64,000 bases of DNA from Bolinopsis microptera. Taxonomy: Eukaryota > Ctenophora > Tentaculata > Lobata > Bolinopsidae. The notes beneath the pieces are model-generated. The model searched no databases and was not told where the DNA came from. It saw nothing but the letters and a program-made list of their open reading frames with translations. Within the stretch, counting starts at the first letter, position 1; each line of letters begins with the position of its first letter. Positions 1 through 64,000 of this stretch are shown here, one piece after another. The stretch covers positions 9,947,453-10,011,452 of the forward strand of contig NC_087084.1 of assembly GCF_026151205.1 (NCBI RefSeq), read 5' to 3'. The position numbers and the translations under genes were made by a program.

Positions 1-17
1 GACAAAATCGTGATTAT

Positions 18-860
18 TCACAAATTGCACGATCTCGTGCACTTTATGAATAGGTTGGAAAAGAATGGAATATTCTCGAAATCTTCGACGAAAAGATCAA
101 GCACATGAGTCGCACACGGCCCAAACACAATGACTGGAAACTTTTCTTTTAGCAAATTTCGGGCAGCTTCGTTAACATTTGGGGAGTCGGTGAGCACTAC
201 AGTTATCTTGTCTTCACCATACTCCTCGATCTTATCATGTATTCTGTCACATATGTAATGCTGGTCCTTTGTCTCTCTTGAAAAAAGACTGATGAAAATG
301 TGAATCATCGTAAATATATCATCGTAAAAATATATTTCACGTTTAAAATAATCTACCTCGTATAACTTTTTTAGCTCGCTATCAGATGAGAAATTTCGAC
401 CGAAATAGTGACTCTAATATACTTATAAGCTGAAATTTATGGGCTTTTGATGATATATAGTAAGTTTTAACTCAAACATTGAAAATTGCGACATGATGGA
501 AAGGCAACAAACCTTGATTGTTTATGGCACCGAAGAATACAGTGCAGTCTTTATCTGCCACGATATGACGATAAAGCTGACAATCGGGTTCTTGTTGTGA
601 TCCTTCCTGCCGTCAGAAATCAACGTACAGCCCAGTTAATCCATTGCTTTTCCTTTCTCGGCAACACCCCGTTCTACATGGTGGTGTTCCGCCTCCAGCA
701 GAACATTTCGTAATCACTCTCGATTAGGTGGTTTATATCCTGCAGGTGCACGCTGTAGAGCTTGACACGCATCCTTGAAAAGCGGGTTGTTGGCAAGATT
801 GAAAGATAGTCCCGAACCGCAGAAGAGCCGTGCGATACTTCTGGAGGAATTCATGGGTTA
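18..860 (-). pseudogene. Decayed hAT-family transposase (DUF659-type), fragment
   Basis: Read on the minus strand from about 860 downward, conceptual translation gives the hAT/DUF659 blocks in the right order: FCGSGLSFNLANNPLFKDA, GYKPPNRE, GCTLISDGRKDHNKNPIV, then after a gap VVLTDSPNVNEAARNLL and VIVFGPCATHVLDL. These correspond to the DUF659 segment of hAT-like transposases, which precedes the catalytic and dimerisation region. The frame is broken by stops directly after PPNRE and after the GKAMD block, and about 180 bases around 310-485 carry no recognisable coding. It is a dead transposon relic, cut by the window edge, so the C-terminal dimerisation domain is not seen. Assignment to hAT rests on motif order; the subfamily is not resolved. 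Confidence 0.8.
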
Positions 861-2609
861 AAACAAGAAAATGCAATTATGCAACTTATAAATTGTGTAC
901 ATCATTATTTCACAACAATATTCAAAGTATTCACAGCACGTATCAGACATGAATATTCAATCTTCATTAAGAGCAGCTACATATTCACATAAAAGTGAAC
1001 GTTGCACCACACGGATCAGCTCAATCACCATCTTAACAAGCTCCTTAGCCGTCTTAACAAGCACACCTTGAGGACGCTCTTCTCCTCATTTAATTTAAAG
1101 ATTGGTGCCGGCCTCCCGCCGAGAGCTATCAGCCTCCACAGCAACCCTCCACCACCGCTAACAGCTCAGGTAGCTACACTTTACTAACAGTCAGGCTCTT
1201 TCTTGTACTGTATTAACTTTTTAGTGAGCTACTTCTACTAATTTCACAGGTAGGTGATTGATTCGGAGAATTTAGGTGCGTGTAACCATGGTAACGTTGT
1301 TGAAATGGTTTATGTGCTTTTTTATGTGATTGTGTCTTGCTGGTTACAGTGGTTGAATGGGGTCTGTGACTTCATTAATTAATCGCACCAAACAAACACT
1401 ATTATTAATGACTATTACATGTTGGATAGAATAGGCTAATTTCATCACTAGTATATATATAGTAATAGCTATGACATACTGCTTGTCTCAGAAGAGCCAT
1501 TTTGACCGCCTACATTTTTATATCCTCCGCTCACTGTATTGGTTTACTATGGTAACGGTTACTATGGTAACGGTTACTATCACTGCATTGCTATTTACAT
1601 TTGCAGTGCGTCGGCGAGTTTGCATGCATTGCTGGGCTACCTATCGGAAATTAGCGATTATAGGCATGCGTGAAATACAATTGTGTATTTCAAATGATAA
1701 TCGAGTATTTGCAGAATTGCGCAGCTTTGCATATTTACTTAAAAGTATATCTTTTCGAAGTGGGCAATTCGCTAGAACGTCATTTAATCATTCCAAATAC
1801 TTTTGCCATGTATACATACGAACGTTTATTATTAGCACTTTTGAGGCAGTAGAGTCGTAGACCCTGTAACCGAATACAACGTTCCAGGTTTCAGCCATCT
1901 ACTTAAAATGATAGTTTGAAAAACAAAACGTTTTAAGCTTGATAACATTTTGTTAACGAAGTAACGAGGCTGCGTTACCATAGTAACCAGGTAATGCCCC
2001 AAGGAAATGTGTGGCTGTGTGTCCTGATCCTAATGACTAGTACATGGGATGCGTTTAGAGGGAATGAAACTCCAATTAGTAAAGAACTGCGGTTTGATCT
2101 CAAAAGCGGGTGATGTATTAAACAAACTAAGTGAATTAAGTTAAAACTAGGAGAACTAAGTAAAAGAAATAAAGTATTGCTCGAATAAAATGAAAAGAGA
2201 CAATTTCCCACTATCAGATAAAATTTGCTTGAACAAAATATTTAACTATGAATTGGTGATGTCAAAGATTCCATTTTTTCTCTCAAACTATCCAGCCACC
2301 ATAGCTTAGCTTGTATTGTTATTGGCAATAACTATACTGATGAAAATTGTCAAGGTCATCATTTATAAATTTAATCATGGAAAACAATATTGATTTGGTA
2401 TGTGTGATCTCGCACTTTGTCTCCTAAAAAATCACCCGCATTTTATTGGCCATACCCTTCAAATATGAAAATAGGTGGAAATAATACCCACGAAAGAGTC
2501 GCTAATGGAGATATAGGGATTTTCAATTTCAGGATGAATCAAATATCTTATCACTCATGGTATTCAGTAGTTGCCATGGTTGTCATGGTAATATTTCAGG
2601 ATAAAGCAG
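861..2609. other. Intergenic, no gene recognised
   Basis: AT-rich DNA between the transposase relic and the RCC1-like gene. The longest open frame (1471-1860, plus) has no recognisable domain and overlaps short palindromic repeats of the type GGTTACTATGGTAAC (about 1540-1590). An acceptor-like TTTCAG at 2594-2599 just upstream of the RCC1 start may end a 5' UTR intron. Confidence 0.4.
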
Positions 2610-5600
2610 ATGTTGAAGTCAGGAGAACTTTGGGTGTGGGGACAGGGAGGAAGCGGACAGCTGGGGACTAAGTCCAACAAGGTAGAGGACCTCCCGACCC
2701 CCTCCAAGAGTCAGATACCTTTCATTGGGATCGCTGCGGGGAAGAACTATTCTATTGCTATCAGCGATGATTTAAGGTGACTGTGAATGGGACTTAGTAA
2801 GTTTGAGTGAGAATTTAGGGTCATGCCGTTATACTGTCAGTGTCAATTACTGTGGTCTTGAAACGATGAATGTTTAAGTTTACATACTCTAATGCAGTTT
2901 TTACAAGGAATTGTAGCCTCATATTGGGTGTTGCCCTTCGTGCCCAAATGTTTTAAAATATAAATATACAACTTTCAATATATAAGCGTTATTTGGTACA
3001 CGTATATTATCATTTTGCATTATTTCTCTTTTATTATCTTCTAACGGATATAACATGTCAGGGTTTACCGATCAGGAGTGCTGTGTAACCAACAAAATGA
3101 TGGAATTAAGGAATTTTCCAGAATTGAGGCTCTCACAAACATAAAGGCAATTGGTACGATCCTTACTTTCCTTAGTTGCATTGTAGTTTTTTCTGACCAA
3201 TTTTAGACGGTCCGTAAATATCAGCAGACTTTTAATTAAACTTACTTTTCATAAGTTTGAAATAAATAAAATTATAAGTTCTCTAAATCCGACTTTCAAA
3301 GTGGGGTTTAGAGAACTTGTAAATGTTAAAATGGACTCATAAACACGAAAATAATAGATCACTTTTACTTCTGACGTTGCTGACTAAAACGTGGTTTCTG
3401 TCACACAGCGGTAGGGCAGTCCCACGCAGCTGCAGTGAATGGTAACGGGGAGATTTACCTGTGGGGTAACAACAAAGACACACAAGTGTGTCCCAAGAGA
3501 ATAGCTCTGGTGCCAAAACCTATGAAAGTTACTGGACTCAACACAGTGTCAATAAAACAGGTAAGCTGGATATGCCAGCTACATTAATAATTCACTTTCT
3601 TTGCTATTTGTTTGTTTGATCAGATCGTAACGGTTACCACTTCATTAAAAGTAGTAATTTTAATTGTTTGACCTCTTTTTCAAACTTGTATTAAGTGTCC
3701 AGCTAATGTATTAATAGAATTAGTAGCGAATATTTGAAGAAGCCATGTGGGCGAAACGTCGGCAATAACTTGTGTTACTCAGAGGAGATAAAAGCCAATC
3801 TCAATTGTACTTCATAATGTATTAATAACCCCACCTAACCAGGTGTGCTGTGGAGAGGGGTTCACATTGTGCCGCACAGTGGACGGTAGACTGTACTCGT
3901 GGGGGCGGGGTCAGTATGGGGTATTGGGGCAGGGGGACGAGCAGCCCCGGAATATACCATCTCTCGTTACTTCTCTCCCTTTTACTGACATTGTTCACAT
4001 TGATGCTGGTCACTCTTATGCTGCTGCTGTGAGTCTTTTCTTGAATTTTAATAATCGTTCAGCTTTATTGATTCTAACTTTAGGGGTCGTTCACATATTA
4101 CATAATCAGCCAAGGGGGAGGGGGGTTTCCAAATGATTACCAGTATAATTTTGATACAATAGCTCTGTGTAAAACTGATTATGGTTAAAAATTGTCCAAA
4201 AAGTGATTACGTATGTGAACGACCCCTTACCGGAATATTTGAAACAATATTCATTTTCATTTTTCTCAAAATATGCAACTCGATTAATAATGAATTGTAT
4301 TAACTCGTATTCCACTTACTGAGCATGGCGCTCAGACTGTCATTTCGCCGCATCTTCAATATGTCTATGAACAGTAATAAGCCTGAGGTCCCAGGTAAGT
4401 ATCCCACAAAACACTCACCATTAAAAACATGATCAGGTCTCACAAGAGGGGGAAGTTTTAACGTTTGGTAAGAACACGGACGGACAGCTGGGACACGGTC
4501 ACAAAGACAACGTGCTGGTTCCAACCCCTGTGGAGGGGATGGGCTCTCATCACGTGGTTAGAGTTAGCTGCTCTCGAGGGGAGAAGGGTTCGTGATTTTA
4601 TACTTATAGTATTTATACTTATACGTCATGCTCACCATGTTATAGTACTTGTACGGTTTTTACCAAATTTTTCTTTAATGACAAGGTCTTACAAGGTCAC
4701 TGAATATGGCACAAGACACAATTGAGGTATTCAAAGTTATATTATATTTGATAAACGGAAACTCATCAAAATATAAAAAGAGATTTTGGAAGATTTTTGG
4801 AGCTTTTCAGAGCTTTTCTCTTGACCAAAATTTCGCGGTTTTGACTGAAATTTTGACCATTGACCAATCATTGAGGTTGGTGAGAGTGACACAAGTTGCC
4901 ATCAAGGTACTGGAAGCAGTATATCCGGAGAAAACTTTGATGCAATGAACATTTTGATGTCCTACCTATTCGAATTTCACCTTTCCGCGACCCAAATTTC
5001 AGCTGCTTTGACTCAATTTTTCTTGAATAGTTGTCCAGTAGTTTTTATAGTGCTTATAGTGCGTTTATAGTTAACATAGCATTCTATTTTCACGATGGTG
5101 AATTAATGTTTGTAATTTTATCGATTGCCCAAAATTTGTTTCTAGCGAGTAATTGATTTGACGAATTGGCAATTGGCAGCGCAATCAAAAAGATCTTTAC
5201 CGGCAGGATGTTTTACTGCGATACTGGTAGATACAGGGTTTGTGTACACAGTTGGAAACGGAACACTAGGCAGACTTGGTACGGGAGAATCCAAAAATAC
5301 CCTTAAACCAACTAAAGTATGACTTTATGATTAAACTTGTTTATATTATAAATACCCTTAATCGAATTAAAGTATGACTTTGTGATTAGACTTGTTTATA
5401 TTAAATACCTTTAAACCAACTTAAGTATGACTTTGTGATTAGACTTGTTTAAATTATACCTTCTATTTAGCTATTTGTATTTGCATCAACATATTGTCTT
5501 TTAAGGTTGCTTAGGTTGCTCAGCATATTCAGAAACATTTGTAAACCTATTATATCACAATCTAAATTACCATTGAAACTTATAATTTATTATTTATATG

Positions 5601-8600
5601 ACTTATATTGGTGAGCCCCTCCCCCTTTCCCTCCTCCCCCTTCCCTCCTCCCCCTCCTCTCCCTCCTCCCTCCCTCCCCCACCCCCCCCCCCCTTAATTA
5701 ACACTACTTCTATTTCAGATACCTTTGTCCTATTTCAACAAAGAGAAGGTGTCTGACATTGTAGCTGGAACAACTATGTGTCACGCTGTTACTGTTACAG
5801 GCAGTGTGTACGTGTGGGGAAGTGGCAATGTAGGACAGACAGGTTTACAACCTTAGGGGTCGTTCACATATTACGTTATCACTTTCTGGCCAATTTTTAA
5901 CCCCCTCCCCCCTCCGTAATCAATATTACACATAGCTATTGTGTCAAAGTTACACTAGCGAAATCATTTGGAAACCCCCCTCCCCCCTTGGCTGATTACG
6001 TAATATGTGAACGACCCCTCATTCCCAAAATTTGCGCGACGAAAACTTTGTGCAGCCTTCCCGTCCAAATTTTTCGCATTCAAATTTTTCGTTAATAAAT
6101 TAATTGAATGGCGAATTAGTTTTAATGGCAAATAAACAGGTTTAACAATTAATATTTCGAATAGTTACTGAAAACAGCTCTCTTCAATAAATGATCAGGA
6201 AAATTATGATTTGAAAAATAACAGATTACATTAATAACAATTATTAATATCTATAACTAATAATAGTGATGATATGATATATTTACCGAAGACAATCATA
6301 AAGCACAATACGAATCACATTTCAAAACATACCATCTCATAAAATATAATTTCATTTTTCTGTACGTAAAGGGCAACAGGTTTTCCAACACAAACGTACG
6401 TCGTGCAGCACTGTTACCATGGCAACACTACTGTTACCATGGCAACACTACTTCCTGTACGTAATGCCCTCCAAAAGAGCAACAGGTTGCTCAACACAAA
6501 CATACAGCACTACTGCAGCTAAATACGACATAACCACTATTCCTAGATAAATAACCGCGAACTCAAAGTCAGGCTTCACAAAGAAAGTGTGTCTAGTTTG
6601 GTCCACCAGTATCACGATCAGACCAAAGTGGATGAGGTAGACAGAGTAGGTGAGTCTAGAGAGTACCAGCCACCCTTTCCAGCTGAGGAGTGAGTTGATG
6701 AACCCTCCTAGACCAAACTGACAGAGGAGTACCTGCGTGATCAGAGCCAGAGACCATCCTATCCTCGCTAGCATTTGGTAGGAGATGCTGTCTGTTTTGG
6801 AGGTGGCTTTACCGTGTATAAAGTGGTCCTGTATATCGTGGTAGAGACCGAACACCACCTCATATTCCACAGCAGCAGTTGCTATCCACAGTGGTGTTGC
6901 TATAACAACCTTCTTCCAGACTGGGAGTGTTTTAACCTTCTCCTGGACCTGCTCCCCCCAGCACCAGTAGAACCACCCTCCCAGTATCCCCACCAGGTAG
7001 GGGCTTATCCTAGTCCAGGGTACTCTGTATACCTTGGTGTAGTTTAGAGGGTTCCCGAGTGACATTGAGGGGGCGAGGTTGTAGTGGGCGGTAATAACTG
7101 CCGCTGCAATAGCACTGCAGCTGATAGTTACCGTGGTGACGAGATTGCCGATCAGAGGATAAGCAAATAAGAGGACGATGAATACAGGGGCTATGATGAA
7201 GAACTGCATGTCATTGGCAAGGTACCAACTTTGACCCAGGCAGTTTTGACCTGTTGGATTCCAGGGAACTAGATTATTGATGTAGAGCAGGTTAGTCCAC
7301 CAGTACTGCTTACAAGTAGCGTGGTTGGTACCAACATCTATATCAACTGAGAAGGGTCCTGATACCAGGTGTCTGTACAGAAACCCCTCAAACAATATCA
7401 TCACCAGGTACGGGGTAGTCAGTCGGATGTACCTGTGGACGTAAAAAGCAGTCCACTGTGGTATCGAGAGGAGACCCTTCTTTGTCAACTGTTTTAATAA
7501 AAGGAAGCTCACTAGGAACCCGCTCAAAGTGAAAAATGAATCAACAGAGGAGAAAGCATTAGCAATCAGTGTGAAGCCTCGACTTTGCAGTAGCTTCGCC
7601 AGATCTCCTGGGTCTCCAAGCATACCGCTCAAAAACGCAAAAGTATGTCCGAGGATAACCCAGTTTATACTGAGAACTCTGATGCCGTTGAGACAGAGAA
7701 CTTGTCCTGGTTTTGTTTCGACGGCTGTGAGGGTTTTAAACGTTCGCTGAAGAGCGAAACATTTTATGGCTTTACTTATCATGGATTCAGATTGGATTTG
7801 TGACTGTTCTTTCTCGGATGGTTCCTGTTCTTGAACAAGGTTATCCGTGTCTTCATCATCGTCCATAATTCTGGTATCCTCTCTAACACTCAAGAGGATT
7901 GAGTGCAGAAGGTGCCAGAGTGTTCCAAATACCACAAGAGAACCTACAACTGCTAGGAATGTAATGGCAGCATAAGCTCCGGCATCAAACTCCAAATCCT
8001 CCTCACACGCTACCATCCACTTAGCAGGATCTGCAATCACCTTCCCTTTGGTTGTTTTATTTAACCATGCACTGAGATACGGTAGAGCTGATCCAGCTAA
8101 TTTTCCATCAAGACACTCGTTTGGGAGACACCCAGTCCAAGTCAGTGGTTCCGGGAAAGGCACCCCTCCAATTGATAACGATCCTGTTACTTTACAGCTC
8201 TGGTAATTATTCTTGGTTAAGTTCCTCAGAGAATCACACATTTCGTAGCTCCCGACCCAGATAAGATTGCCTCCTGTCAGTCCTGGACCTGGCTTACCTG
8301 CTGCGTCCAGGAACCCAATACTTTCTTCAGTGATCTTTGTTATGTCCACCAAAGTGTTCAGCTTTTTTAAGCAATCACTGGAGTTTCCTGGGCTGAGTGG
8401 AGGGTGAAAGTTAGAGTTGCTCCCGACATCTGGGACTCCAATAGATTGTAGTAACTGTCCGACTCGAGCTTGAGGTGAAGCTAGCGCTGAGTAAAATAGA
8501 GCAGTGTCTTCACTTGTAGCGGACAGGGTTAGGTAGAGGAGTATAAAGGACAATCGTAAACATCTGCCACGTGACTTCATAACCTTCTGTTCAGGCCTTA

Positions 8601-10457
8601 AAATATTGTGGTTAAATCTCTACACAGTATCGATATTCATTGACAAAACAAATAATCAAATAAATTATAACATTAATTGTAATCAAATTTCCAACAATTA
8701 AGTGATAGCTAATGAATTTTTGTATGTATAATAAATAATTACTATCAAACTGCAGTTTTATAGTAATCAGGAATAAAAAATATATAATTAGAACTGTCTG
8801 TGAAATCAGAAGTGAGAAAAAAAGGAAACGTCCTATTACACCAAGCAGTCTTATCTTTAAAATGTATTAAATCACCAAGTATACACGCCGGTTACCATGG
8901 TTTCATGTGACGCCACAAACTGATACACGTACAGAATATACTACTCAAGTTCAGATTATAAACTGGGAGTGGGTGTATAGTAACCGTGTGGGTGCAATAG
9001 TAACCGTATTACTATCGTGTTGCTGTGCAATCCTGCATTCGCTACAAGGATCATGACCTAACACATATTCTCACCCAGGTCTCCTAGAGGCAAGAAGGAT
9101 CAGGAACTTTGCAACCTAACACATATTCTCACCCAGGTCTCCTAGAGGCAAGAAGGATCAGGAACTTTGCAACCTAACACATATTCTCACCCAGGTCTCC
9201 TAGAGGCAAGAAGGATCAGGAACTTTGCAACCTAACACATATTCTCACCCAGGTCTCCTAGAGGCAAGAAGGATGACCAACCTAACACATATTCTCACCC
9301 AGGTCTCCTAGAGGCAAGAAGGATGACCAACCTAACACATATTCTCACCCAGGTCTCCTAGAGGCAAGAAGGATGACCAACCTAACACATATTCTCACCC
9401 AGGTCTCCTAGAGGCAAGAAGGATGACCAACCTAACACATATTCTCACCCAGGTCTCCTAGAGGCAAGAAGGATCAGGAACCAACCTAACACATATTCTC
9501 ACCCAGGTCTCCTAGAGGCAAGAAGGATCAGGAACCAACCTAACACATATTCTCACCCAGGTCTCCTAGAGGCAAGAAGGATGACCAACCTAACACATAT
9601 TCTCACCCAGGTCTCCTAGAGGCAAGAAGGATGACCAACCTAACACATATTCTCACCCAGGTCTCCTAGAGGCAAGAAGGATGACCAACCTAACACATAT
9701 TCTCACCCAGGTCTCCTAGAGGCAAGAAGGAACCTAACACATATTCTCACCCAGGTCTCCTAGAGGCAAGAAGGAACCTAACACATATTCTCACCCAGGT
9801 CTCCTAGAGGCAAGAAGGATCAGGAACCTAACACATATTCTCACCCAGGTCTCCTGGAGGCAAGAAGGATCAGGAACCTAACACATATTCTCACCCAGGT
9901 CTCCTGGAGGCAAGAAGGATCAGGAACCAACCTAACACATATTCTCACCCAGGTCTCCTAGAGGCAAGAAGGATCAGGAACCAACCTAACACATATTCTC
10001 ACCCAGGTCTCCTAGAGGCAAGAAGGATCAGGAACCAACCTAACACATATTCTCACCCAGGTCTCCTAGAGGCAAGAAGGATCAGGAACCAACCTAACAC
10101 ATATTCTCACCCAGGTCTCCTAGAGGCAAGAAGGATCAGGAACCAACCTAACACATATTCTCACCCAGGTCTCCTGGAGGCAAGAAGGATCAGGAACCAA
10201 CCTAACACATATTCTCACCCAGGTCTCCTGGAGGCAAGAAGGATCAGGAACCAACCTAACACATATTCTCACCCAGGTCTCCTAGAGGCAAGAAGGAACC
10301 TAACACATATTCTCACCCAGGTCTCCTAGAGGCAAGAAGGATCAGGAACTTTGCAACAGAACGTCCCAAGAAAATAGAAGCCCTTCCTAAAGGTCGTGCA
10401 GTTACCGCCATATCCTCCTCAGTTGACCACGTACTGGCTTTGGTGGAAAATGAGTAA
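2610..10457 (+). CDS. RCC1-like beta-propeller protein, 8 exons, with a gene nested in its last intron
   Basis: Exons: 2610-2776, 3062-3153, 3409-3560, 3843-4028, 4437-4587, 5207-5316, 5719-5842, 10321-10457. Every junction is GT-AG and in phase; the sum is 1,119 nt, or 372 aa. RCC1 blade signatures recur: GELWVWGQGGSGQLG, GEIYLWGNN, GRLYSWGRGQYGVLGQG, GEVLTFGKNTDGQLGHG, GFVYTVGNGTLGRLG, GSVYVWGSGNVGQTG, each followed by an HAAAV- or HSYAAA-like strand. RCC1 repeats form a seven-bladed propeller used in GTPase exchange or protein binding; the length resembles RCCD1-type proteins, but orthology is not established. The last exon supplies KGRAVTAISSSVDHVLALVE, completing the final blade across a 4.5 kb intron that holds the minus-strand NRF-6-like gene. 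An additional upstream exon is possible because TTTCAG precedes 2600. Confidence 0.8.
4083..4226. mobile_element. MITE, GGGGTCGTTCACATATTAC family (PIF/Harbinger-like), copy 1
   Basis: The 144-bp element begins GGGGTCGTTCACATATTAC and ends with the inverted form GTATGTGAACGACCCC. It is flanked by TTA on both sides, the 3-bp target duplication usual for PIF/Harbinger elements. It lies in an intron of the RCC1-like gene, just after the exon ending at 4028. Confidence 0.75.
4317..4398. mobile_element. MITE fragment, family with CTGAGGTCCCCAG end
   Basis: Contains GCGCTCAGACTGTCATT and AAGCCTGAGGTCCCAGGTAA, the two ends of a dispersed element seen more completely at 51182-51328 and in pieces at 36987-37183, 43396-43473 and 44975-45030. 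It lies in an intron of the RCC1-like gene about 40 bases before an exon. Confidence 0.6.
5616..5695 (+). repeat. 80-bp homopyrimidine tract before an RCC1 exon
   Basis: Nearly pure C/T (CCCCTCCCCCTTTCC and similar, ending in a run of more than ten C) immediately upstream of the acceptor at 5718. It serves as an exaggerated polypyrimidine tract and could form triplex or G-quadruplex structures on the opposite strand. Confidence 0.7.
5856..6018. mobile_element. MITE, GGGGTCGTTCACATATTAC family, copy 2
   Basis: Same 5' end and inverted 3' end as the 4083 copy, 163 bp, with TTA on the left and TCA on the right. It starts 13 bases after the splice donor of the RCC1 exon ending at 5842, so it sits at the very start of the last intron. 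The target TTA plus the first G of the element creates a TAG that would end the protein if the donor were skipped. Confidence 0.75.
6361..6447 (-). repeat. Imperfect duplication of the 3' end of the NRF-6-like gene
   Basis: Minus-strand reading of 6361-6400 gives YVCVGKPVALYVQK, a diverged copy of YVCVEQPVALLEG at the C terminus of the adjacent gene. Two copies of GTTACCATGGCAAC (6413-6426 and 6433-6446) lie between. The duplication lies past the stop codon and is probably 3' UTR. Confidence 0.6.
6448..8580 (-). CDS. NRF-6-like multi-pass membrane acyltransferase (acyltransferase 3 family)
   Basis: A 710-aa uninterrupted frame. Residues 1-23 form a signal peptide (RLSFILLYLTLSAT). Residues about 65-195 are the extracellular Cys-rich NRF domain (for example TWTGCLPNECLDG). 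A first membrane span follows at about 203-224, then an acidic linker (DDDEDTDN), then the acyltransferase-3 domain from about 295, starting with LNGIRVLSINWVILGHT, the usual entry motif with its conserved His, and running through about ten hydrophobic spans to the end. C. elegans NRF-6 and relatives are membrane proteins implicated in uptake or transfer of lipids and drugs; the substrate of this one is unknown. It is intronless and lies antisense inside the last intron of the RCC1-like gene. The length matches the family and no lesions are seen. Confidence 0.93.
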   Translation of the reverse strand: MKSRGRCLRLSFILLYLTLSATSEDTALFYSALASPQARVGQLLQSIGVPDVGSNSNFHPPLSPGNSSDCLKKLNTLVDITKITEESIGFLDAAGKPGPGLTGGNLIWVGSYEMCDSLRNLTKNNYQSCKVTGSLSIGGVPFPEPLTWTGCLPNECLDGKLAGSALPYLSAWLNKTTKGKVIADPAKWMVACEEDLEFDAGAYAAITFLAVVGSLVVFGTLWHLLHSILLSVREDTRIMDDDEDTDNLVQEQEPSEKEQSQIQSESMISKAIKCFALQRTFKTLTAVETKPGQVLCLNGIRVLSINWVILGHTFAFLSGMLGDPGDLAKLLQSRGFTLIANAFSSVDSFFTLSGFLVSFLLLKQLTKKGLLSIPQWTAFYVHRYIRLTTPYLVMILFEGFLYRHLVSGPFSVDIDVGTNHATCKQYWWTNLLYINNLVPWNPTGQNCLGQSWYLANDMQFFIIAPVFIVLLFAYPLIGNLVTTVTISCSAIAAAVITAHYNLAPSMSLGNPLNYTKVYRVPWTRISPYLVGILGGWFYWCWGEQVQEKVKTLPVWKKVVIATPLWIATAAVEYEVVFGLYHDIQDHFIHGKATSKTDSISYQMLARIGWSLALITQVLLCQFGLGGFINSLLSWKGWLVLSRLTYSVYLIHFGLIVILVDQTRHTFFVKPDFEFAVIYLGIVVMSYLAAVVLYVCVEQPVALLEGITYRK
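8581..9044. other. Intronic AT-rich spacer upstream of the NRF-6-like start
   Basis: No open frame or RNA gene is recognised. It probably includes the minus-strand promoter of the NRF-6-like gene, but no distinct promoter element can be assigned. Confidence 0.4.
9045..10346 (+). repeat. Tandem array spanning the 3' splice site of the last RCC1 exon
   Basis: About 25 copies of a unit of roughly 42-58 bp, each composed of intron tail CCTAACACATATTCTCACCC, AG, then exon head GTCTCCTAGAGGCAAGAAGG plus a variable extension (ATCAGGAACC, ATGACCAA, or up to AACTTTGCAAC). The rightmost copy runs straight into the true exon at 10321. Every unit therefore holds a complete acceptor with its pyrimidine tract and 20-37 nt of exon. 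Unit-length variants occur in blocks, as expected from unequal exchange or slippage. Confidence 0.9.
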
Positions 10458-10605
10458 TCATCCAGGAAAACACGTACTAACTTTGGTGGAAAATGAATAG
10501 TAACCCGGGAAAACATGTACTGGCTTTGATGGAAAATGAATAGTAACCCGGGAAAACATGTACTAGCCTTGGTGGAAAATGAATGTCATACGGGAAAACT
10601 GGGAG
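10427..10605 (+). repeat. Tandem copies of the terminal codons and stop of the RCC1-like gene
   Basis: The coding end (GTACTGGCTTTGGTGGAAAA then TGAGTAA) is followed by three further copies of about 44 bp reading ACGTACTAACTTTGGTGG, ATGTACTGGCTTTGATGG and ATGTACTAGCCTTGGTGG. Each is followed by AAAATGAAT and a spacer TAACCCGGGAAAA or similar. They lie in the presumed 3' UTR. Confidence 0.85.
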
Positions 10606-10727
10606 GTGTTAGTTTTAACATACGATGGAAGATTTCAACGGCGGATTGATTGTTATATTTATACGTAAACACAAACCTCTCAGTCTCCATATCGAAGTAC
10701 AATAAGACTTAATTAGGTTTGTGGAAA

Positions 10728-10843
10728 TACAGTAAAACCTCGATTTACCACAGAGTTGGGGGGGGGGAGGAAACATTCGCGCTAAATCAGGGTTGGTGGT
10801 ACTGGTATTAAATCGGGGCGCGGTTAATCGGGGTTTTACTGTA
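10728..10843. mobile_element. MITE with TACAGTAAAACC ends (Tc1/pogo-like)
   Basis: Begins TACAGTAAAACCTCGATTTA and ends TTAATCGGGGTTTTACTGTA, an inverted pair flanked by TA. This is typical of short non-autonomous Tc1/mariner-pogo elements. There is no coding; an internal run of G is present. Confidence 0.7.
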
Positions 10844-11593
10844 CTAAGAAATACCGAGAGGAAATATCAAATATGTCATAATATGGTGTTATATCTACTC
10901 CTATAGTGTATGGGTTCTCAAAATGCGACATTTAAAATTGGCATGCACATTCTGATTCATTTGGGAGCTTGTTTTCAGTTTGGGAGGTTTGTTTTGATGT
11001 CCACAAAATCTTGTTTATTTCTAACTTTTCTTGAGAATATGTATGTTATCTATAATTTATTATTTGGATATGTTAAACTAAAGACCTTGCTGTTTTTATT
11101 TGTTTGATTTTGAAATCTGAAATTCTTTCTGCAGCTTTACACATAGTCTTATGACTATGAGTCTGCAATAAACATACTAAAGCCTCGCGACGACTGACAT
11201 GCCAGCTATTCGGACATTAACAGGGAATTTCCCAAACTGTCTGCGCCCAGTTTTAGTAAATACGTTAGCACCAGTTCACACATTAGAGCATTAGACATAA
11301 ACTCTCTCTTTTAACCTCGCGGTAAACACACATTATATGTTCACCGGAGGTGTGCTGGTGGGAAATATTAAAGCTTTTCCTTGAATGCACTGTACACAGC
11401 TAGGACCGGCGTAAAATACAAACAATCATTATCGCTGTTTACTTAGCCCTTTGCTGTGGAGAAATTGCGTCTAGCTTTGCAAGTTGTTTGTTTAGTGTCC
11501 AACCTTTGAGCTGTGCAGTGTGCAGGGGTGTTGTTGTCCGGAGTGCAGTTTGTTGAGAGGAGAATTTGTTTTGTTGCTTGATTCTGATTTAGG
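10844..11593. other. Intergenic between RCC1-like and modular genes
   Basis: No gene recognised. It presumably contains the promoter and 5' UTR of the modular gene, whose ATG is at 11594. Confidence 0.4.
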
Positions 11594-14500
11594 ATGTTTC
11601 TGAGGGTTTTTGTTGTTTTATCCGTGGTTCTAGTTCTGGCTTCTGCTCAAGGTTAGTTGTAATCAGTAGGGTTTTATTACTTTTTGTATCATGTTCCATA
11701 TCATGTTACTCTAGCCTAGCCAGCGGCCAGCACAACCTGCCCTCTTTGGTAATAACACAATATTTAACATTGGTTAAGTGAGGTTCAATAATAATAACGA
11801 CCGTTCTTTTCATCAGAAGTAGAAGATGAATCACCGAGGAACTGTTATGATATAATAGACGCAGATAAAGGGAAGATAAGATACAGTGGAACTGTGTCTG
11901 AAACAAAGACTGGTCGTACTTGCCAGAGGTGGGACAGCCAGGAACCACATAGCCACAAGAAATCTCCTGAAAACTTCCCCAATAAAGGTGCGACCATCAC
12001 TGATCACTTCTTCCGAAATAGAAGGAACGCATCAGCCACTTTATTAGGCCTCAACTTTTGGTCTACATAAAGTTCTAATAATTAATTTTAATTCACTGTC
12101 AATAATAATTCAATGATAGCTGTTTCATGGTGTTATCGGTGAATATCATATGAAATGGCAGCTGTTTTAAAAAACCTCATAATAAACCTCTTTGCAGATT
12201 TATCAGACAACTACTGTAGAGATCCTGATAACTACGGTTACCCCTGGTGCTTCACCACGGATCCCAGCAAGAAAAGAGAGAGATGTAACATATCCGACTG
12301 TAGGGAACTGGCGGCTCTACAGGCTGAGGAGATTCCTACAGGTTGGTTTATTAATTAGTGCCTTATACGGTAGTGTTATTATGGTAAAATTGCCTTATGT
12401 GGTAACTCATAATTAACAGATAGGTACAGGTTGGTTGGTTAATTGATATGAAGGCAACCTTGTCATGTGAGAGAGAAAACTACCTAGAATTAGAGGGACC
12501 TTCTTCTTCCATAAGGCTAGTCTCACTAGTGAAGCTTGTTCGTCATAATGCTACAACCTCCCCCCCCCCCCCCCCCCCCGCCACCCCCCATGATCAGAAG
12601 AAGAATACTAATGGAAAATATAACGAAACAGCATGTTATAAAGTTATAACATGACTAACACCCCCCCCCCCCCCTCTCAGATTGTTTCAAGACAAAGCAG
12701 AAAAGTGGTACTAACACATTTGACGTGCTCTATGGAGGAACTGTAGCGGAGACAGCTAGAGGTATCTCCTGTCAGAAGTGGAGTGAGCAGACACCTAACG
12801 AGCATGATAGAACCCCCGACCTCTTCCCTAATACAGGTGATACATTCTTGTCGTAATGATATAGTTGGAGGACTTCGCCGCTTCGACGCGCAAACTATCA
12901 TTCTTACTTCGCATCGCAGATTGTTGCTCTGTTAATTCGCAGAGCAACGATCTGGAAGGGTTGACATCGTCAATCAATGATATGGCTATAGTATATAGGG
13001 TTGCCCAGAAGGAAATGCTCACACGCAACTCCTTCACCATGTAATTCTTGTCAGAATTGTGCAAAAATCTCCGAAATCGTAGCATAGATACGGGTTAAAT
13101 AAATCATAGGTATGGGTTAAATTTAGATTTCTTGAAAATTTCCGTTGCTAATTTCGATCGGATTTTAAGTAGCAATTATTTTTAGCGGCTCATGAAGCTA
13201 TGATAGGGATATTCATGATACTTCAGATAAATTGCCTGTAGGAAAACCCCCATTTTCTAGGTCTAGGGGACCACAACTAATAAAACCCCCTGATTTGCTA
13301 GGTCTAGGGGACCACAACTAATAAAACCCCCTGATTTTCTAGGTCTAGGGGACCACAACTAATAAAACCCCCATTTGCTAGGTCTAGGGGACCACAACTA
13401 ATAAAACCCCCATTTTCTAGGTCTAGGGGACCACAACTAATAAAATCCCTGATTTGCTAGGTCTAGGTGACCACAATTTATAAAACCCCATTTGCTAGGT
13501 CTAGGTGACCACAACTAATAAAACCCCCATTTGCTAGGTCTAGGGGACCACAACTAATAAAACCCCCATTCTCTAGGTCTAGGGGACCACAACTATTGCA
13601 GAGACCCGGACGGTACAGGCTACCCCTGGTGCTACACCACGGAACCTGGTGTTAGGTGGGAGGGGTGCTCCGTTCCTGACTGTGATGGTATGTTATTCAG
13701 CTGATTACGTAATATGTAAACGACCCCAAAGTAAACTAGCGTAATCATTTGGAAACCCCCCTCCTCCCTCGGCTTATTACGTAATAATATGAGAATTGTG
13801 AACGACCCCTTACACTCTTATTTTGTGCCGATTTTTATTAATATCCTGATATCTGGCGTTTAAAACTGATTCAGATAATTTTGTGAACAGTGTAGTGGTT
13901 TTTAGCCGAGATTTCTGAACAGGAGCTATGATGTAAGTATTTTATTTAAAAAATTTTATTTTTCAGATCCCGACCGAAACAGTGAGTACAAATGATTAAC
14001 AACAATTAATTAATTAATTGATTAAGAGTTCACAATTATGGACATTAAAACATTGAATATCTGTGACAAGGAATATGAAAATGTGTAGAGTCTCGAATCG
14101 ATAAGTGAAATTATTTTTACAGGCCAGTAGACCTTGTTCTTTTTCCCCATTTCGCTTTACTCCACGACTTAGATCCCTGGTTGAACTCTACTGGGCCCTT
14201 GCCAGTAAACTTTACACATCCTCTACACTTGCAGTGTTGAGGGGAGGCACCACACCACCCTTTCTTTGAGCAGCACGAGTAATTCTGAAATTTACAAGAT
14301 CTTTACTATCTTACTGTAGATGTGATAGAAATTAGTGTTTAAACTATATCGGTTATGTACTTTTAGGCAATAATGAAAGCCTGCATCAAGTGTCTAACTA
14401 AAACATGAGTAGCATAATAAAACTCCACAAATACTCCTCACTCCTTCTCTAAACGATACCTTGTTGCTGCTCGGATCACACTGAGCTGCCATACCGTTAG

Positions 14501-17500
14501 GTAGTTTGAATACGGGACCACACCGTAGATCCTTCCTCCATAATGCTCTGTAGTCCTTGCAGTCCGGACAGTCACAGTGTTTAGCCAGCTTACCACACCA
14601 ACCTAGCTCACTGCAGCACGACTTCCCTGAGCAGGAGTAGAAGAGGAGAATAAGGGATCATCTTGTGTAATATCCATGTGACGATAAGGGTTTTATGACG
14701 ACCAATATTTACAAGCACTGAGCAATAACATTGATTTAGAAGTCAGAAGTCAACAATTACTGATTTCGGGTTTTTAGTGCAGGTAAAGGTAATATTTAGG
14801 CAAGGTAGCAAGAGCTACCTTGAGCTCTTGAGGATGATGTCTCCCTTAATTCTCTCACTAACACCCTAGAGATCTGATAGATAGCAGCACACCGCATTGT
14901 GCGGAAACAAAAAAGCAGATGAGCTAGCTAAAATGTGAGCTGGCTAAAATACCTTGAGGATGGTAAGGGTCGCATTGTGAGCAGGCTAAAATACCTTGAG
15001 GATGGCAAGGGTCGCATTGTGAGCAGGCTAAAATACCTTGAGGATGGTAAGGGTCGCATTGTGAGCAGGCTAAAATACCTTGAGGATGGCAAGGGTCGCA
15101 TTGTGAGCAGGCTAAAATACCTTGAGGATGGTAAGGGTCGCATTGTGAGCAGGCTAAAATACCTTGAGGATGGCAAGGGTCGCATTGTGAGCAGGCTAAA
15201 ATACCTTGAGGATGGTAAGGGTCGCATTGTGAGCAGGCTAAAATACCTTGAGGATGGCAAGGGTCGCATTGTGAGCAGGCTAAAATACCTTGAGGATGGT
15301 AAGGGTCGCATTGTGAGCAGGCTAAAATACCTTGAGGATGGTAAGGGTCGCATTGTGAGCAGGCTAAAATACCTTGAGGATGGTAAGGGTCGCATTGTGA
15401 GCTGGATAAAATACCTTGAGGATGGTAAGGGTCGCAACTTGCATTGTGAGCTGTATAAAATACCTTGAGGATGGTAAGGGTCGCATTGTGAGCAGGCTAA
15501 AATACCTTGAGGATGGCAAGGGTCGCACTGTGAGCAGGCTAAAATACCTTGAGGATGGTAAGGGTCGCATTGTGAGCAGGCTAAAATACCTTGAGGATGG
15601 CAAGGGTCGTATTGTGAGCAGGCTAAAATACATTGAGGATGGTAAGGGTCGCATTGTGAGCAGGCTAAAATACCTTGAGGATGGTAAGGGTCGCATTGTG
15701 AGCAGGCTAAAATACCTTGAGGATGGTAAGGGTCGCATTGTGAGCAGGCTAAAATACCTTGAGGATGGTAAGGGTCGCATTGTGAGCAGGCTAAAATACC
15801 TTGAGGATGGTAAGGGTCGCATTGTGAGCTGGATAAAATACCTTGAGGATGGTAAGGGTCGCATTGTGAGCTGTATAAAATACCTTGAGGATGGTAAGGC
15901 CAGGGTCGCATTGTGAGCTGGCTAAAATACCTTGAGGATGGTAAGGGTCGCATTTGAGTAGGCTAAAATACCTTGAGGATGGTAAGGGTCGCATTGTGAG
16001 CAGGCTAAAATACCTTGAGGATGGTAAGGGTCGCATTGTGAGCAGGCTAAAATACCTTGAGGATGGTAAGGGTCGCATTGTGAGCAGGCTAAAATACCTT
16101 GAGGATGGTAAGGGTCGCATTGTGAGCAGGCTAAAATACCTTGAGGATGGTAAGGGTCGCATTGTGAGCAGGCTAAAATACCTTGAGGATGGTAAGGGTC
16201 GCATTGTGAGCTGGATAAAATACCTTGAGGATGGTAAGGGTCGCATTGTGAGCTGGCTAAAATACCTTGAGGATGGTAAGGGTCGCATTTGAGTAGGCTA
16301 AAATACCTTGAGGATGGTAAGGGTCGCATTGTGAGCAGGCTAAAATACCTTGAGGATGGTAAGGGTCTCATTGTGAGCAGGCTAAAATACCTTGAGGATG
16401 GTTAGGGTCGCATTGTGAGCAGGCTAAAATACCTTGAGGATGGTAAGGGTCGCATTGTGCAGGGTGACCGTTTGGTAGAGAGTACTCCTCCCCACATCTC
16501 AGATCTCTTCTCCATCTAGCTGTGTAGTCCACACATCTTGCACACTGGGGACAATGTGAATCATTGAAGTACTCTGATAACAAACTACTAAAAACAAGAT
16601 GAAAGCACCAATAAAAGAAGCTCATGACTATTACCTTGCAATGGTTGGCAGTGCCCCCACACCAGCCTTTCTCACTACAGCACGTGTGTCCTCTGGGATG
16701 CAGTGGGTCGCATTCCGCGGGTCTACCGTTAGAGAGCTTGTAGTTCACCCCGCACCTTCCGTCATCCCTCCACCACTGGACTGAGCTGCCACCATCTGAC
16801 ATTTGGTGTTCTCTTAAATCTAAATATCAGTTTTCTTAAACCTACGACAGATCAGTTTTTAAGTCTCACTATGTATAATAATGCGCGTGTACCGCAATTA
16901 AAAATAAACTGTTTTAGCAGGTGTTACATATAAACATATTCATCAAACTTTCTTACCGGATTTGTCTTCCCAAGTCTGCTCACTAATAACACGGCTAACA
17001 AAGGTTTCAAGGACAATAAAACAGAGCAAATATAAGTGTGTCATTGTAGAAAATACACCTGGCCACGTAAAAAGTAAGCTAATCAAGATGGGGGTAAATG
17101 GGAGCTGGAACTATTTCAAAACCTTGGTTAAGTGAAGACTTGCATTATATCCAACATCTATTCAGTATTCAGTAACATGTTGGTTTCAAAAAGTTTATGG
17201 ATACTAATTGCTGTTTCTAAAAACTGTCCAAATGAAATCTGAAACTTATCGTCTATGGCTGTAGCTTCACTAGCTTTCTAGGGCGGATAAAATGTAGTCT
17301 GATACGGTTGGCTAGCGGACCGAATCCCTATTAGACCGAGTAGCCTTTAGGGATTTGGTCTGCTTACTGAAACAGTGAGTCCACCTCCTTCCTCAACCAA
17401 CGTTCTCTTGATAGTTCCTAACTCTTCTCTTCGTAGAGCTTACTGGAACAGTGAGTCCACCTCCTTCCTCAACACTCATTCTCTTGACAGTTCCTAACTC

Positions 17501-20500
17501 TTCTCTTCGTAGAGCTTACTGGAACAGTGAGTCCACCTCCTTCCTCAACACTCATTCTCTTGACAGTTCCTAACTCTTCTCTTCGTAGAGCTTTCTGGAA
17601 CAGTGAGTCCACCTCCTTCCTCAACACTCATTCTCTTGACAGTTCCTAACTCTTCTCTTCGTAGAGCTTTCTGGAACAGTGAGTCCACCTCCTTCCTCAA
17701 CACTCATTCTCTTGACAGTTCCTAACTCTTCTCTTCGTAGAGTGTACGGATCTAGAGACGCTGGACAAGTACGATTTAGGAGAACGCTGGACAAAAGAGG
17801 ACCCCTGTACTTACTGCGAGTGCTTCTCTGACCGTGAGTGATTAACTAATTAATTAACTAAATAATTAACTAATTAAACAAAAGAGGACCCCTGTGATTA
17901 TTAGCCTGCTATTCAAAATAAACCCTGGTTGAACTTAAAACGTATTTACCCATAACTTGTGAAGAAAACGTTATTCTTATGAATCCGGATCGAAAGACTG
18001 GTCTGATATTTTTGATTTGCTTAAGTTGTCTTTAAACGTCCTTTCTCTCACAGGTCTTGTGGACTGTTTCACGATTGAGTGTGATATTATGGAGTGTCCT
18101 GCTGGAGTAACTTATCTTCCCGATCAGTGCTGTCCTGTTTGTAAGTAATTAACTAATTAACCAATTACTAATTAATATTATTAGTATTTAAATACTTAAT
18201 TAATTATTATAGTTGATTAATTAATTACAATATCAGTAGATTTTTTGGTCAAATGCTATGTCAGAATCAAGTTTCACCAAATTTTCATGCCCCCCCCCCC
18301 CTCCTTAAAGACTGTGGTTGCAAATTTAAATCGACGAAATTATTATATTTTTAGACACTTAAAGACATTAAAGACTTTAAATTATTATTTATTAAATTAA
18401 TTAATAATTAATTATTAACCCCCACAACCAGGTGCTGAGCCGTGTATGGACGTGAGGAACGGTTATGTGTACAGTGTTAATGACACCTGGACACCCAATG
18501 CTTGCGAGAGCTGCACCTGCGTGGAAATGGGTGAGCAATTAAGTAATTATTTAACTAATTAACCAATTAACTAATTAACCAGTCAACTAATTGAATAATT
18601 ATCTCTTTTGAGTTAAATCTTTATTAAACTATTGAAAACTGAAAACACACGTCAGCATTTCATATACTTATTAGCCGTTATATTTTACTATCTACAATCA
18701 TCTTCAATCTCAATTGCCTTACACAGCTTACACACATAACTGAAGATACCTATTGTCATGTTCATACCACAAACTCTACAGATGGAGTTAAAAGAGAAAT
18801 GTGTGCAGTGACGGACTGTGCCCCGCTACCTGAAGGGTGTGAGCCTTCCTACACTGAGGGGACCTGCTGCCCGAGCTGTGAGTTAAACTTGTTATGTACT
18901 TACTATTTTAGCTCTGTTCAAACACAAGGATATAATATCCTAATCAGTGAGATGAAATTATAGAATGCTACTCCACCACTATTCACTACCATCTTCAATA
19001 TCAGGCAGTGAAGAGTGCAGAGATGATGAATCTCTGGAGTATTACAATGTGGGAGATAAGTGGAACCCTAACCCTTGTACTATGTGCGAGTGTCTGGAAG
19101 AGAGTGAGTTTAACATTTACAACGTTCCTTAGTAACGTTCCTTAGTAACGTTTCTTAGCAACGTTCCTTAGTAACGTTCCTTAGTAACGTTCCTTAGTAA
19201 CGTTCCTTAGTAACGTTCCTTAGTAACGTTCCTTAGTAACGATCCTTAGCGACATTCCTTAGCAACGTTATCAAACCCTTCAGCTGATGTTAAACTTGAA
19301 GCGCTTGTGAATGGTAACTTTGAAGTTTTAGATAAAATTATAAACTTCTGCTTATAATGGTTGTTTATCTTCTGGAATAAGCACAGTCAAATAAATGTAG
19401 ATTTGGATTTTTTTAATGTTAACTTATTAACTAATTAACTAATTAAAGACGGTCCCCTAAAATGATTTACCACCGGTTTAAAATGATCTAATATTTACAA
19501 GCATTGACAAATTGTACAATTAAGGTATTTACAATAATTAGTATTTACAATGACTGCTGACTCAACTCCCTGTTGTTACCAGACAGTCAGAAGCGAGAAC
19601 TGTGTGCTCAATACTACTGTGAACTGCCTACCCACTGTTACAATGTTACCTACTCTGAGGACCAGTGCTGCCCCTTCTGTGAGTTATCTTTATCTAATCT
19701 CTTCTATCTTCGGGGGGGGGGGGGGGGGGGGTGGGGGGGGCGGTGGGGGGCCAATGTCCCTTTTGTGAGTTACTATATATCTCCTATCTTTATCTCTTCT
19801 ATCTTTTCTTTTCTATCTATTGTGAGATTATTAACCTCATGAGATATTAATTCATGAAACGTTACTATACAGTTACTATGCACGATGGTGTATCCACCTG
19901 GTAAACATGACTATTATGTTATTAATCAGGAGTTTTACAATTTACATCCTCGGATATTTTATTTTAAAACAATAATTTCATTATAATCCATTTCAGGCGG
20001 AGAGTCACCATATAACGGTAAATATAATGTATAGTTTATATATTATATAATGTATACAATATAATGTATAGTTTGTTTTCAAAATGTATAGTTTGTTTTC
20101 AAAAAATGTTTAATCGTACTTTTTCAACCTCTTGATAGGAAAAGCAAATTACTTAAAACTAACTAAGCTCCCCCCTATCAGAGTGTTTCGACATGACAGC
20201 GAACAACACTATTCTATATGACGGAGAATTAGCCGTTACAAAGTCCGGGAACGAGTGTCAGTTCTGGACATCTCAGCTCCCCAATATCCACACCCGGACT
20301 CCGGAAAACTTTCCTGACGTGAGAACAATTTACTGGCTGAGAACAGGCTTTGAAGTTTATTTTTAAAATGTATCTCCCTTTTACTAAATCAAGCAGATAA
20401 TTTCTTGTAAATATACTGAGATCAAACTATCAATTTACTGGCTGTCGTCAAACATGTTGCAAGGCGTCATCTACAGTTCCGTACAGACTCAACTCTGCAC

Positions 20501-23500
20501 CCGTGTCAATATGTTCATTATATGCAAGCCTCTTGATTTATAAGCCTCTAATTATTTGTTTTATAATGTTCTAGACTTCTAGTGTTTTAGTGTCGAAAGT
20601 ATTAAAACTTGATTTATCAAACTTGATCGTATTTGTTGAAGAAGTTTTAGAAAACAAACAACATGAGGTTTAGTTGTGAGTCATGCTTTTTTATAGTGAC
20701 TCAAATATTCAGCAATCGCGTGCTAGTTACTTAGTAACCAATGATGACATCCCAGGCGTTGCTAGGATTCCACAACTTCTGTAGAGATCCCGACAATTCA
20801 GGTTACCTGTGGTGTTATGTTAATAACGAGGATACCAGATGGGAAAAGTGTGATGTGCCCTCTTGTAGACTACTAGGTAAGTGTGATGTGCCCTCTTGTA
20901 GACTACTAGGTAAGACCTGGCAGCTCTATTGTTTTAAAAAGATGTGAATTTAAAACTTTATAAGACTCAGATGTTATTGTTGACCAAGTGAATTTACAAT
21001 TAAACGTTTACAGTTAACTCCGATAACTGGGTGATGGAAGACGCGGTGATGAAATCAGCAGTTATTTGTCAAGACACTATCGGTAGAGTAGAGGTAAATG
21101 ACGCTATCTATAATTCACCTAAGTTCCTTTTCCACGATTGTTGTTACTGGCCTCTTCTTTCACGTGATATCAAATTTGTAATTACCTACTTTCTCTACCC
21201 ACTCTTGTTACCCTTAACGTGATACCAATAGAGTGAAACGTTCACCCTTAACGTGATACCAATAGAGTGAAACGTTCACCCTTAACGTCATACCAATAGA
21301 GTGAAACGTTCACCCTTAACGTGATACCAATAGAGTGAAACGTTCACCCTTAACGTCATACCAATAGAGTGAAACGTTCACCCTTAACGTGATACCAATA
21401 GAGTGAAACGTTCACCCTTAACGTGATACCAATAGAGTGAAACGTTCACCCTTAACGTCATACCAATAGAGTGGAACGTTCACCCTTAACGTCATACCAA
21501 TAGAGTGAAACGTTCACCCTTAACGTGATACCAATAGAGTGAAACGTTCACCCTTAACGTGATACCAATAGAGTGAAACGTTCACCCTTAACGTGATACC
21601 AATAGAGTGAAACGTTCACCCTTAACGTCATACCAATAGAGTGAAACGTTCACCCTTCACGTCATACCAATAGAGTGAAACTTTCACCCTTAACGTCATA
21701 CCAATAGAGTGAAACGTTCACCATTAACGTCATACCAATAGAGTGAAACGTTCACCCTTAACGTCATACCAATAGAGTGAAACGTTCACCCTTAACGTCA
21801 TACCAATAGAGTGAAACGTTCACCCTTAACGTCATACCAATAGAGTGAAACGTTCACCCTTAACGTCATACCAATAGAGTGAAACGTTCACCCTTAACGT
21901 CATACCAATAGAGTGAAACGTTCACCCTTAACGTCATACCAATAGAGTGAAACGTTCACCCTTAACGTGATACCAATAGAGTGAAACGTTCACCCTTAAC
22001 GTCATACCAATAGAGTGAAACGTTCACCCTTAACGTCATACCAATAGAGTGAAACGTTCACCCTTAACGTCATACCAATAGAGTGAAACGTTCACCCTTA
22101 ACGTCATACCAATAGAGTAAAACGTAAAGTGTTTAAACTGAAGGAGTTTGACCGCTCGTGCTGTTTAGTTGTTATTCCTTTATAAAGGGTACACTACGGC
22201 ATTTTTTGCTCAACAAATTACGATTTGGTTGCCAATAAAATGTAATCGGACTCACTGCACCTTTTATTTTAATTTATCGATTGTTTGCAAATAAAATGTT
22301 TGCAAGTGTTTGAAAATATCACAAACCAGATAAGCTGGTTTCAGTTTACCATCTTTACCATAAACACCGTGAACATCAGGCTTCAAATGAAACAAAGTAC
22401 ACTTATCACTCAACTGGTTTTATGTTTCGCCACAAACCGGTTTAGTAGTTTTCAACACTCACTACCACCGGCTGCTGCCAAGTAAAATAAACTCTCATGA
22501 TATGAGATATCTTAACCAAGTACGTTATGTCGCTGTTCAGTGTTCATTTATCACTCAACTGCTTTTATGTTTCGCCACAAACCGGTTTGGTAGGTTCCAA
22601 CTCTCACTACCGTACAATAAGGTCTTATGATATGAGATATCTTAACCACGTTCGTTACGTCGCTGTTCAGTGTTCACTTATTATATCACTCAACCGGTTT
22701 GGTAGGTTCCAACTCTCACTACCGTACAATAAGGTCTTATGATATGAGATATCTTAACCACGTACGTTACCTCGCTGTTCAGTGTTCATCACAAATGGCA
22801 TGAACAGGTTGCAACCAATTCTATTGCAACTAAAAATCAACAACTTGAGAGCAGTTTGTTGACTCAACAAGTTCTTGAGATATGATTTGTTTATATAGCT
22901 ATAAGAGTAACTATAATACACTATAAAAGTAACATAATATTTATCATGTTTCGCTATAATTGTGAGTGGGTCAGTCTCCCGTCCGTCAGTCCGTCCCCAA
23001 CAAGTAAACACAAATAATGTTTTATCTTCTCAACAGTGCGACAGTGATAAGCGGATAGTAGTGCTGGAAGCGAACTACGGCGCTACTGGGACCCAGGGTT
23101 GCTTCGAGTACTCCAACTCCAGCTTCTGTAACTCTACAGTTCAGACATCAGGTTAGTACTCCAACTCCAGCTTCTGTAACTCTACTGTTCAGACATCAGG
23201 TTAGTACTCCAACTCCAGCTTCTGTAACTCTACTGTTCAGACATCAGGTTAGTACTCCAACTCCAGCTTCTGTAACTCTACTGTTCAGACATCAGGTTAG
23301 TACTCCAACTCCAGCTTCTGTAACTCTACTGTTCAGACATCAGGTTAGTACTCCAACTCCAGCTTCTGTAACTCTACTGTTCAAACATCAGGTTAGTACT
23401 CCAACTCCAGCTTCTGTAACTCTACTGTTCAGACATCAGGTTAGTACTCCAACTCCAGCTTCTGTAACTCTACTGTTCAGACATCAGGTTAGTACTCCAA

Positions 23501-26500
23501 CTCCAGCTTCTGTAACTCTACTGTTCAGACATCAGGTTAGTACTCCAACACCAGCTTCTGTAACTCTACTGTTCAAACATCAGGTTTGGGTCCTAATATA
23601 TTCTCTCTAGGAGAAGATATGGAGAATTGGAGAAGTTGAAGATGGGGTGCTTGAAAGATTCGTTATTTTACCTTTTCTAAGATTTGATACTCCCATTGAT
23701 GAACAGATAAACATAGTTACAACTAATTACAACGCTACGAATCTATTACATTTATTGAGTACTATGTAACGTGATGGAAATATTTTAAACGGGTAATATC
23801 CTGTGCAAACCCAGGATACATAACATGAATACTTTGTTGTAACTTTGTATGAAAAGCATTAATAGGAACCAATGAAACATCCCACAGAATCAACAAAAGA
23901 GAAGTGTGATGGTAAAAGTTACTGTGACTTATCTGTCTCAGTTGACAACTACGAATCTTCATGTGACACCGAGGAGAAATATTTGAACATTAGCTACTAC
24001 TGTAAACCTGGTGAGCTTAGTGGTACTTCGTTACCATGACAACTACTTAGTATTACGTAATCTTTTCTTTTCTATGTCTCTTTCCGTTCTTATCATTTCT
24101 TTCTTGTCCTTTTTTTCATATCTATTTTTCTTTTGAGACACCAAATATCATGCAATAGATGCCTACTGATCATAAAATTAACTTAAGATCTACCTAATAT
24201 CATACCTTACTGAGACTCACCTTGGGCAATGAAGATTATTCTAAACTGTCGCTGATAAAAGTATACAGATAAAATTTCGTTGTATTTTTAACGTTTCGCA
24301 CTCTCGCAGATATTCCATGCTACAAGAAAGCAAACGGGTTCGCTCTCTACAACGGCTCTCGGTCAGAGACAAAGTCAGGGAGAGAGTGTATGAGGTGGAA
24401 CCAACAGAGACCACATGGTCACGACTTTACTCCTGATGTATCAGAGTATGCCGAGAGAGGTATGTACAATGTATAATATACCCGGACAGACTAATATTTA
24501 AAAACCTCAGGAGTTGGAGAACACAACTACTGCAGAGACCCGGACAGACTAATATTTAAAAACCCCAGGAGTTGGAGAACACAACTACTGTAGAGACCCA
24601 GAGAGACTAATATTTTAAAAGCTCAGGAGTTGGAGAACACAACTACTGCAGAGACCCGGACAGACTAATATTTAAAAACCCCAGGAGTTGGAGAACACAA
24701 CTACTGTAGAGACCCAGAGAGACTAATAATTAAAAACCCCAGGAGTTGGAGAACACAACTACTGCAGAGACCCGGACAGACTAATATTTAAAAACCCCAG
24801 GAGTTGGAGAACACAACTACTTTAGAGACCCAGAGAGACTAATATTTAAAAACCCCAGGAGTTGGAGAACACAACTACTGCAGAGAACCGGACAGACTAA
24901 TATTTAAAAACCCCAGGAGTTGGAGAACACAACTACTTTAGAGACCCAGAGAGACTAATATTTAAAAACCCCAGGAGTTGGAGAACACAACTACTTTAGA
25001 GACCCAGAGAGACTAATATTTAAAAACCCCAGGAGTTGGAGAACACAACTACTGCAGAGAACCGGACAGACTAATATTTAAAAACCCCAGGAGTTGGAGA
25101 ACACAACTACTTTAGAGACCCAGAGAGACTAATATTTAAAAACCCCAGGAGTTGGAGAACACAACTACTTTAGAGACCCAGAGAGACTAATATTTAAAAA
25201 CCCCAGGAGTTGGAGAACACAACTACTTTAGAGACCCAGAGAGACTAATATTTAAAAACCCCAGGAGTTGGAGAACACAACTACTGCAGAGACCCGGACA
25301 GACTAATATTTAAAAACCCCAGGAGTTGGAGAACACAACTACTTTAGAGACCCAGAGAGACTAATATTTAAAAACCCCAGGAGTTGGAGAACACAACTAC
25401 TTTAGAGACCCAGAGAGACTAATATTTAAAAACCCCAGGAGTTGGAGAACACAACTACTGCAGGGACCCAGACAGACTAATATTTAAAAACCTCAGGAGT
25501 TGGAGAACACAACTACTGTAGAGACCCGGACAGGGAAGGGAAGCCCTGGTGCTATACCATGGATCCGGAGAGGAGGTGGGAGTTTTGTGGTGTCCCAGAG
25601 TGTGAAGGTATGTTTTATCCAATGCGAAAGAAACTCTCGCGCAATAATTTGGTTTGCTAACTCCTCTCTTACACTTGATGGTCACATGTTGGTCACCTTA
25701 TCCAACTATGTTTTATACTTAATAAGTTAATGATCACATATTCCCCTTAATTTGCGACTTCGTTCAACGCCGCGCGCAAATTTTGAAATGTTGTGTTTTC
25801 TCTCCACAGCTCTTCTTCACAGCTCTGTTATCATACTGTTCATCTACAGGGTTTACTGAAGAACGCCCCATGGTAATGGCAAGTAAAGCTTCAAACATTA
25901 TCAGACTTATAGGGGACGCTAAGAACATTGACTGCCAGTATGTTAAAGATGGAGACGACAGAGTTACTTATATTGGTAATTAAATTAATTGCCTACTTAC
26001 TTTGGTTACTTTTCAGAGTAACTTATATTAGGAACTAAATTAATTACCTACTTACTTTGGTTACTTTTCAGAGTTACTCATATTTGTAATAGAATTAATA
26101 ACTTAGAGATGTTTAGTGTTCGAACCGTTGTATTGGGTGTCTCATTAAACGTTAATTCTCATGTTTATAGCTGCAATCAGGGCCCGATGTAAAGGCTATG
26201 ACTGGACATTTGGTGTTTCGGTGTTTATTGATTTACAAATTGTGATGCTGATCTCAGTTGTGACTGATTTTTCTATGGTCCTTTTTATTTATGTTAATCT
26301 TGACTGCAGGTCAGACTAACGTAACAGCAAGTGGTAGAACCTGTCAGAGATGGAGTGAGACCACACCACACTTCCACACTAAGATGCCTGAAAGGTTAGT
26401 CACCAAGTAGTTGTCATGGTAACGAAGTAGTAAGATAGTAATAAGTAGCAAGATATTGCTATTTATAGCTGAAAGGTAAGGGTCCACATTTGAAATTCAC

Positions 26501-28965
26501 CGCATATGCTGGGGTTGGTACTGAATGTTCGTCGTGGTGCCCAGTGTAGTTGTAACTTTGTAATTGTTGTCATGGTAACACCGGGCCATTATATTCTTAT
26601 GAGGGGTCGCACTATTTAAAAATGTAACAAAAAATGTTTTTAGTTAAAACTTAAACCTTGATTCATCCATAAAGTCACGAAGTAATAAAATGGAGCTATT
26701 GAATTGAACTAATTAACTAATTAAATAATTAACTAATTAACTAATCAACTAATTAACTAATTAACTAATTAACTAATTAATTATAATGGTGGCCTAGTGG
26801 TTAGAGCTTCCGCCTTCTGTACAGAAGGTTCAGGGTTCGAATCCCAGTGTCACTCAGTCTAGGGAGTAGCTAAGGATTCATCGGATCTATGCGATCTCCT
26901 CGGTCGACTCAGCCGAATGATAGGAAACTTGATTGAGGGTTAAATGAGGAGGGGGGCCTGTGCCAAAAAGATCAAGAATCTTAGGATACTCCTTCAGAAC
27001 ATCTACAATGTAGTATAGTGTACTGTAAAATAAGGGCGGTCGAAATATTCGATGACCCTGTAGAGGAATCTACGAACTTTACAAATTATACAAATTTATT
27101 ATCATGTTGTCAGGTATCCGGATGCAGGTCTCGGAGAGCACAACTTCTGTAGGGACCCTGACGGTAACGGCAAACTCTGGTGCTACACTATGGACCCTCA
27201 GAAACGGTAGCTAATCCTACTTTTTAGTTGTTAACATGTACTTTATAGTAGTTACTTTATAGTAGTTAACATTTTATAATTCATCACTCAACAGAGTTTT
27301 TTCCCCGTTACAAGGACATTTTTGAAACGATGAATATTTTGCTGGGATATGTGACCAACGTTCACTTCAAATTAGAGACATCTGAAAATGGTGTGTCCCA
27401 TTATCCCATAAACCCTTCACTCGAACTAGCTGTTCGGATTCAAAACTGTAATGGTATTTCTAAACAGGTTCGAGTACTGCGAGATTCCCAAATGTACAGA
27501 AGAGGAAGTGGAACAGATGGGACTCTGTACAGATGTAGACTGCGGAGTGGGGGGAGACTGCTACATTAACAAGTTAGTAGGGGGGGGGGGCTGCTATATT
27601 AACAAGTTAGTGGGGGGGCTGCTATATTAACAAGTTAGTGGGAGGGGGGACTGCTACATTAACAAGTTAGTGGGGGGGGGGCGACTGCTATATTAAATTT
27701 AACAAGTTAGTGGGGGGAGTTAGTTTATCTTATAAAGTTGTAATTATGAGTCTAGAGAATAAAGAAGATTTCACAGAGAAACAAAACATTTTTGGTTCGT
27801 AAAAATATCTATAATATACACCATTCCTGTGTGCCCACATAAAACTGAAATTAAGTTTCAAACGATACTCAAATACTCGTGGCGGGTACACTAAACCCAC
27901 TTGTCCCCCCTCTTGTAGAAGTGCCCCTCAAAGAGTGACTCACCCCCCTGACTGGTCACTAATACAGTATCAGAGAACCCGACTGCTCCTTTTCCTGGTA
28001 ACTGTATCCAGGGTATGAGATGAATAGTCATGTTTTCCTGGAACAGTTCCTCTGAAGTAGGGTGGATGAAGAACTGAGAGTTGCTCCAGTCAGTGTAGAA
28101 CCCTATCCCTATAGAGTAGCCCGCTCGCTCCGACTGCTTGTGAGGGTAGGGGTAGTGAGATATAATGTCTCTCATAGCTGCATCTACTTCTTTAGCTGCT
28201 ACCCCTGGTTTCATCATCTGCCGCCCCACACTCACTGCCTTCCTGATCAGCTTCTCAGCTGCAGTGAACCACTCCGGAACTTCATCTCCCACATAAACAC
28301 TGTACATTCTGGCTGCATGGTACCTCTTAAAGCAACCTCCTATCTCAAAGAACACAATGTCATGTTCCTGCACCAGCATCTGAGTGGGAGTGTAATGGCC
28401 CATACAGCCAGTCTCCCCGCTGCACAAGAAGACAGGGTACGCCGTGTACTCACACCCCTCTCTACACATCTTCTCCAACACCTTCCCTCCCACTTCCGTC
28501 TCCATCATACCTGCACACACCGTCCCAATACCGGCCTGGAGACCCGCGTGCACTATTCCCGCTGCTCGCTTTACATTGGAGATCTCTAGTGGGGATTTTA
28601 CTAGTCTCAGTCTGGATACCTGGAGGGAGATGTCGGAGAAAGTGGCGCGCGGGAAGATCTTCAGCAGTTCTTTCTGGAGTTGGTTGACCTGGTTGTAAGC
28701 GAGTCTAGTTGTGTTGAACTCAAGTCCGATTATAGTAGCAGTGTCACTACCGTACCTGCCTTTAACTGTACTGGCAATAATGTCTATAGGGTCCTGGGAC
28801 TCGTCGTAGAACGAGTAAGCCACGTGAGATCGCATCTCAGCGTTCGTAGCCTCCAGTTCCCTTGTGACGATGTGGATGTCGTCCTGTGTCACCAGCAGCA
28901 CCTATTTAGAAAAGTTTAGATTAAGTGCTATTAAAGTACCATTAAAGTACCATTAGAATACCATT

Positions 28966-28996
<31 letters not shown>

Positions 28997-31900
28997 AACT
29001 TGAAAGTGAAAGTGAAAGTGAAAGTACCTGCACGCATCCCCCGACTGTCTGGTAATTGGAGAGGTAGAAGATATGTTCCATGTTAGATAAGATCATCAGA
29101 TCCACCTTCTCCTCAGACATTCTCTCCCTGACTTTCTCCAGCCGGCTGTTGAACTCGACTAACTCCTCTTTTGTTGGCTTCAGTTCCTCCATTTTCACTA
29201 GAAATTTTAAGAAATTTTGTAATACAAAGACAAAACAAGACTTATCCAAACAAACGTTGAAGGAATAATTTGATCGGAAGAATGGATATCTCCCCGCTTC
29301 CGGAATCTCCTGAACAAAAGACACGTACTTCCGTGATCTCCTGAACAAGAAACACGTACTCGCCAGCCACTTCTACAAGGACGAGCTGTATAAATCAATT
29401 ATATAATATACATATCATGTTGAGAAGACATATCTCTTGCACCAAAGGGCTCTAGAACTACTAGGAATATAATACACTGGGGTAAAACAACCCCACATAA
29501 AAGGTTTGAAAATGTCTTAGTAACTAAATATTTTCATGCTAAAATGTGATCAAGAATCGTTTTAAATATGTCTCGTAAGGTAAGTTAATAAAAATTTTAC
29601 GAATCATAATGAGATAATACGAGACATTCGCCAATTCGTGGAAAATAGATTGATATACGGAATAAATAAGTTTTTTTCTGGGTATTATATCAGGCTTATT
29701 TCCACAATAAACCAGTTGTTCTAGTATACCGGTTTTTCTATCTAACCGGTTTGGCGGTTTAATACCTGGTGCTGCTGCCAGTAAAATGATATCTCGATAA
29801 TATTGACCGCACTGTCATGTTATAATGATATCAAGTTTTCAGTATTATAATTAACACTAAATTGGTGGGAGACACGTACCTTATATGAGATTTGACACGT
29901 ACCTTATATGAGATCATTAATGAATCATGACTGATACTTAGATACTGTGCGATATAGCATTAGCAGTTCGTAATGATATTACTGATATTACTAATATTAC
30001 TAATATTATTATCTATTGGCATCTACAATTCATGTCCATTATTTAATTTTGGACATGAACTATAGATGCCAGCAAAACATCTACTTTTTTCACATAATAT
30101 GTTAACATATATTATTTCAAGCACCTAATTTCACAAATCTAACGCACATTATTTCAGAGAAGGAGAAACATCTTGCTTGTGTAAATCAGGCTTCGTAGGG
30201 ATTAATAACACTTGTATTGACATCAATGAGTGCAAACGCGACCAATATGTCTGCAAAGGTAACATTTTTATGTAATGTTTTTACGGCCCCAACGTTAATG
30301 TGGCTTTTGCTATGTGTTGGTTCAGCCGAATTAACTATTATATAATCAAGTTTATTTTTCTTGTTAAGTTAGTTGTCATTCGGCCACACATTAATGCAAC
30401 TTATATTGCAGTACCATTTATTAATTAATATATCAAAATATGTCATTGTAATTTTGCATGGCCGAAATGTAACACTTGATTTATATATAATAATTAATTG
30501 AATTTTCAAATTATAGTATATCCCATCTTAAAAGCTTAAAGAAACATGTTAGCTCTAGCTTGAATAAAATGCTGGATCACGTGCAGGTACAGCTCCTTTG
30601 TTATACTTATAAATTAACTAAAACTACTCCTTGTTTCACACACCAGGTGAAGAATCAAAGTGTGTGAACACACCAGGTTCCTACAAATGCACGTGCCCGG
30701 GCGGGTTCTACTGGAATAACGAGGAATGTGTGGACTCCAGCGACATTCCCCAGGACCCCGAGTGCAACATTCCTGAGTTTATAAAGAAGCCTCACAGCAG
30801 ATACGATATCTCTCTGGGGGAGGACGTTATTATAGAGTGTGAGGGGGACAGTGGGGACCTGGTCTACTGGACTAAGGGATTAGACGGTTAGTGGTAACTG
30901 AAGTTGTCCTGGTTACTGAAGTTGTCCTGGTTACTGCAGTTGTCCTGGTTACTGAATGTGTCCTGTTTACTGAATGTGTCCTGGTTACTGTAGTTGTCCT
31001 GTTTACTGAAGTTGTCCTGGTTACTGAAGTTGTCCTAGTAACTGAATGTGTCCTGTTTACTGAAGTTGTCAAACGTTACATTATTTTCTAATGTCAAGTA
31101 TAATTGAGGCTGCGGCATGTAAACCATCCAGCAATAAATATTAAAATTACCGGTGTTTAAGTATTGTTAAAACTCATAACTCGGAATAAAATGAGTTCCA
31201 AAACTAATACAGATTTCCTTTTAACCAGGCCTCATGATGAATGGTACCCGAAAGAAGAAATCTTCGCCTCTGACCTTCAACGGCATCAGAAAGAAAGACA
31301 TTGACGAATACACTTGTGTGGTAGAAAACGAGTGTACTGGACTTACTAAAGTTGGGGAGGTGGACATTCACGCAAAACTGGCACCCTGTGTCGGTCAGTG
31401 CTATTTAATATCGTGGTCAATAAGTTTATAAATATATGATTAGAAATTACCTTATCGGACGTTGTTTGACCGGACATTACGTGAACGGTCAACGGACATA
31501 ATTTTGAACGGACATTAAAATGAACGCTCGAAGGCATCCATTTAATGAATATGATTTAATTTTAACAACCTTGTCTGTATTCGAACAGACATTAAAATGA
31601 ACGCCAATTAATATCCGTTCAAATAAATTCCGATAAGGTATTAACTTATTATCATATATATACAAATAGAAATTAATAATTTACACTCAGTAGTCAGTAC
31701 CCCTTGCTAATTGAAAACTTTTGTTGCTGTTTTGTTGAGTTTTCAATCTGCTTCTAAAAGATACTTTTGTCTTTCGCAGAAAAAGGGCTTCAAAAGTACG
31801 GCATGGTTTGGGACGCTAAAGACTTTGATTCTGCCTACCAGTTCTGCAATTCGTACGGTTTGGATTTCGCAGTTCCACGCTCCAAGTCAGACAGCAGGAC

Positions 31901-32966
31901 ATTCATTCAGGTTAGACTTTTACATCCACGTTATAATACAAGATTAAATGCACGAAATTAGATGTTAGCAATATAAATAACTATAAGTATAATAAGTATA
32001 AGCAGTCGTTCACATAGTCATATATTAATTAAGTGTTCATATCGACATTCAATCTTAAAAGTTCAAATGTTAATGTAAATACTTAAACATTCTGCAAAAT
32101 AAACTACAAATAAAACTGAAACAAGACCGTTTCTTACCAATACCATTTGACAGGACGCTTGGAGATCGTACCACCTGAACCCTAATGGCAAAAAGTTCCG
32201 AGACACCCCCTGGATCTGGGTGGCGGCTAACGACAGGTGTGCAGTCCTATTTTAACAGAATTCACTTGATACATGTTTCGTATCCCAATATCAGAGATAA
32301 TATATATAAATATAATAATTTTCCGCCTTCGGCGGCGCGCGCTTCGCGCGCGAAAAGTGGCATGCAACGTATGTCAAGAATTTACTACTAATCCTAATTT
32401 TACTGAATATTCAGTCCTTATTTTACTAAATTTTAGGTTTATTAAAAAAAGTAAAAAAGAGTAAAAAAGATTACCAAAATTTTAGGTTTAATTTAAATTT
32501 TTGCTTTGTAATATAATCTGATAATATTCTAATTTTAATACGCTCCTCTCTTACTTGCCACCCTAGCTACAAATTCCCGTGACCCGTCTTACTCTTCTAA
32601 TTTTCGTAACTATTAATCATCAATTCTCTTTTGTTGCTAGGCTAGAGGAAAATGAATTCACTGACGTGGAAGGAAGGCCTCTAATTGCTCCAAAGTGGTG
32701 GCCAATGAACCCTGACAACTGGAAAGGCATGGATCCCAGAGGTTGGTTACTAATACTATGATTAATATTATTAATATTATCTTAGTTACCTAGCAACCTA
32801 GTTACAATCACAAGTTTTCTTGAATTATAATATCAAAACTATTTCAGGTCAAGATGAAATCGCTTTCCATCTCTTTTCGGGTTATTGGGATGACAGTTAC
32901 GGATTTATCCCAAGACCATTTGCTTGCGAGTGCAACTTTGAAAAAGACGATTCGGAGAATGCTTAA
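11594..32966 (+). CDS. Secreted modular protein: kringle, VWC, SUEL lectin, EGF, Ig and C-type lectin domains; 31 exons, 1,143 aa
   Basis: Exons: 11594-11651, 11817-11987, 12198-12341, 12681-12836, 13577-13687, 13967-13981, 17741-17833, 18054-18140, 18432-18530, 18782-18877, 19005-19103, 19583-19678, 19997-20017, 20182-20318, 20756-20876, 21014-21093, 23037-23151, 23888-24010, 24310-24459, 25497-25607, 25850-25975, 26310-26394, 27114-27206, 27468-27572, 30158-30258, 30647-30886, 31229-31393, 31780-31910, 32154-32236, 32641-32741, 32848-32966. All junctions are GT-AG and in phase (3,432 nt). Domains (approximate residues): signal peptide [18 protein letters not shown]; kringles 29-111, 125-213, 416-500, 608-694, 695-806 (each split in two; [19 protein letters not shown] type); VWC 219-278, 279-343, 344-408; SUEL lectin 502-607 ([13 protein letters not shown]); EGF 816-850; calcium-type EGF 852-893; Ig 905-992 (DEYTCVVEN); C-type lectin 999-1143 ([19 protein letters not shown]). 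Probably an extracellular matrix or adhesion protein; no transmembrane segment. A plausible polyadenylation signal is AATAAA at 33340. Confidence 0.85.
12558..12674 (+). repeat. Two poly-C runs in the intron before exon 4
   Basis: Runs of about 20 C (near 12561-12580) and 14 C (12661-12674) separated by about 80 bases; the second merges with the acceptor CCCTCTCAG at 12680. Similar runs mark many introns in this window. Confidence 0.7.
13244..13595 (+). repeat. Tandem array spanning the 3' splice site of the kringle-2 C-half exon
   Basis: About 9 units of 39-43 bp: CCCCCATTTGCTAG (intron tail and AG) followed by exon head GTCTAGGGGACCACAACTA and then ATAAAA. The last copy is the real exon 5 (starts 13577), which continues with TTGCAGAGACCC. 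Each unit repeats the acceptor plus 19 nt of coding sequence; the next base then gives AACTAA, a stop in the exon frame. Confidence 0.9.
13698..13809. mobile_element. Rearranged MITE, GGGGTCGTTCACATATTAC family, copy 3
   Basis: Contains GATTACGTAATATGTAAACG followed by ACCCC and, further on, the ATCATTTGGAAACCCCCCTC body and a terminal GTGAACGACCCC. One end is internalised, so this is a truncated or rearranged copy in intron 5 of the modular gene. Confidence 0.6.
14117..17044 (-). CDS. Small secreted protein with three hevein-like Cys-rich repeats, nested antisense in an intron
   Basis: Minus-strand exons: 16957-17044, 16635-16795, 16433-16544, 14460-14626, 14117-14284. All are GT-AG and in phase, 696 nt, 231 aa. 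Exon 1 gives a signal peptide ([19 protein letters not shown]). The mature part has three repeats of one pattern: WRxDxRCG, LxNGxxAxCDP, then CCSxxGWCG, HCxCxxC. Examples are [38 protein letters not shown] and [10 protein letters not shown]. CCSxxGWCG is the core of hevein-type chitin-binding domains, so binding of chitin or another glycan is inferred, not shown. The C terminus is basic ([12 protein letters not shown]). The gene lies wholly inside intron 6 (13982-17740) of the plus-strand modular gene. Its third intron opens with a 1.5 kb array built from its own splice donor. Confidence 0.8.
14926..16457 (-). repeat. 42-bp tandem array spanning the 5' splice site of hevein-like exon 3
   Basis: About 36 copies. 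In gene orientation each unit is exon tail CAATGCGACCCTTACCATCC, TCAAG, then donor GTATTTTAGCCTGCTCA. The true exon ends at 16433 and the array fills the start of intron 3. Because 42 is divisible by 3 and no stop falls in the exon frame, each unit reads in frame as [14 protein letters not shown]; other frames are open too, which produces long but meaningless reading frames on both strands. A few copies differ by T/C in the exon part or carry short insertions (15435, 15899, 15953, 16288). Confidence 0.92.
17356..17741 (+). repeat. 76-bp tandem array ending at the 3' splice site of the first VWC exon
   Basis: About 5 copies containing GGAACAGTGAGTCCACC, CTCATTCTCTTGACAG and the acceptor CTCTTCTCTTCGTAG. 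The final acceptor (17740) serves exon 7. Each unit also has a donor-like ACA/GTGAGT 14 nt after its acceptor, so each looks like a complete decoy microexon; it resembles the donor end of the real 15-nt exon 6 (CGAAACA/GTGAGT). Confidence 0.85.
19122..19268 (+). repeat. 13-bp minisatellite GTTCCTTAGTAAC
   Basis: About 11 copies, starting some 20 bases after the donor of VWC exon 11. Purely intronic. Confidence 0.85.
19712..19751 (+). repeat. Poly-G tract of about 40 bases
   Basis: Nearly uninterrupted G about 33 bases after the donor of exon 12. It is a strong candidate for G-quadruplex formation, and its assembled length may be unreliable. Confidence 0.8.
20844..20909 (+). repeat. Two-copy 33-bp duplication of exon end and splice donor (kringle 3)
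   Basis: The last 33 nt of exon 15, TGTGATGTGCCCTCTTGTAG plus ACTACTAG and flank, with its donor GTAAG, occur twice in a row. Donors lie at 20877 and 20910. The downstream donor would add 11 codons in frame ([11 protein letters not shown]), duplicating the last kringle Cys. It looks like an array at its first step. Confidence 0.9.
21195..22125 (+). repeat. 34-bp minisatellite with a near-palindromic core
   Basis: About 27 copies of CTTAACGTGATACCAATAGA plus GTGAAACGTTCACC in intron 16 of the modular gene. GTGAAACGTTCAC is almost self-complementary, and a G/C variant (GTGATAC or GTCATAC) alternates in blocks. Confidence 0.92.
22390..22795 (+). repeat. Three longer tandem copies with CCGGTTT motif
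   Basis: About 120-150 bp each, sharing TTATCACTCAAC, CACAAACCGGTTT, TTCCAACTCTCACTACC and ATGATATGAGATATCTTAAC. A related single copy is at 29695-29830 (AACCGGTTTGGCGGTTT, TGCTGCTGCCAGTAAAATGA), so the family is dispersed. Confidence 0.75.
23108..23584 (+). repeat. 48-bp tandem array spanning the 5' splice site of SUEL exon 17
   Basis: The exon end TACTCCAACTCCAGCTTCTG, TAACTCTACAGTTCAGACATCAG and donor GTTAG are repeated about ten times, so each unit is 43 nt of coding plus GTTAG. The first copy (ACAGTT) is the true exon, ending at 23151; later copies read ACTGTT. Use of a later donor would meet TAG right after the first junction. Confidence 0.92.
24484..25496 (+). repeat. 58-bp tandem array spanning the 3' splice site of the kringle-4 C-half exon
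   Basis: About 17 copies of GACTAATATTTAAAAACCCC, AG, then exon head GAGTTGGAGAACACAACTAC, TGCAGAGACCCGGACAG. Two unit types alternate (TGCAGAGACCCGGAC and TTTAGAGACCCAGAG). The last acceptor leads into exon 20 at 25497, which continues GGAAGGGAAGCCC. Each unit encodes the start of the kringle C-half ([13 protein letters not shown]). Confidence 0.92.
26704..26785 (+). repeat. AACTAATT microsatellite
   Basis: A run of AACTAATTAACTAATT repeats directly before the tRNA-like head of the adjacent SINE candidate. Similar stretches occur in the VWC introns. Confidence 0.8.
26786..27060 (+). mobile_element. tRNA-derived SINE candidate
   Basis: Has a pol III A-box-like TGGCCTAGTGGTTAGAGC and a perfect B box GGTTCGAATCC at 26834-26844, spaced as in a tRNA. 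The acceptor and anticodon stems do not form a proper tRNA: the anticodon arm CCTTCTGTACAGAAGG is a palindrome leaving a 6-base loop. An unrelated body follows to about 27060. It lies in intron 22 of the modular gene. Confidence 0.6.
27556..27716 (+). repeat. Tandem array spanning the 5' splice site of exon 24
   Basis: Five copies of exon end GACTGCTACATTAACAA plus donor GTTAGTGGGGGG, with the G run varying between copies. The first is the true exon (ends 27572). Later copies have CTATATT for CTACATT, and the last carries an extra AAATTT. Confidence 0.9.
27891..29192 (-). CDS. M24 (creatinase/aminopeptidase-P fold) hydrolase, ectoine-hydrolase-like, nested antisense
   Basis: Two exons on the minus strand: 29028-29192 ([18 protein letters not shown] to GGCVQ) and 27891-28901 ([16 protein letters not shown] to the stop), in phase, 391 aa. 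An alternative in-frame ATG lies further upstream; MEEL was preferred as the compact N-terminal start. The N-terminal half (residues 1-175) is the creatinase N-domain; the pita-bread catalytic domain runs from about 180. The segment where metallopeptidases carry metal-binding Asp residues reads [17 protein letters not shown], and the late Glu motif reads GFSDTVLVT, so the usual metal ligands look incomplete, as in creatinase or DoeA-like enzymes. A hydrolase of a small N-substituted substrate is likelier than a Pro-peptidase. It lies in intron 24 of the modular gene. Confidence 0.85.
28967..29024 (-). repeat. GAAAGT hexanucleotide microsatellite
   Basis: About nine GAAAGT units (with one CTTGAAAGT break) in the short intron of the M24 gene, beginning directly after its splice donor. 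Confidence 0.85.
30018..30070. repeat. Short inverted repeat, possible hairpin
   Basis: GGCATCTACAATTCATGTCC pairs with GGACATGAACTATAGATGCC, 18 of 20 positions, around a 13-base AT loop. Intronic; it may be a small foldback element. Confidence 0.7.
30284..30335 (-). mobile_element. Small fragment related to the Penelope-like relic at 33.5 kb
   Basis: Shares ACGGCCCCAACGTTAATGTG with 33514-33535, and the minus-strand reading KSHINVGAV matches ESHINVGAV there. Too short for independent classification. Confidence 0.4.
30895..31070 (+). repeat. 18-bp minisatellite TTACTGAAGTTGTCCTGG
   Basis: About ten copies starting within ten bases of the donor of exon 26. Variants have GAATGTGTCC. Intronic, although frames stay open on both strands. 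Confidence 0.85.
31446..31642. mobile_element. Possible MITE with ACCTTATCGGA ends
   Basis: ACCTTATCGGA at the left is matched by TCCGATAAGGT at the right, with repeats GACATTAAAATGAACGC inside. Intronic. Confidence 0.5.
32323..32352. repeat. Pair of GC hairpins with TTCG loops
   Basis: CCGCCTTCGGCGG followed at once by CGCGCGCTTCGCGCGCG inside an otherwise AT-rich intron of the C-type lectin region. Each half is self-complementary around a TTCG loop. Confidence 0.7.
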
Positions 32967-33513
32967 GCAAAATTTTTGTTCACGAATGACGAATTTTCAA
33001 GAAAGGCTAAAAGTAAAAACAGTTAATTCTTCATAGATCTCGACATCGTCTTTGATCTTTTACGATAAAGAAGGGATAACTATAAGTGACCAAATGATAA
33101 ATTTTATGAACATTGGTACGGTTTATCATTCTTGTTCATCGTAGAAAATTGTATTTTACTTTTAGTGGTAAATAGTCGTGGTTAAGAAATAACTTTAGTA
33201 TAAATATAATAGTTTTTGCGCAAGTCGCTGAGAGATTTGTAGTATGGTTTGGGGTATTTATTTTCTGCAAGTCTGTCACATTACACATTAATTGATATCA
33301 AATATGTTGTATGTTACGTAATCAAACATTCTCTCTGTAAATAAATGAAAAATTCTGATCTTTCCCATAAAATTCGAAAATTTTACACCTCATTGTTTTA
33401 TTTTCAAACCTTAACAAGGAGTAGAACATGCTTGTTCTAGTAATTTAAGTTTGAATTACGAATTACAAAGAAAACTAATATATGTTGTTTTAGACGGCCC
33501 AAGCGTTTTTTAG

Positions 33514-33750
33514 ACGGCCCCAACGTTAATGTGACTCTTGCTTTCCTACATACGACTGTTTACAAGTTCTACACTCCATTAAATAAATAATGTTATTACT
33601 CTGACAAGTTATATATTTAGTAATAGGGAAAACTTGTTTGGAATGGTGACTACTAAATTTGGAACAAGGGGACAGGAAACTTTGCTTACAAACATAGCAT
33701 TTTCCACAGGCATGGCACCCTGCGTTGTCAGCCTCCCGAACAGCCGGCAA
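33514..33750 (-). mobile_element. Penelope-like retroelement fragment (Cys-rich/GIY-YIG linker)
   Basis: Minus-strand reading gives GCHACGKCYVCKQSF, FPITKYITCQSNNIIYL and CRTCKQSYVGKQ. This is the pattern (CxxC, then I-C-S-NIIYL, then C-C--YVG) found just before and at the start of the GIY-YIG endonuclease of Penelope-like elements. Only about 75 codons remain; no reverse transcriptase is visible nearby. Confidence 0.6.
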
Positions 33751-34534
33751 TATTGCAGCGTCTGGTTCAAGAAATTGACTGGCAGTGGTTATATATATAT
33801 ATGGACACGTTCATTGAAGTTTGAGGATATTGGTAAATATTGGTGACCCTACTGAATGGCACGATGATGTAAAATGTGTCACACTATGAAACTATATAAA
33901 CCCTCTAACCCTAAGATAATCGTTTCATCCTCTAGATAAACTTTGTCGCATAACGATATCTTTATCAGACGATAAGATATCGCTTAAATGCGGCTGGCAG
34001 TGAGTTGTAAACTTTGTCACACTATAAAAACGTGACGGAGTTTATATGGACCCCTTGTTGCCGTGTTTGACCAAATTTTCGAATTTCCAATTCATAGAAT
34101 AGTTGTATATGACTATTATCTACATATTTACCGACTTTTTTCCTTAAATGGTAGCACCATGTAAACTCCGTCACACATTTAAGAAATTTATATGAGGGAT
34201 GTTTATGACATTCTGACAAGAAATGCCGAATAGTCTAGCATTATTTTGTGAGCTGAATGTGTTTGGAATTGTTCACATATTTCATTGTTATAGGCAAATA
34301 CAAACACAGAAGGCAGAAATAGGTAAATTTAGTCACATAAATTTGTATGATATCTCAACATGTGTGAAATTGAGTAAATATTAGTATACCAACTTAAACA
34401 CCCTATATTACGTACTATGGATCAATTAACAATATTTCAACCATACGCCGGTCATATAAATTATTATATGGCAGTGATATGTTAACATTGGATAAATTTC
34501 AACACCTGAACAGGGTAAACATTTGTAAATTTCG

Positions 34535-35640
34535 TCACAAAAAAATATTATAACTTTATTTGCTATTTGTTGGTAAAATAACTAGTTTATCGACATAGGT
34601 ATGGTGATAAAGTAACATTATATCCTAATCGAGGTATGATTCTTCAAAATAGGGGGAAAGAAATGTAAATTTCGTCACATCAGCCATTGCATTATTTAGA
34701 TAGATTTTCTTTCATATCAACAGTCCTTATTATAGTTAGAATGGATTTATACAGGGAATAGAGAAACCCATGCCAATTTTTCATCACATTGAAATTATAC
34801 TGTTGTGGCAGGAAAAGTAAATTTCGTCACATTTCAGTAACTTAGTAAAATTAAACTCAGCATTGTTAAACTTGAGTTCTAATTTGCTGAACAATAACCA
34901 ACCAATAATTCCTGGAAGAAAATTGAATTTTAACTGAGATATGGTTCTTAAAAATAGGGGCAAGAAATGTAAATTTCGTCACATACGTCATTTTAAAATT
35001 TAGATAGATTTTCTTTCATGTCAATAGTCCTTATTATAGTCGGAATAGATTTATACAAGAAATGTAGAAACCCATGCCAATTTTTCATCACATTGAAATT
35101 ATACTGTTGGGGCAGGAAAAGTGAATTTCGTCACATTTCAGTAACTTAGTAAAATTAAACTCAGCATTGTTAAACTTGAGTTCTAATTTGCTGAACAATA
35201 ACCAACCAATAATCTCTGAAAGAAAATTGAATTTTAACCGAGGTATGGTTCTTCAAAATAGGGGCAAGAAATGTAAATTTCGTCACATACGTCATTTTAT
35301 AATTTAGATAGATTTCTTTCATATCAATAGTCCTTATTATAGTTGGAATGGATTTATACAAGAAATGTAGAAACCCATGCCAATTTTTAGTCACATTGAA
35401 ATTATACTGTTGGGGCAGGAAAAGTGAATTTTGTCACATTTCAGTAACTTAGTAAAATTAAACTCAGCATTGTTAAACTTGAGTTCTAATTTGCTGAACA
35501 ATAACCAACCAATAATTCCTGGAAGAACATTGAATTCTAACAGAGGTATGGTTCTTCAAAATAGGGTCAAGAAATGTAAATTTCATCACATACGTCATTG
35601 TAAAATTAAGATACAATTTCTTTCACGTGAACAGTCCTAA
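34535..35640 (+). repeat. About 304-bp tandem repeat inside the 2.9-kb element
   Basis: Some 3.5 units; CAGTAACTTAGTAAAATTAA starts at 34834, 35139 and 35442. Each unit contains two GTAAATTTCGTCACA-type motifs about 150 bases apart. Confidence 0.85.
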
Positions 35641-35756
35641 TTACAGTCTGAAATAAGTAATACAGAGATACAGGAAATATAAAAACCCCTGCCCATTTTA
35701 TAATGTACGTAATATGTTAATCACAGACTATTTCATACTATAATCATTGTTTCCAA

Positions 35757-36090
35757 ATTTAACCTATTTACGATGTCGTATCATTTTGTGACGATGTTTA
35801 CATCAACTGCCCTATACTTGAATCAACTGTATCCGTGTATCGTCCTTATATAGAGTTTTCCCGCAAAATTTAACCTATTTACGATGTCGTATCATTTTGT
35901 GAAGATGTTTACATCAACTGCCCTATACTTGAATCAACTGTATCCGTGTATCGTCCTTATATAGAGTTTTCCCGCAAAATTTAACTTATTTATGATGTCG
36001 TATCATTTTGTGACGATGTTTACATCAACTGCCCTATACTTGAATCAACTGTATCCGTGTATCGTCATTATATAGAGTTTTCCCGCCTTC
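35757..36090 (+). repeat. About 115-bp tandem repeat, three copies
   Basis: AACCTATTTACGATGTCGTA, TGACGATGTTTACATCAAC and TCGTCCTTATATAGAGTTTT recur three times with few changes, inside the same element. Confidence 0.85.
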
Positions 36091-36672
36091 CAAACCAAAA
36101 TCAGATATTTAAATGATTTCGGAAATCCACCCAGAATTTCAAATTCCATATAATGTGACAGAATTTACATCATTTCCCAATAACCAAGTGCATGTATTTG
36201 CTAACTTTTCAAAACAACATATTTTAGGGCTATGATTGGCAGAAGAACCATCAAATAATGAGTTGAAAGGGTTTTGAGGAAACCTCACAGAAGAAAAGAG
36301 GTCTCGTATTCTGAGTGTGACAAAGTTTACGAAATATTGCCTTAAAGCCGTTCGATTACTGCCCTTTAGGCCTACGTTGTATCATAATTGTTAGATTGAC
36401 CTAATCTACTATATTTTAGACCAAAAAATGCTAATTGGGCAGCTATGGTAAACAATGTCACAAAAATGTGACATTTTTTACATTATAGTGCCTAAAAGCA
36501 ATTAATTTTATTTCTGAGCAGTGCACATGGGAGTATGGGTCACGTGGCTAATGTTCAGCACTTATGAACACGCTAGATTAATAGATGCTCAAATTAAGCC
36601 ACTATCGTCGAAAACGCTATTTTAGAAATTTACCAATATCCTCAAACTTCAATGAACGTGTCCATATATATG

Positions 36673-38253
36673 TATATAAATATATATATATATTCGCGCG
36701 TTTCTGCTAATAGTAATTCTAGAATGCTGAAAAAGAACACCTTAGGCTCGCATTGCATTTGATGAGATATGCCTTCAGTCTTTTAAATAATGTCTTTCTT
36801 CTTTTCCTTACGGGCTTATCACCTGGACATGATGATGAACTGTACAGTGTCTTGACAGTGACAATTAATAATTCAATTCGCCCGCAATGATTCAGTATTT
36901 AGTAAGCCGACATTTCCCGGGCCTCAGGATATCATTAATCATATTATGTTCATAAACGTAACATGACTTGAGATAATTTATTAGACGACGCTCAGTCTGT
37001 CATTTAGCTACATCTTCATTCGGAGCTGAGATTCTAATGATTTATCATAATAGCCCTGAGATACCCGTAAAATATTTGTTCCAACTCGGCTCGCGTCCTG
37101 GTATGTTATAAACCTACAAAGATACCCATAACCCAGGTAAATAGATTAGTCGAAATGACAGGCTGAGCATCGCCCACTGCCCAGTACCAGTATTTGATTA
37201 TGACATTACCATATTAGGAAGCTGGTAATTTATTTCTTTACACGTTTAGTTAGCGAATGATTCAATATCATGTAACGGCAAAATGGATATTGGATACAAA
37301 GTACAGTCCTGCGGTAAATAAGGGTTAGTCACGTGATATCTAATTTAAGATTTGTTTGAAGAAAGTTTCCAATAAACAATATAGCTGGTAGCTTGGGAGG
37401 ATTCATAAATTGTCAATTGTTTATTAAGCTTAACTGTTTATTAAGCTTAACTCGATATCTTAGCGTATCGCTGAAATTTTGCATGACTATAATATAATTT
37501 TACTTGATTGACGGTGTCAATTCAGATCGCAGCTCGGCGAGGCCCATACCAGTGGCGCATTCTGCCAATCTAGCGAGAAGCATAATTGAGTGCGCGGCCC
37601 AGTAACGCATCGCGCTACAATAATTTTATTTTTACATGACTATTTTCTATCTGACTTGTGACTGCTTTTTCATAGCCATGGTACGATATGAGTAAAATAT
37701 AATCATATTCTACTTCTAGTAATATTGAGGCCGATCGAGGGAAACCGGAAGAATGAAGATATAAGTCGCGCGTTTTTGGTAGCGCGCATCCGCAAACCAT
37801 AAAACAATACTCATGGAATCTAGGTATGCATAATTCGATTCGAACTTCTAGTCGGTAATGAAATTTGCGCTCGACGTAACCGGTAACAACGCGTAGGCTT
37901 GAGAGCGACCAATTTTAATTTAATTTAAAATTAATTTGAATATTTTTTCAACAAGAATCTTTTTATCGGTTATTAACATATTTTGACTAAGTTTTAAATT
38001 CCTCGATGCCTGAGTATTTGCCACTATCTAATCCACAGCCGCAGTTATAATATTATAAAGTTATCATATTATATTGACTCGACGGGTTTGATTGTACGCG
38101 CGCTATACTATTTATTGCTCTATCCAGATCCCTCTCGCTTGCAGTAGCGCGCGCGACCGCCAAAAGAAGCGCGTCACGCAGTGCGCGTAGACTCATGACT
38201 AGGTGATAAGGTGATTGCTACTTAGTCTAAACTGTAAACTTAATTTAACTCTT
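36673..38253. other. Intergenic, with one MITE relic
   Basis: No gene recognised. 36987-37183 carries inverted GCTCAGTCTGTCATTTAGC and CGAAATGACAGGCTGAGC from the same MITE family as 51182-51328. A GC-richer patch near 38090-38190 (GCGCGCGACCGCC) shows no coding pattern. Confidence 0.4.
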
Positions 38254-38351
38254 TTAGTTTATAATATAAGTTGCAATAATAACAGATTTATGGAGACTGG
38301 AGTAAGTATTCAAAGTAACCTGCACCGAGAAGGAATTACGTTTCAACTTAC

Positions 38352-39037
38352 CAATATAAAATATGTCCATCGTGCATATAGCACTCAGTGAGCAATGGTG
38401 TGTCAGACAGGTCACTGAGCAGGAGGGCACCGTTCCATCAGATTCTACTCCAGCCGGTTGGGACCACCAAGGAGTGTAGAACAGACAGTCTTTCATTGTG
38501 TAGCCGTCATCACACTTGAGACTGCCAGTTTTACCTTTATCCACTCTGTGTCTGTTTTTGAGTAGGACTTGGAACTTTTCACTGTTCTTCCGACAGGTTG
38601 CCTGACTCTGAAAGTTGTTGTTTATAAACATTTGGGAATAATAACAAATAAAAGCTATCTCAGTACATATCAGTAGAAGCTATTCTAATTCTAAACGTTT
38701 TAACGTTGAAGAGGTGCAGATTGTTAGGCCCAACAGTCCACTAGATTTGCACTAGGGTTTGCACATCTTAAGAGAAAACCTATTGCCGTCTCACCTGAAC
38801 TCCTGTAGCACCTTTTGTAAATGCAGCACAGCCACCATCTTCAAAGTAAAGCCCTTCTGAGATGCTGTCGGTGCTACCCTCTGCTAACTTGCAACCAATC
38901 ATGGTGTATCCATCAGGGCATTTAGCGGTTGTTTTAGCATCATTTTTAGCTGCACTTAAAGGGCTGATGACTGTTTTTATGTCATCTCCACAGACAAGTT
39001 GGGATTCTAAAAGGATGAGCAGCAGAATTATCCTCAT
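38352..39037 (-). CDS. Small secreted protein with two CxDGYTMxxC repeats, 3' end uncertain
   Basis: Exon 1 is 38795-39037: signal peptide MRIILLLILLESQLVCG, then KCPDGYTMIGCKL. Exon 2 is 38352-38607: SQATCRKNSEKF, then KCDDGYTMKDCLFY and CSVTCLTHHCSLSAIC. The CAG/GTGAGA donor and TTTCAG acceptor join in phase. The two tandem C-DGYTM--C units distantly recall the Cys-rich C-terminal repeats of PCSK9 (CPEGxTLTGC), but no family can be claimed. An upstream ATG at 39094 would place 19 residues before the signal sequence. A good donor ends exon 2 (ATTG/GTAAG), yet no later exon was found; without splicing, the frame ends at 38254. The protein is probably extracellular; its function is unknown. 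Confidence 0.55.
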
Positions 39038-39365
39038 CTTTGCTCGTCGAAATGAATCCAGGAATAAGGAAAACTTTCGAAATTCCTGTGCCATCTATTA
39101 AAATATTGCTTTAATAGTCACAGAAGTGGGAATGAAATACAAAATATTTTATAAATTAATAAGCCTGTGAAGTCAAGTTACTTTGTTTAAAAACACTGCC
39201 AAGTTTTCTGTAAAGTCTTTGAAGACGAACTTTCTTGCTTTATGACTAATTATTTTTGTCTTAAATGGATAAAATTCCGTTAAAAATTACAATCTAGTCA
39301 GTTCGACAAAGCACTGAAAATCACTCTCAAATTGAGTTGTTGATATATCACAAAACATGTCCACC

Positions 39366-41716
39366 TCATACATTAGCAGTGTTAGTCACCATACCTTAGC
39401 AGTGTTAGTCACCATACCTTAGCAGTGTTAGTCACCATACCTTAGCAGTGTTAGTCACCATACCTTAGCAGTGTTAGTCACCATACCTTAGCAGTGTTAG
39501 TCACCATACTTTAGCAGTGTTAGTCACCATACCTTAGCAGTGTTAGTCACCATGACCATACCTTAGCAGTGTTAGTCACAATACCTTAGCAGTGTTAGTC
39601 ACCATACCTTAGCAGTGTTAGTCACCATACCTTAGCAGTGTAAGTCACAATACTTTAGCAGTGTTAGTCACCATACCTTAGCAGTGTTAGTCACCATACC
39701 TGAGCAGTGTTAGTCACTATACCTTAGCAGTGTTAGTCACCATACCTTAGCAGTGTTAGTTACCATACCTTAGCAGTGTTAGTTACCATACCTTAGCAGT
39801 GTTAGTCACCATACCTTAGCAGTGTTAGTCACCATTCGTTAGCAGTGTTAGTCACCATACCTTAGCAGTGTTAGTCACCATTTGTTAGCAGTGTTAGTCA
39901 CCATACCTTAGCAGTGTTAGTCACCATACCTGAGCAGTGTTAGTCACTATACTTTAGCAGTGTTAGTCATCATACCTTAGCAGTGTTAGTCACCATACCT
40001 TAGCAGTGTTAGTCACCATACCTTAGCAGTGTTAGTCACCATACCTTAGCAGTGTTAGTTACCATACCTTAGCAGTGTTAGTTACCATACCTTAGCAGTG
40101 TTAGTCACCATACCTTAGCAGTGTTAGTCACCATTCGTTAGCAGTGTTAGTCACCATACCTTAGCAGTGTTAGTCACCATTTGTTAGCAGTGTTAGTCAC
40201 CATACCTTAGCAGTGTTAGTCACCATACCTGAGCAGTGTTAGTCACTATACTTTAGCAGTGTTAGTCATCATACCTTAGCAGTGTTAGTCACCATACCTT
40301 AGCAGTGTTAGTCACCATACCTTAGCAGTGTTAGTCACCATACCTTAGCAGTGTTAGTTACCATACCTTAGCAGTGTTAGTTACCATACCTTAGCAGTGT
40401 TAGTCACCATACCTTAGCAGTGTTAGTCACCATACCTTAGCAGTGTTAGTCACCATGACCATACCTTAGCAGTGTTAGTCACCATTTGTTAGCAGTGTTA
40501 GTCACCATACCTTAGCAGTGTTAGTCACCATACCTGAGCAGTGTTAGTCACTATACTTTAGCAGTGTTAGTCATCATACCTTAGCAGTGTTAGTCACCAT
40601 ACCTTAGCAGTGTTAGTCACCATACCTTAGCAGTGTTAGTCACCATACCTTAGCAGTGTTAGTTACCATACCTTAGCAGTGTTAGTTACCATACCTTAGC
40701 AGTGTTAGTCACCATACCTTAGCAGTGTTAGTCACCATTCGTTAGCAGTGTTAGTCACCATACCTTAGCAGTGTTAGTCACCATTTGTTAGCAGTGTTAG
40801 TCACCATACCTTAGCAGTGTTAGTCACCATACCTGAGCAGTGTTAGTCACTATACTTTAGCAGTGTTAGTCATCATACCTTAGCAGTGTTAGTCACCATA
40901 CCTTAGCAGTGTTAGTCACCATACCTTAGCAGTGTTAGTCACCATACCTTAGCAGTGTTAGTCACCATACCTTAGCAGTGTTAGTCACCATACCTTAGCA
41001 GTGTTAGTCACCATACCTGAGCAGTGTTAGTCACTATACTTTAGCAGTGTTAGTCATCATACCTTAGCAGTGTTAGTCACCATACCTTAGCAGTGTTAGT
41101 CACCATACCTTAGCAGTGTTAGTCACCATACCTTAGCAGTGTTAGTCATCATACCTTAGCAGTGTTAGTCACCATACCTTAGCAGTGTTAGTCACCATAC
41201 CTTAGCAGTGTTAGTCACCATACCTTAGCAGTGTTAGTTACCATACCTTAGCAGTGTTAGTTACCATACCTTAGCAGTGTTAGTCACCATACCTTAGCAG
41301 TGTTAGTCACCATACCTTAGCAGTGTTAGTCACCATGACCATACCCTAGCAGTGTTAGTCACCATACCTTAGCAGTGTTAGTCACCATACCTGAGCAGTG
41401 TTAGTCACTATACTTTAGCAGTGTTAGTCATCATACCTTAGCAGTGTTAGTCACCATACCTTAGCAGTGTTAGTCACCATACCTTAGCAGTGTTAGTCAC
41501 CATACCTTAGCAGTGTTAGTTACCATACCTTAGCAGTGTTAGTTACCATACCTTAGCAGTGTTAGTCACCATACCTTAGCAGTGTTAGTCACCATACCTT
41601 AGCAGTGTTAGTCACCATGACCATACCCTAGCAGTGTTAGTCACCATACCTTAGCAGTGTTAGTCACCATACCTTAGCAGTGTTAGTCACCATACCTTAG
41701 CAGTGTTAGTTACCAG
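39366..41716 (+). repeat. 23-bp satellite CATACCTTAGCAGTGTTAGTCAC, about 100 copies
   Basis: Units are nearly identical. Variant units (TACCTGAGC, CACTATACTTT, CATCATACC, GTTACC, ATTCG, ATTTG) recur in the same order about every 300 bases, showing a higher-order repeat. A short outlier block of about four units is at 42290-42385, after the orphan exon. Confidence 0.93.
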
Positions 41717-42127
41717 GACTAATAGCAGCTGCATTAGAGACGGTTAAAACAAGTATCTGTACAACAAGTGGACGTGGTGTTAAGGGGAGGCGTGGCTAGT
41801 TCCAAGTTAACGTTTTCAATAATGCAACACGAGTAATCTCGCTGCTTGGGTAGGCGAGGCTATGACATTATTATGCTAATCCCCTTGGGCTCTTAGAAGG
41901 ATAGAAAACTTAAAGAGGGCAGTCAGGAATCTTCCTTGCCTTCAAACCTTTTGTTTCCCATATTTCCTGGCCTCACGAGTTCTTGGATTAGCCTAGAACA
42001 CCAAATAATTTTGAACAATTTGGTTCTTACAACCACGCTGAATATGCAACGCTCATTTTAGTAGATCTATCTGGCGTCCTGGTGGATTTAATCGATTGCA
42101 TTTACCTTTACAATTATTGTATCATAG

Positions 42128-42282
42128 CGGAGCGCTATACACTATACACGAAGACACGATCACAGGCTACCACGTCTTGTGTAATCCAGGATTTGGTTTA
42201 GGATCGGACACTCAAAACAACGACAGATGGAATGACTGCATGGTTTCCAAAACGTGGCCTAAAGAAAAACTACACGTTACTG
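42128..42282 (+). CDS. Orphan sushi/CCP-like exon
   Basis: A 155-bp segment between a TCATAG acceptor and a CTG/GTATGT donor. In the open frame it reads GALYTIHEDTITGYHVLC, NPGFGLGS, DRWNDCMVSKTW. The spacing (YHVLC-PGFGLG-----C----W) resembles the second half of a sushi (CCP) module. No neighbouring exons were recognised. The 23-bp satellite lies on both sides and restarts right after the donor, where GTATGTGTTAGTATCATACC itself looks like a diverged unit. It may be part of a gene whose other exons are far away, or a relic. Confidence 0.5.
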
Positions 42283-42289
42283 GTATGTG

Positions 42290-42385
42290 TTAGTATCATA
42301 CCTTAGCAGTGTTAGTCACCATACCTTAGCAGTGTTAGTCACCATATCTTAGCAGTGTTAGTCACCATACCTTAGCAGTGTTAGT
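42290..42385 (+). repeat. Second block of the 23-bp satellite
   Basis: About four units of CATACCTTAGCAGTGTTAGT directly after the orphan exon. It is followed by GTGGTGTTAAGGGGAGGCGT, which also follows the main block at about 41775, so exon and flank sit between duplicated segments. Confidence 0.85.
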
Positions 42386-42494
42386 TACCAGGACTAAAAG
42401 TAGCTGCATTAAGGTGGTGTTAAGGGGAGGCGTGGCTAGTTGAACGTGTTTTTATTCGCGTGCTAAGGATTTAATGCTACTTTGCGAGAGATTA

Positions 42495-42556
42495 TACGTT
42501 ATTATAGAGTGTGAGAGGGACAGTGGGGACCTGGTCTACTGGACTAGGGATTAGAC
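42495..42556 (+). pseudogene. Displaced copy of part of exon 26 (EGF/Ig exon) of the modular gene
   Basis: About 60 bases, ACGTTATTATAGAGTGTGAG, GGACAGTGGGGACCTGGTC, TACTGGACTAGGGATTAGAC, match 30826-30885 except for one substitution and one missing A that breaks the frame. Flanks are unrelated. It is a recent microduplication about 11.7 kb downstream. Confidence 0.85.
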
Positions 42557-42880
42557 TTAGGGACTATAACGGGTGGAAGATGAATAATTGAAATTCTAAC
42601 AGCATCTTGTTCCCTTCATTGTGCTGATTCCGCGAAGCATTCTGTTTAATTTCCTATCATTCTGTAGAATGAGATATCGTTCATTTAAAATAGGGTAATT
42701 ATAGGCCGGTCAAGGATTGCAGCCCAATTAAGAGCTGATCAATTGTAGCTCCTTGTGCCATATAAGGGAAAACTGAGGTCACGTGCTAGTCGGTCCTATC
42801 ACGTGACCTGATTCGTAAATCCTCGGGCACGTGATCACATTCGTAACGTGTCGTATGCCAACTAGGATATTTTGTGACGT

Positions 42881-43044
42881 CACCAGAACTCAAGTTACTT
42901 GATCGCCTGATCAAGTAACATGAGCTCTGGTGAGCAATATAGTGTGAGCAATATAATGTGAGCGATATAGTGTGAGCAATATAGTGTGAGCAATATAGTG
43001 TGAGCAATATAGTGTGAGCAATATAGTGTGAGCAATATAGTGTA
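42881..43044. repeat. 52-bp palindrome followed by a 14-bp repeat
   Basis: CACCAGAACTCAAGTTACTT/GATC pairs with GATCAAGTAACATGAGCTCTGGTG around GCCT, two mismatches in 24. It is followed by about eight copies of GAGCAATATAGTGT. Confidence 0.8.
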
Positions 43045-43395
43045 TCGTGTGTAATTGGACCCAATTAGAGGAGCTGAGCGCTCATATATTTATAGCAGCA
43101 TCTGGTACCACATTCTGAAACCCAGCATACAGCTGACCCTGAGAATCAAAAATAGAACGATTATTTATTGATGAAAATCGAAGGGAAAACCTTGTAAGTG
43201 TAACCCTACGTTTTCGATGAGGCTGAACAAGATTAAACTGGTTATAATTATCATACTCTCGTGTAAATTGCTTTAAAACGTAATAATTGAAATTGAATGA
43301 TGCTATCAATTATTGTAATTGGGGGTGCACGATAAAAATAAAATTGCCTGGATTTTAAAATTTTTTGTACCATTGTTTTTTAAAGACTTTAGTTT

Positions 43396-43473
43396 TACTG
43401 GGGACCCCAGGCTATTATGTTCATAAACATATAAAGATTCAGCAGAATGACAGGCTGAGCGCCGCCCAGTAAT
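43396..43473. mobile_element. MITE fragment, CTGGGGACC family
   Basis: TTACTGGGGACCCCAGGCTA, TTATGTTCATAAACAT and GACAGGCTGAGCGCCGCCC match the element at 51182-51328. Another piece lies at 44975-45030. Confidence 0.65.
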
Positions 43474-45115
43474 AGAGACTGTGAGAATTTCACAGTACCA
43501 AATTTTTATACCTTTTTTGGAAAGATCAGTGAGTTTTGCCTAAGTGGCATATTTGATGGTGCGCGGCTTTTGGAGCAAAAGTAGCTGTAAAAGTCGCGTA
43601 ATTTGACCAAATTCGTTGATTTTTGTCGTATTATTCTGATATATCTTCGGTTCCTTGAATGAGATTATTCTGAAAATTAGCGACGACCTTCCAATAGGGC
43701 TTTCAAAACTGTCCGAAAAATTTGGTGGATATCGGAGTTGATGTAATAATGAAAATGGGGCAAAATACGCTGCTTTTAGCTAGCTGTAAGTGTAACATAA
43801 TGTCTGATGGTTGGATATGCTTTAAATTTTTCGGATACTTTCCTTGTAAATCTATGAGTAAGCTTACAAATTTTTGTTAAAATTGGATCAAGGGAAAGTT
43901 ACTCAATACGCATTTGTTTCAAGAATTTTGTGCTGGCCGAAATTAGCGCTAAAAAACCATCTTACAGTCGGCACGAGCAGCTCACTGTCGATGGCGCACT
44001 ACCTATTGTGATACAATTTGTACAATAAGCTGAGCGGCTTAACTAATTGTAAGAACTAATGATAGAGATTAAAACTGTTATAAGCTCCCCGACGCAATCA
44101 TACACTAGGCCAGGATGGCGTTAACCCTTTAAGTTTATGTGCAGCATCTGGCATCAATTGAATCATTTTTACGCTGTTCAGTCATCAGTGTTCAAGATAT
44201 AAGAGCGTGCAAAAGAAAACCTTGACCCTAACCCTAAAGTCTAATAGTGTACTGATCTACGAAAAAAAGACCGAGGTGATCGTTGTTTGTCACGTGCACC
44301 CAACGCCTTGCACCCACCCGATGCCTCTTATGAGGTTCTCAGCTAGATAAGCTGAAACTAATGCACGATTAAGATCATGATTTGGGGCAGCCCATTGGTT
44401 TTTGAGAGAATCAGGTCTCACCTGCATGTAGCACTGTAGGTTTGAATATTCATTGTTACTAGAAAATCTGGCCCAGCCAAGTGGTTTATGAAAGAATCAG
44501 GTATCATCTCCTTATAGTACAGCAGATTTGAATATATGAATATTAATTGTTCCCAGAAAACCAGGCCGGAGAGCTTTGCAGTACATGACAAACGCCATGC
44601 AATAAAAGAATAAAGGTGAGGGATCGTGAATGCTGCTGCACCTTCACTGTATCGTTTACAAAAGATGATGAGTCTGACAAATTGTCGGTGCACTGTTAGG
44701 AAATAGCACAAGTAAAGGAGCGCACAAGAGATTCTGTGTGAGTTTTAATCGTTTCCTATATAACCGCGTCATTCTATTCACTACATTCGGCCGATTATGT
44801 GATCAGGACTGAGCTGTCGAGAATCTTTATCGCCTCTTCCAGAGGTCCTCCAGTCAGCGTCCCTCCTATAACCCGCGAGCTATTACAATTTCTCGTGGAA
44901 GAGGCTGACATTTGCCGAGTGCAGTAATGAAGACCGATTAGGCCCGCCTGAACAAAGGTACACACAGTGCTGTTTTACTGGGCGGCGCTCAGAATCTCTA
45001 TTCTAACATAATAGCCTGGTCCCCAGGTAAAGTGCTGTTAGGAAATAGTGAACTGAGATTTACACAGATTCACAGAATATGGTTTTTGCGCACTGCGCAG
45101 ACGGTAAATTCTCTA
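43474..45115. other. Intergenic, no gene recognised
   Basis: No convincing exon on either strand. It contains a MITE fragment at 44975-45030 and two short direct repeats around 44400-44560 (AGAATCAGGT with ATCTC or CTCACC). Confidence 0.4.
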
Positions 45116-45329
45116 TACTAGCAGGAACCCGTATAACCCTAAAATGGTCTCAAGACTCAAGAGACTAAAATAATTATTATCTATTTAATTCGTGTTTTTG
45201 ACACCACTTGGGGTACCAAATTTTGGGCTCTAAAACTCCTATTTCTTGGCCAATTTTTTATTTTTCCATACTGATTTTGAGGCCATTAAAGCACTTGACC
45301 ATTTTAGGGTTAGACGGGTTCTGCTAGTA
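45116..45329. mobile_element. MITE with TACTAGCAGGAACCCGT ends
   Basis: The left end TACTAGCAGGAACCCGTATA, ACCCTAAAATGG is mirrored by CCATTTTAGGGTTAGACGGG, TTCTGCTAGTA at the right; TA at both boundaries. The same sequence forms the core of the long palindrome at 52.5 kb. Confidence 0.75.
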
Positions 45330-45633
45330 TTTGCTAAAGATTCAAACGAATACGGATAACAACCAATATCGAAAAGGATTACTAATATACCAATGGATTG
45401 TATCGGGACTCCTATAAGCGTAATTTCAAGTCTTTATAGCGGTTTTAGGATGAACTAACGGTATTTTAGGATTGTGTAAGGGCTACTTACGAGTATGTTG
45501 ACGCTCATGTTATGAGAATGATCCCCTTCCGTTGTGCATTACTTAAGATCGTTAAACTATGTTTTTTTTGATAGACCATTGAGTCATGGCGGAACTTTGT
45601 GTAGAGCTATCTCATTACCTTCTGCCTCAAATT

Positions 45634-45925
45634 GAAAGTTAACCTTACCTTTTACTTGGCATCTGTAGTTAACATTACCTTGTGTCTTACATCTAGAGTT
45701 AGCAAACGCTTGTGTCTTACATCTGGAGTTAACATTATCTTTTGTTTTACAGCTGGAGTTAACATTAACTTGTGTCTTACATCTGGAGTTAACATTAGCT
45801 TGTGTCTTACATCTAAATTTAACATTACAATATACCTTACATCTAAAGTTAACATTATGTTATAATACTGTTCATCTGGAGTTAACGTTACATTTCAGTT
45901 AAACCACACATCTAAAGTTTAAATT
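45634..45925 (+). repeat. 30-bp minisatellite
   Basis: About nine copies of GGAGTTAACATTACCTTGTG plus TCTTACATCT, degenerating to the right. Open frames across it reflect the period divisible by three. Confidence 0.85.
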
Positions 45926-46085
45926 ATCCTGTACCCTATCATGTACATTCCATATTCCGGCTTATTCGACATTCATTATATACCGGAAGGTATAAATAGT
46001 ATTCTTTGGTCAGTTTTTATATTGTACATAGAGACATAATCCTTCGGATTATTACAATGATATATTGTGCCTTTGATAGGGTCAC

Positions 46086-46130
46086 TTATATTTACCAATA
46101 TCCTCAAACTCAAATGAACGTGTCCATATC
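46086..46130. mobile_element. Solo terminus of the 2.9-kb TIR element
   Basis: TTTACCAATATCCTCAAACT plus CAAATGAACGTGTCCATA matches the right end at 36627-36672 with about two changes. No partner terminus was noticed nearby. Confidence 0.65.
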
Positions 46131-46930
46131 ACAATGCTGGCAAGCATTACCGTTGCCGTTATATTCACAATACTACAGGGTGGACCAAAAATCAGTGGGC
46201 ATACGTTGGCCTTAATAGCTTTGCCGTGTTTTATATTTCAATAAACATTCTCGGTATCATTTTGCATTTGAGAACGGTCAATCAAATTAATATCATTTCA
46301 TTTTGTTTGGGAAAGAGAGACACTGGCAGCGGTCCACTCTACCCATGATTATGGGTTTTGGTAAAATATCATCTCTTTTTGATTATAATGTCAGGGTACT
46401 TTATAAAGTCGAAATATAAATCTTCATTAATAAGGACGAAGTTTCAACGATTTCGAAATTTTTCCTTTAAAAACATTTCCTTGTGTTTAGGTAAGCATAT
46501 CGGTCGATCACTGACTGAATATGCCACTTAATACTCATTCAAGTTGGCATTAAATTCATATATTATAATGACATTAAACTGTCGTGGCAAAGCAGAATTT
46601 GTTGGAAATCACGAATGAGCAAAATTCTCACCTTTCGCACGTGCAAACTTTGAGCGGACGTTGCGTGCGTATCCAATATTGAATCGCCGTAAATTTTTGC
46701 ATGTAATTGTTTTATATATATCTTGATAAGCATGCAAAGTTTCAAAGTATTTCAAGAAGAACTGTAATCACAACGGCACTCAAAAGTTGACAGAAAACGA
46801 AGAAAACAGCAATTTTCAGTGATTTTAGCAATTTTCTATCAATTTGGGCGTGTCCCCACGTGTGCAACTTTTCGATTTTCAACTTTAAAACTAGCCTAAT
46901 GCACAATTTATACCTATTGGAAGCAGAACT

Positions 46931-47391
46931 GGGGGTCCTTTCCGAAACGGTACTTAAGTCAAAAATGGTACTTAAGTAAAAAGTTAAGCAAAAAGTATTT
47001 TCGAAATAAAACTTAAGTCATATTTCGCACTTAAGTATTTTTACTTAAGTAGAGAATTTTACTTAAGTACGTACTTAAGTGCCGTGTTTTTTACTTAAAA
47101 TGTAACTGTAAGTATGGTCTAGAGGTTACTTAAGTGCCTAAATTGTAACTCTAAATCAAAATATTAAATGTAAAACAAGTTTTTGAAAGGTTGCAAACTA
47201 ATTAGTATTATTAGTAATTAGTATTATTAGTAATTGGTATTATTAGTAATTGTATTATTAGTAATTGCCAACTAAATAGTACAATTACAGTATTAACTTT
47301 ACAAAATTTTATGGTACAAAAAATTGTCTAATAATTTCATTTCGTTGATTTTTTGACCATACACTTAAACGTTTTTTCGGAAAGGACCCCC
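46931..47391. mobile_element. 461-bp MITE with GGGGGTCCTTTCCGAAA ends and ACTTAAGT clusters
   Basis: GGGGGTCCTTTCCGAAA at the left and TTTCGGAAAGGACCCCC at the right are exact inverses. Near the left end the palindrome ACTTAAGT, or a close relative, occurs about nine times within 170 bases, resembling subterminal repeats of hAT-like elements. Confidence 0.75.
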
Positions 47392-47872
47392 TGAGCTCCA
47401 CAACCCAAGGCATGGCCCAACACCAGAGAATACTAAATCGCAAAATTGACGTTTTTATAAAATAATTCTTCAAAAAAGCACAAACTTCAATGACGAATAT
47501 CTTTATGAAGGGGCAAGCTAAAAAACTTTCCGGTAGATTTTCAGAATGCTTGAACAATTATCTAAGATGAAAATTTCCTCAGATTTTGAATACAATTACT
47601 TTTTAATGTGTAAAATCATTTTTAAAAGTTATAACTTTGTCAAAAATCGAGTTTTAAAAACGGTTAACTTGATGACGTCATCAAGGGGTGTTCATGACGT
47701 CAAATAATTTGTTTATACAATGTAAACTAAAGTGTAAACAATTATTTTCAAGACCTGTGGTCGGAAATGGCTGTATCTTTTACACTTTTGAATCTACGGA
47801 CAATTAAATGCAGGCTACAATTGACTGGCAAAGCGTCTATCCCTGAATATAATATGTATATAATATATATAA

Positions 47873-48907
47873 TTCGAACAATTGAAACAAATCAAATTGG
47901 CGGGCAAACGATCCGTTTCATGATATGTATAAAAACAATACCAATCATCAGTGCCAAATAGAATAATGAATTGTAGCGCTATGACATGTTGCTCCTTTAT
48001 AAAATAATTTTTATCGATCATGAAACATTTTCAAAATTATCAAAATTTACAAAATTTCCAAAAAAACAGTTTATTGTGTCCGTCCCAATTTTAAAATTGT
48101 CTATGAAGTAAGGTAGTAAGATATCTTTGGCTTTTAAAGTTGTAAACTGTGTTGGCCTTCGTGTAGTGGTAGAGGAAAATTCTTTACTGAGTTCCGTGAA
48201 GCTGGTAGAATTAGGATCCGTATTTGAGAGTTAATTGTTGATTCTGGTTATCAAACGAGAGTGCTCAACAACGACGAGTCGAAGGAGCATAACTAATAAA
48301 TAGTTGTTGTTTGGTTTCCCAAAGAGAGTGCTCGACTGCAGTTAAGCAGGAGCATTATAATTTTTATACATATCATGAAACGGATCGTTTGCCCGCCAAT
48401 TTGATTTGTTTCAATTGTTCGAATTATAATGCTCCTGCTTAACTGCAGTCGAGCACTCTCTTTGGGAAACCAAACAACAACTATTTATTAGTTATGCTCC
48501 TTCGACTCGTCGTTGTTGAGCACTCTCGTTTGATAACCAGAATCAACAATTAACTCTCAAATACGGATCCTAATTCTACCAGCTTCACGGAACTCAGTAA
48601 AGAATTTTCCTCTACCACTACACGAAGGCCAACACAGTTTACAACTTTAAAAGCCAAAGATATCTTACTACCTTACTTCATAGACAATTTTAAAATAGAC
48701 AATTTTTAAAATTGTTTTTTTGGAAATTTTGTAAATTTTGATAATTTTGAAAATGTTTCATGATCGATAAAAATTATTTTATAAAGGAGCAACATGTCAT
48801 AGCGCTACAATTCATTATTCTATTTGGCACTGATGATTGGTATTGTTTTTATACATATCATGAAACGGATCGTTTGCCCGCCAATTTGATTTGTTTCAAT
48901 TGTTCGA
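47873..48907. repeat. Roughly 1-kb inverted repeat (arms about 485 bp)
   Basis: The left arm (about 47873-48360, starting TTCGAACAATTGAAACAAAT) is the inverse of the right arm (about 48425-48907), with a spacer of about 65 bases. The spacer itself starts with a copy of the arm end, so a 120-bp segment (ATCATGAAACGGATCGTTTG) occurs in direct orientation at 48370 and 48860. No coding. Confidence 0.85.
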
Positions 48908-49004
48908 ATTATAATGCTCCTGCTTAACTGCAGTCGAGCACTCTCTTTGGGAAACCAAACAACAACTATTTATTATTATAATATATATATGTATATTATA
49001 TGTA

Positions 49005-50287
49005 TCACGACAATCTGTCGTAAAACAGGGGTTCCAGAAAACCCATTTCCCGATACTCCTGAAACACGAAATTTTTTTTACAGTCGATTTGGTCAACGTC
49101 TAGACGCCCTGCAAAGTTTCAGATCTCTAACTTAATTTTAACATGGTTTTTAGGGCACCTGAATATGGCGATTTTGGGTTTTTTACCGAATTTCGTATAA
49201 CAGTGCTGGCGAGTATTTTATGCAAATTTCTTAAAAATCTCAACATAACTATTTTTTATTCCTGTCATCTTTGACATCAAATTGGAATGTTTTGGACTAA
49301 AAATAAATCTGCTGAACGACTTCCGATGAGTCTAATGCCTGAAAAACTCCCCGCCTAAAATTTTCAGAGACGGTAGATTATTAAATTTTGCATATGATCT
49401 AAAAAACATGAAGCAAAACGGATTAGAAATGACGAAGTTATCAAGCATTTTCTGTATCTCGTTAACAGAATTGACTGGGTGATTATATGACACCATGACA
49501 CGACACCTTAATTGGGCACCCTTAACAATTCCCATAATTTTTAACGGGGTGGTTAACGGGGTCACCTAATCACGTGAATAGGTAAACAGATCACCTGATC
49601 ACACGTAATGAATAAACTCGTTGTGCTTCGTATCTCGGTCATCTGAGAAGCTATAACTCTAATTCTTTCAGGACAAACGTAATTCGAATGGCCAAACACA
49701 ATTCAGTAAAATTTAGCTTGATCCGACTATCCAAATTATCAAATAAATGAAAAATGAACCTTCATTTGAAAAAAATGTATTCGAATATTTTTCGATTTGA
49801 CAAATTCCTCGAACCAGTGGTGGTAGTAAGTCATAACAGAAAGAATTATTTCAATTGGGCACTCATTGACTGAGCTATTAAGGGCAACGTTTGCCCACTG
49901 ACTTTTGGCCCACCCTGTATTTACCCCCTATACTATTATATCCCCTTTATTGTTTTCCAGGCATTAAGACTCATCGAAAGTAGTTCAGCAGGTATATTTA
50001 AGTAAAAAACATTCTAATTCAATGCTAAAGATGACAGGAATAAGAAATAGTTATGTGGAGGTTTTTAAGAAATTTGCGCAAAATACGCGCCAGCATGTTA
50101 TACGAAATTAGGTAAAAAACCCAAAATCACCATATTCAGGTGCCTTAAAAACCATGTTAAAATTGAGTTAGAGATCTGAAACTTTGCAGTCTAGACCTTG
50201 TCCAAATCGACTGTAAAAAATTTCATGTTTCAGGAGTATCGGGAAGTGGGTTTTCTGGAACCCCTGTTTTACAACAGATTGTCGTGA
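49005..50287. mobile_element. Foldback element with about 330-bp inverted ends
   Basis: The arm 49005-49341 (CACGACAATCTGTCGTAAAA to GAGTCTAATGCCTG) is mirrored by 49958-50287 (CAGGCATTAAGACTCATC to AACAGATTGTCGTG), diverged by roughly one base in ten. The 616-bp spacer has no recognised gene. Confidence 0.75.
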
Positions 50288-50446
50288 AGTATATAGATGT
50301 ATATATGATGTCACTGAAGATTGCTGTTAACACATCCATGAAACTTATAGTTTGACGATAACATCGTTTACTTTGTACCGTTATTTCATGCTCCTAGCAA
50401 CAGCTAGTAGAGCCCTTTTTTCTATAAGAGAAGAAAACCAGTTGTT

Positions 50447-50570
50447 ATATATATATATATTTCGTTGCTGTACTCCTACACATTAAAAGTCGGTGTTGAT
50501 TAGATCTTCGAAATTCTTTGCATCATTTATTAAACATCGTTATCTGAGATAAAATTGTTCTAAAAGCAAC
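50447..50570. mobile_element. Fragment of the element forming the outer arms at 52.2-53.0 kb
   Basis: GCTGTACTCCTACACATTAA, AAGTCGGTGTTGATTAGATC and TTAAACATCGTTATCT match the right outer arm at 52860-52965 in inverse orientation. Confidence 0.6.
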
Positions 50571-50968
50571 TGGAATATACACAAATCTTTAAAATAACTT
50601 ACAAACTAGGAAAGGAAAACAAATCTTAGGAAGACGTACAAAACTATGTGACTTAAAACGGTACAAAACTAAAACATACTGAGTAATAATCAAACGAAAA
50701 GAATGGCTGAGTACATCTTATCTAATCTATTAAAAATTAGTTTCTCGGAAAAGGCTAGATTTCTCTGAATCAAACAGTAAAAATATTTAAATAGTAATGA
50801 ATATAACACGTCTCTGATAGCAATATTGTAAACTAAACACGGGGTTATAGGCTCAGATCATGTTAAATAAAATAAATAAACTAAACACTAAGCTCCAGCG
50901 GATTTAAAAAGGATGTGGTTACTATATATATGATGTTTTTTAATAATATAAAAACCTAGCAACTTAGT

Positions 50969-51030
50969 TACAAAGTGGTGACCAATGAACTCTGACAACT
51001 GGAATGGACACCAGAGGTTGGATACTATTG
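50969..51030 (+). pseudogene. Displaced copy of part of exon 30 (C-type lectin) of the modular gene
   Basis: CAAAGTGGTGACCAATGAAC, TCTGACAACTGGAATGGA and CACCAGAGGTTGGATACTA match 32691-32756 with several substitutions and a small deletion, including the splice donor. With the exon 26 copy at 42495 it lies on the same strand and in the same order as in the gene. Confidence 0.75.
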
Positions 51031-51086
51031 TAGGTTAATAACGTTTGTTGGTGGATGTATATTGTATCTTTATTTATTAGTGAAGT

Positions 51087-51151
51087 GCGTAATAATATAT
51101 CAATAAACCTTCCTATGAATCATAGGAAGGTTTATTGATATATTATTACGC
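51087..51151. repeat. Perfect 31-bp hairpin with 3-base loop
   Basis: GCGTAATAATATATCAATAA, ACCTTCCTATG is followed by AAT and its exact inverse. It could be a microRNA-like hairpin or a very young foldback; no flanking evidence decides. Confidence 0.8.
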
Positions 51152-51181
51152 AAAAGTATCAAATAGGAATCATAATAATAG

Positions 51182-51328
51182 TTTACCTGGGGACCTCGGG
51201 CTATTATGTTCATAAACATATTATGTTCATAAACATATTATGTTCATAAACAAGAGATTAGGCGGAATGACAGGCTGAGCGCGGCCCAGTAATGTTTATG
51301 AACATAAAAGCCTGAGGTCCCCAGGTAA
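51182..51328. mobile_element. MITE, complete copy of the CTGGGGACCTC family
   Basis: TTTACCTGGGGACCTCGGGC, TATTATGTTCATAAACA at the left and TGTTTATGAACATAAAAGCC, TGAGGTCCCCAGGTAA at the right. ATTATGTTCATAAACAT is repeated three times, and GACAGGCTGAGCGCGGCCC lies in the middle. Confidence 0.75.
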
Positions 51329-52170
51329 CGCCAAATAAAAGGCACACTCCCCAAATTGCGCGCATTGCTGTAACTTCATTCAAACTTCATGATATGAATC
51401 GAAGAAAATTATTTTGCAATTTATTCAGAGTCAATATATGCACTTATACAAATCACTTGGAATACTTTTGAAAGAGAATAACAAGCTCAAAAACGCTACT
51501 GACGTATTTCTCCATAAAAAGCACAATAGCGTGAGAAGCTTTTGTCGAGGTGCCTCGAAAGTGATCTTACGAGGCTCTTACGATTCCCCGTTCAATTTTG
51601 GTCGAAGAACGCGAACTTAATGCACAACCAAGGAAGTTATAGACATATTTCATACGTATCAAATTGGATGTGCTTTTGGCGGAGATATAATTAACGTGCG
51701 CCTTGACTGAATCAGAATCTGTTTCTTTTGTGGTGTATATGTATATGATGTGAGTGACAGGTGTAAAATGAAAAAAAGACATGAATGGCGGTTTTTCATA
51801 GGAATGTGTTGAAGTTTAAGTCCTGCCAGTTAATATTGTCAGGTTGGTGTTGAGCCTTCGTGATAGAATGCTTCAATCGGGATTTAATTGAGCCTAGTGA
51901 ACCTATTTTACCACGTGCATTCGAATGCTCAAGAAACGTATTCCATAGATTCGCCCCTTTATATGCAAAGAAGAAAAAACTACAAAACTACACGTGTCTA
52001 ATCAGTAGACTCTAATATTTGAGCACGTAAAGCATTCCATTAGAATTGGAGGCGAGCAGAAGACGCAGACCAGTCTGAGAAACTGCTAAACACTTCATAT
52101 GCTGAGATCTGTGGTTGAAGAACGCATAAACACACTCACCTGCGGGTAATATAGTAATAGTATAACTATA
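51329..52170. other. Intergenic, no gene recognised
   Basis: AT-rich single-copy-looking sequence; open frames of about 70 codons on both strands have no recognisable features. Confidence 0.4.
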
Positions 52171-52997
52171 TCTTACTATATATAAAGCGAGACGATATAT
52201 ATATATATTTTGTAGCTGTACTCCTACACATTAAAAGTCGGTGTTGATATATATATATCTGTGCCATTTTACTGACACCACGGCATCAACTTTAACGCGA
52301 CTTTCCGCATAACCCGTAAAAGATATACAACTGGAACTTTTTTGGCTGGGTCAAATGCTTTAATGGCCTTCAAATCAGCATGAAAAAATAAAAAATTGGC
52401 CAAGGAATAATTATTTTAGAGCCGAAAATTTGGACCCCCAAGTGGTGTCAAAAACGCCAATTAAATAGGTAATAATTATTTTAGTATTTTGAGTCTTGAC
52501 ACCGTTTAGGGTTATATTATACGGGTTCCTGCTAGTTATAGTAACTAGCAGGAACCCGTATAACCCTAAAATGGCGTCAAGACTCAAGAGACTAAAATAA
52601 TTATTACCTATTTAATTTGCGTTTTTGACACCACTTGGGGGTCCAAATTTTGGGCTCTAAAACTCCTATTCCTTGGCCAGTTTTTTATTTTTTCATGCTG
52701 ATTTGAAAAGCATAAAAGCATTTGACCCAGTCAAAAAAGTTTCAGTTGTATATCTTTTACGGTTTTTGCGGAAAGTCGCGTTAAAGTTGATGCCGTGGTG
52801 TCAGTAAAATGGCACAGATATATATATATAATATAATACTTTCAACACTACTATATAACAAATAATTTGAGATAACGATGTTTAATAAAATTATGCAAAG
52901 ACTTATTTCGAAGATCTAATCAACACCGACTTTTAATGTGTAGGAGTACAGCTACAAAATATATATATATATCGTCTCGCTTTATATATAGTAAGAT
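52171..52997. mobile_element. About 830-bp two-tier palindrome from head-to-head elements
   Basis: Centre at about 52540 (GCTAGTTATAGTAACTAGC). The inner arms (52259-52817, about 280 bp each) start ACTAGCAGGAACCCGTATAA on both sides and end at GTGCCATTTTACTGACACC. The outer arms carry TGTAGCTGTACTCCTACACA and CGAGACGATATATA in inverse orientation; about 95 bases are present only on the right. This is the 45116 MITE family in longer form, inserted head to head inside another foldback. Confidence 0.8.
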
Positions 52998-54078
52998 TAC
53001 CATATATAATATAGTTTAGTATAGTAATAGTATAGTATACTGTATAGTTTAGAAATACAGTTGTCAAATCAAATAATCTGAAACATTTGACAGCAAATGG
53101 TACCCCTGCCAACTTCACGTTCTGTCGATGCGAAAAAACATATTTTGGGGTACAAAAGGCTTCAGGGGGTGGGACCAATAAACTGTAGGGGCGCAAAAAA
53201 AGACCTGACCTTTTTGAGAAATAGGTAAGTGTTTTAAGGGCGCCAAAAATTCAGGCGGGGGTTCTTGGGGGTCTCTGGGGTTGCAAGGGTTTCTGGGGGT
53301 TCCAGTGGCCGGGGGCAATGGTAGCGTTCCACACCCACTTCTCGACCACTAACCTGTCTTCATATCAAACAGTCTGACAGTTCCGTCTCTACTCCCCGTA
53401 ACCAGGTGGTCCTCTATAAAAGTGCCAGTCTCTACTTGTGCCTGGTGGCCGAAGAAGCTGGTGACTGTATCCTTCCCGTCTTCAGAGTACAAGTACACTC
53501 CACTTCCATCTGATTCGGAGGAGGAATGGTGTTTATAAGGATGAGGAATATTGTTTATGAGGAGGAGGAATAGTGTTTATAAGGAGGGGAATAGCGTTTA
53601 TAAAGAGTAATAATAATTGAAGCACAGAACTGAATATATAGGACTACTATTTCTAAAAGATAGATAAGAGAGGTTGTCTATACTTACTCTCTACAACGAA
53701 CTGATAAGAGTTGGGCAGGAATGCAGTAAAGTAGCACCCACTATCTACAGATATCCTTGTTTCCCCCGTATCCAGGTCCAGTATCATTGCACCTGAGCGT
53801 CCTCCTACAATTCCAAGTTTGCTGTCGTGAGATACTCCGCAGGAAAACATAGGCGCCCCGTAATTGTTTACCACCCCGTAAATGTAGCCACTGAAATAAA
53901 TTATCTAGGAGACCTCAAAAAATTGTAACCAACAAATCAGATAATGTGAGATCAGGTGACACATCAGATGGCTCACGGACAACTAGGAACCTTTCAATTT
54001 TACCTAGTTAACTAATTAACATGCAAGCTTGGGAAATCCAATCAGCTCCGACAATTAGGAACCAATCATGACATATCC

Positions 54079-54182
54079 CCGACAACTAGGAACCTCTGGA
54101 GATACCTAACATAATAATTACATACAGAATACATTACTCAATATCAATCTCATGGCCGAAATGAGAGGTTCCTAGTTGTCGG
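54079..54182. repeat. Inverted repeat CCGACAACTAGGAACCTCT in an intron
   Basis: The 19-bp arms at 54079-54097 and about 54164-54182 are exact inverses. Additional direct copies of GACAACTAGGAACC occur near 53978, and GAGACCTCAAAA with ATTGTAACCAACAAATCAGA recurs at 53910 and 54247. Confidence 0.75.
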
Positions 54183-55828
54183 TCACCGGTTATCACCCCA
54201 ACAGAGTCTGATATCAGCTCCAGCTCTGTAACTCTGTATCTAGGAGACCTCAAAACATTGTAACCAACAAATCAGAAGAATAATAATACAGCGACAAGTT
54301 ATCCTAGCAAGTTTTATGGCAAGCTTAACCTACTCTTTTATAAGGTGCTCCGTGGCAGAGCTCGGATCTGAGCAGTTCCACACAAAAGCCTTGCTCAGGT
54401 GATCGTTCGTCATGTTCCTACACTCGGTCACTAGGAACTTGCTGCCATCAGGTGTTATCTTCAGATCAGTGGTGGAACCATCCTCACTCTTTAGCACTGA
54501 GGTGGTTCTACATCAGCTGTGTTGAAATGTTAAAATTAAACTAGTCAATATTGCCAAAACTTCCTAAACACAATGAAATATTTTATAAACTACAACAAGA
54601 GACATACCCTCATAAGATTTCAGTAGTTCCAGCTGGAGGTTATAGACGAGAACTCCCATTCTTGAGTTTAAAAACAGACACTCCCCATCAGGATGGAACT
54701 CTCCTTTAGATCTGTCGAAACCCCCGAATTCTACAGACCTGACCACCTTGAGATCCGTGGAGTCCCACAGTCTGCATTGGTTATCTGTGACTGTAGCGAA
54801 CAGTTCCTCCCCTACACTGAACCCTACCCACTGCACCTCCTCATCTAGCTCCTGTTTACAGGCGTCTACATCTCCAGAGGAGGGCAGGCTCCATATAATA
54901 CTTTGGTCGCTACCAGAGGAGAGGATCATTCTACTTACCCCCGGCACTGTGGAAATCTTGTTAACACGATAAGAGTGTCCCTTCAGTTCCCCAACCTTCT
55001 CACTCTCCTTGTTGTAGATCTTGATACTCTGAGAATCCCACTCAGCACAGTAGATCAGAACCCCGTCCACACTGTACTTCACACTCGTCACTCCCACATT
55101 GGCACGCGTCCACCCACTCGGACGAGGCAGCTCCACTTTCCTCAGTATCTGCAGACCCTGCTCTGTTATCTCCCACTCAACTACCTCCAAATTATTGTTA
55201 CCTGATATAACTAGACTCTCTGTCAGGTGACTGTCTACACAATTTATATATCTACTGTCATCTGATCTACTGAAGAGTTTCTCCCCGGAGTCAGGGTCCC
55301 ACACAGCAAGGTACCCTCTGTGTGAGCTGATGAGTTTGTGGGTAGCCGTGTTGTATGAGTGATGGTAGCAATTGTCCTCGCACCCCCAGCTCCTCACTAG
55401 ACTCAAGTTCTCTGGATCCAGCACCATGTACTTGTTACTGTAGGAAGAATATTTTGCTTTCCTGGGGTTCCCGGACCCTGCGATAACCAGCCCTGCTCTG
55501 TCAGTTCCAAGCCAGGCAATACAGCAGTAGCCCTCTCCCGCCTCACTGCTGCACTTGTGGGCCCCGGAGTCCACATCGTAAGAGTGCACTACTCCCTCCC
55601 CATCTCCCACAAATAGGGTCTCCTCCCCCTCTGCTAGGTGGACTGACTGGGCACTCACTGGCACTCGTATATACCAGCGTGGGATTCAGCTGCTATCACA
55701 ACAACATCTTTTGCTACCGAAGAGGCTACACAGTCCACACCTGAAGAGGGGATCTTCACGGAGATAGGGTCATCAGCAGCAGGAATGTTAGCCCAGAAGA
55801 AGGGGTACCCAACCTGAGGCTCCGGAGC

Positions 55829-58800
55829 AGACAGGAGCAGAGTGTCCTGACTTACTACGGAGGTAGGGGCCTGGTTAGTGGCCATGTTGTACAGGAGCAG
55901 AGTGTCCTGACTTACTACGGAGGTAGGGGCCTGGTTAGTAGCCATGTTATACAGGAGCAGAGTGTCCTGACTTACTACGGAGGTAGGGGCCTGGTTAGTA
56001 GCCATGTTGTACGCGAACTGAGGAGCAGACAGGAGCAGAGTGTCCTGACTTACTACGGAGGTAGGGGCCTGGTTAGTGGCCATGTTGTACAGGAGCAGAG
56101 TGTCCTGACTTACTACGGAGGTAGGGGCCTGGTTAGTAGCCATGTTGTACAGGAGCAGAGTGTCCTGACTTACTACGGAGGTAGGGGCCTGGTTAGTAGC
56201 CATGTTTTACAGGAGCAGAGTGTCCTGACTTACTACGGAGGTAGGGGCCTGGTTAGTAGCCATGTTGTACAGGAGCAGAGTGTCCTGACTTACTACGGAG
56301 GTAGGGGCCTGGTTAGTAGCCATGTTGTACAGGAGCAGAGTGTCCTGACTTACTACGGAGGTAGGGGCCTGGTTAGTAGCCATGTTGTACGCGAACTGAG
56401 GAGCAGACAGGAGCAGAGTGTCCTGACTTACTACGGAGGTAGGGGCCTGGTTAGTAGCCATGTTGTACAGGAGCAGAGTGTCCTGACTTACTACGGAGGT
56501 AGGGGCCTGGTTAGTAGCCATGTTGTACAGGAGCAGAGTGTCCTGACTTACTACGGAGGTAGGGGCCTGGTTAGTAGCCATGTTGTACAGGAGCAGAGTG
56601 TCCTGACTTACTACGGAGGTAGGGGCCTGGTTAGTAGCCATGTTGTACAGGAGCAGAGTGTCCTGACTTACTACGGAGGTAGGGGCCTGGTTAGTAGCCA
56701 TGTTGTACGCGAACTGAGGAGCAGACAGGAGCAGAGTGTCCTGACTTACTACGGAGGTAGGGGCCTGGTTAGTAGCCATGTTGTACAGGAGCAGAGTGTC
56801 CTGACTTACTACGGAGGTAGGGGCCTGGTTAGTAGCCATGTTGTACAGGAGCAGAGTGTCCTGACTTACTACGGAGCTAGGGGCCTGGTTAGTAGCCATG
56901 TTGTACAGGAGCAGAGTGTCCTGACTTACTACGGAGGTAGGGGCCTGGTTAGTAGCCATGTTGTACAGGAGCAGAGTGTCCTGACTTACTACGGAGGTAG
57001 GGGCCTGGTTAGTAGCCATGTTGTACAGGAGCAGAGTGTCCTGACTTACTACGGAGGTAGGGGCCTGGTTAGTAGCCATGTTGTACAGGAGCAGAGTGTC
57101 CTGACTTACTACGGAGCTAGGGGCCTGGTTAGTAGCCATGTTGTACAGGAGCAGAGTGTCCTGACTTACTACGGAGGTAGGGGCCTGGTTAGTAGCCATG
57201 TTGTACGCGAACTGAGGAGCAGACAGGAGCAGAGTGTCCTGACTTACTACGGAGGTAGGGGCCTGGTTAGTAGCCATGTTGTACAGGAGCAGAGTGTCCT
57301 GACTTACTACGGAGGTAGGGGCCTGGTTAGTAGCCATGTTGTACAGGAGCAGAGTGTCCTGACTTACTACGGAGCTAGGGGCCTGGTTAGTAGCCATGTT
57401 GTACAGGAGCAGAGTGTCCTGACTTACTACGGAGGTAGGGGCCTGGTTAGTAGCCATGTTGTACAGGAGCAGAGTGTCCTGACTTACTACGGAGGTAGGG
57501 GCCTGGTTAGTAGCCATGTTGTACAGGAGCAGAGTGTCCTGACTTACTACGGAGGTAGGGGCCTGGTTAGTGGCCATGTTGTACAGGAGCAGAGTGTCCT
57601 GACTTACTACGGAGGTAGGGGCCTGGTTAGTAGCCATGTTGTACAGGAGCAGAGTGTCCTGACTTACTACGGAGGTAGGGGCCTGGTTAGTGGCCATGTT
57701 GTACAGGAGCAGAGTGTCCTGACTTACTACGGAGGTAGGGGCCTGGTTAGTAGCCATGTTGTAAAGGAGCAGAGTGTCCTGACTTACTACGGAGGTAGGG
57801 GCCTGGTTAGTGGCCATGTTGTACAGGAGCAGAGTGTCCTGACTTACTACGGAGCTAGGGGCCCTGGTTAGTAGCCATGTTGTACAGGAGCAGAGTGTCC
57901 TGACTTACTACGGAGGTAGGGGCCTGGTTAGTAGCCATGTTGTACAGGAGCAGAGTGTCCTGACTTACTACGGAGGTAGGGGCCTGGTTAGTAGCCATGT
58001 TGTACAGGAGCAGAGTGTCCTGACTTACTACGGAGGTAGGGGCCTGGTTAGTGGCCATGTTGTACAGGAGCAGAGTGTCCTGACTTACTACGGAGGTAGG
58101 GGCCTGGTTAGTAGCCATGTTGTACGCGAGCAGAGTTTCCTGACTTACTACGGAGGTAGGGGCCTGGTTAGTGGCCATGTTGTACGCGAACTGAGGAGCA
58201 GACAGGAGCAGAGTGTCCTGACTTACTACGGAGGTAGGGGCCTGGTTAGTGGCCATGTTGTACAGGAGCAGAGTGTCCTGACTTACTACGGAGGTAGGGG
58301 CCTGGTTAGTAGCCATGTTGTTCAGGAGCAGAGTGTCCTGACTTACTACGGAGGTAGGGGCCTGGTTAGTGGCCATGTTGTACAGGAGCAGAGTGTCCTG
58401 ACTTACTACGGAGGTAGGGGCCTGGTTAGTGGCCATGTTGTACAGGAGCAGAGTGTCCTGACTTACTACAGAGCTAGGGGCCTGGTTAGTAGCCATGTTG
58501 TACAGGAGCAGAGTGTCCTGACTTACTACGGAGGTAGGGGCCTGGTTAGTAGCCATGTTGTACAGGAGCAGAGTGTCCTGACTTACTACGGAGGTAGGGG
58601 CCTGGTTAGTGGCCATGTTGTACAGGAGCAGAGTGTCCTGACTTACTACGGAGGTAGGGGCCTGGTTAGTAGCCATGTTGTACAGGAGCAGAGTGTCCTG
58701 ACTTACTACGGAGGTAGGGGCCTGGTTAGTAGCCATGTTGTACAGGAGCAGAGTGTCCTGACTTACTACGGAGGTAGGGGCCTGGTTAGTAGCCATGTTG

Positions 58801-59884
58801 TACAGGAGCAGAGTGTCCTGACTTACTACGGAGGTAGGGGCCTGGTTAGTAGCCATGTTGTACAGGAGCAGAGTGTCCTGACTTACTACGGAGGTAGGGG
58901 CCTGGTTAGTGGCCATGTTGTACGCGAACTGAGGAGCAGACAGGAGCAGAGTGTCCTGACTTACTACGGAGGTAGGGGCCTGGTTAGTGGCCATGTTGTA
59001 CGCGAACTGAGGAGCAGACAGGAGCAGAGTGTCCTGACTTACTACGGAGGTAGGGGCCTGGTTAGTAGCCATGTTGTACGGCGTACGCGAACTGAGGAGC
59101 AGACAGGAGCAGAGTGTCCTGACTTACTACGGAGGTAGGGGCCTGGTTAGTGGCCATGTTGTACAGGAGCAGAGTGTCCTGACTTACTACAGAGCTAGGG
59201 GCCTGGTTAGTAGCCATGTTGTACGCGAGCAGAGTGTCCTGACTTACTACGGAGGTAGGGGCCTGGTTAGTAGCCATGTTGTACAGGAGCAGAGTGTCCT
59301 GACTTACTACGGAGGTAGGGGCCTGGTTAGTGGCCATGTTGTACAGGAGCAGAGTGTCCTGACTTACTACAGAGCTAGGGGCCTGGTTAGTAGCCATGTT
59401 GTACAGGAGCAGAGTGTCCTGACTTACTACGGAGGTAGGGGCCTGGTTAGTGGCCATGTTGTACAGGAGCAGAGTGTCCTGACTTACTACGGAGGTAGGG
59501 GCCTGGTTAGTAGCCATGTTGTACAGGAGCAGAGTGTCCTGACTTACTACGGAGGTAGGGGCCTGGTTAGTGGCCATGTTGTACAGGAGCAGAGTGTCCT
59601 GACTTACTACAGAGCTAGGGGCCTGGTTAGTAGCCATGTTGTACAGGAGCAGAGTGTCCTGACTTACTACGGAGGTAGGGGCCTGGTTAGTGGCCATGTT
59701 GTACAGGAGCAGAGTGTCCTGACTTACTACGGAGGTAGGGGGCCTGGTTAGTGGCCATGTTGTACAGGAGCAGAGTGTCCTGACTTACTACGGAGGTAGG
59801 GGCCTGGTTAGTGGCCATGTTGTACAGGAGCAGAGTGTCCTGACTTACTACGGAGGTAGGGGCCTGGTTAGTAGCCATGTTGTA
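55829..59884 (-). repeat. 60-bp coding minisatellite of the NACHT-WD40 gene, about 65 units
   Basis: In gene orientation each unit encodes YNMATNQAPTSVVSQDTLLL; some units are 75 bp, adding SAPQFA. The flanks read KEFPQFAYN before and SAPEPQVGYPFFWANIP after, so the ancestral single copy joined the winged-helix region to the WD40 part. Variants (GTGGCC or GTAGCC, Thr or Ser at position 10) recur in blocks. Each unit contains GTAGTAAGTCAG, a strong donor-like site on the coding strand. Confidence 0.93.
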
Positions 59885-61772
59885 CGCGAACTGAGGGAAC
59901 TCCTTGATACCCGGTGTGTAGAGCTGGACAAACTTAGCCCACAGTTTAAAGGCTGACTTGTCTAGTGCGTTGGGAGCAGCTTCTATTGCTGACATGTACT
60001 CATTGTTAAGATTGTTATGCTGGTTAAACAGGATCCGCTCTCTTACAAAGTAGATATTCCTCAGCGTGAGTTTGAAAGTATCAAAAGACTGAGTAACTCT
60101 TGCCATCTCTACTTGGTGATGCACAATTTGGTTGAGTACGTGCTCGTAATAATCTGGAGTTCTCGCCTGAGGTTGGCTGCAGAGTTGGGGTTGGATGATC
60201 ACCATGAAGAAGTCGCAGAACCACTGGTGGGTGTTTTGGGAGAATGTATCGTCCAGAAACTTATCCCTGATAGTGTATTTAAGCTGGTCGTGGAAGAACC
60301 TGAGGTAACCCCCACCCCCGGCCGCTAGAAAACTACTGACAGAGTCGTATATCCTGGAGAAAGAAGACTCATTGAGGAAACCTCCTTTCTCTCCCTGAAC
60401 CATCTCCTCTTTGAACCTCAGTAGGTCATTAATCTGGTTCTCCAGCAGTCCGTCTTTAGACAGACATATCAGTCCACACACGTCCTCCGTGAACTGCTTA
60501 CCGTACTCCCCCGACCACTCGTCTACCAGGAAACTAAACAGCCCTGTTATTTTGTCAGGGAAGGAAGATATGTACTCTGAAACCTTCTCAAAGATCCCAA
60601 ACTTCCTCAGAGCCTCGCAGGCTGCAATGAGAAACAAAGGAGATGAGCTTTTAGAGAGGAGAACTTGAATCTGGTTTCCCAACAGTCTGTCGTCGTAATT
60701 AGTGAGCTTTTTGTTGTACCTCTCCAGTGTTATGTTCACCATGTCTATCAGATCTTCTTGGGACATTTGTGAGACTTCAAGTGACCGTGAGTGTTTGCAT
60801 GATATCATAGCGTTCTTGTAAGTGTTGTTTTCTTCCGTAAGGGTGGATATGATAAACCTCAAGTTGGGAGCCCCCTCGTCTCTAATCATCCACCACATGT
60901 CCCATGCTCCCAGACTGTTATGGAACTGGTTCACAGCGTCTACAATTATTACAAACTTACTCCCTCGATACTGCTCTGCTGTGCTCATGATGAAGGAGTG
61001 ATGCTCTTGCTTCAGGTCAGTGATGGATTCTGGCGGATCAGATGATATGTGATCTCCCGCGGTCTCGTCTGAAAGTTCTTAAATTTACATGTAGTCTCCT
61101 GAGAAACTTCTCTAGCAGATTGGAGCCCGGGCAGGAATCAACTGCATGCACAAACACGAAATCGTCTTTACCTTTACAGTCGATAGTCCGTTGAGCCACA
61201 GCAGCCAGTAACCCTGACTTACCACAACCTGTGTCCCCGTGCAGTATCAGCGTGTGTTCACCTTCAGTACTTTTAGTGTGTTCAAACGTCTCCTCTGCCA
61301 TTTCTGTCCTCCCAACAAACGTTGATGCTTTTAATTTAATGGCATTCTCATGCTGAATTGTGTCAAAAAGATAACCGTCAAGGTTGCTTGCATCAGGCAC
61401 AATGAAGTTCATTTTTATAGCCGTCAACAGATCTCGCTCAACTTTTTGCGCGAACTCGCCCAAGTTGCAGGTGTAGCCGACCCCGAAGCTCTTAGCATTC
61501 TCCCTTTTGTTAGTGTAGTAAGCTTGTTTATAATCAGCACTATAATCAGAGTACAACATGTGAGACTGGTCTTTCAGGAAGGCATCTAGCTCGTCTTTAT
61601 CCTTAGCATAGGCTCCAGCCTTGTCAATAAGAGTGTACTGATGTTTCAGTTTGGGATCCAGAACTTCTTCAGCTGTGTACTCGAAATCAAACACCCACCT
61701 CAGCTCGTCCCCACTCAGCTTCTCCTGTGCTGCAGGGGTGAACTGGCGGTGATAGAAGAACACAGTCGGGTA

Positions 61773-61921
61773 CAGGGACAAAAGGATTTCGCGATTATTT
61801 TGGCCAAAAATCGCGGTACCGCGAAATTTAACAGGCTATACATTAAACTATACATAAAATTTGTCGCGGAGAATGGGAAATTTCGCGATTTCGTACATGC
61901 CGCGAAATCCTTTTGTCCCTG
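61773..61921. mobile_element. 149-bp hAT-type MITE inserted in NACHT-WD40 coding sequence
   Basis: Ends CAGGGACAAAAGGATTTCGC and GCGAAATCCTTTTGTCCCTG are inverse; the flanking GTCGGGTA at 61765-61772 and 61922-61929 is an exact 8-bp target duplication. CAGGG ends with 8-bp duplications are diagnostic of hAT elements. Removing element plus one duplication restores continuous coding (LPPYPTVFFYH). Confidence 0.92.
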
Positions 61922-62770
61922 GTCGGGTAGGGTGGTAAAGTCTCCGGGACACGAGAAGCGTGGCACATCTCCAGAGAAGTGATGCTCACTGCTTTCTCCG
62001 TCCCACTCAACTTGTCTATCCAACCGTAGTTCTGAGGAGTCTCGAACCCTTGACTAGGCATTACCTCGTTCTGGAGCCAGCCGTACCGAGAGGTTCTGAG
62101 CCCCAGGAACAGGGGCTCTGTTTCTCCGACATCCTACCGTTGTCTATTCTGATTCCGACAAGTCTTCTGAATATCATAGCAGCTCTTACATTCCTCAGCC
62201 AGCACGCCCCATCTTAATCTACTGGATTATCCTTATAAAGTTAGGGGCCATCTTCCGTTTATCTCCGGGATTATAGTTTTAATAATCTCATCCCGCATCC
62301 GCCTGTGTGTCAATAAAGGTGGAGCTGAGGAAGAGGCGTATTTCTGTCCACTCCCCTACTCTCTTCTCCTCCGCCTGGTCGTGTGTCAGGTCCAATTCAC
62401 ACAGGTGCTCGTTCAGCCAGTCACTGAAGTTTATATCCTTCAGCTGTGTCGCAGCCTCCTCCACAGACCCCTCCCGCACCCCGGCTGTCTCTTCCACAGA
62501 CCTCTCCCGAACCCCGGATGCCTCTTCCACAGCGCCTTCTAAGGCCTCGTCAGTGGAAGGAGTAATTTCTCCTGACTTCCTGAAACCATTTTATTACAAA
62601 AGTTTTGGATCACCCTGATTTTTCGTTATTTTGTGACATAAATGATAAACGACAAACCCTTTCAAGTTCGATCTGCAGTTGAACAAGATCATCATCAAGT
62701 AAGAAAGTTACGTATATCAAGTGATATTATCAAGCAAGTTACTTATATCAAGACGTGATCTTATCAAGTA

Positions 62771-63029
62771 TGGGGCCATCTACTTAGGACGTCCGCCAAA
62801 ATCGCAAATTTTCAGACCACCCCCTCCCCCTGTCCGGGTGTGTCCGAATTTTAAAAACCACCCCCTCCCCCGGACGTCCGAATTTCCAGCTACTTTTAAG
62901 AGTACAAATAAAACCAACTCAAATCCGGTTTTTCAGAAACCCCCCCCCCCCCCCCTTGTCCGGATTTGTCCGAAATTCCAAAACCACCCCCCCTTCCTAT
63001 TTGCCGGACGTCCTAAGTAGATGGCCCGT
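62771..63029. mobile_element. MITE with GGGCCATCTACTTAGGACGT ends in the first intron of the NACHT-WD40 gene
   Basis: GGGCCATCTACTTAGGACGT/CCG at the left and CGG/ACGTCCTAAGTAGATGGCCC at the right. The interior is C-rich with repeated CACCCCCTCCCCC and TGTCCGGGTGTGTCCG, itself partly symmetrical. Confidence 0.8.
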
Positions 63030-63690
63030 AAGTTACGTATATCACTTGATCTTATCTGACTTACTTCTCAGTAGTGATCAGCTTGTCGTCAGCTCTCTCC
63101 TCCGTACCCCGCCTCATCTTCCTGCACAGGCCGAACATAATCTGTAATCTGTACAATAAACAACTGTTAAATCTATTATCAAGTAAGGAATCATAAGCTG
63201 TACAATAAACAACTGTTAAATCTACTATCAAGTAAGGAAGTAAGGAATCATCAGCCGGCGCACGATCACGCTCCCAGGACTCCAACACAAATTAAATTAC
63301 GTTAAGTGCGCCACTGAAGCACTGATAAAGCCTAGTCCCATCGTTACAGTGAGACGTACTAATATGCATTACTTCTCTTCGTTATAATTGCGTGACAAAT
63401 GCAGTCTTCTTCTTCTTTGTGTGATGTCTATTATCAAACTCTTTATTGTTTAGTACCTGCGTTTAAACTATAGCCGATGGAAAGGCTCATTATTTTGTGG
63501 TACCGTAACCCGTGGTTACTTACTGCAAGATCAGTTGCTTGGCAACTAGCCGGAAACCTATTTAGTTTTTACCCGCATTTTCAAGTTGGATATTGTATTT
63601 ACTTTATATTAATGTAAAATGTAAATACTGATAACTCACAGAGTTGTAGATCACTTTACATTAATGTAAATATTGATAACTTGTAGAGAT

Positions 63691-63771
63691 ATGGGCAGTG
63701 GACAGAGCAAACAGCCCAACTTCCAAAGGCGTTCTCAGCAGGAGGTAAAGGATCACATGGAACGGCTGTAG
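63691..63771 (+). CDS. Possible first exon of a new plus-strand gene (N-myristoylation motif)
   Basis: ATG opens MGSGQSKQPNFQRRSQQE; MGSGQSK fits an N-myristoylation signal. A donor-like GAG/GTAAAG follows residue 18; unspliced, the frame ends at 63771 after eight more residues. It lies about 550 bases from the start of the divergent NACHT-WD40 gene. Too short for a firm call. Confidence 0.35.
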   Translation: MGSGQSKQPNFQRRSQQEVKDHMERL

Positions 63772-63837
63772 AAGTTAAACCCATGGTCAGGAATGGGGGC
63801 GTACTCGAACTATCGGTATAGTATTATACACTAGACA

Positions 63838-63858
63838 CCCCCCCCCCCCCCCCCCCCC
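63838..63858 (+). repeat. Poly-C run of about 20
   Basis: A homopolymer about 40 bases before an acceptor-like TCTCTTTCAG (63899), similar to the C runs before other acceptors here. Confidence 0.7.
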
Positions 63859-64000
63859 TTGTCAAGAATACCAAAACACACAACCCTGTCTCTCTTTCAG
63901 CCGCCTCCCCTGTTAAGAATTTATTAAATGCTGTTAAGAATTTATTAAATGCTGTAGACTCAGTGTAGAATAAACAGTGCTACAAAAATCAAAAACAGCA

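Follow-up and report, generated by a model that had tools for sequence, protein, structure and literature searches.

The window, a 64,000-nucleotide stretch of the genome of the ctenophore Bolinopsis microptera (NC_087084.1, positions 9,947,453 to 10,011,452), carries RCC1-like, kringle, chitin-recognition-like and SUEL-lectin sequences as well as a NACHT-WD40-type gene copy. Its first 28 kb contain tandem arrays whose units cross an exon-intron junction (Table 1). In this genome the copy number of such arrays reaches about fifty. The original prediction had described eight such arrays, four at acceptors and four at donors, and TRF together with junction reading agreed with this. All eight were present and crossed exon borders, the TRF ends lay within about 31 bp of the predicted positions, and splice junctions were multiplied at both ends and on both strands. 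The acceptor array predicted at 17356 to hold about 2 nt of exon was found to hold 2 nt per unit. Three donor arrays, at 5295-5458, 10428-10599 and 25959-26099, were absent from the prediction. One exon (10321-10453) is flanked by two arrays, one at its acceptor and one at its donor.

Table 1. Tandem arrays and associated exon in the window.
Feature	Position	Strand	Unit and copies	Context and evidence
Donor-spanning array	5295..5458	+	55 bp x3	RCC1-like gene; unit with 22 bp exonic and 33 bp intronic, read from sequence; TRF and junction reading
Acceptor-spanning array	9056..10349	+	54 bp x25	Unit length differs among copies; TRF and junction reading
Exon between acceptor array and donor array	10321..10453	+		Weak RCC1 match
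Donor-spanning array	10428..10599	+	43 bp x4	TRF and junction reading
Acceptor-spanning array	13243..13595	+	39 bp x9	Kringle gene; exon 13583-13687; TRF, Pfam kringle 48-79
Donor-spanning array	14934..16459	-	42 bp x36	Chitin-recognition-like gene; TRF
Acceptor-spanning array	17362..17742	+	76 bp x5	2 nt exon per unit; exon 17741-17833; TRF
Donor-spanning duplication	20846..20914	+	33 bp x2.1	Kringle exon; TRF and Pfam
Array taken as purely intronic (comparison)	21210..22125	+	34 bp x27	Contains no supported exon; TRF
Repeat taken as purely intronic (comparison)	22580..22788	+	112 bp x1.9	Contains no supported exon; TRF
Donor-spanning array	23107..23586	+	48 bp x10	SUEL-lectin intron; TRF and profile matches
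Acceptor-spanning array	24480..25527	+	58 bp x18	Kringle exon 25497-25607; TRF and Pfam
Donor-spanning array	25959..26099	+	55 bp x2.6	TRF and junction reading
Donor-spanning array	27549..27720	+	32 bp x4.7	TRF end at 27696, visible repeat on to about 27720
Wholly exonic array	55831..59885	-	60 bp x about 67	NACHT-WD40-type gene copy; TRF

Several exon borders in the window rest on homology, and that of the 27549 donor was placed by visual reading only. Exons 13585-13686, 25499-25606 and 20756-20875 matched positions 47/48-79 of the Pfam kringle profile. The SUEL-lectin exons flanking the 23107 array matched profile positions 3-37 and 44-80, both under the Pfam cut-off. Matches below the cut-off were also obtained for the exon adjoining the 9056 array (RCC1, weak, E = 0.089), for the exon at 17743 (fn1) and, in the minus-strand gene of the 14934 array, for a neighbouring repeat exon (Chitin_bind_1, PF00187). 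The borders of the home-made gene models fall at consensus AG/GT. As a side observation, a 201-residue glutamate-receptor piece (L099) scored best against a Mnemiopsis structure, and the long ORF scored best against kainate-2 receptors.

Frequency of arrays at splice junctions

The first 28 kb of the window, a region selected because it holds these arrays, contains 14 arrays with a unit of at least 25 bp. Eleven of them span a junction, where random placement of one unit predicts 2.1. The independent sample consisted of 80 non-redundant gene loci elsewhere in the genome, after 18 of 98 loci had been removed as near-duplicates. Of 21 spanning calls made automatically, five (L020:6318, L026:316, L037:291, L093:3770 and L096:251) proved wrong or doubtful on reading; they were set aside and counted as non-spanning. 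The spanning count is conservative, since non-spanning arrays may cross exons without a domain match. For units of at least 30 bp, 13 of 47 arrays spanned a junction against 4.3 expected under a null without collapsing and 5.9 expected under the fairer null with arrays collapsed to one unit; all excess figures that follow rest on the collapsed null.

Fourteen of the 60 sampled arrays with units of at least 25 bp spanned a junction, where 7.2 were expected (P = 0.007, uncorrected; 18 of 60 with the set-aside calls). Among arrays with at least five copies the proportion was 8/20, with 1.8 expected (P = 0.00016). Arrays with fewer than 2.5 copies in the same sample showed no junction excess (4/23 against about 3.3 expected, by subtraction). 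The junction excess is real: the surplus over random placement claimed by the original prediction recurred at the independent loci, but it is only two- to four-fold and is absent among low-copy arrays. The independent junction arrays lie on seven contigs, in kringle, kinesin, myosin and dynein loci. Of the 564 sampled junctions of homology-supported exons, 16 (about 3 per cent) carried an array.

The 14 spanning arrays were compared with 42 others, four set-aside calls with units of at least 25 bp being excluded from both groups. The spanning arrays were longer (median 614 vs 148 bp, P = 0.01), with longer units (51 vs 35 bp, P = 0.03) and a G+C content of 0.43 vs 0.37 (P = 0.06); the difference in copy number was borderline (Mann-Whitney P = 0.08; Fisher 0.051). 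If the excess truly grows with copy number, what lets minisatellites expand becomes measurable within one genome.

Junctions may be mutational hot spots, at which DNA damage linked to transcription or splicing (such as R-loops or exon-end pausing) promotes duplication or expansion. Such hot spots would fit the length of the spanning arrays and the excess that is stronger at five or more copies than among all arrays with units of at least 25 bp, but they would fit poorly with the lack of an excess at low copy number and with unit breakpoints that are scattered and not placed at AG/GT. The longer units and higher G+C of the spanning arrays may also confound the comparison, and the copy-number difference is borderline. 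We regard this explanation as possible but tentative.

Unit composition and the predicted productive copy

The junction arrays total 26 (11 in the window and 15 independent), of which 16 are donor and 10 are acceptor arrays. Their units contain 2-82 bp of exon and 2-180 bp of intron. The intronic lengths in the 10428 and 27549 arrays are 17 and 8; the unit-composition tests used 16 and 7, which left the class assignments unaffected. AG/GT was present at 5/10 acceptors in arrays vs 71/273 elsewhere (P = 0.14, not significant) and at 7/16 donors in arrays vs 135/269 elsewhere (P = 0.80, not significant). The original prediction had placed AG/GT at the joint in most cases, which the variable unit composition and these counts do not confirm. 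Its suggestion that duplication is seeded at AG/GT is not supported either, given the same lack of significant enrichment, the scattered unit breakpoints and the missing low-copy excess. AG/GT seeding and recursive splicing were both rejected as the driver, since AG/GT was not significantly enriched.

In 20 of the 27 rows of the site scan, the further copies had a median score within 0.5 bits of that of the productive copy. This median was lower in three rows (13243, 20846 and L032:5717) and higher in one (L085). In the 25959 array, where the GT is lost in the second copy, the further copies were without a site. The scan was void for the 10428 and 27549 rows, because the junction had been placed one base off. 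The predicted productive acceptor of the 9056 array is the last copy, with the exon starting at 10321, and the 24 further site-bearing copies have a median of 11.0 bits, equal to the productive copy. At L037 as many as 26 acceptor sites are equally strong, and the one predicted to be productive comes last. Scanning for the first AG would not pick the last acceptor copy, which counts against the explanation that we propose below, as does the L047 acceptor unit, in which only 9 nt of intron are kept.

The addition of one consensus unit would cause a frameshift in 18/26 arrays and a stop in 5/26, and would leave the frame open in 3/26. The next copy was in frame and open in the 14934 and 20846 arrays, and a stop was met on reading into the next copy of the 23107 array. 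Since use of a neighbouring copy would give a frameshift or stop in 23/26 arrays, productive splicing is expected at the exon-proximal copy only, and the original suggestion of neutrality because any copy can splice is not supported. Unit lengths modulo 3 were distributed as 8/13/5 over the 26 arrays, with no skew to zero (P = 0.15). The copies therefore do not look kept as protein, and in-frame selection on units was not seen.

We think it improbable that the arrays are functional, with many equal splice sites regulating or buffering the splicing of their own exon. The maintained site strength of the further copies agrees with this idea but is explained by homogenisation. At least 20 nt of intron, with room for a branch point and acceptor, is kept by 9/10 acceptor units vs 6/16 donor units (Fisher 0.014, test chosen post hoc); however, the rank test (Mann-Whitney P = 0.09) and the comparison with a uniform offset (P = 0.11) were not significant, so that a filter for acceptor units retaining enough intron has weak statistical support, a point against the origin proposed below as well. 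The frameshifts and stops that use of the next copy would bring, and a copy number that differs between two paralogues, also speak against a function.

Proposed origin and comparison with known systems

The arrays are probably mirage-type minisatellites, that is, local tandem duplications that survive since the exon-proximal splice site stays whole. A short segment that chanced to straddle a splice junction would undergo tandem duplication through slippage or routine local DNA repair. The duplicated segment would then be expanded and homogenised, as suggested by the 84-100% TRF match among copies and by the paralogous kringle exons L082 and L083, which have a common acceptor unit in at least 12.5 vs 4.0 copies. 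The exon-proximal copy, first in a donor array and last in an acceptor array, would retain a complete splice site beside the intact exon, and the reading frames suggest that the remaining copies become intron. The likeliest reason for the exon-proximal choice may be exon definition, in which the closest acceptor-donor pair across the exon is preferred. Selection would purge a wholly exonic array from any gene that is not free to vary; the NACHT-WD40-type copy (55.8-59.9 kb) is perhaps one that is. Pure tolerance predicts no junction excess, yet an excess was seen; therefore a bias in expansion or retention is needed besides tolerance.

Local duplication is indicated because the two units searched were single-locus and one exonic array has an array-free paralogue. 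Introners and transposon-borne repeats would have one unit scattered over many loci. The 23107 and 24480 units matched their own locus only, in a genome search that covered 2/11 window units and in which an absence of matches does not show rarity. Array-free paralogues of the 14934 and 24480 exons were not found, the next-best matches being 64% and 66% identical and both within the window. For the 60-bp exonic array, the paralogue L101 is array-free and has one unit copy in an open frame.

This exonic array bears on the Rogers model, under which the arrays would be intermediates of intron gain through tandem duplication, with exonic AG/GT copies becoming new introns. Of its roughly 67 units, an exact anchor located 45, all with GTAAGT; the array-free paralogue exists, and the same model has been proposed for amphioxus mirages. 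However, the gene copy shows two frame changes relative to L101 outside the array and may therefore be a pseudogene. At the junction arrays the intron is already present; each sampled spanning row reached one junction only, and both ends of a self-made intron within an array were not seen there. We consider intron gain an unlikely origin. An artefact of assembly (collapsed or inflated arrays) or of annotation (wrong exon borders) is very improbable, even with home-made gene models and five spanning calls set aside, given the borders at consensus AG/GT, several of them at Pfam profile breaks, the same pattern at independent loci, and the PacBio libraries and Hi-C used in the published genome project.

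The reading as mirage-type minisatellites can be taken further, although we find the extension rather doubtful. Minisatellite expansion may be preferentially coupled to junctions genome-wide in ctenophores as in amphioxus, with duplications arising everywhere at much the same rate but those that hold a whole splice site expanding or persisting far better. In that case an array would be carried by about 3 per cent of junctions and so by a considerable fraction of genes, and tandem-repeat expansion would be driven by splicing or by co-transcriptional chromatin at the edges of exons. Where an array offers dozens of equal splice sites, it provides a natural test of cellular site choice, and Iso-Seq and RNA-seq of B. 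microptera exist.

In the human 6-16 (IFI6) gene, a single-gene case, a minisatellite multiplies the donor site. Genes in human segmental duplications contain internal tandem repeats whose units average 30 bp and of which some lie at exon-intron boundaries (PMC2812944). Like the ctenophore arrays, these are minisatellites that alter gene structure and differ between paralogues; the human set comprises 27 intron modifications in recent duplicates, with some new introns, whereas the ctenophore arrays also occur in kinesin, myosin and dynein genes. Dual-specific splice sites in tandem-repeat genes such as UBC and VCX3A, whose units contain splice motifs (PMC10809524), are relevant to the 60-bp exonic array. 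In repeats of that type one AGGT serves as both donor and acceptor, and the intron length is a multiple of the unit. In potato RdRp, a Rogers-type gain, the duplicated segment likewise crosses an intron-exon border and takes its splice signals from the parental junction. A single duplication there gave a new intron, whereas the ctenophore arrays are multi-copy and show no new intron.

The closest system is that of the amphioxus mirage minisatellites, known from the Adh3, globin, TnC and PGBD5 genes with units of 10-160 bp and reportedly without interference with regular splicing (PMC3087553, PMC3902484). The original prediction knew of no described genome-wide system of this kind, without excluding one; these mirages are of the same kind, and boundary repeats in human genes have been published too. 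Haplotype length variation and RT-PCR have been shown for the amphioxus mirages; in the ctenophore, the lengths compared were those of the paralogues L082 and L083. The mirages are known from single genes of a cephalochordate, and the ctenophore arrays from 16/564 sampled junctions. Both have units spanning the exon-intron border, at 5' and 3' borders, with many AG/GT signals. The ctenophore arrays probably belong to the known mirage kind, and the phylum is new. Mirages, so far known from a few genes in amphioxus, are thus extended to another phylum at a great evolutionary distance, with a first rate at which junctions carry such arrays.

Junction arrays and genes in the window

The original prediction described eight minisatellites at 9045-27716 with units crossing an exon-intron border, and TRF located all of them at the predicted positions. 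TRF also found three further junction arrays (table). Junction calls in the window came from inspection by eye and from a home-made gene finder, which was trained on window exons and over-predicts. Ten window peptides were used in a Pfam profile search. The plus strand carried kringle/lectin exons and the minus strand a chitin-recognition-like gene; an RCC1-like gene was also present. An intronless ORF of 710 residues at 6448-8580 (-), which may lie within an RCC1-like gene intron, was read by eye and presumably encodes an NRF-6-like acyltransferase. A 23-bp array of about 101 units was located at 39367-41715, with a second short array of this unit at 42287-42390. An acceptor array and a donor array lay on opposite sides of one exon at window 10321-10453 and at 686-831 of L083, a gene stretch from elsewhere in the genome.

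Features of the window (w, window array named by its start) and of the sampled gene stretches (L)
Feature	Position or locus	Strand	Detail
Further junction arrays	5295-5458, 10428-10599, 25959-26099		TRF
RCC1	3843		Pfam, E=1.3e-16
RCC1 match	10323		below Pfam cut-off
Kringle exons	12200, 13585, 20756, 25499		Pfam-supported
SUEL lectin	either side of 23107 array		profile 3-37 and 44-80 of 80; below Pfam cut-off
Chitin recognition and fn1 matches	window peptides		below Pfam cut-offs
Wholly exonic 60-bp array	55831-59885	-	about 67 units
Extra unit adds a stop	w13243, w23107, L029, L035, L085
Extra unit leaves frame open	w9056, w14934, w20846
Spanning arrays kept	L020, L029, L032 (two), L035, L036, L037, L038, L039, L047, L063, L082, L083 (two), L085, L087
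Dispersed kringle family	L062, L069-L071, L073, L075, L076, L078-L080

Excess of arrays at junctions in an independent sample

The sample comprised 98 gene stretches around Pfam matches, selected before all repeat searches. The anchors were 39/154 kringle matches (mostly partial, in short frames), 71/73 myosin, 106/109 kinesin and 62/67 dynein AAA_6 matches. The anchored gene finder gave 222 + 63 supported exons and 564 junctions. The median intron was 181 bp (85 introns joining adjacent supported exons, first 83 loci). Those 83 loci held 83 arrays with units ≥20 bp, 17 of them satisfying the automatic spanning rule; 15 dynein loci added four more spanning arrays, giving 21 in all. After individual reading, 16 were kept, on seven contigs, and five were excluded as wrong or doubtful. 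The sample also included a dispersed kringle-bearing family with exon flanks 77-99% identical on six contigs, and two kinesin copies (L031 and L046) 97-99.8% identical, whose single intron differs by about 930 bp holding tandem arrays. Two adjoining 35-bp arrays (L036:2797-3477 and 3475-4138) had units that are near reverse complements, forming a large potential hairpin.

Enrichment was calculated on 80 loci (249,330 bases) after 18 near-duplicate loci were removed. Each array was collapsed to one unit, which was placed randomly within the same stretch, omitting placements entirely within a supported exon. Spanning arrays numbered 14/84 against 7.9 expected for units ≥20 (P=0.018), 14/60 against 7.2 for units ≥25 (P=0.007) and 14/50 against 6.8 for units ≥30 (P=0.003). 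With copy number also limited, the counts were 10/37 against 4.0 (unit ≥25, ≥2.5 copies; P=0.003), 10/32 against 3.6 (unit ≥30, ≥3 copies; P=0.0015) and 8/20 against 1.8 (unit ≥25, ≥5 copies; P=0.00016); these P values are uncorrected for the six thresholds tried. By subtraction, arrays with <2.5 copies gave 4/23 spanning against about 3.3 expected in the 80 loci. The difference in copy number between spanning and other arrays was borderline (Mann-Whitney P=0.08, Fisher 0.051). Spanning arrays had longer units and somewhat higher G+C. In the first 28 kb of the window, a region chosen for its arrays, 11/14 arrays were spanning against 2.1 expected. The claim that junction arrays are far more common than random placement would give therefore held in the window; in general, junction arrays reached about twice the expected number, and up to four times among long arrays.

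Unit anatomy, splicing and origin

The anatomy set consisted of 26 independent arrays, 11 from the window and 15 from the sample, with L083:480 omitted as a paralogue of L082; 16 were donors and 10 acceptors. The exonic part of the unit ranged over 2-82 bp and the intronic part over 2-180 bp, so the breakpoints are scattered. Site scores of further copies were within 0.5 bits of the productive (exon-proximal) copy in 20 of 27 rows; three rows were lower, one was higher and three had none, two of these because the scan used a junction one base off. L029 had 51 further donors at 8.9 bits and L036 had 24 at 9.3 bits. At least 20 nt of intron was retained in 9/10 acceptor units versus 6/16 donor units (post hoc Fisher 0.014; Mann-Whitney 0.09). 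Against a uniform offset, acceptors gave P=0.11 and the donors' deficit P=0.07 (intron ≥20 nt). A filter requiring a complete splice site in the productive copy might tentatively fit this pattern.

When one consensus unit was added (some arrays have copies of varying length), the frame shifted in 18/26 arrays and a stop appeared in five of the other eight. Multiples of three were not over-represented among the unit lengths of the 26 arrays (8/13/5, P=0.15). Because the neighbouring unit mostly shifts the frame or adds a stop, the exon-proximal copy alone should be productive in most of the genes holding the 26 arrays, judging from sequence. Neutral tolerance through any copy being able to splice, one possible explanation offered in the original prediction, does not hold up, given a predicted frameshift or added stop in 23/26 arrays.

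A genome search with two window units matched each at its own locus only. One acceptor unit occurred in two paralogues, with at least 12.5 copies in L082 and 4.0 in L083. The exonic 60-bp array lies in a gene copy read by eye as NACHT-WD40-type. L101, its array-free paralogue on another contig, is 96% identical on one side and 88% on the other, contains the unit once and has an open frame (1,289 residues; 1,007 counted within L101). Relative to L101, the window copy has two frame changes outside the array. The array was therefore born from an exonic segment. The gene copy in which it arose looks free of constraint. GTAAGT was present in 45/45 units caught by an exact anchor (of about 67), and ACTAACCAG, counted along with it, belongs to the anchor itself.

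Relation to known minisatellites

A literature search with little subscription-journal coverage showed no publication on ctenophore splice-site minisatellites among the papers listed. The word "minisatellite" is absent from PMC11797021 and one further ctenophore genome paper. Passages of the Hormiphora genome paper report 13% tandem repeats and leave splice-site minisatellites unmentioned. Tandem repeats at human exon-intron boundaries are on record in passages of PMC2812944. Passages on amphioxus (PMC3087553, PMC3902484) describe mirages, in which intron-exon boundaries, at 5' as well as 3' borders, have undergone minisatellite-like duplication in units of 10-160 bp, many carrying AG/GT. Regular splicing is reported there as undisturbed, and the Adh3 mirage shows length and somatic instability. 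The original prediction knew of no described genome-wide system of this sort but allowed that one might exist; amphioxus mirages are of the same kind. New here are the phylum, the rate and the copy-number dependence of the junction excess, the last resting on small numbers. The junction-spanning minisatellites are real, extend beyond the window and belong to a described kind.
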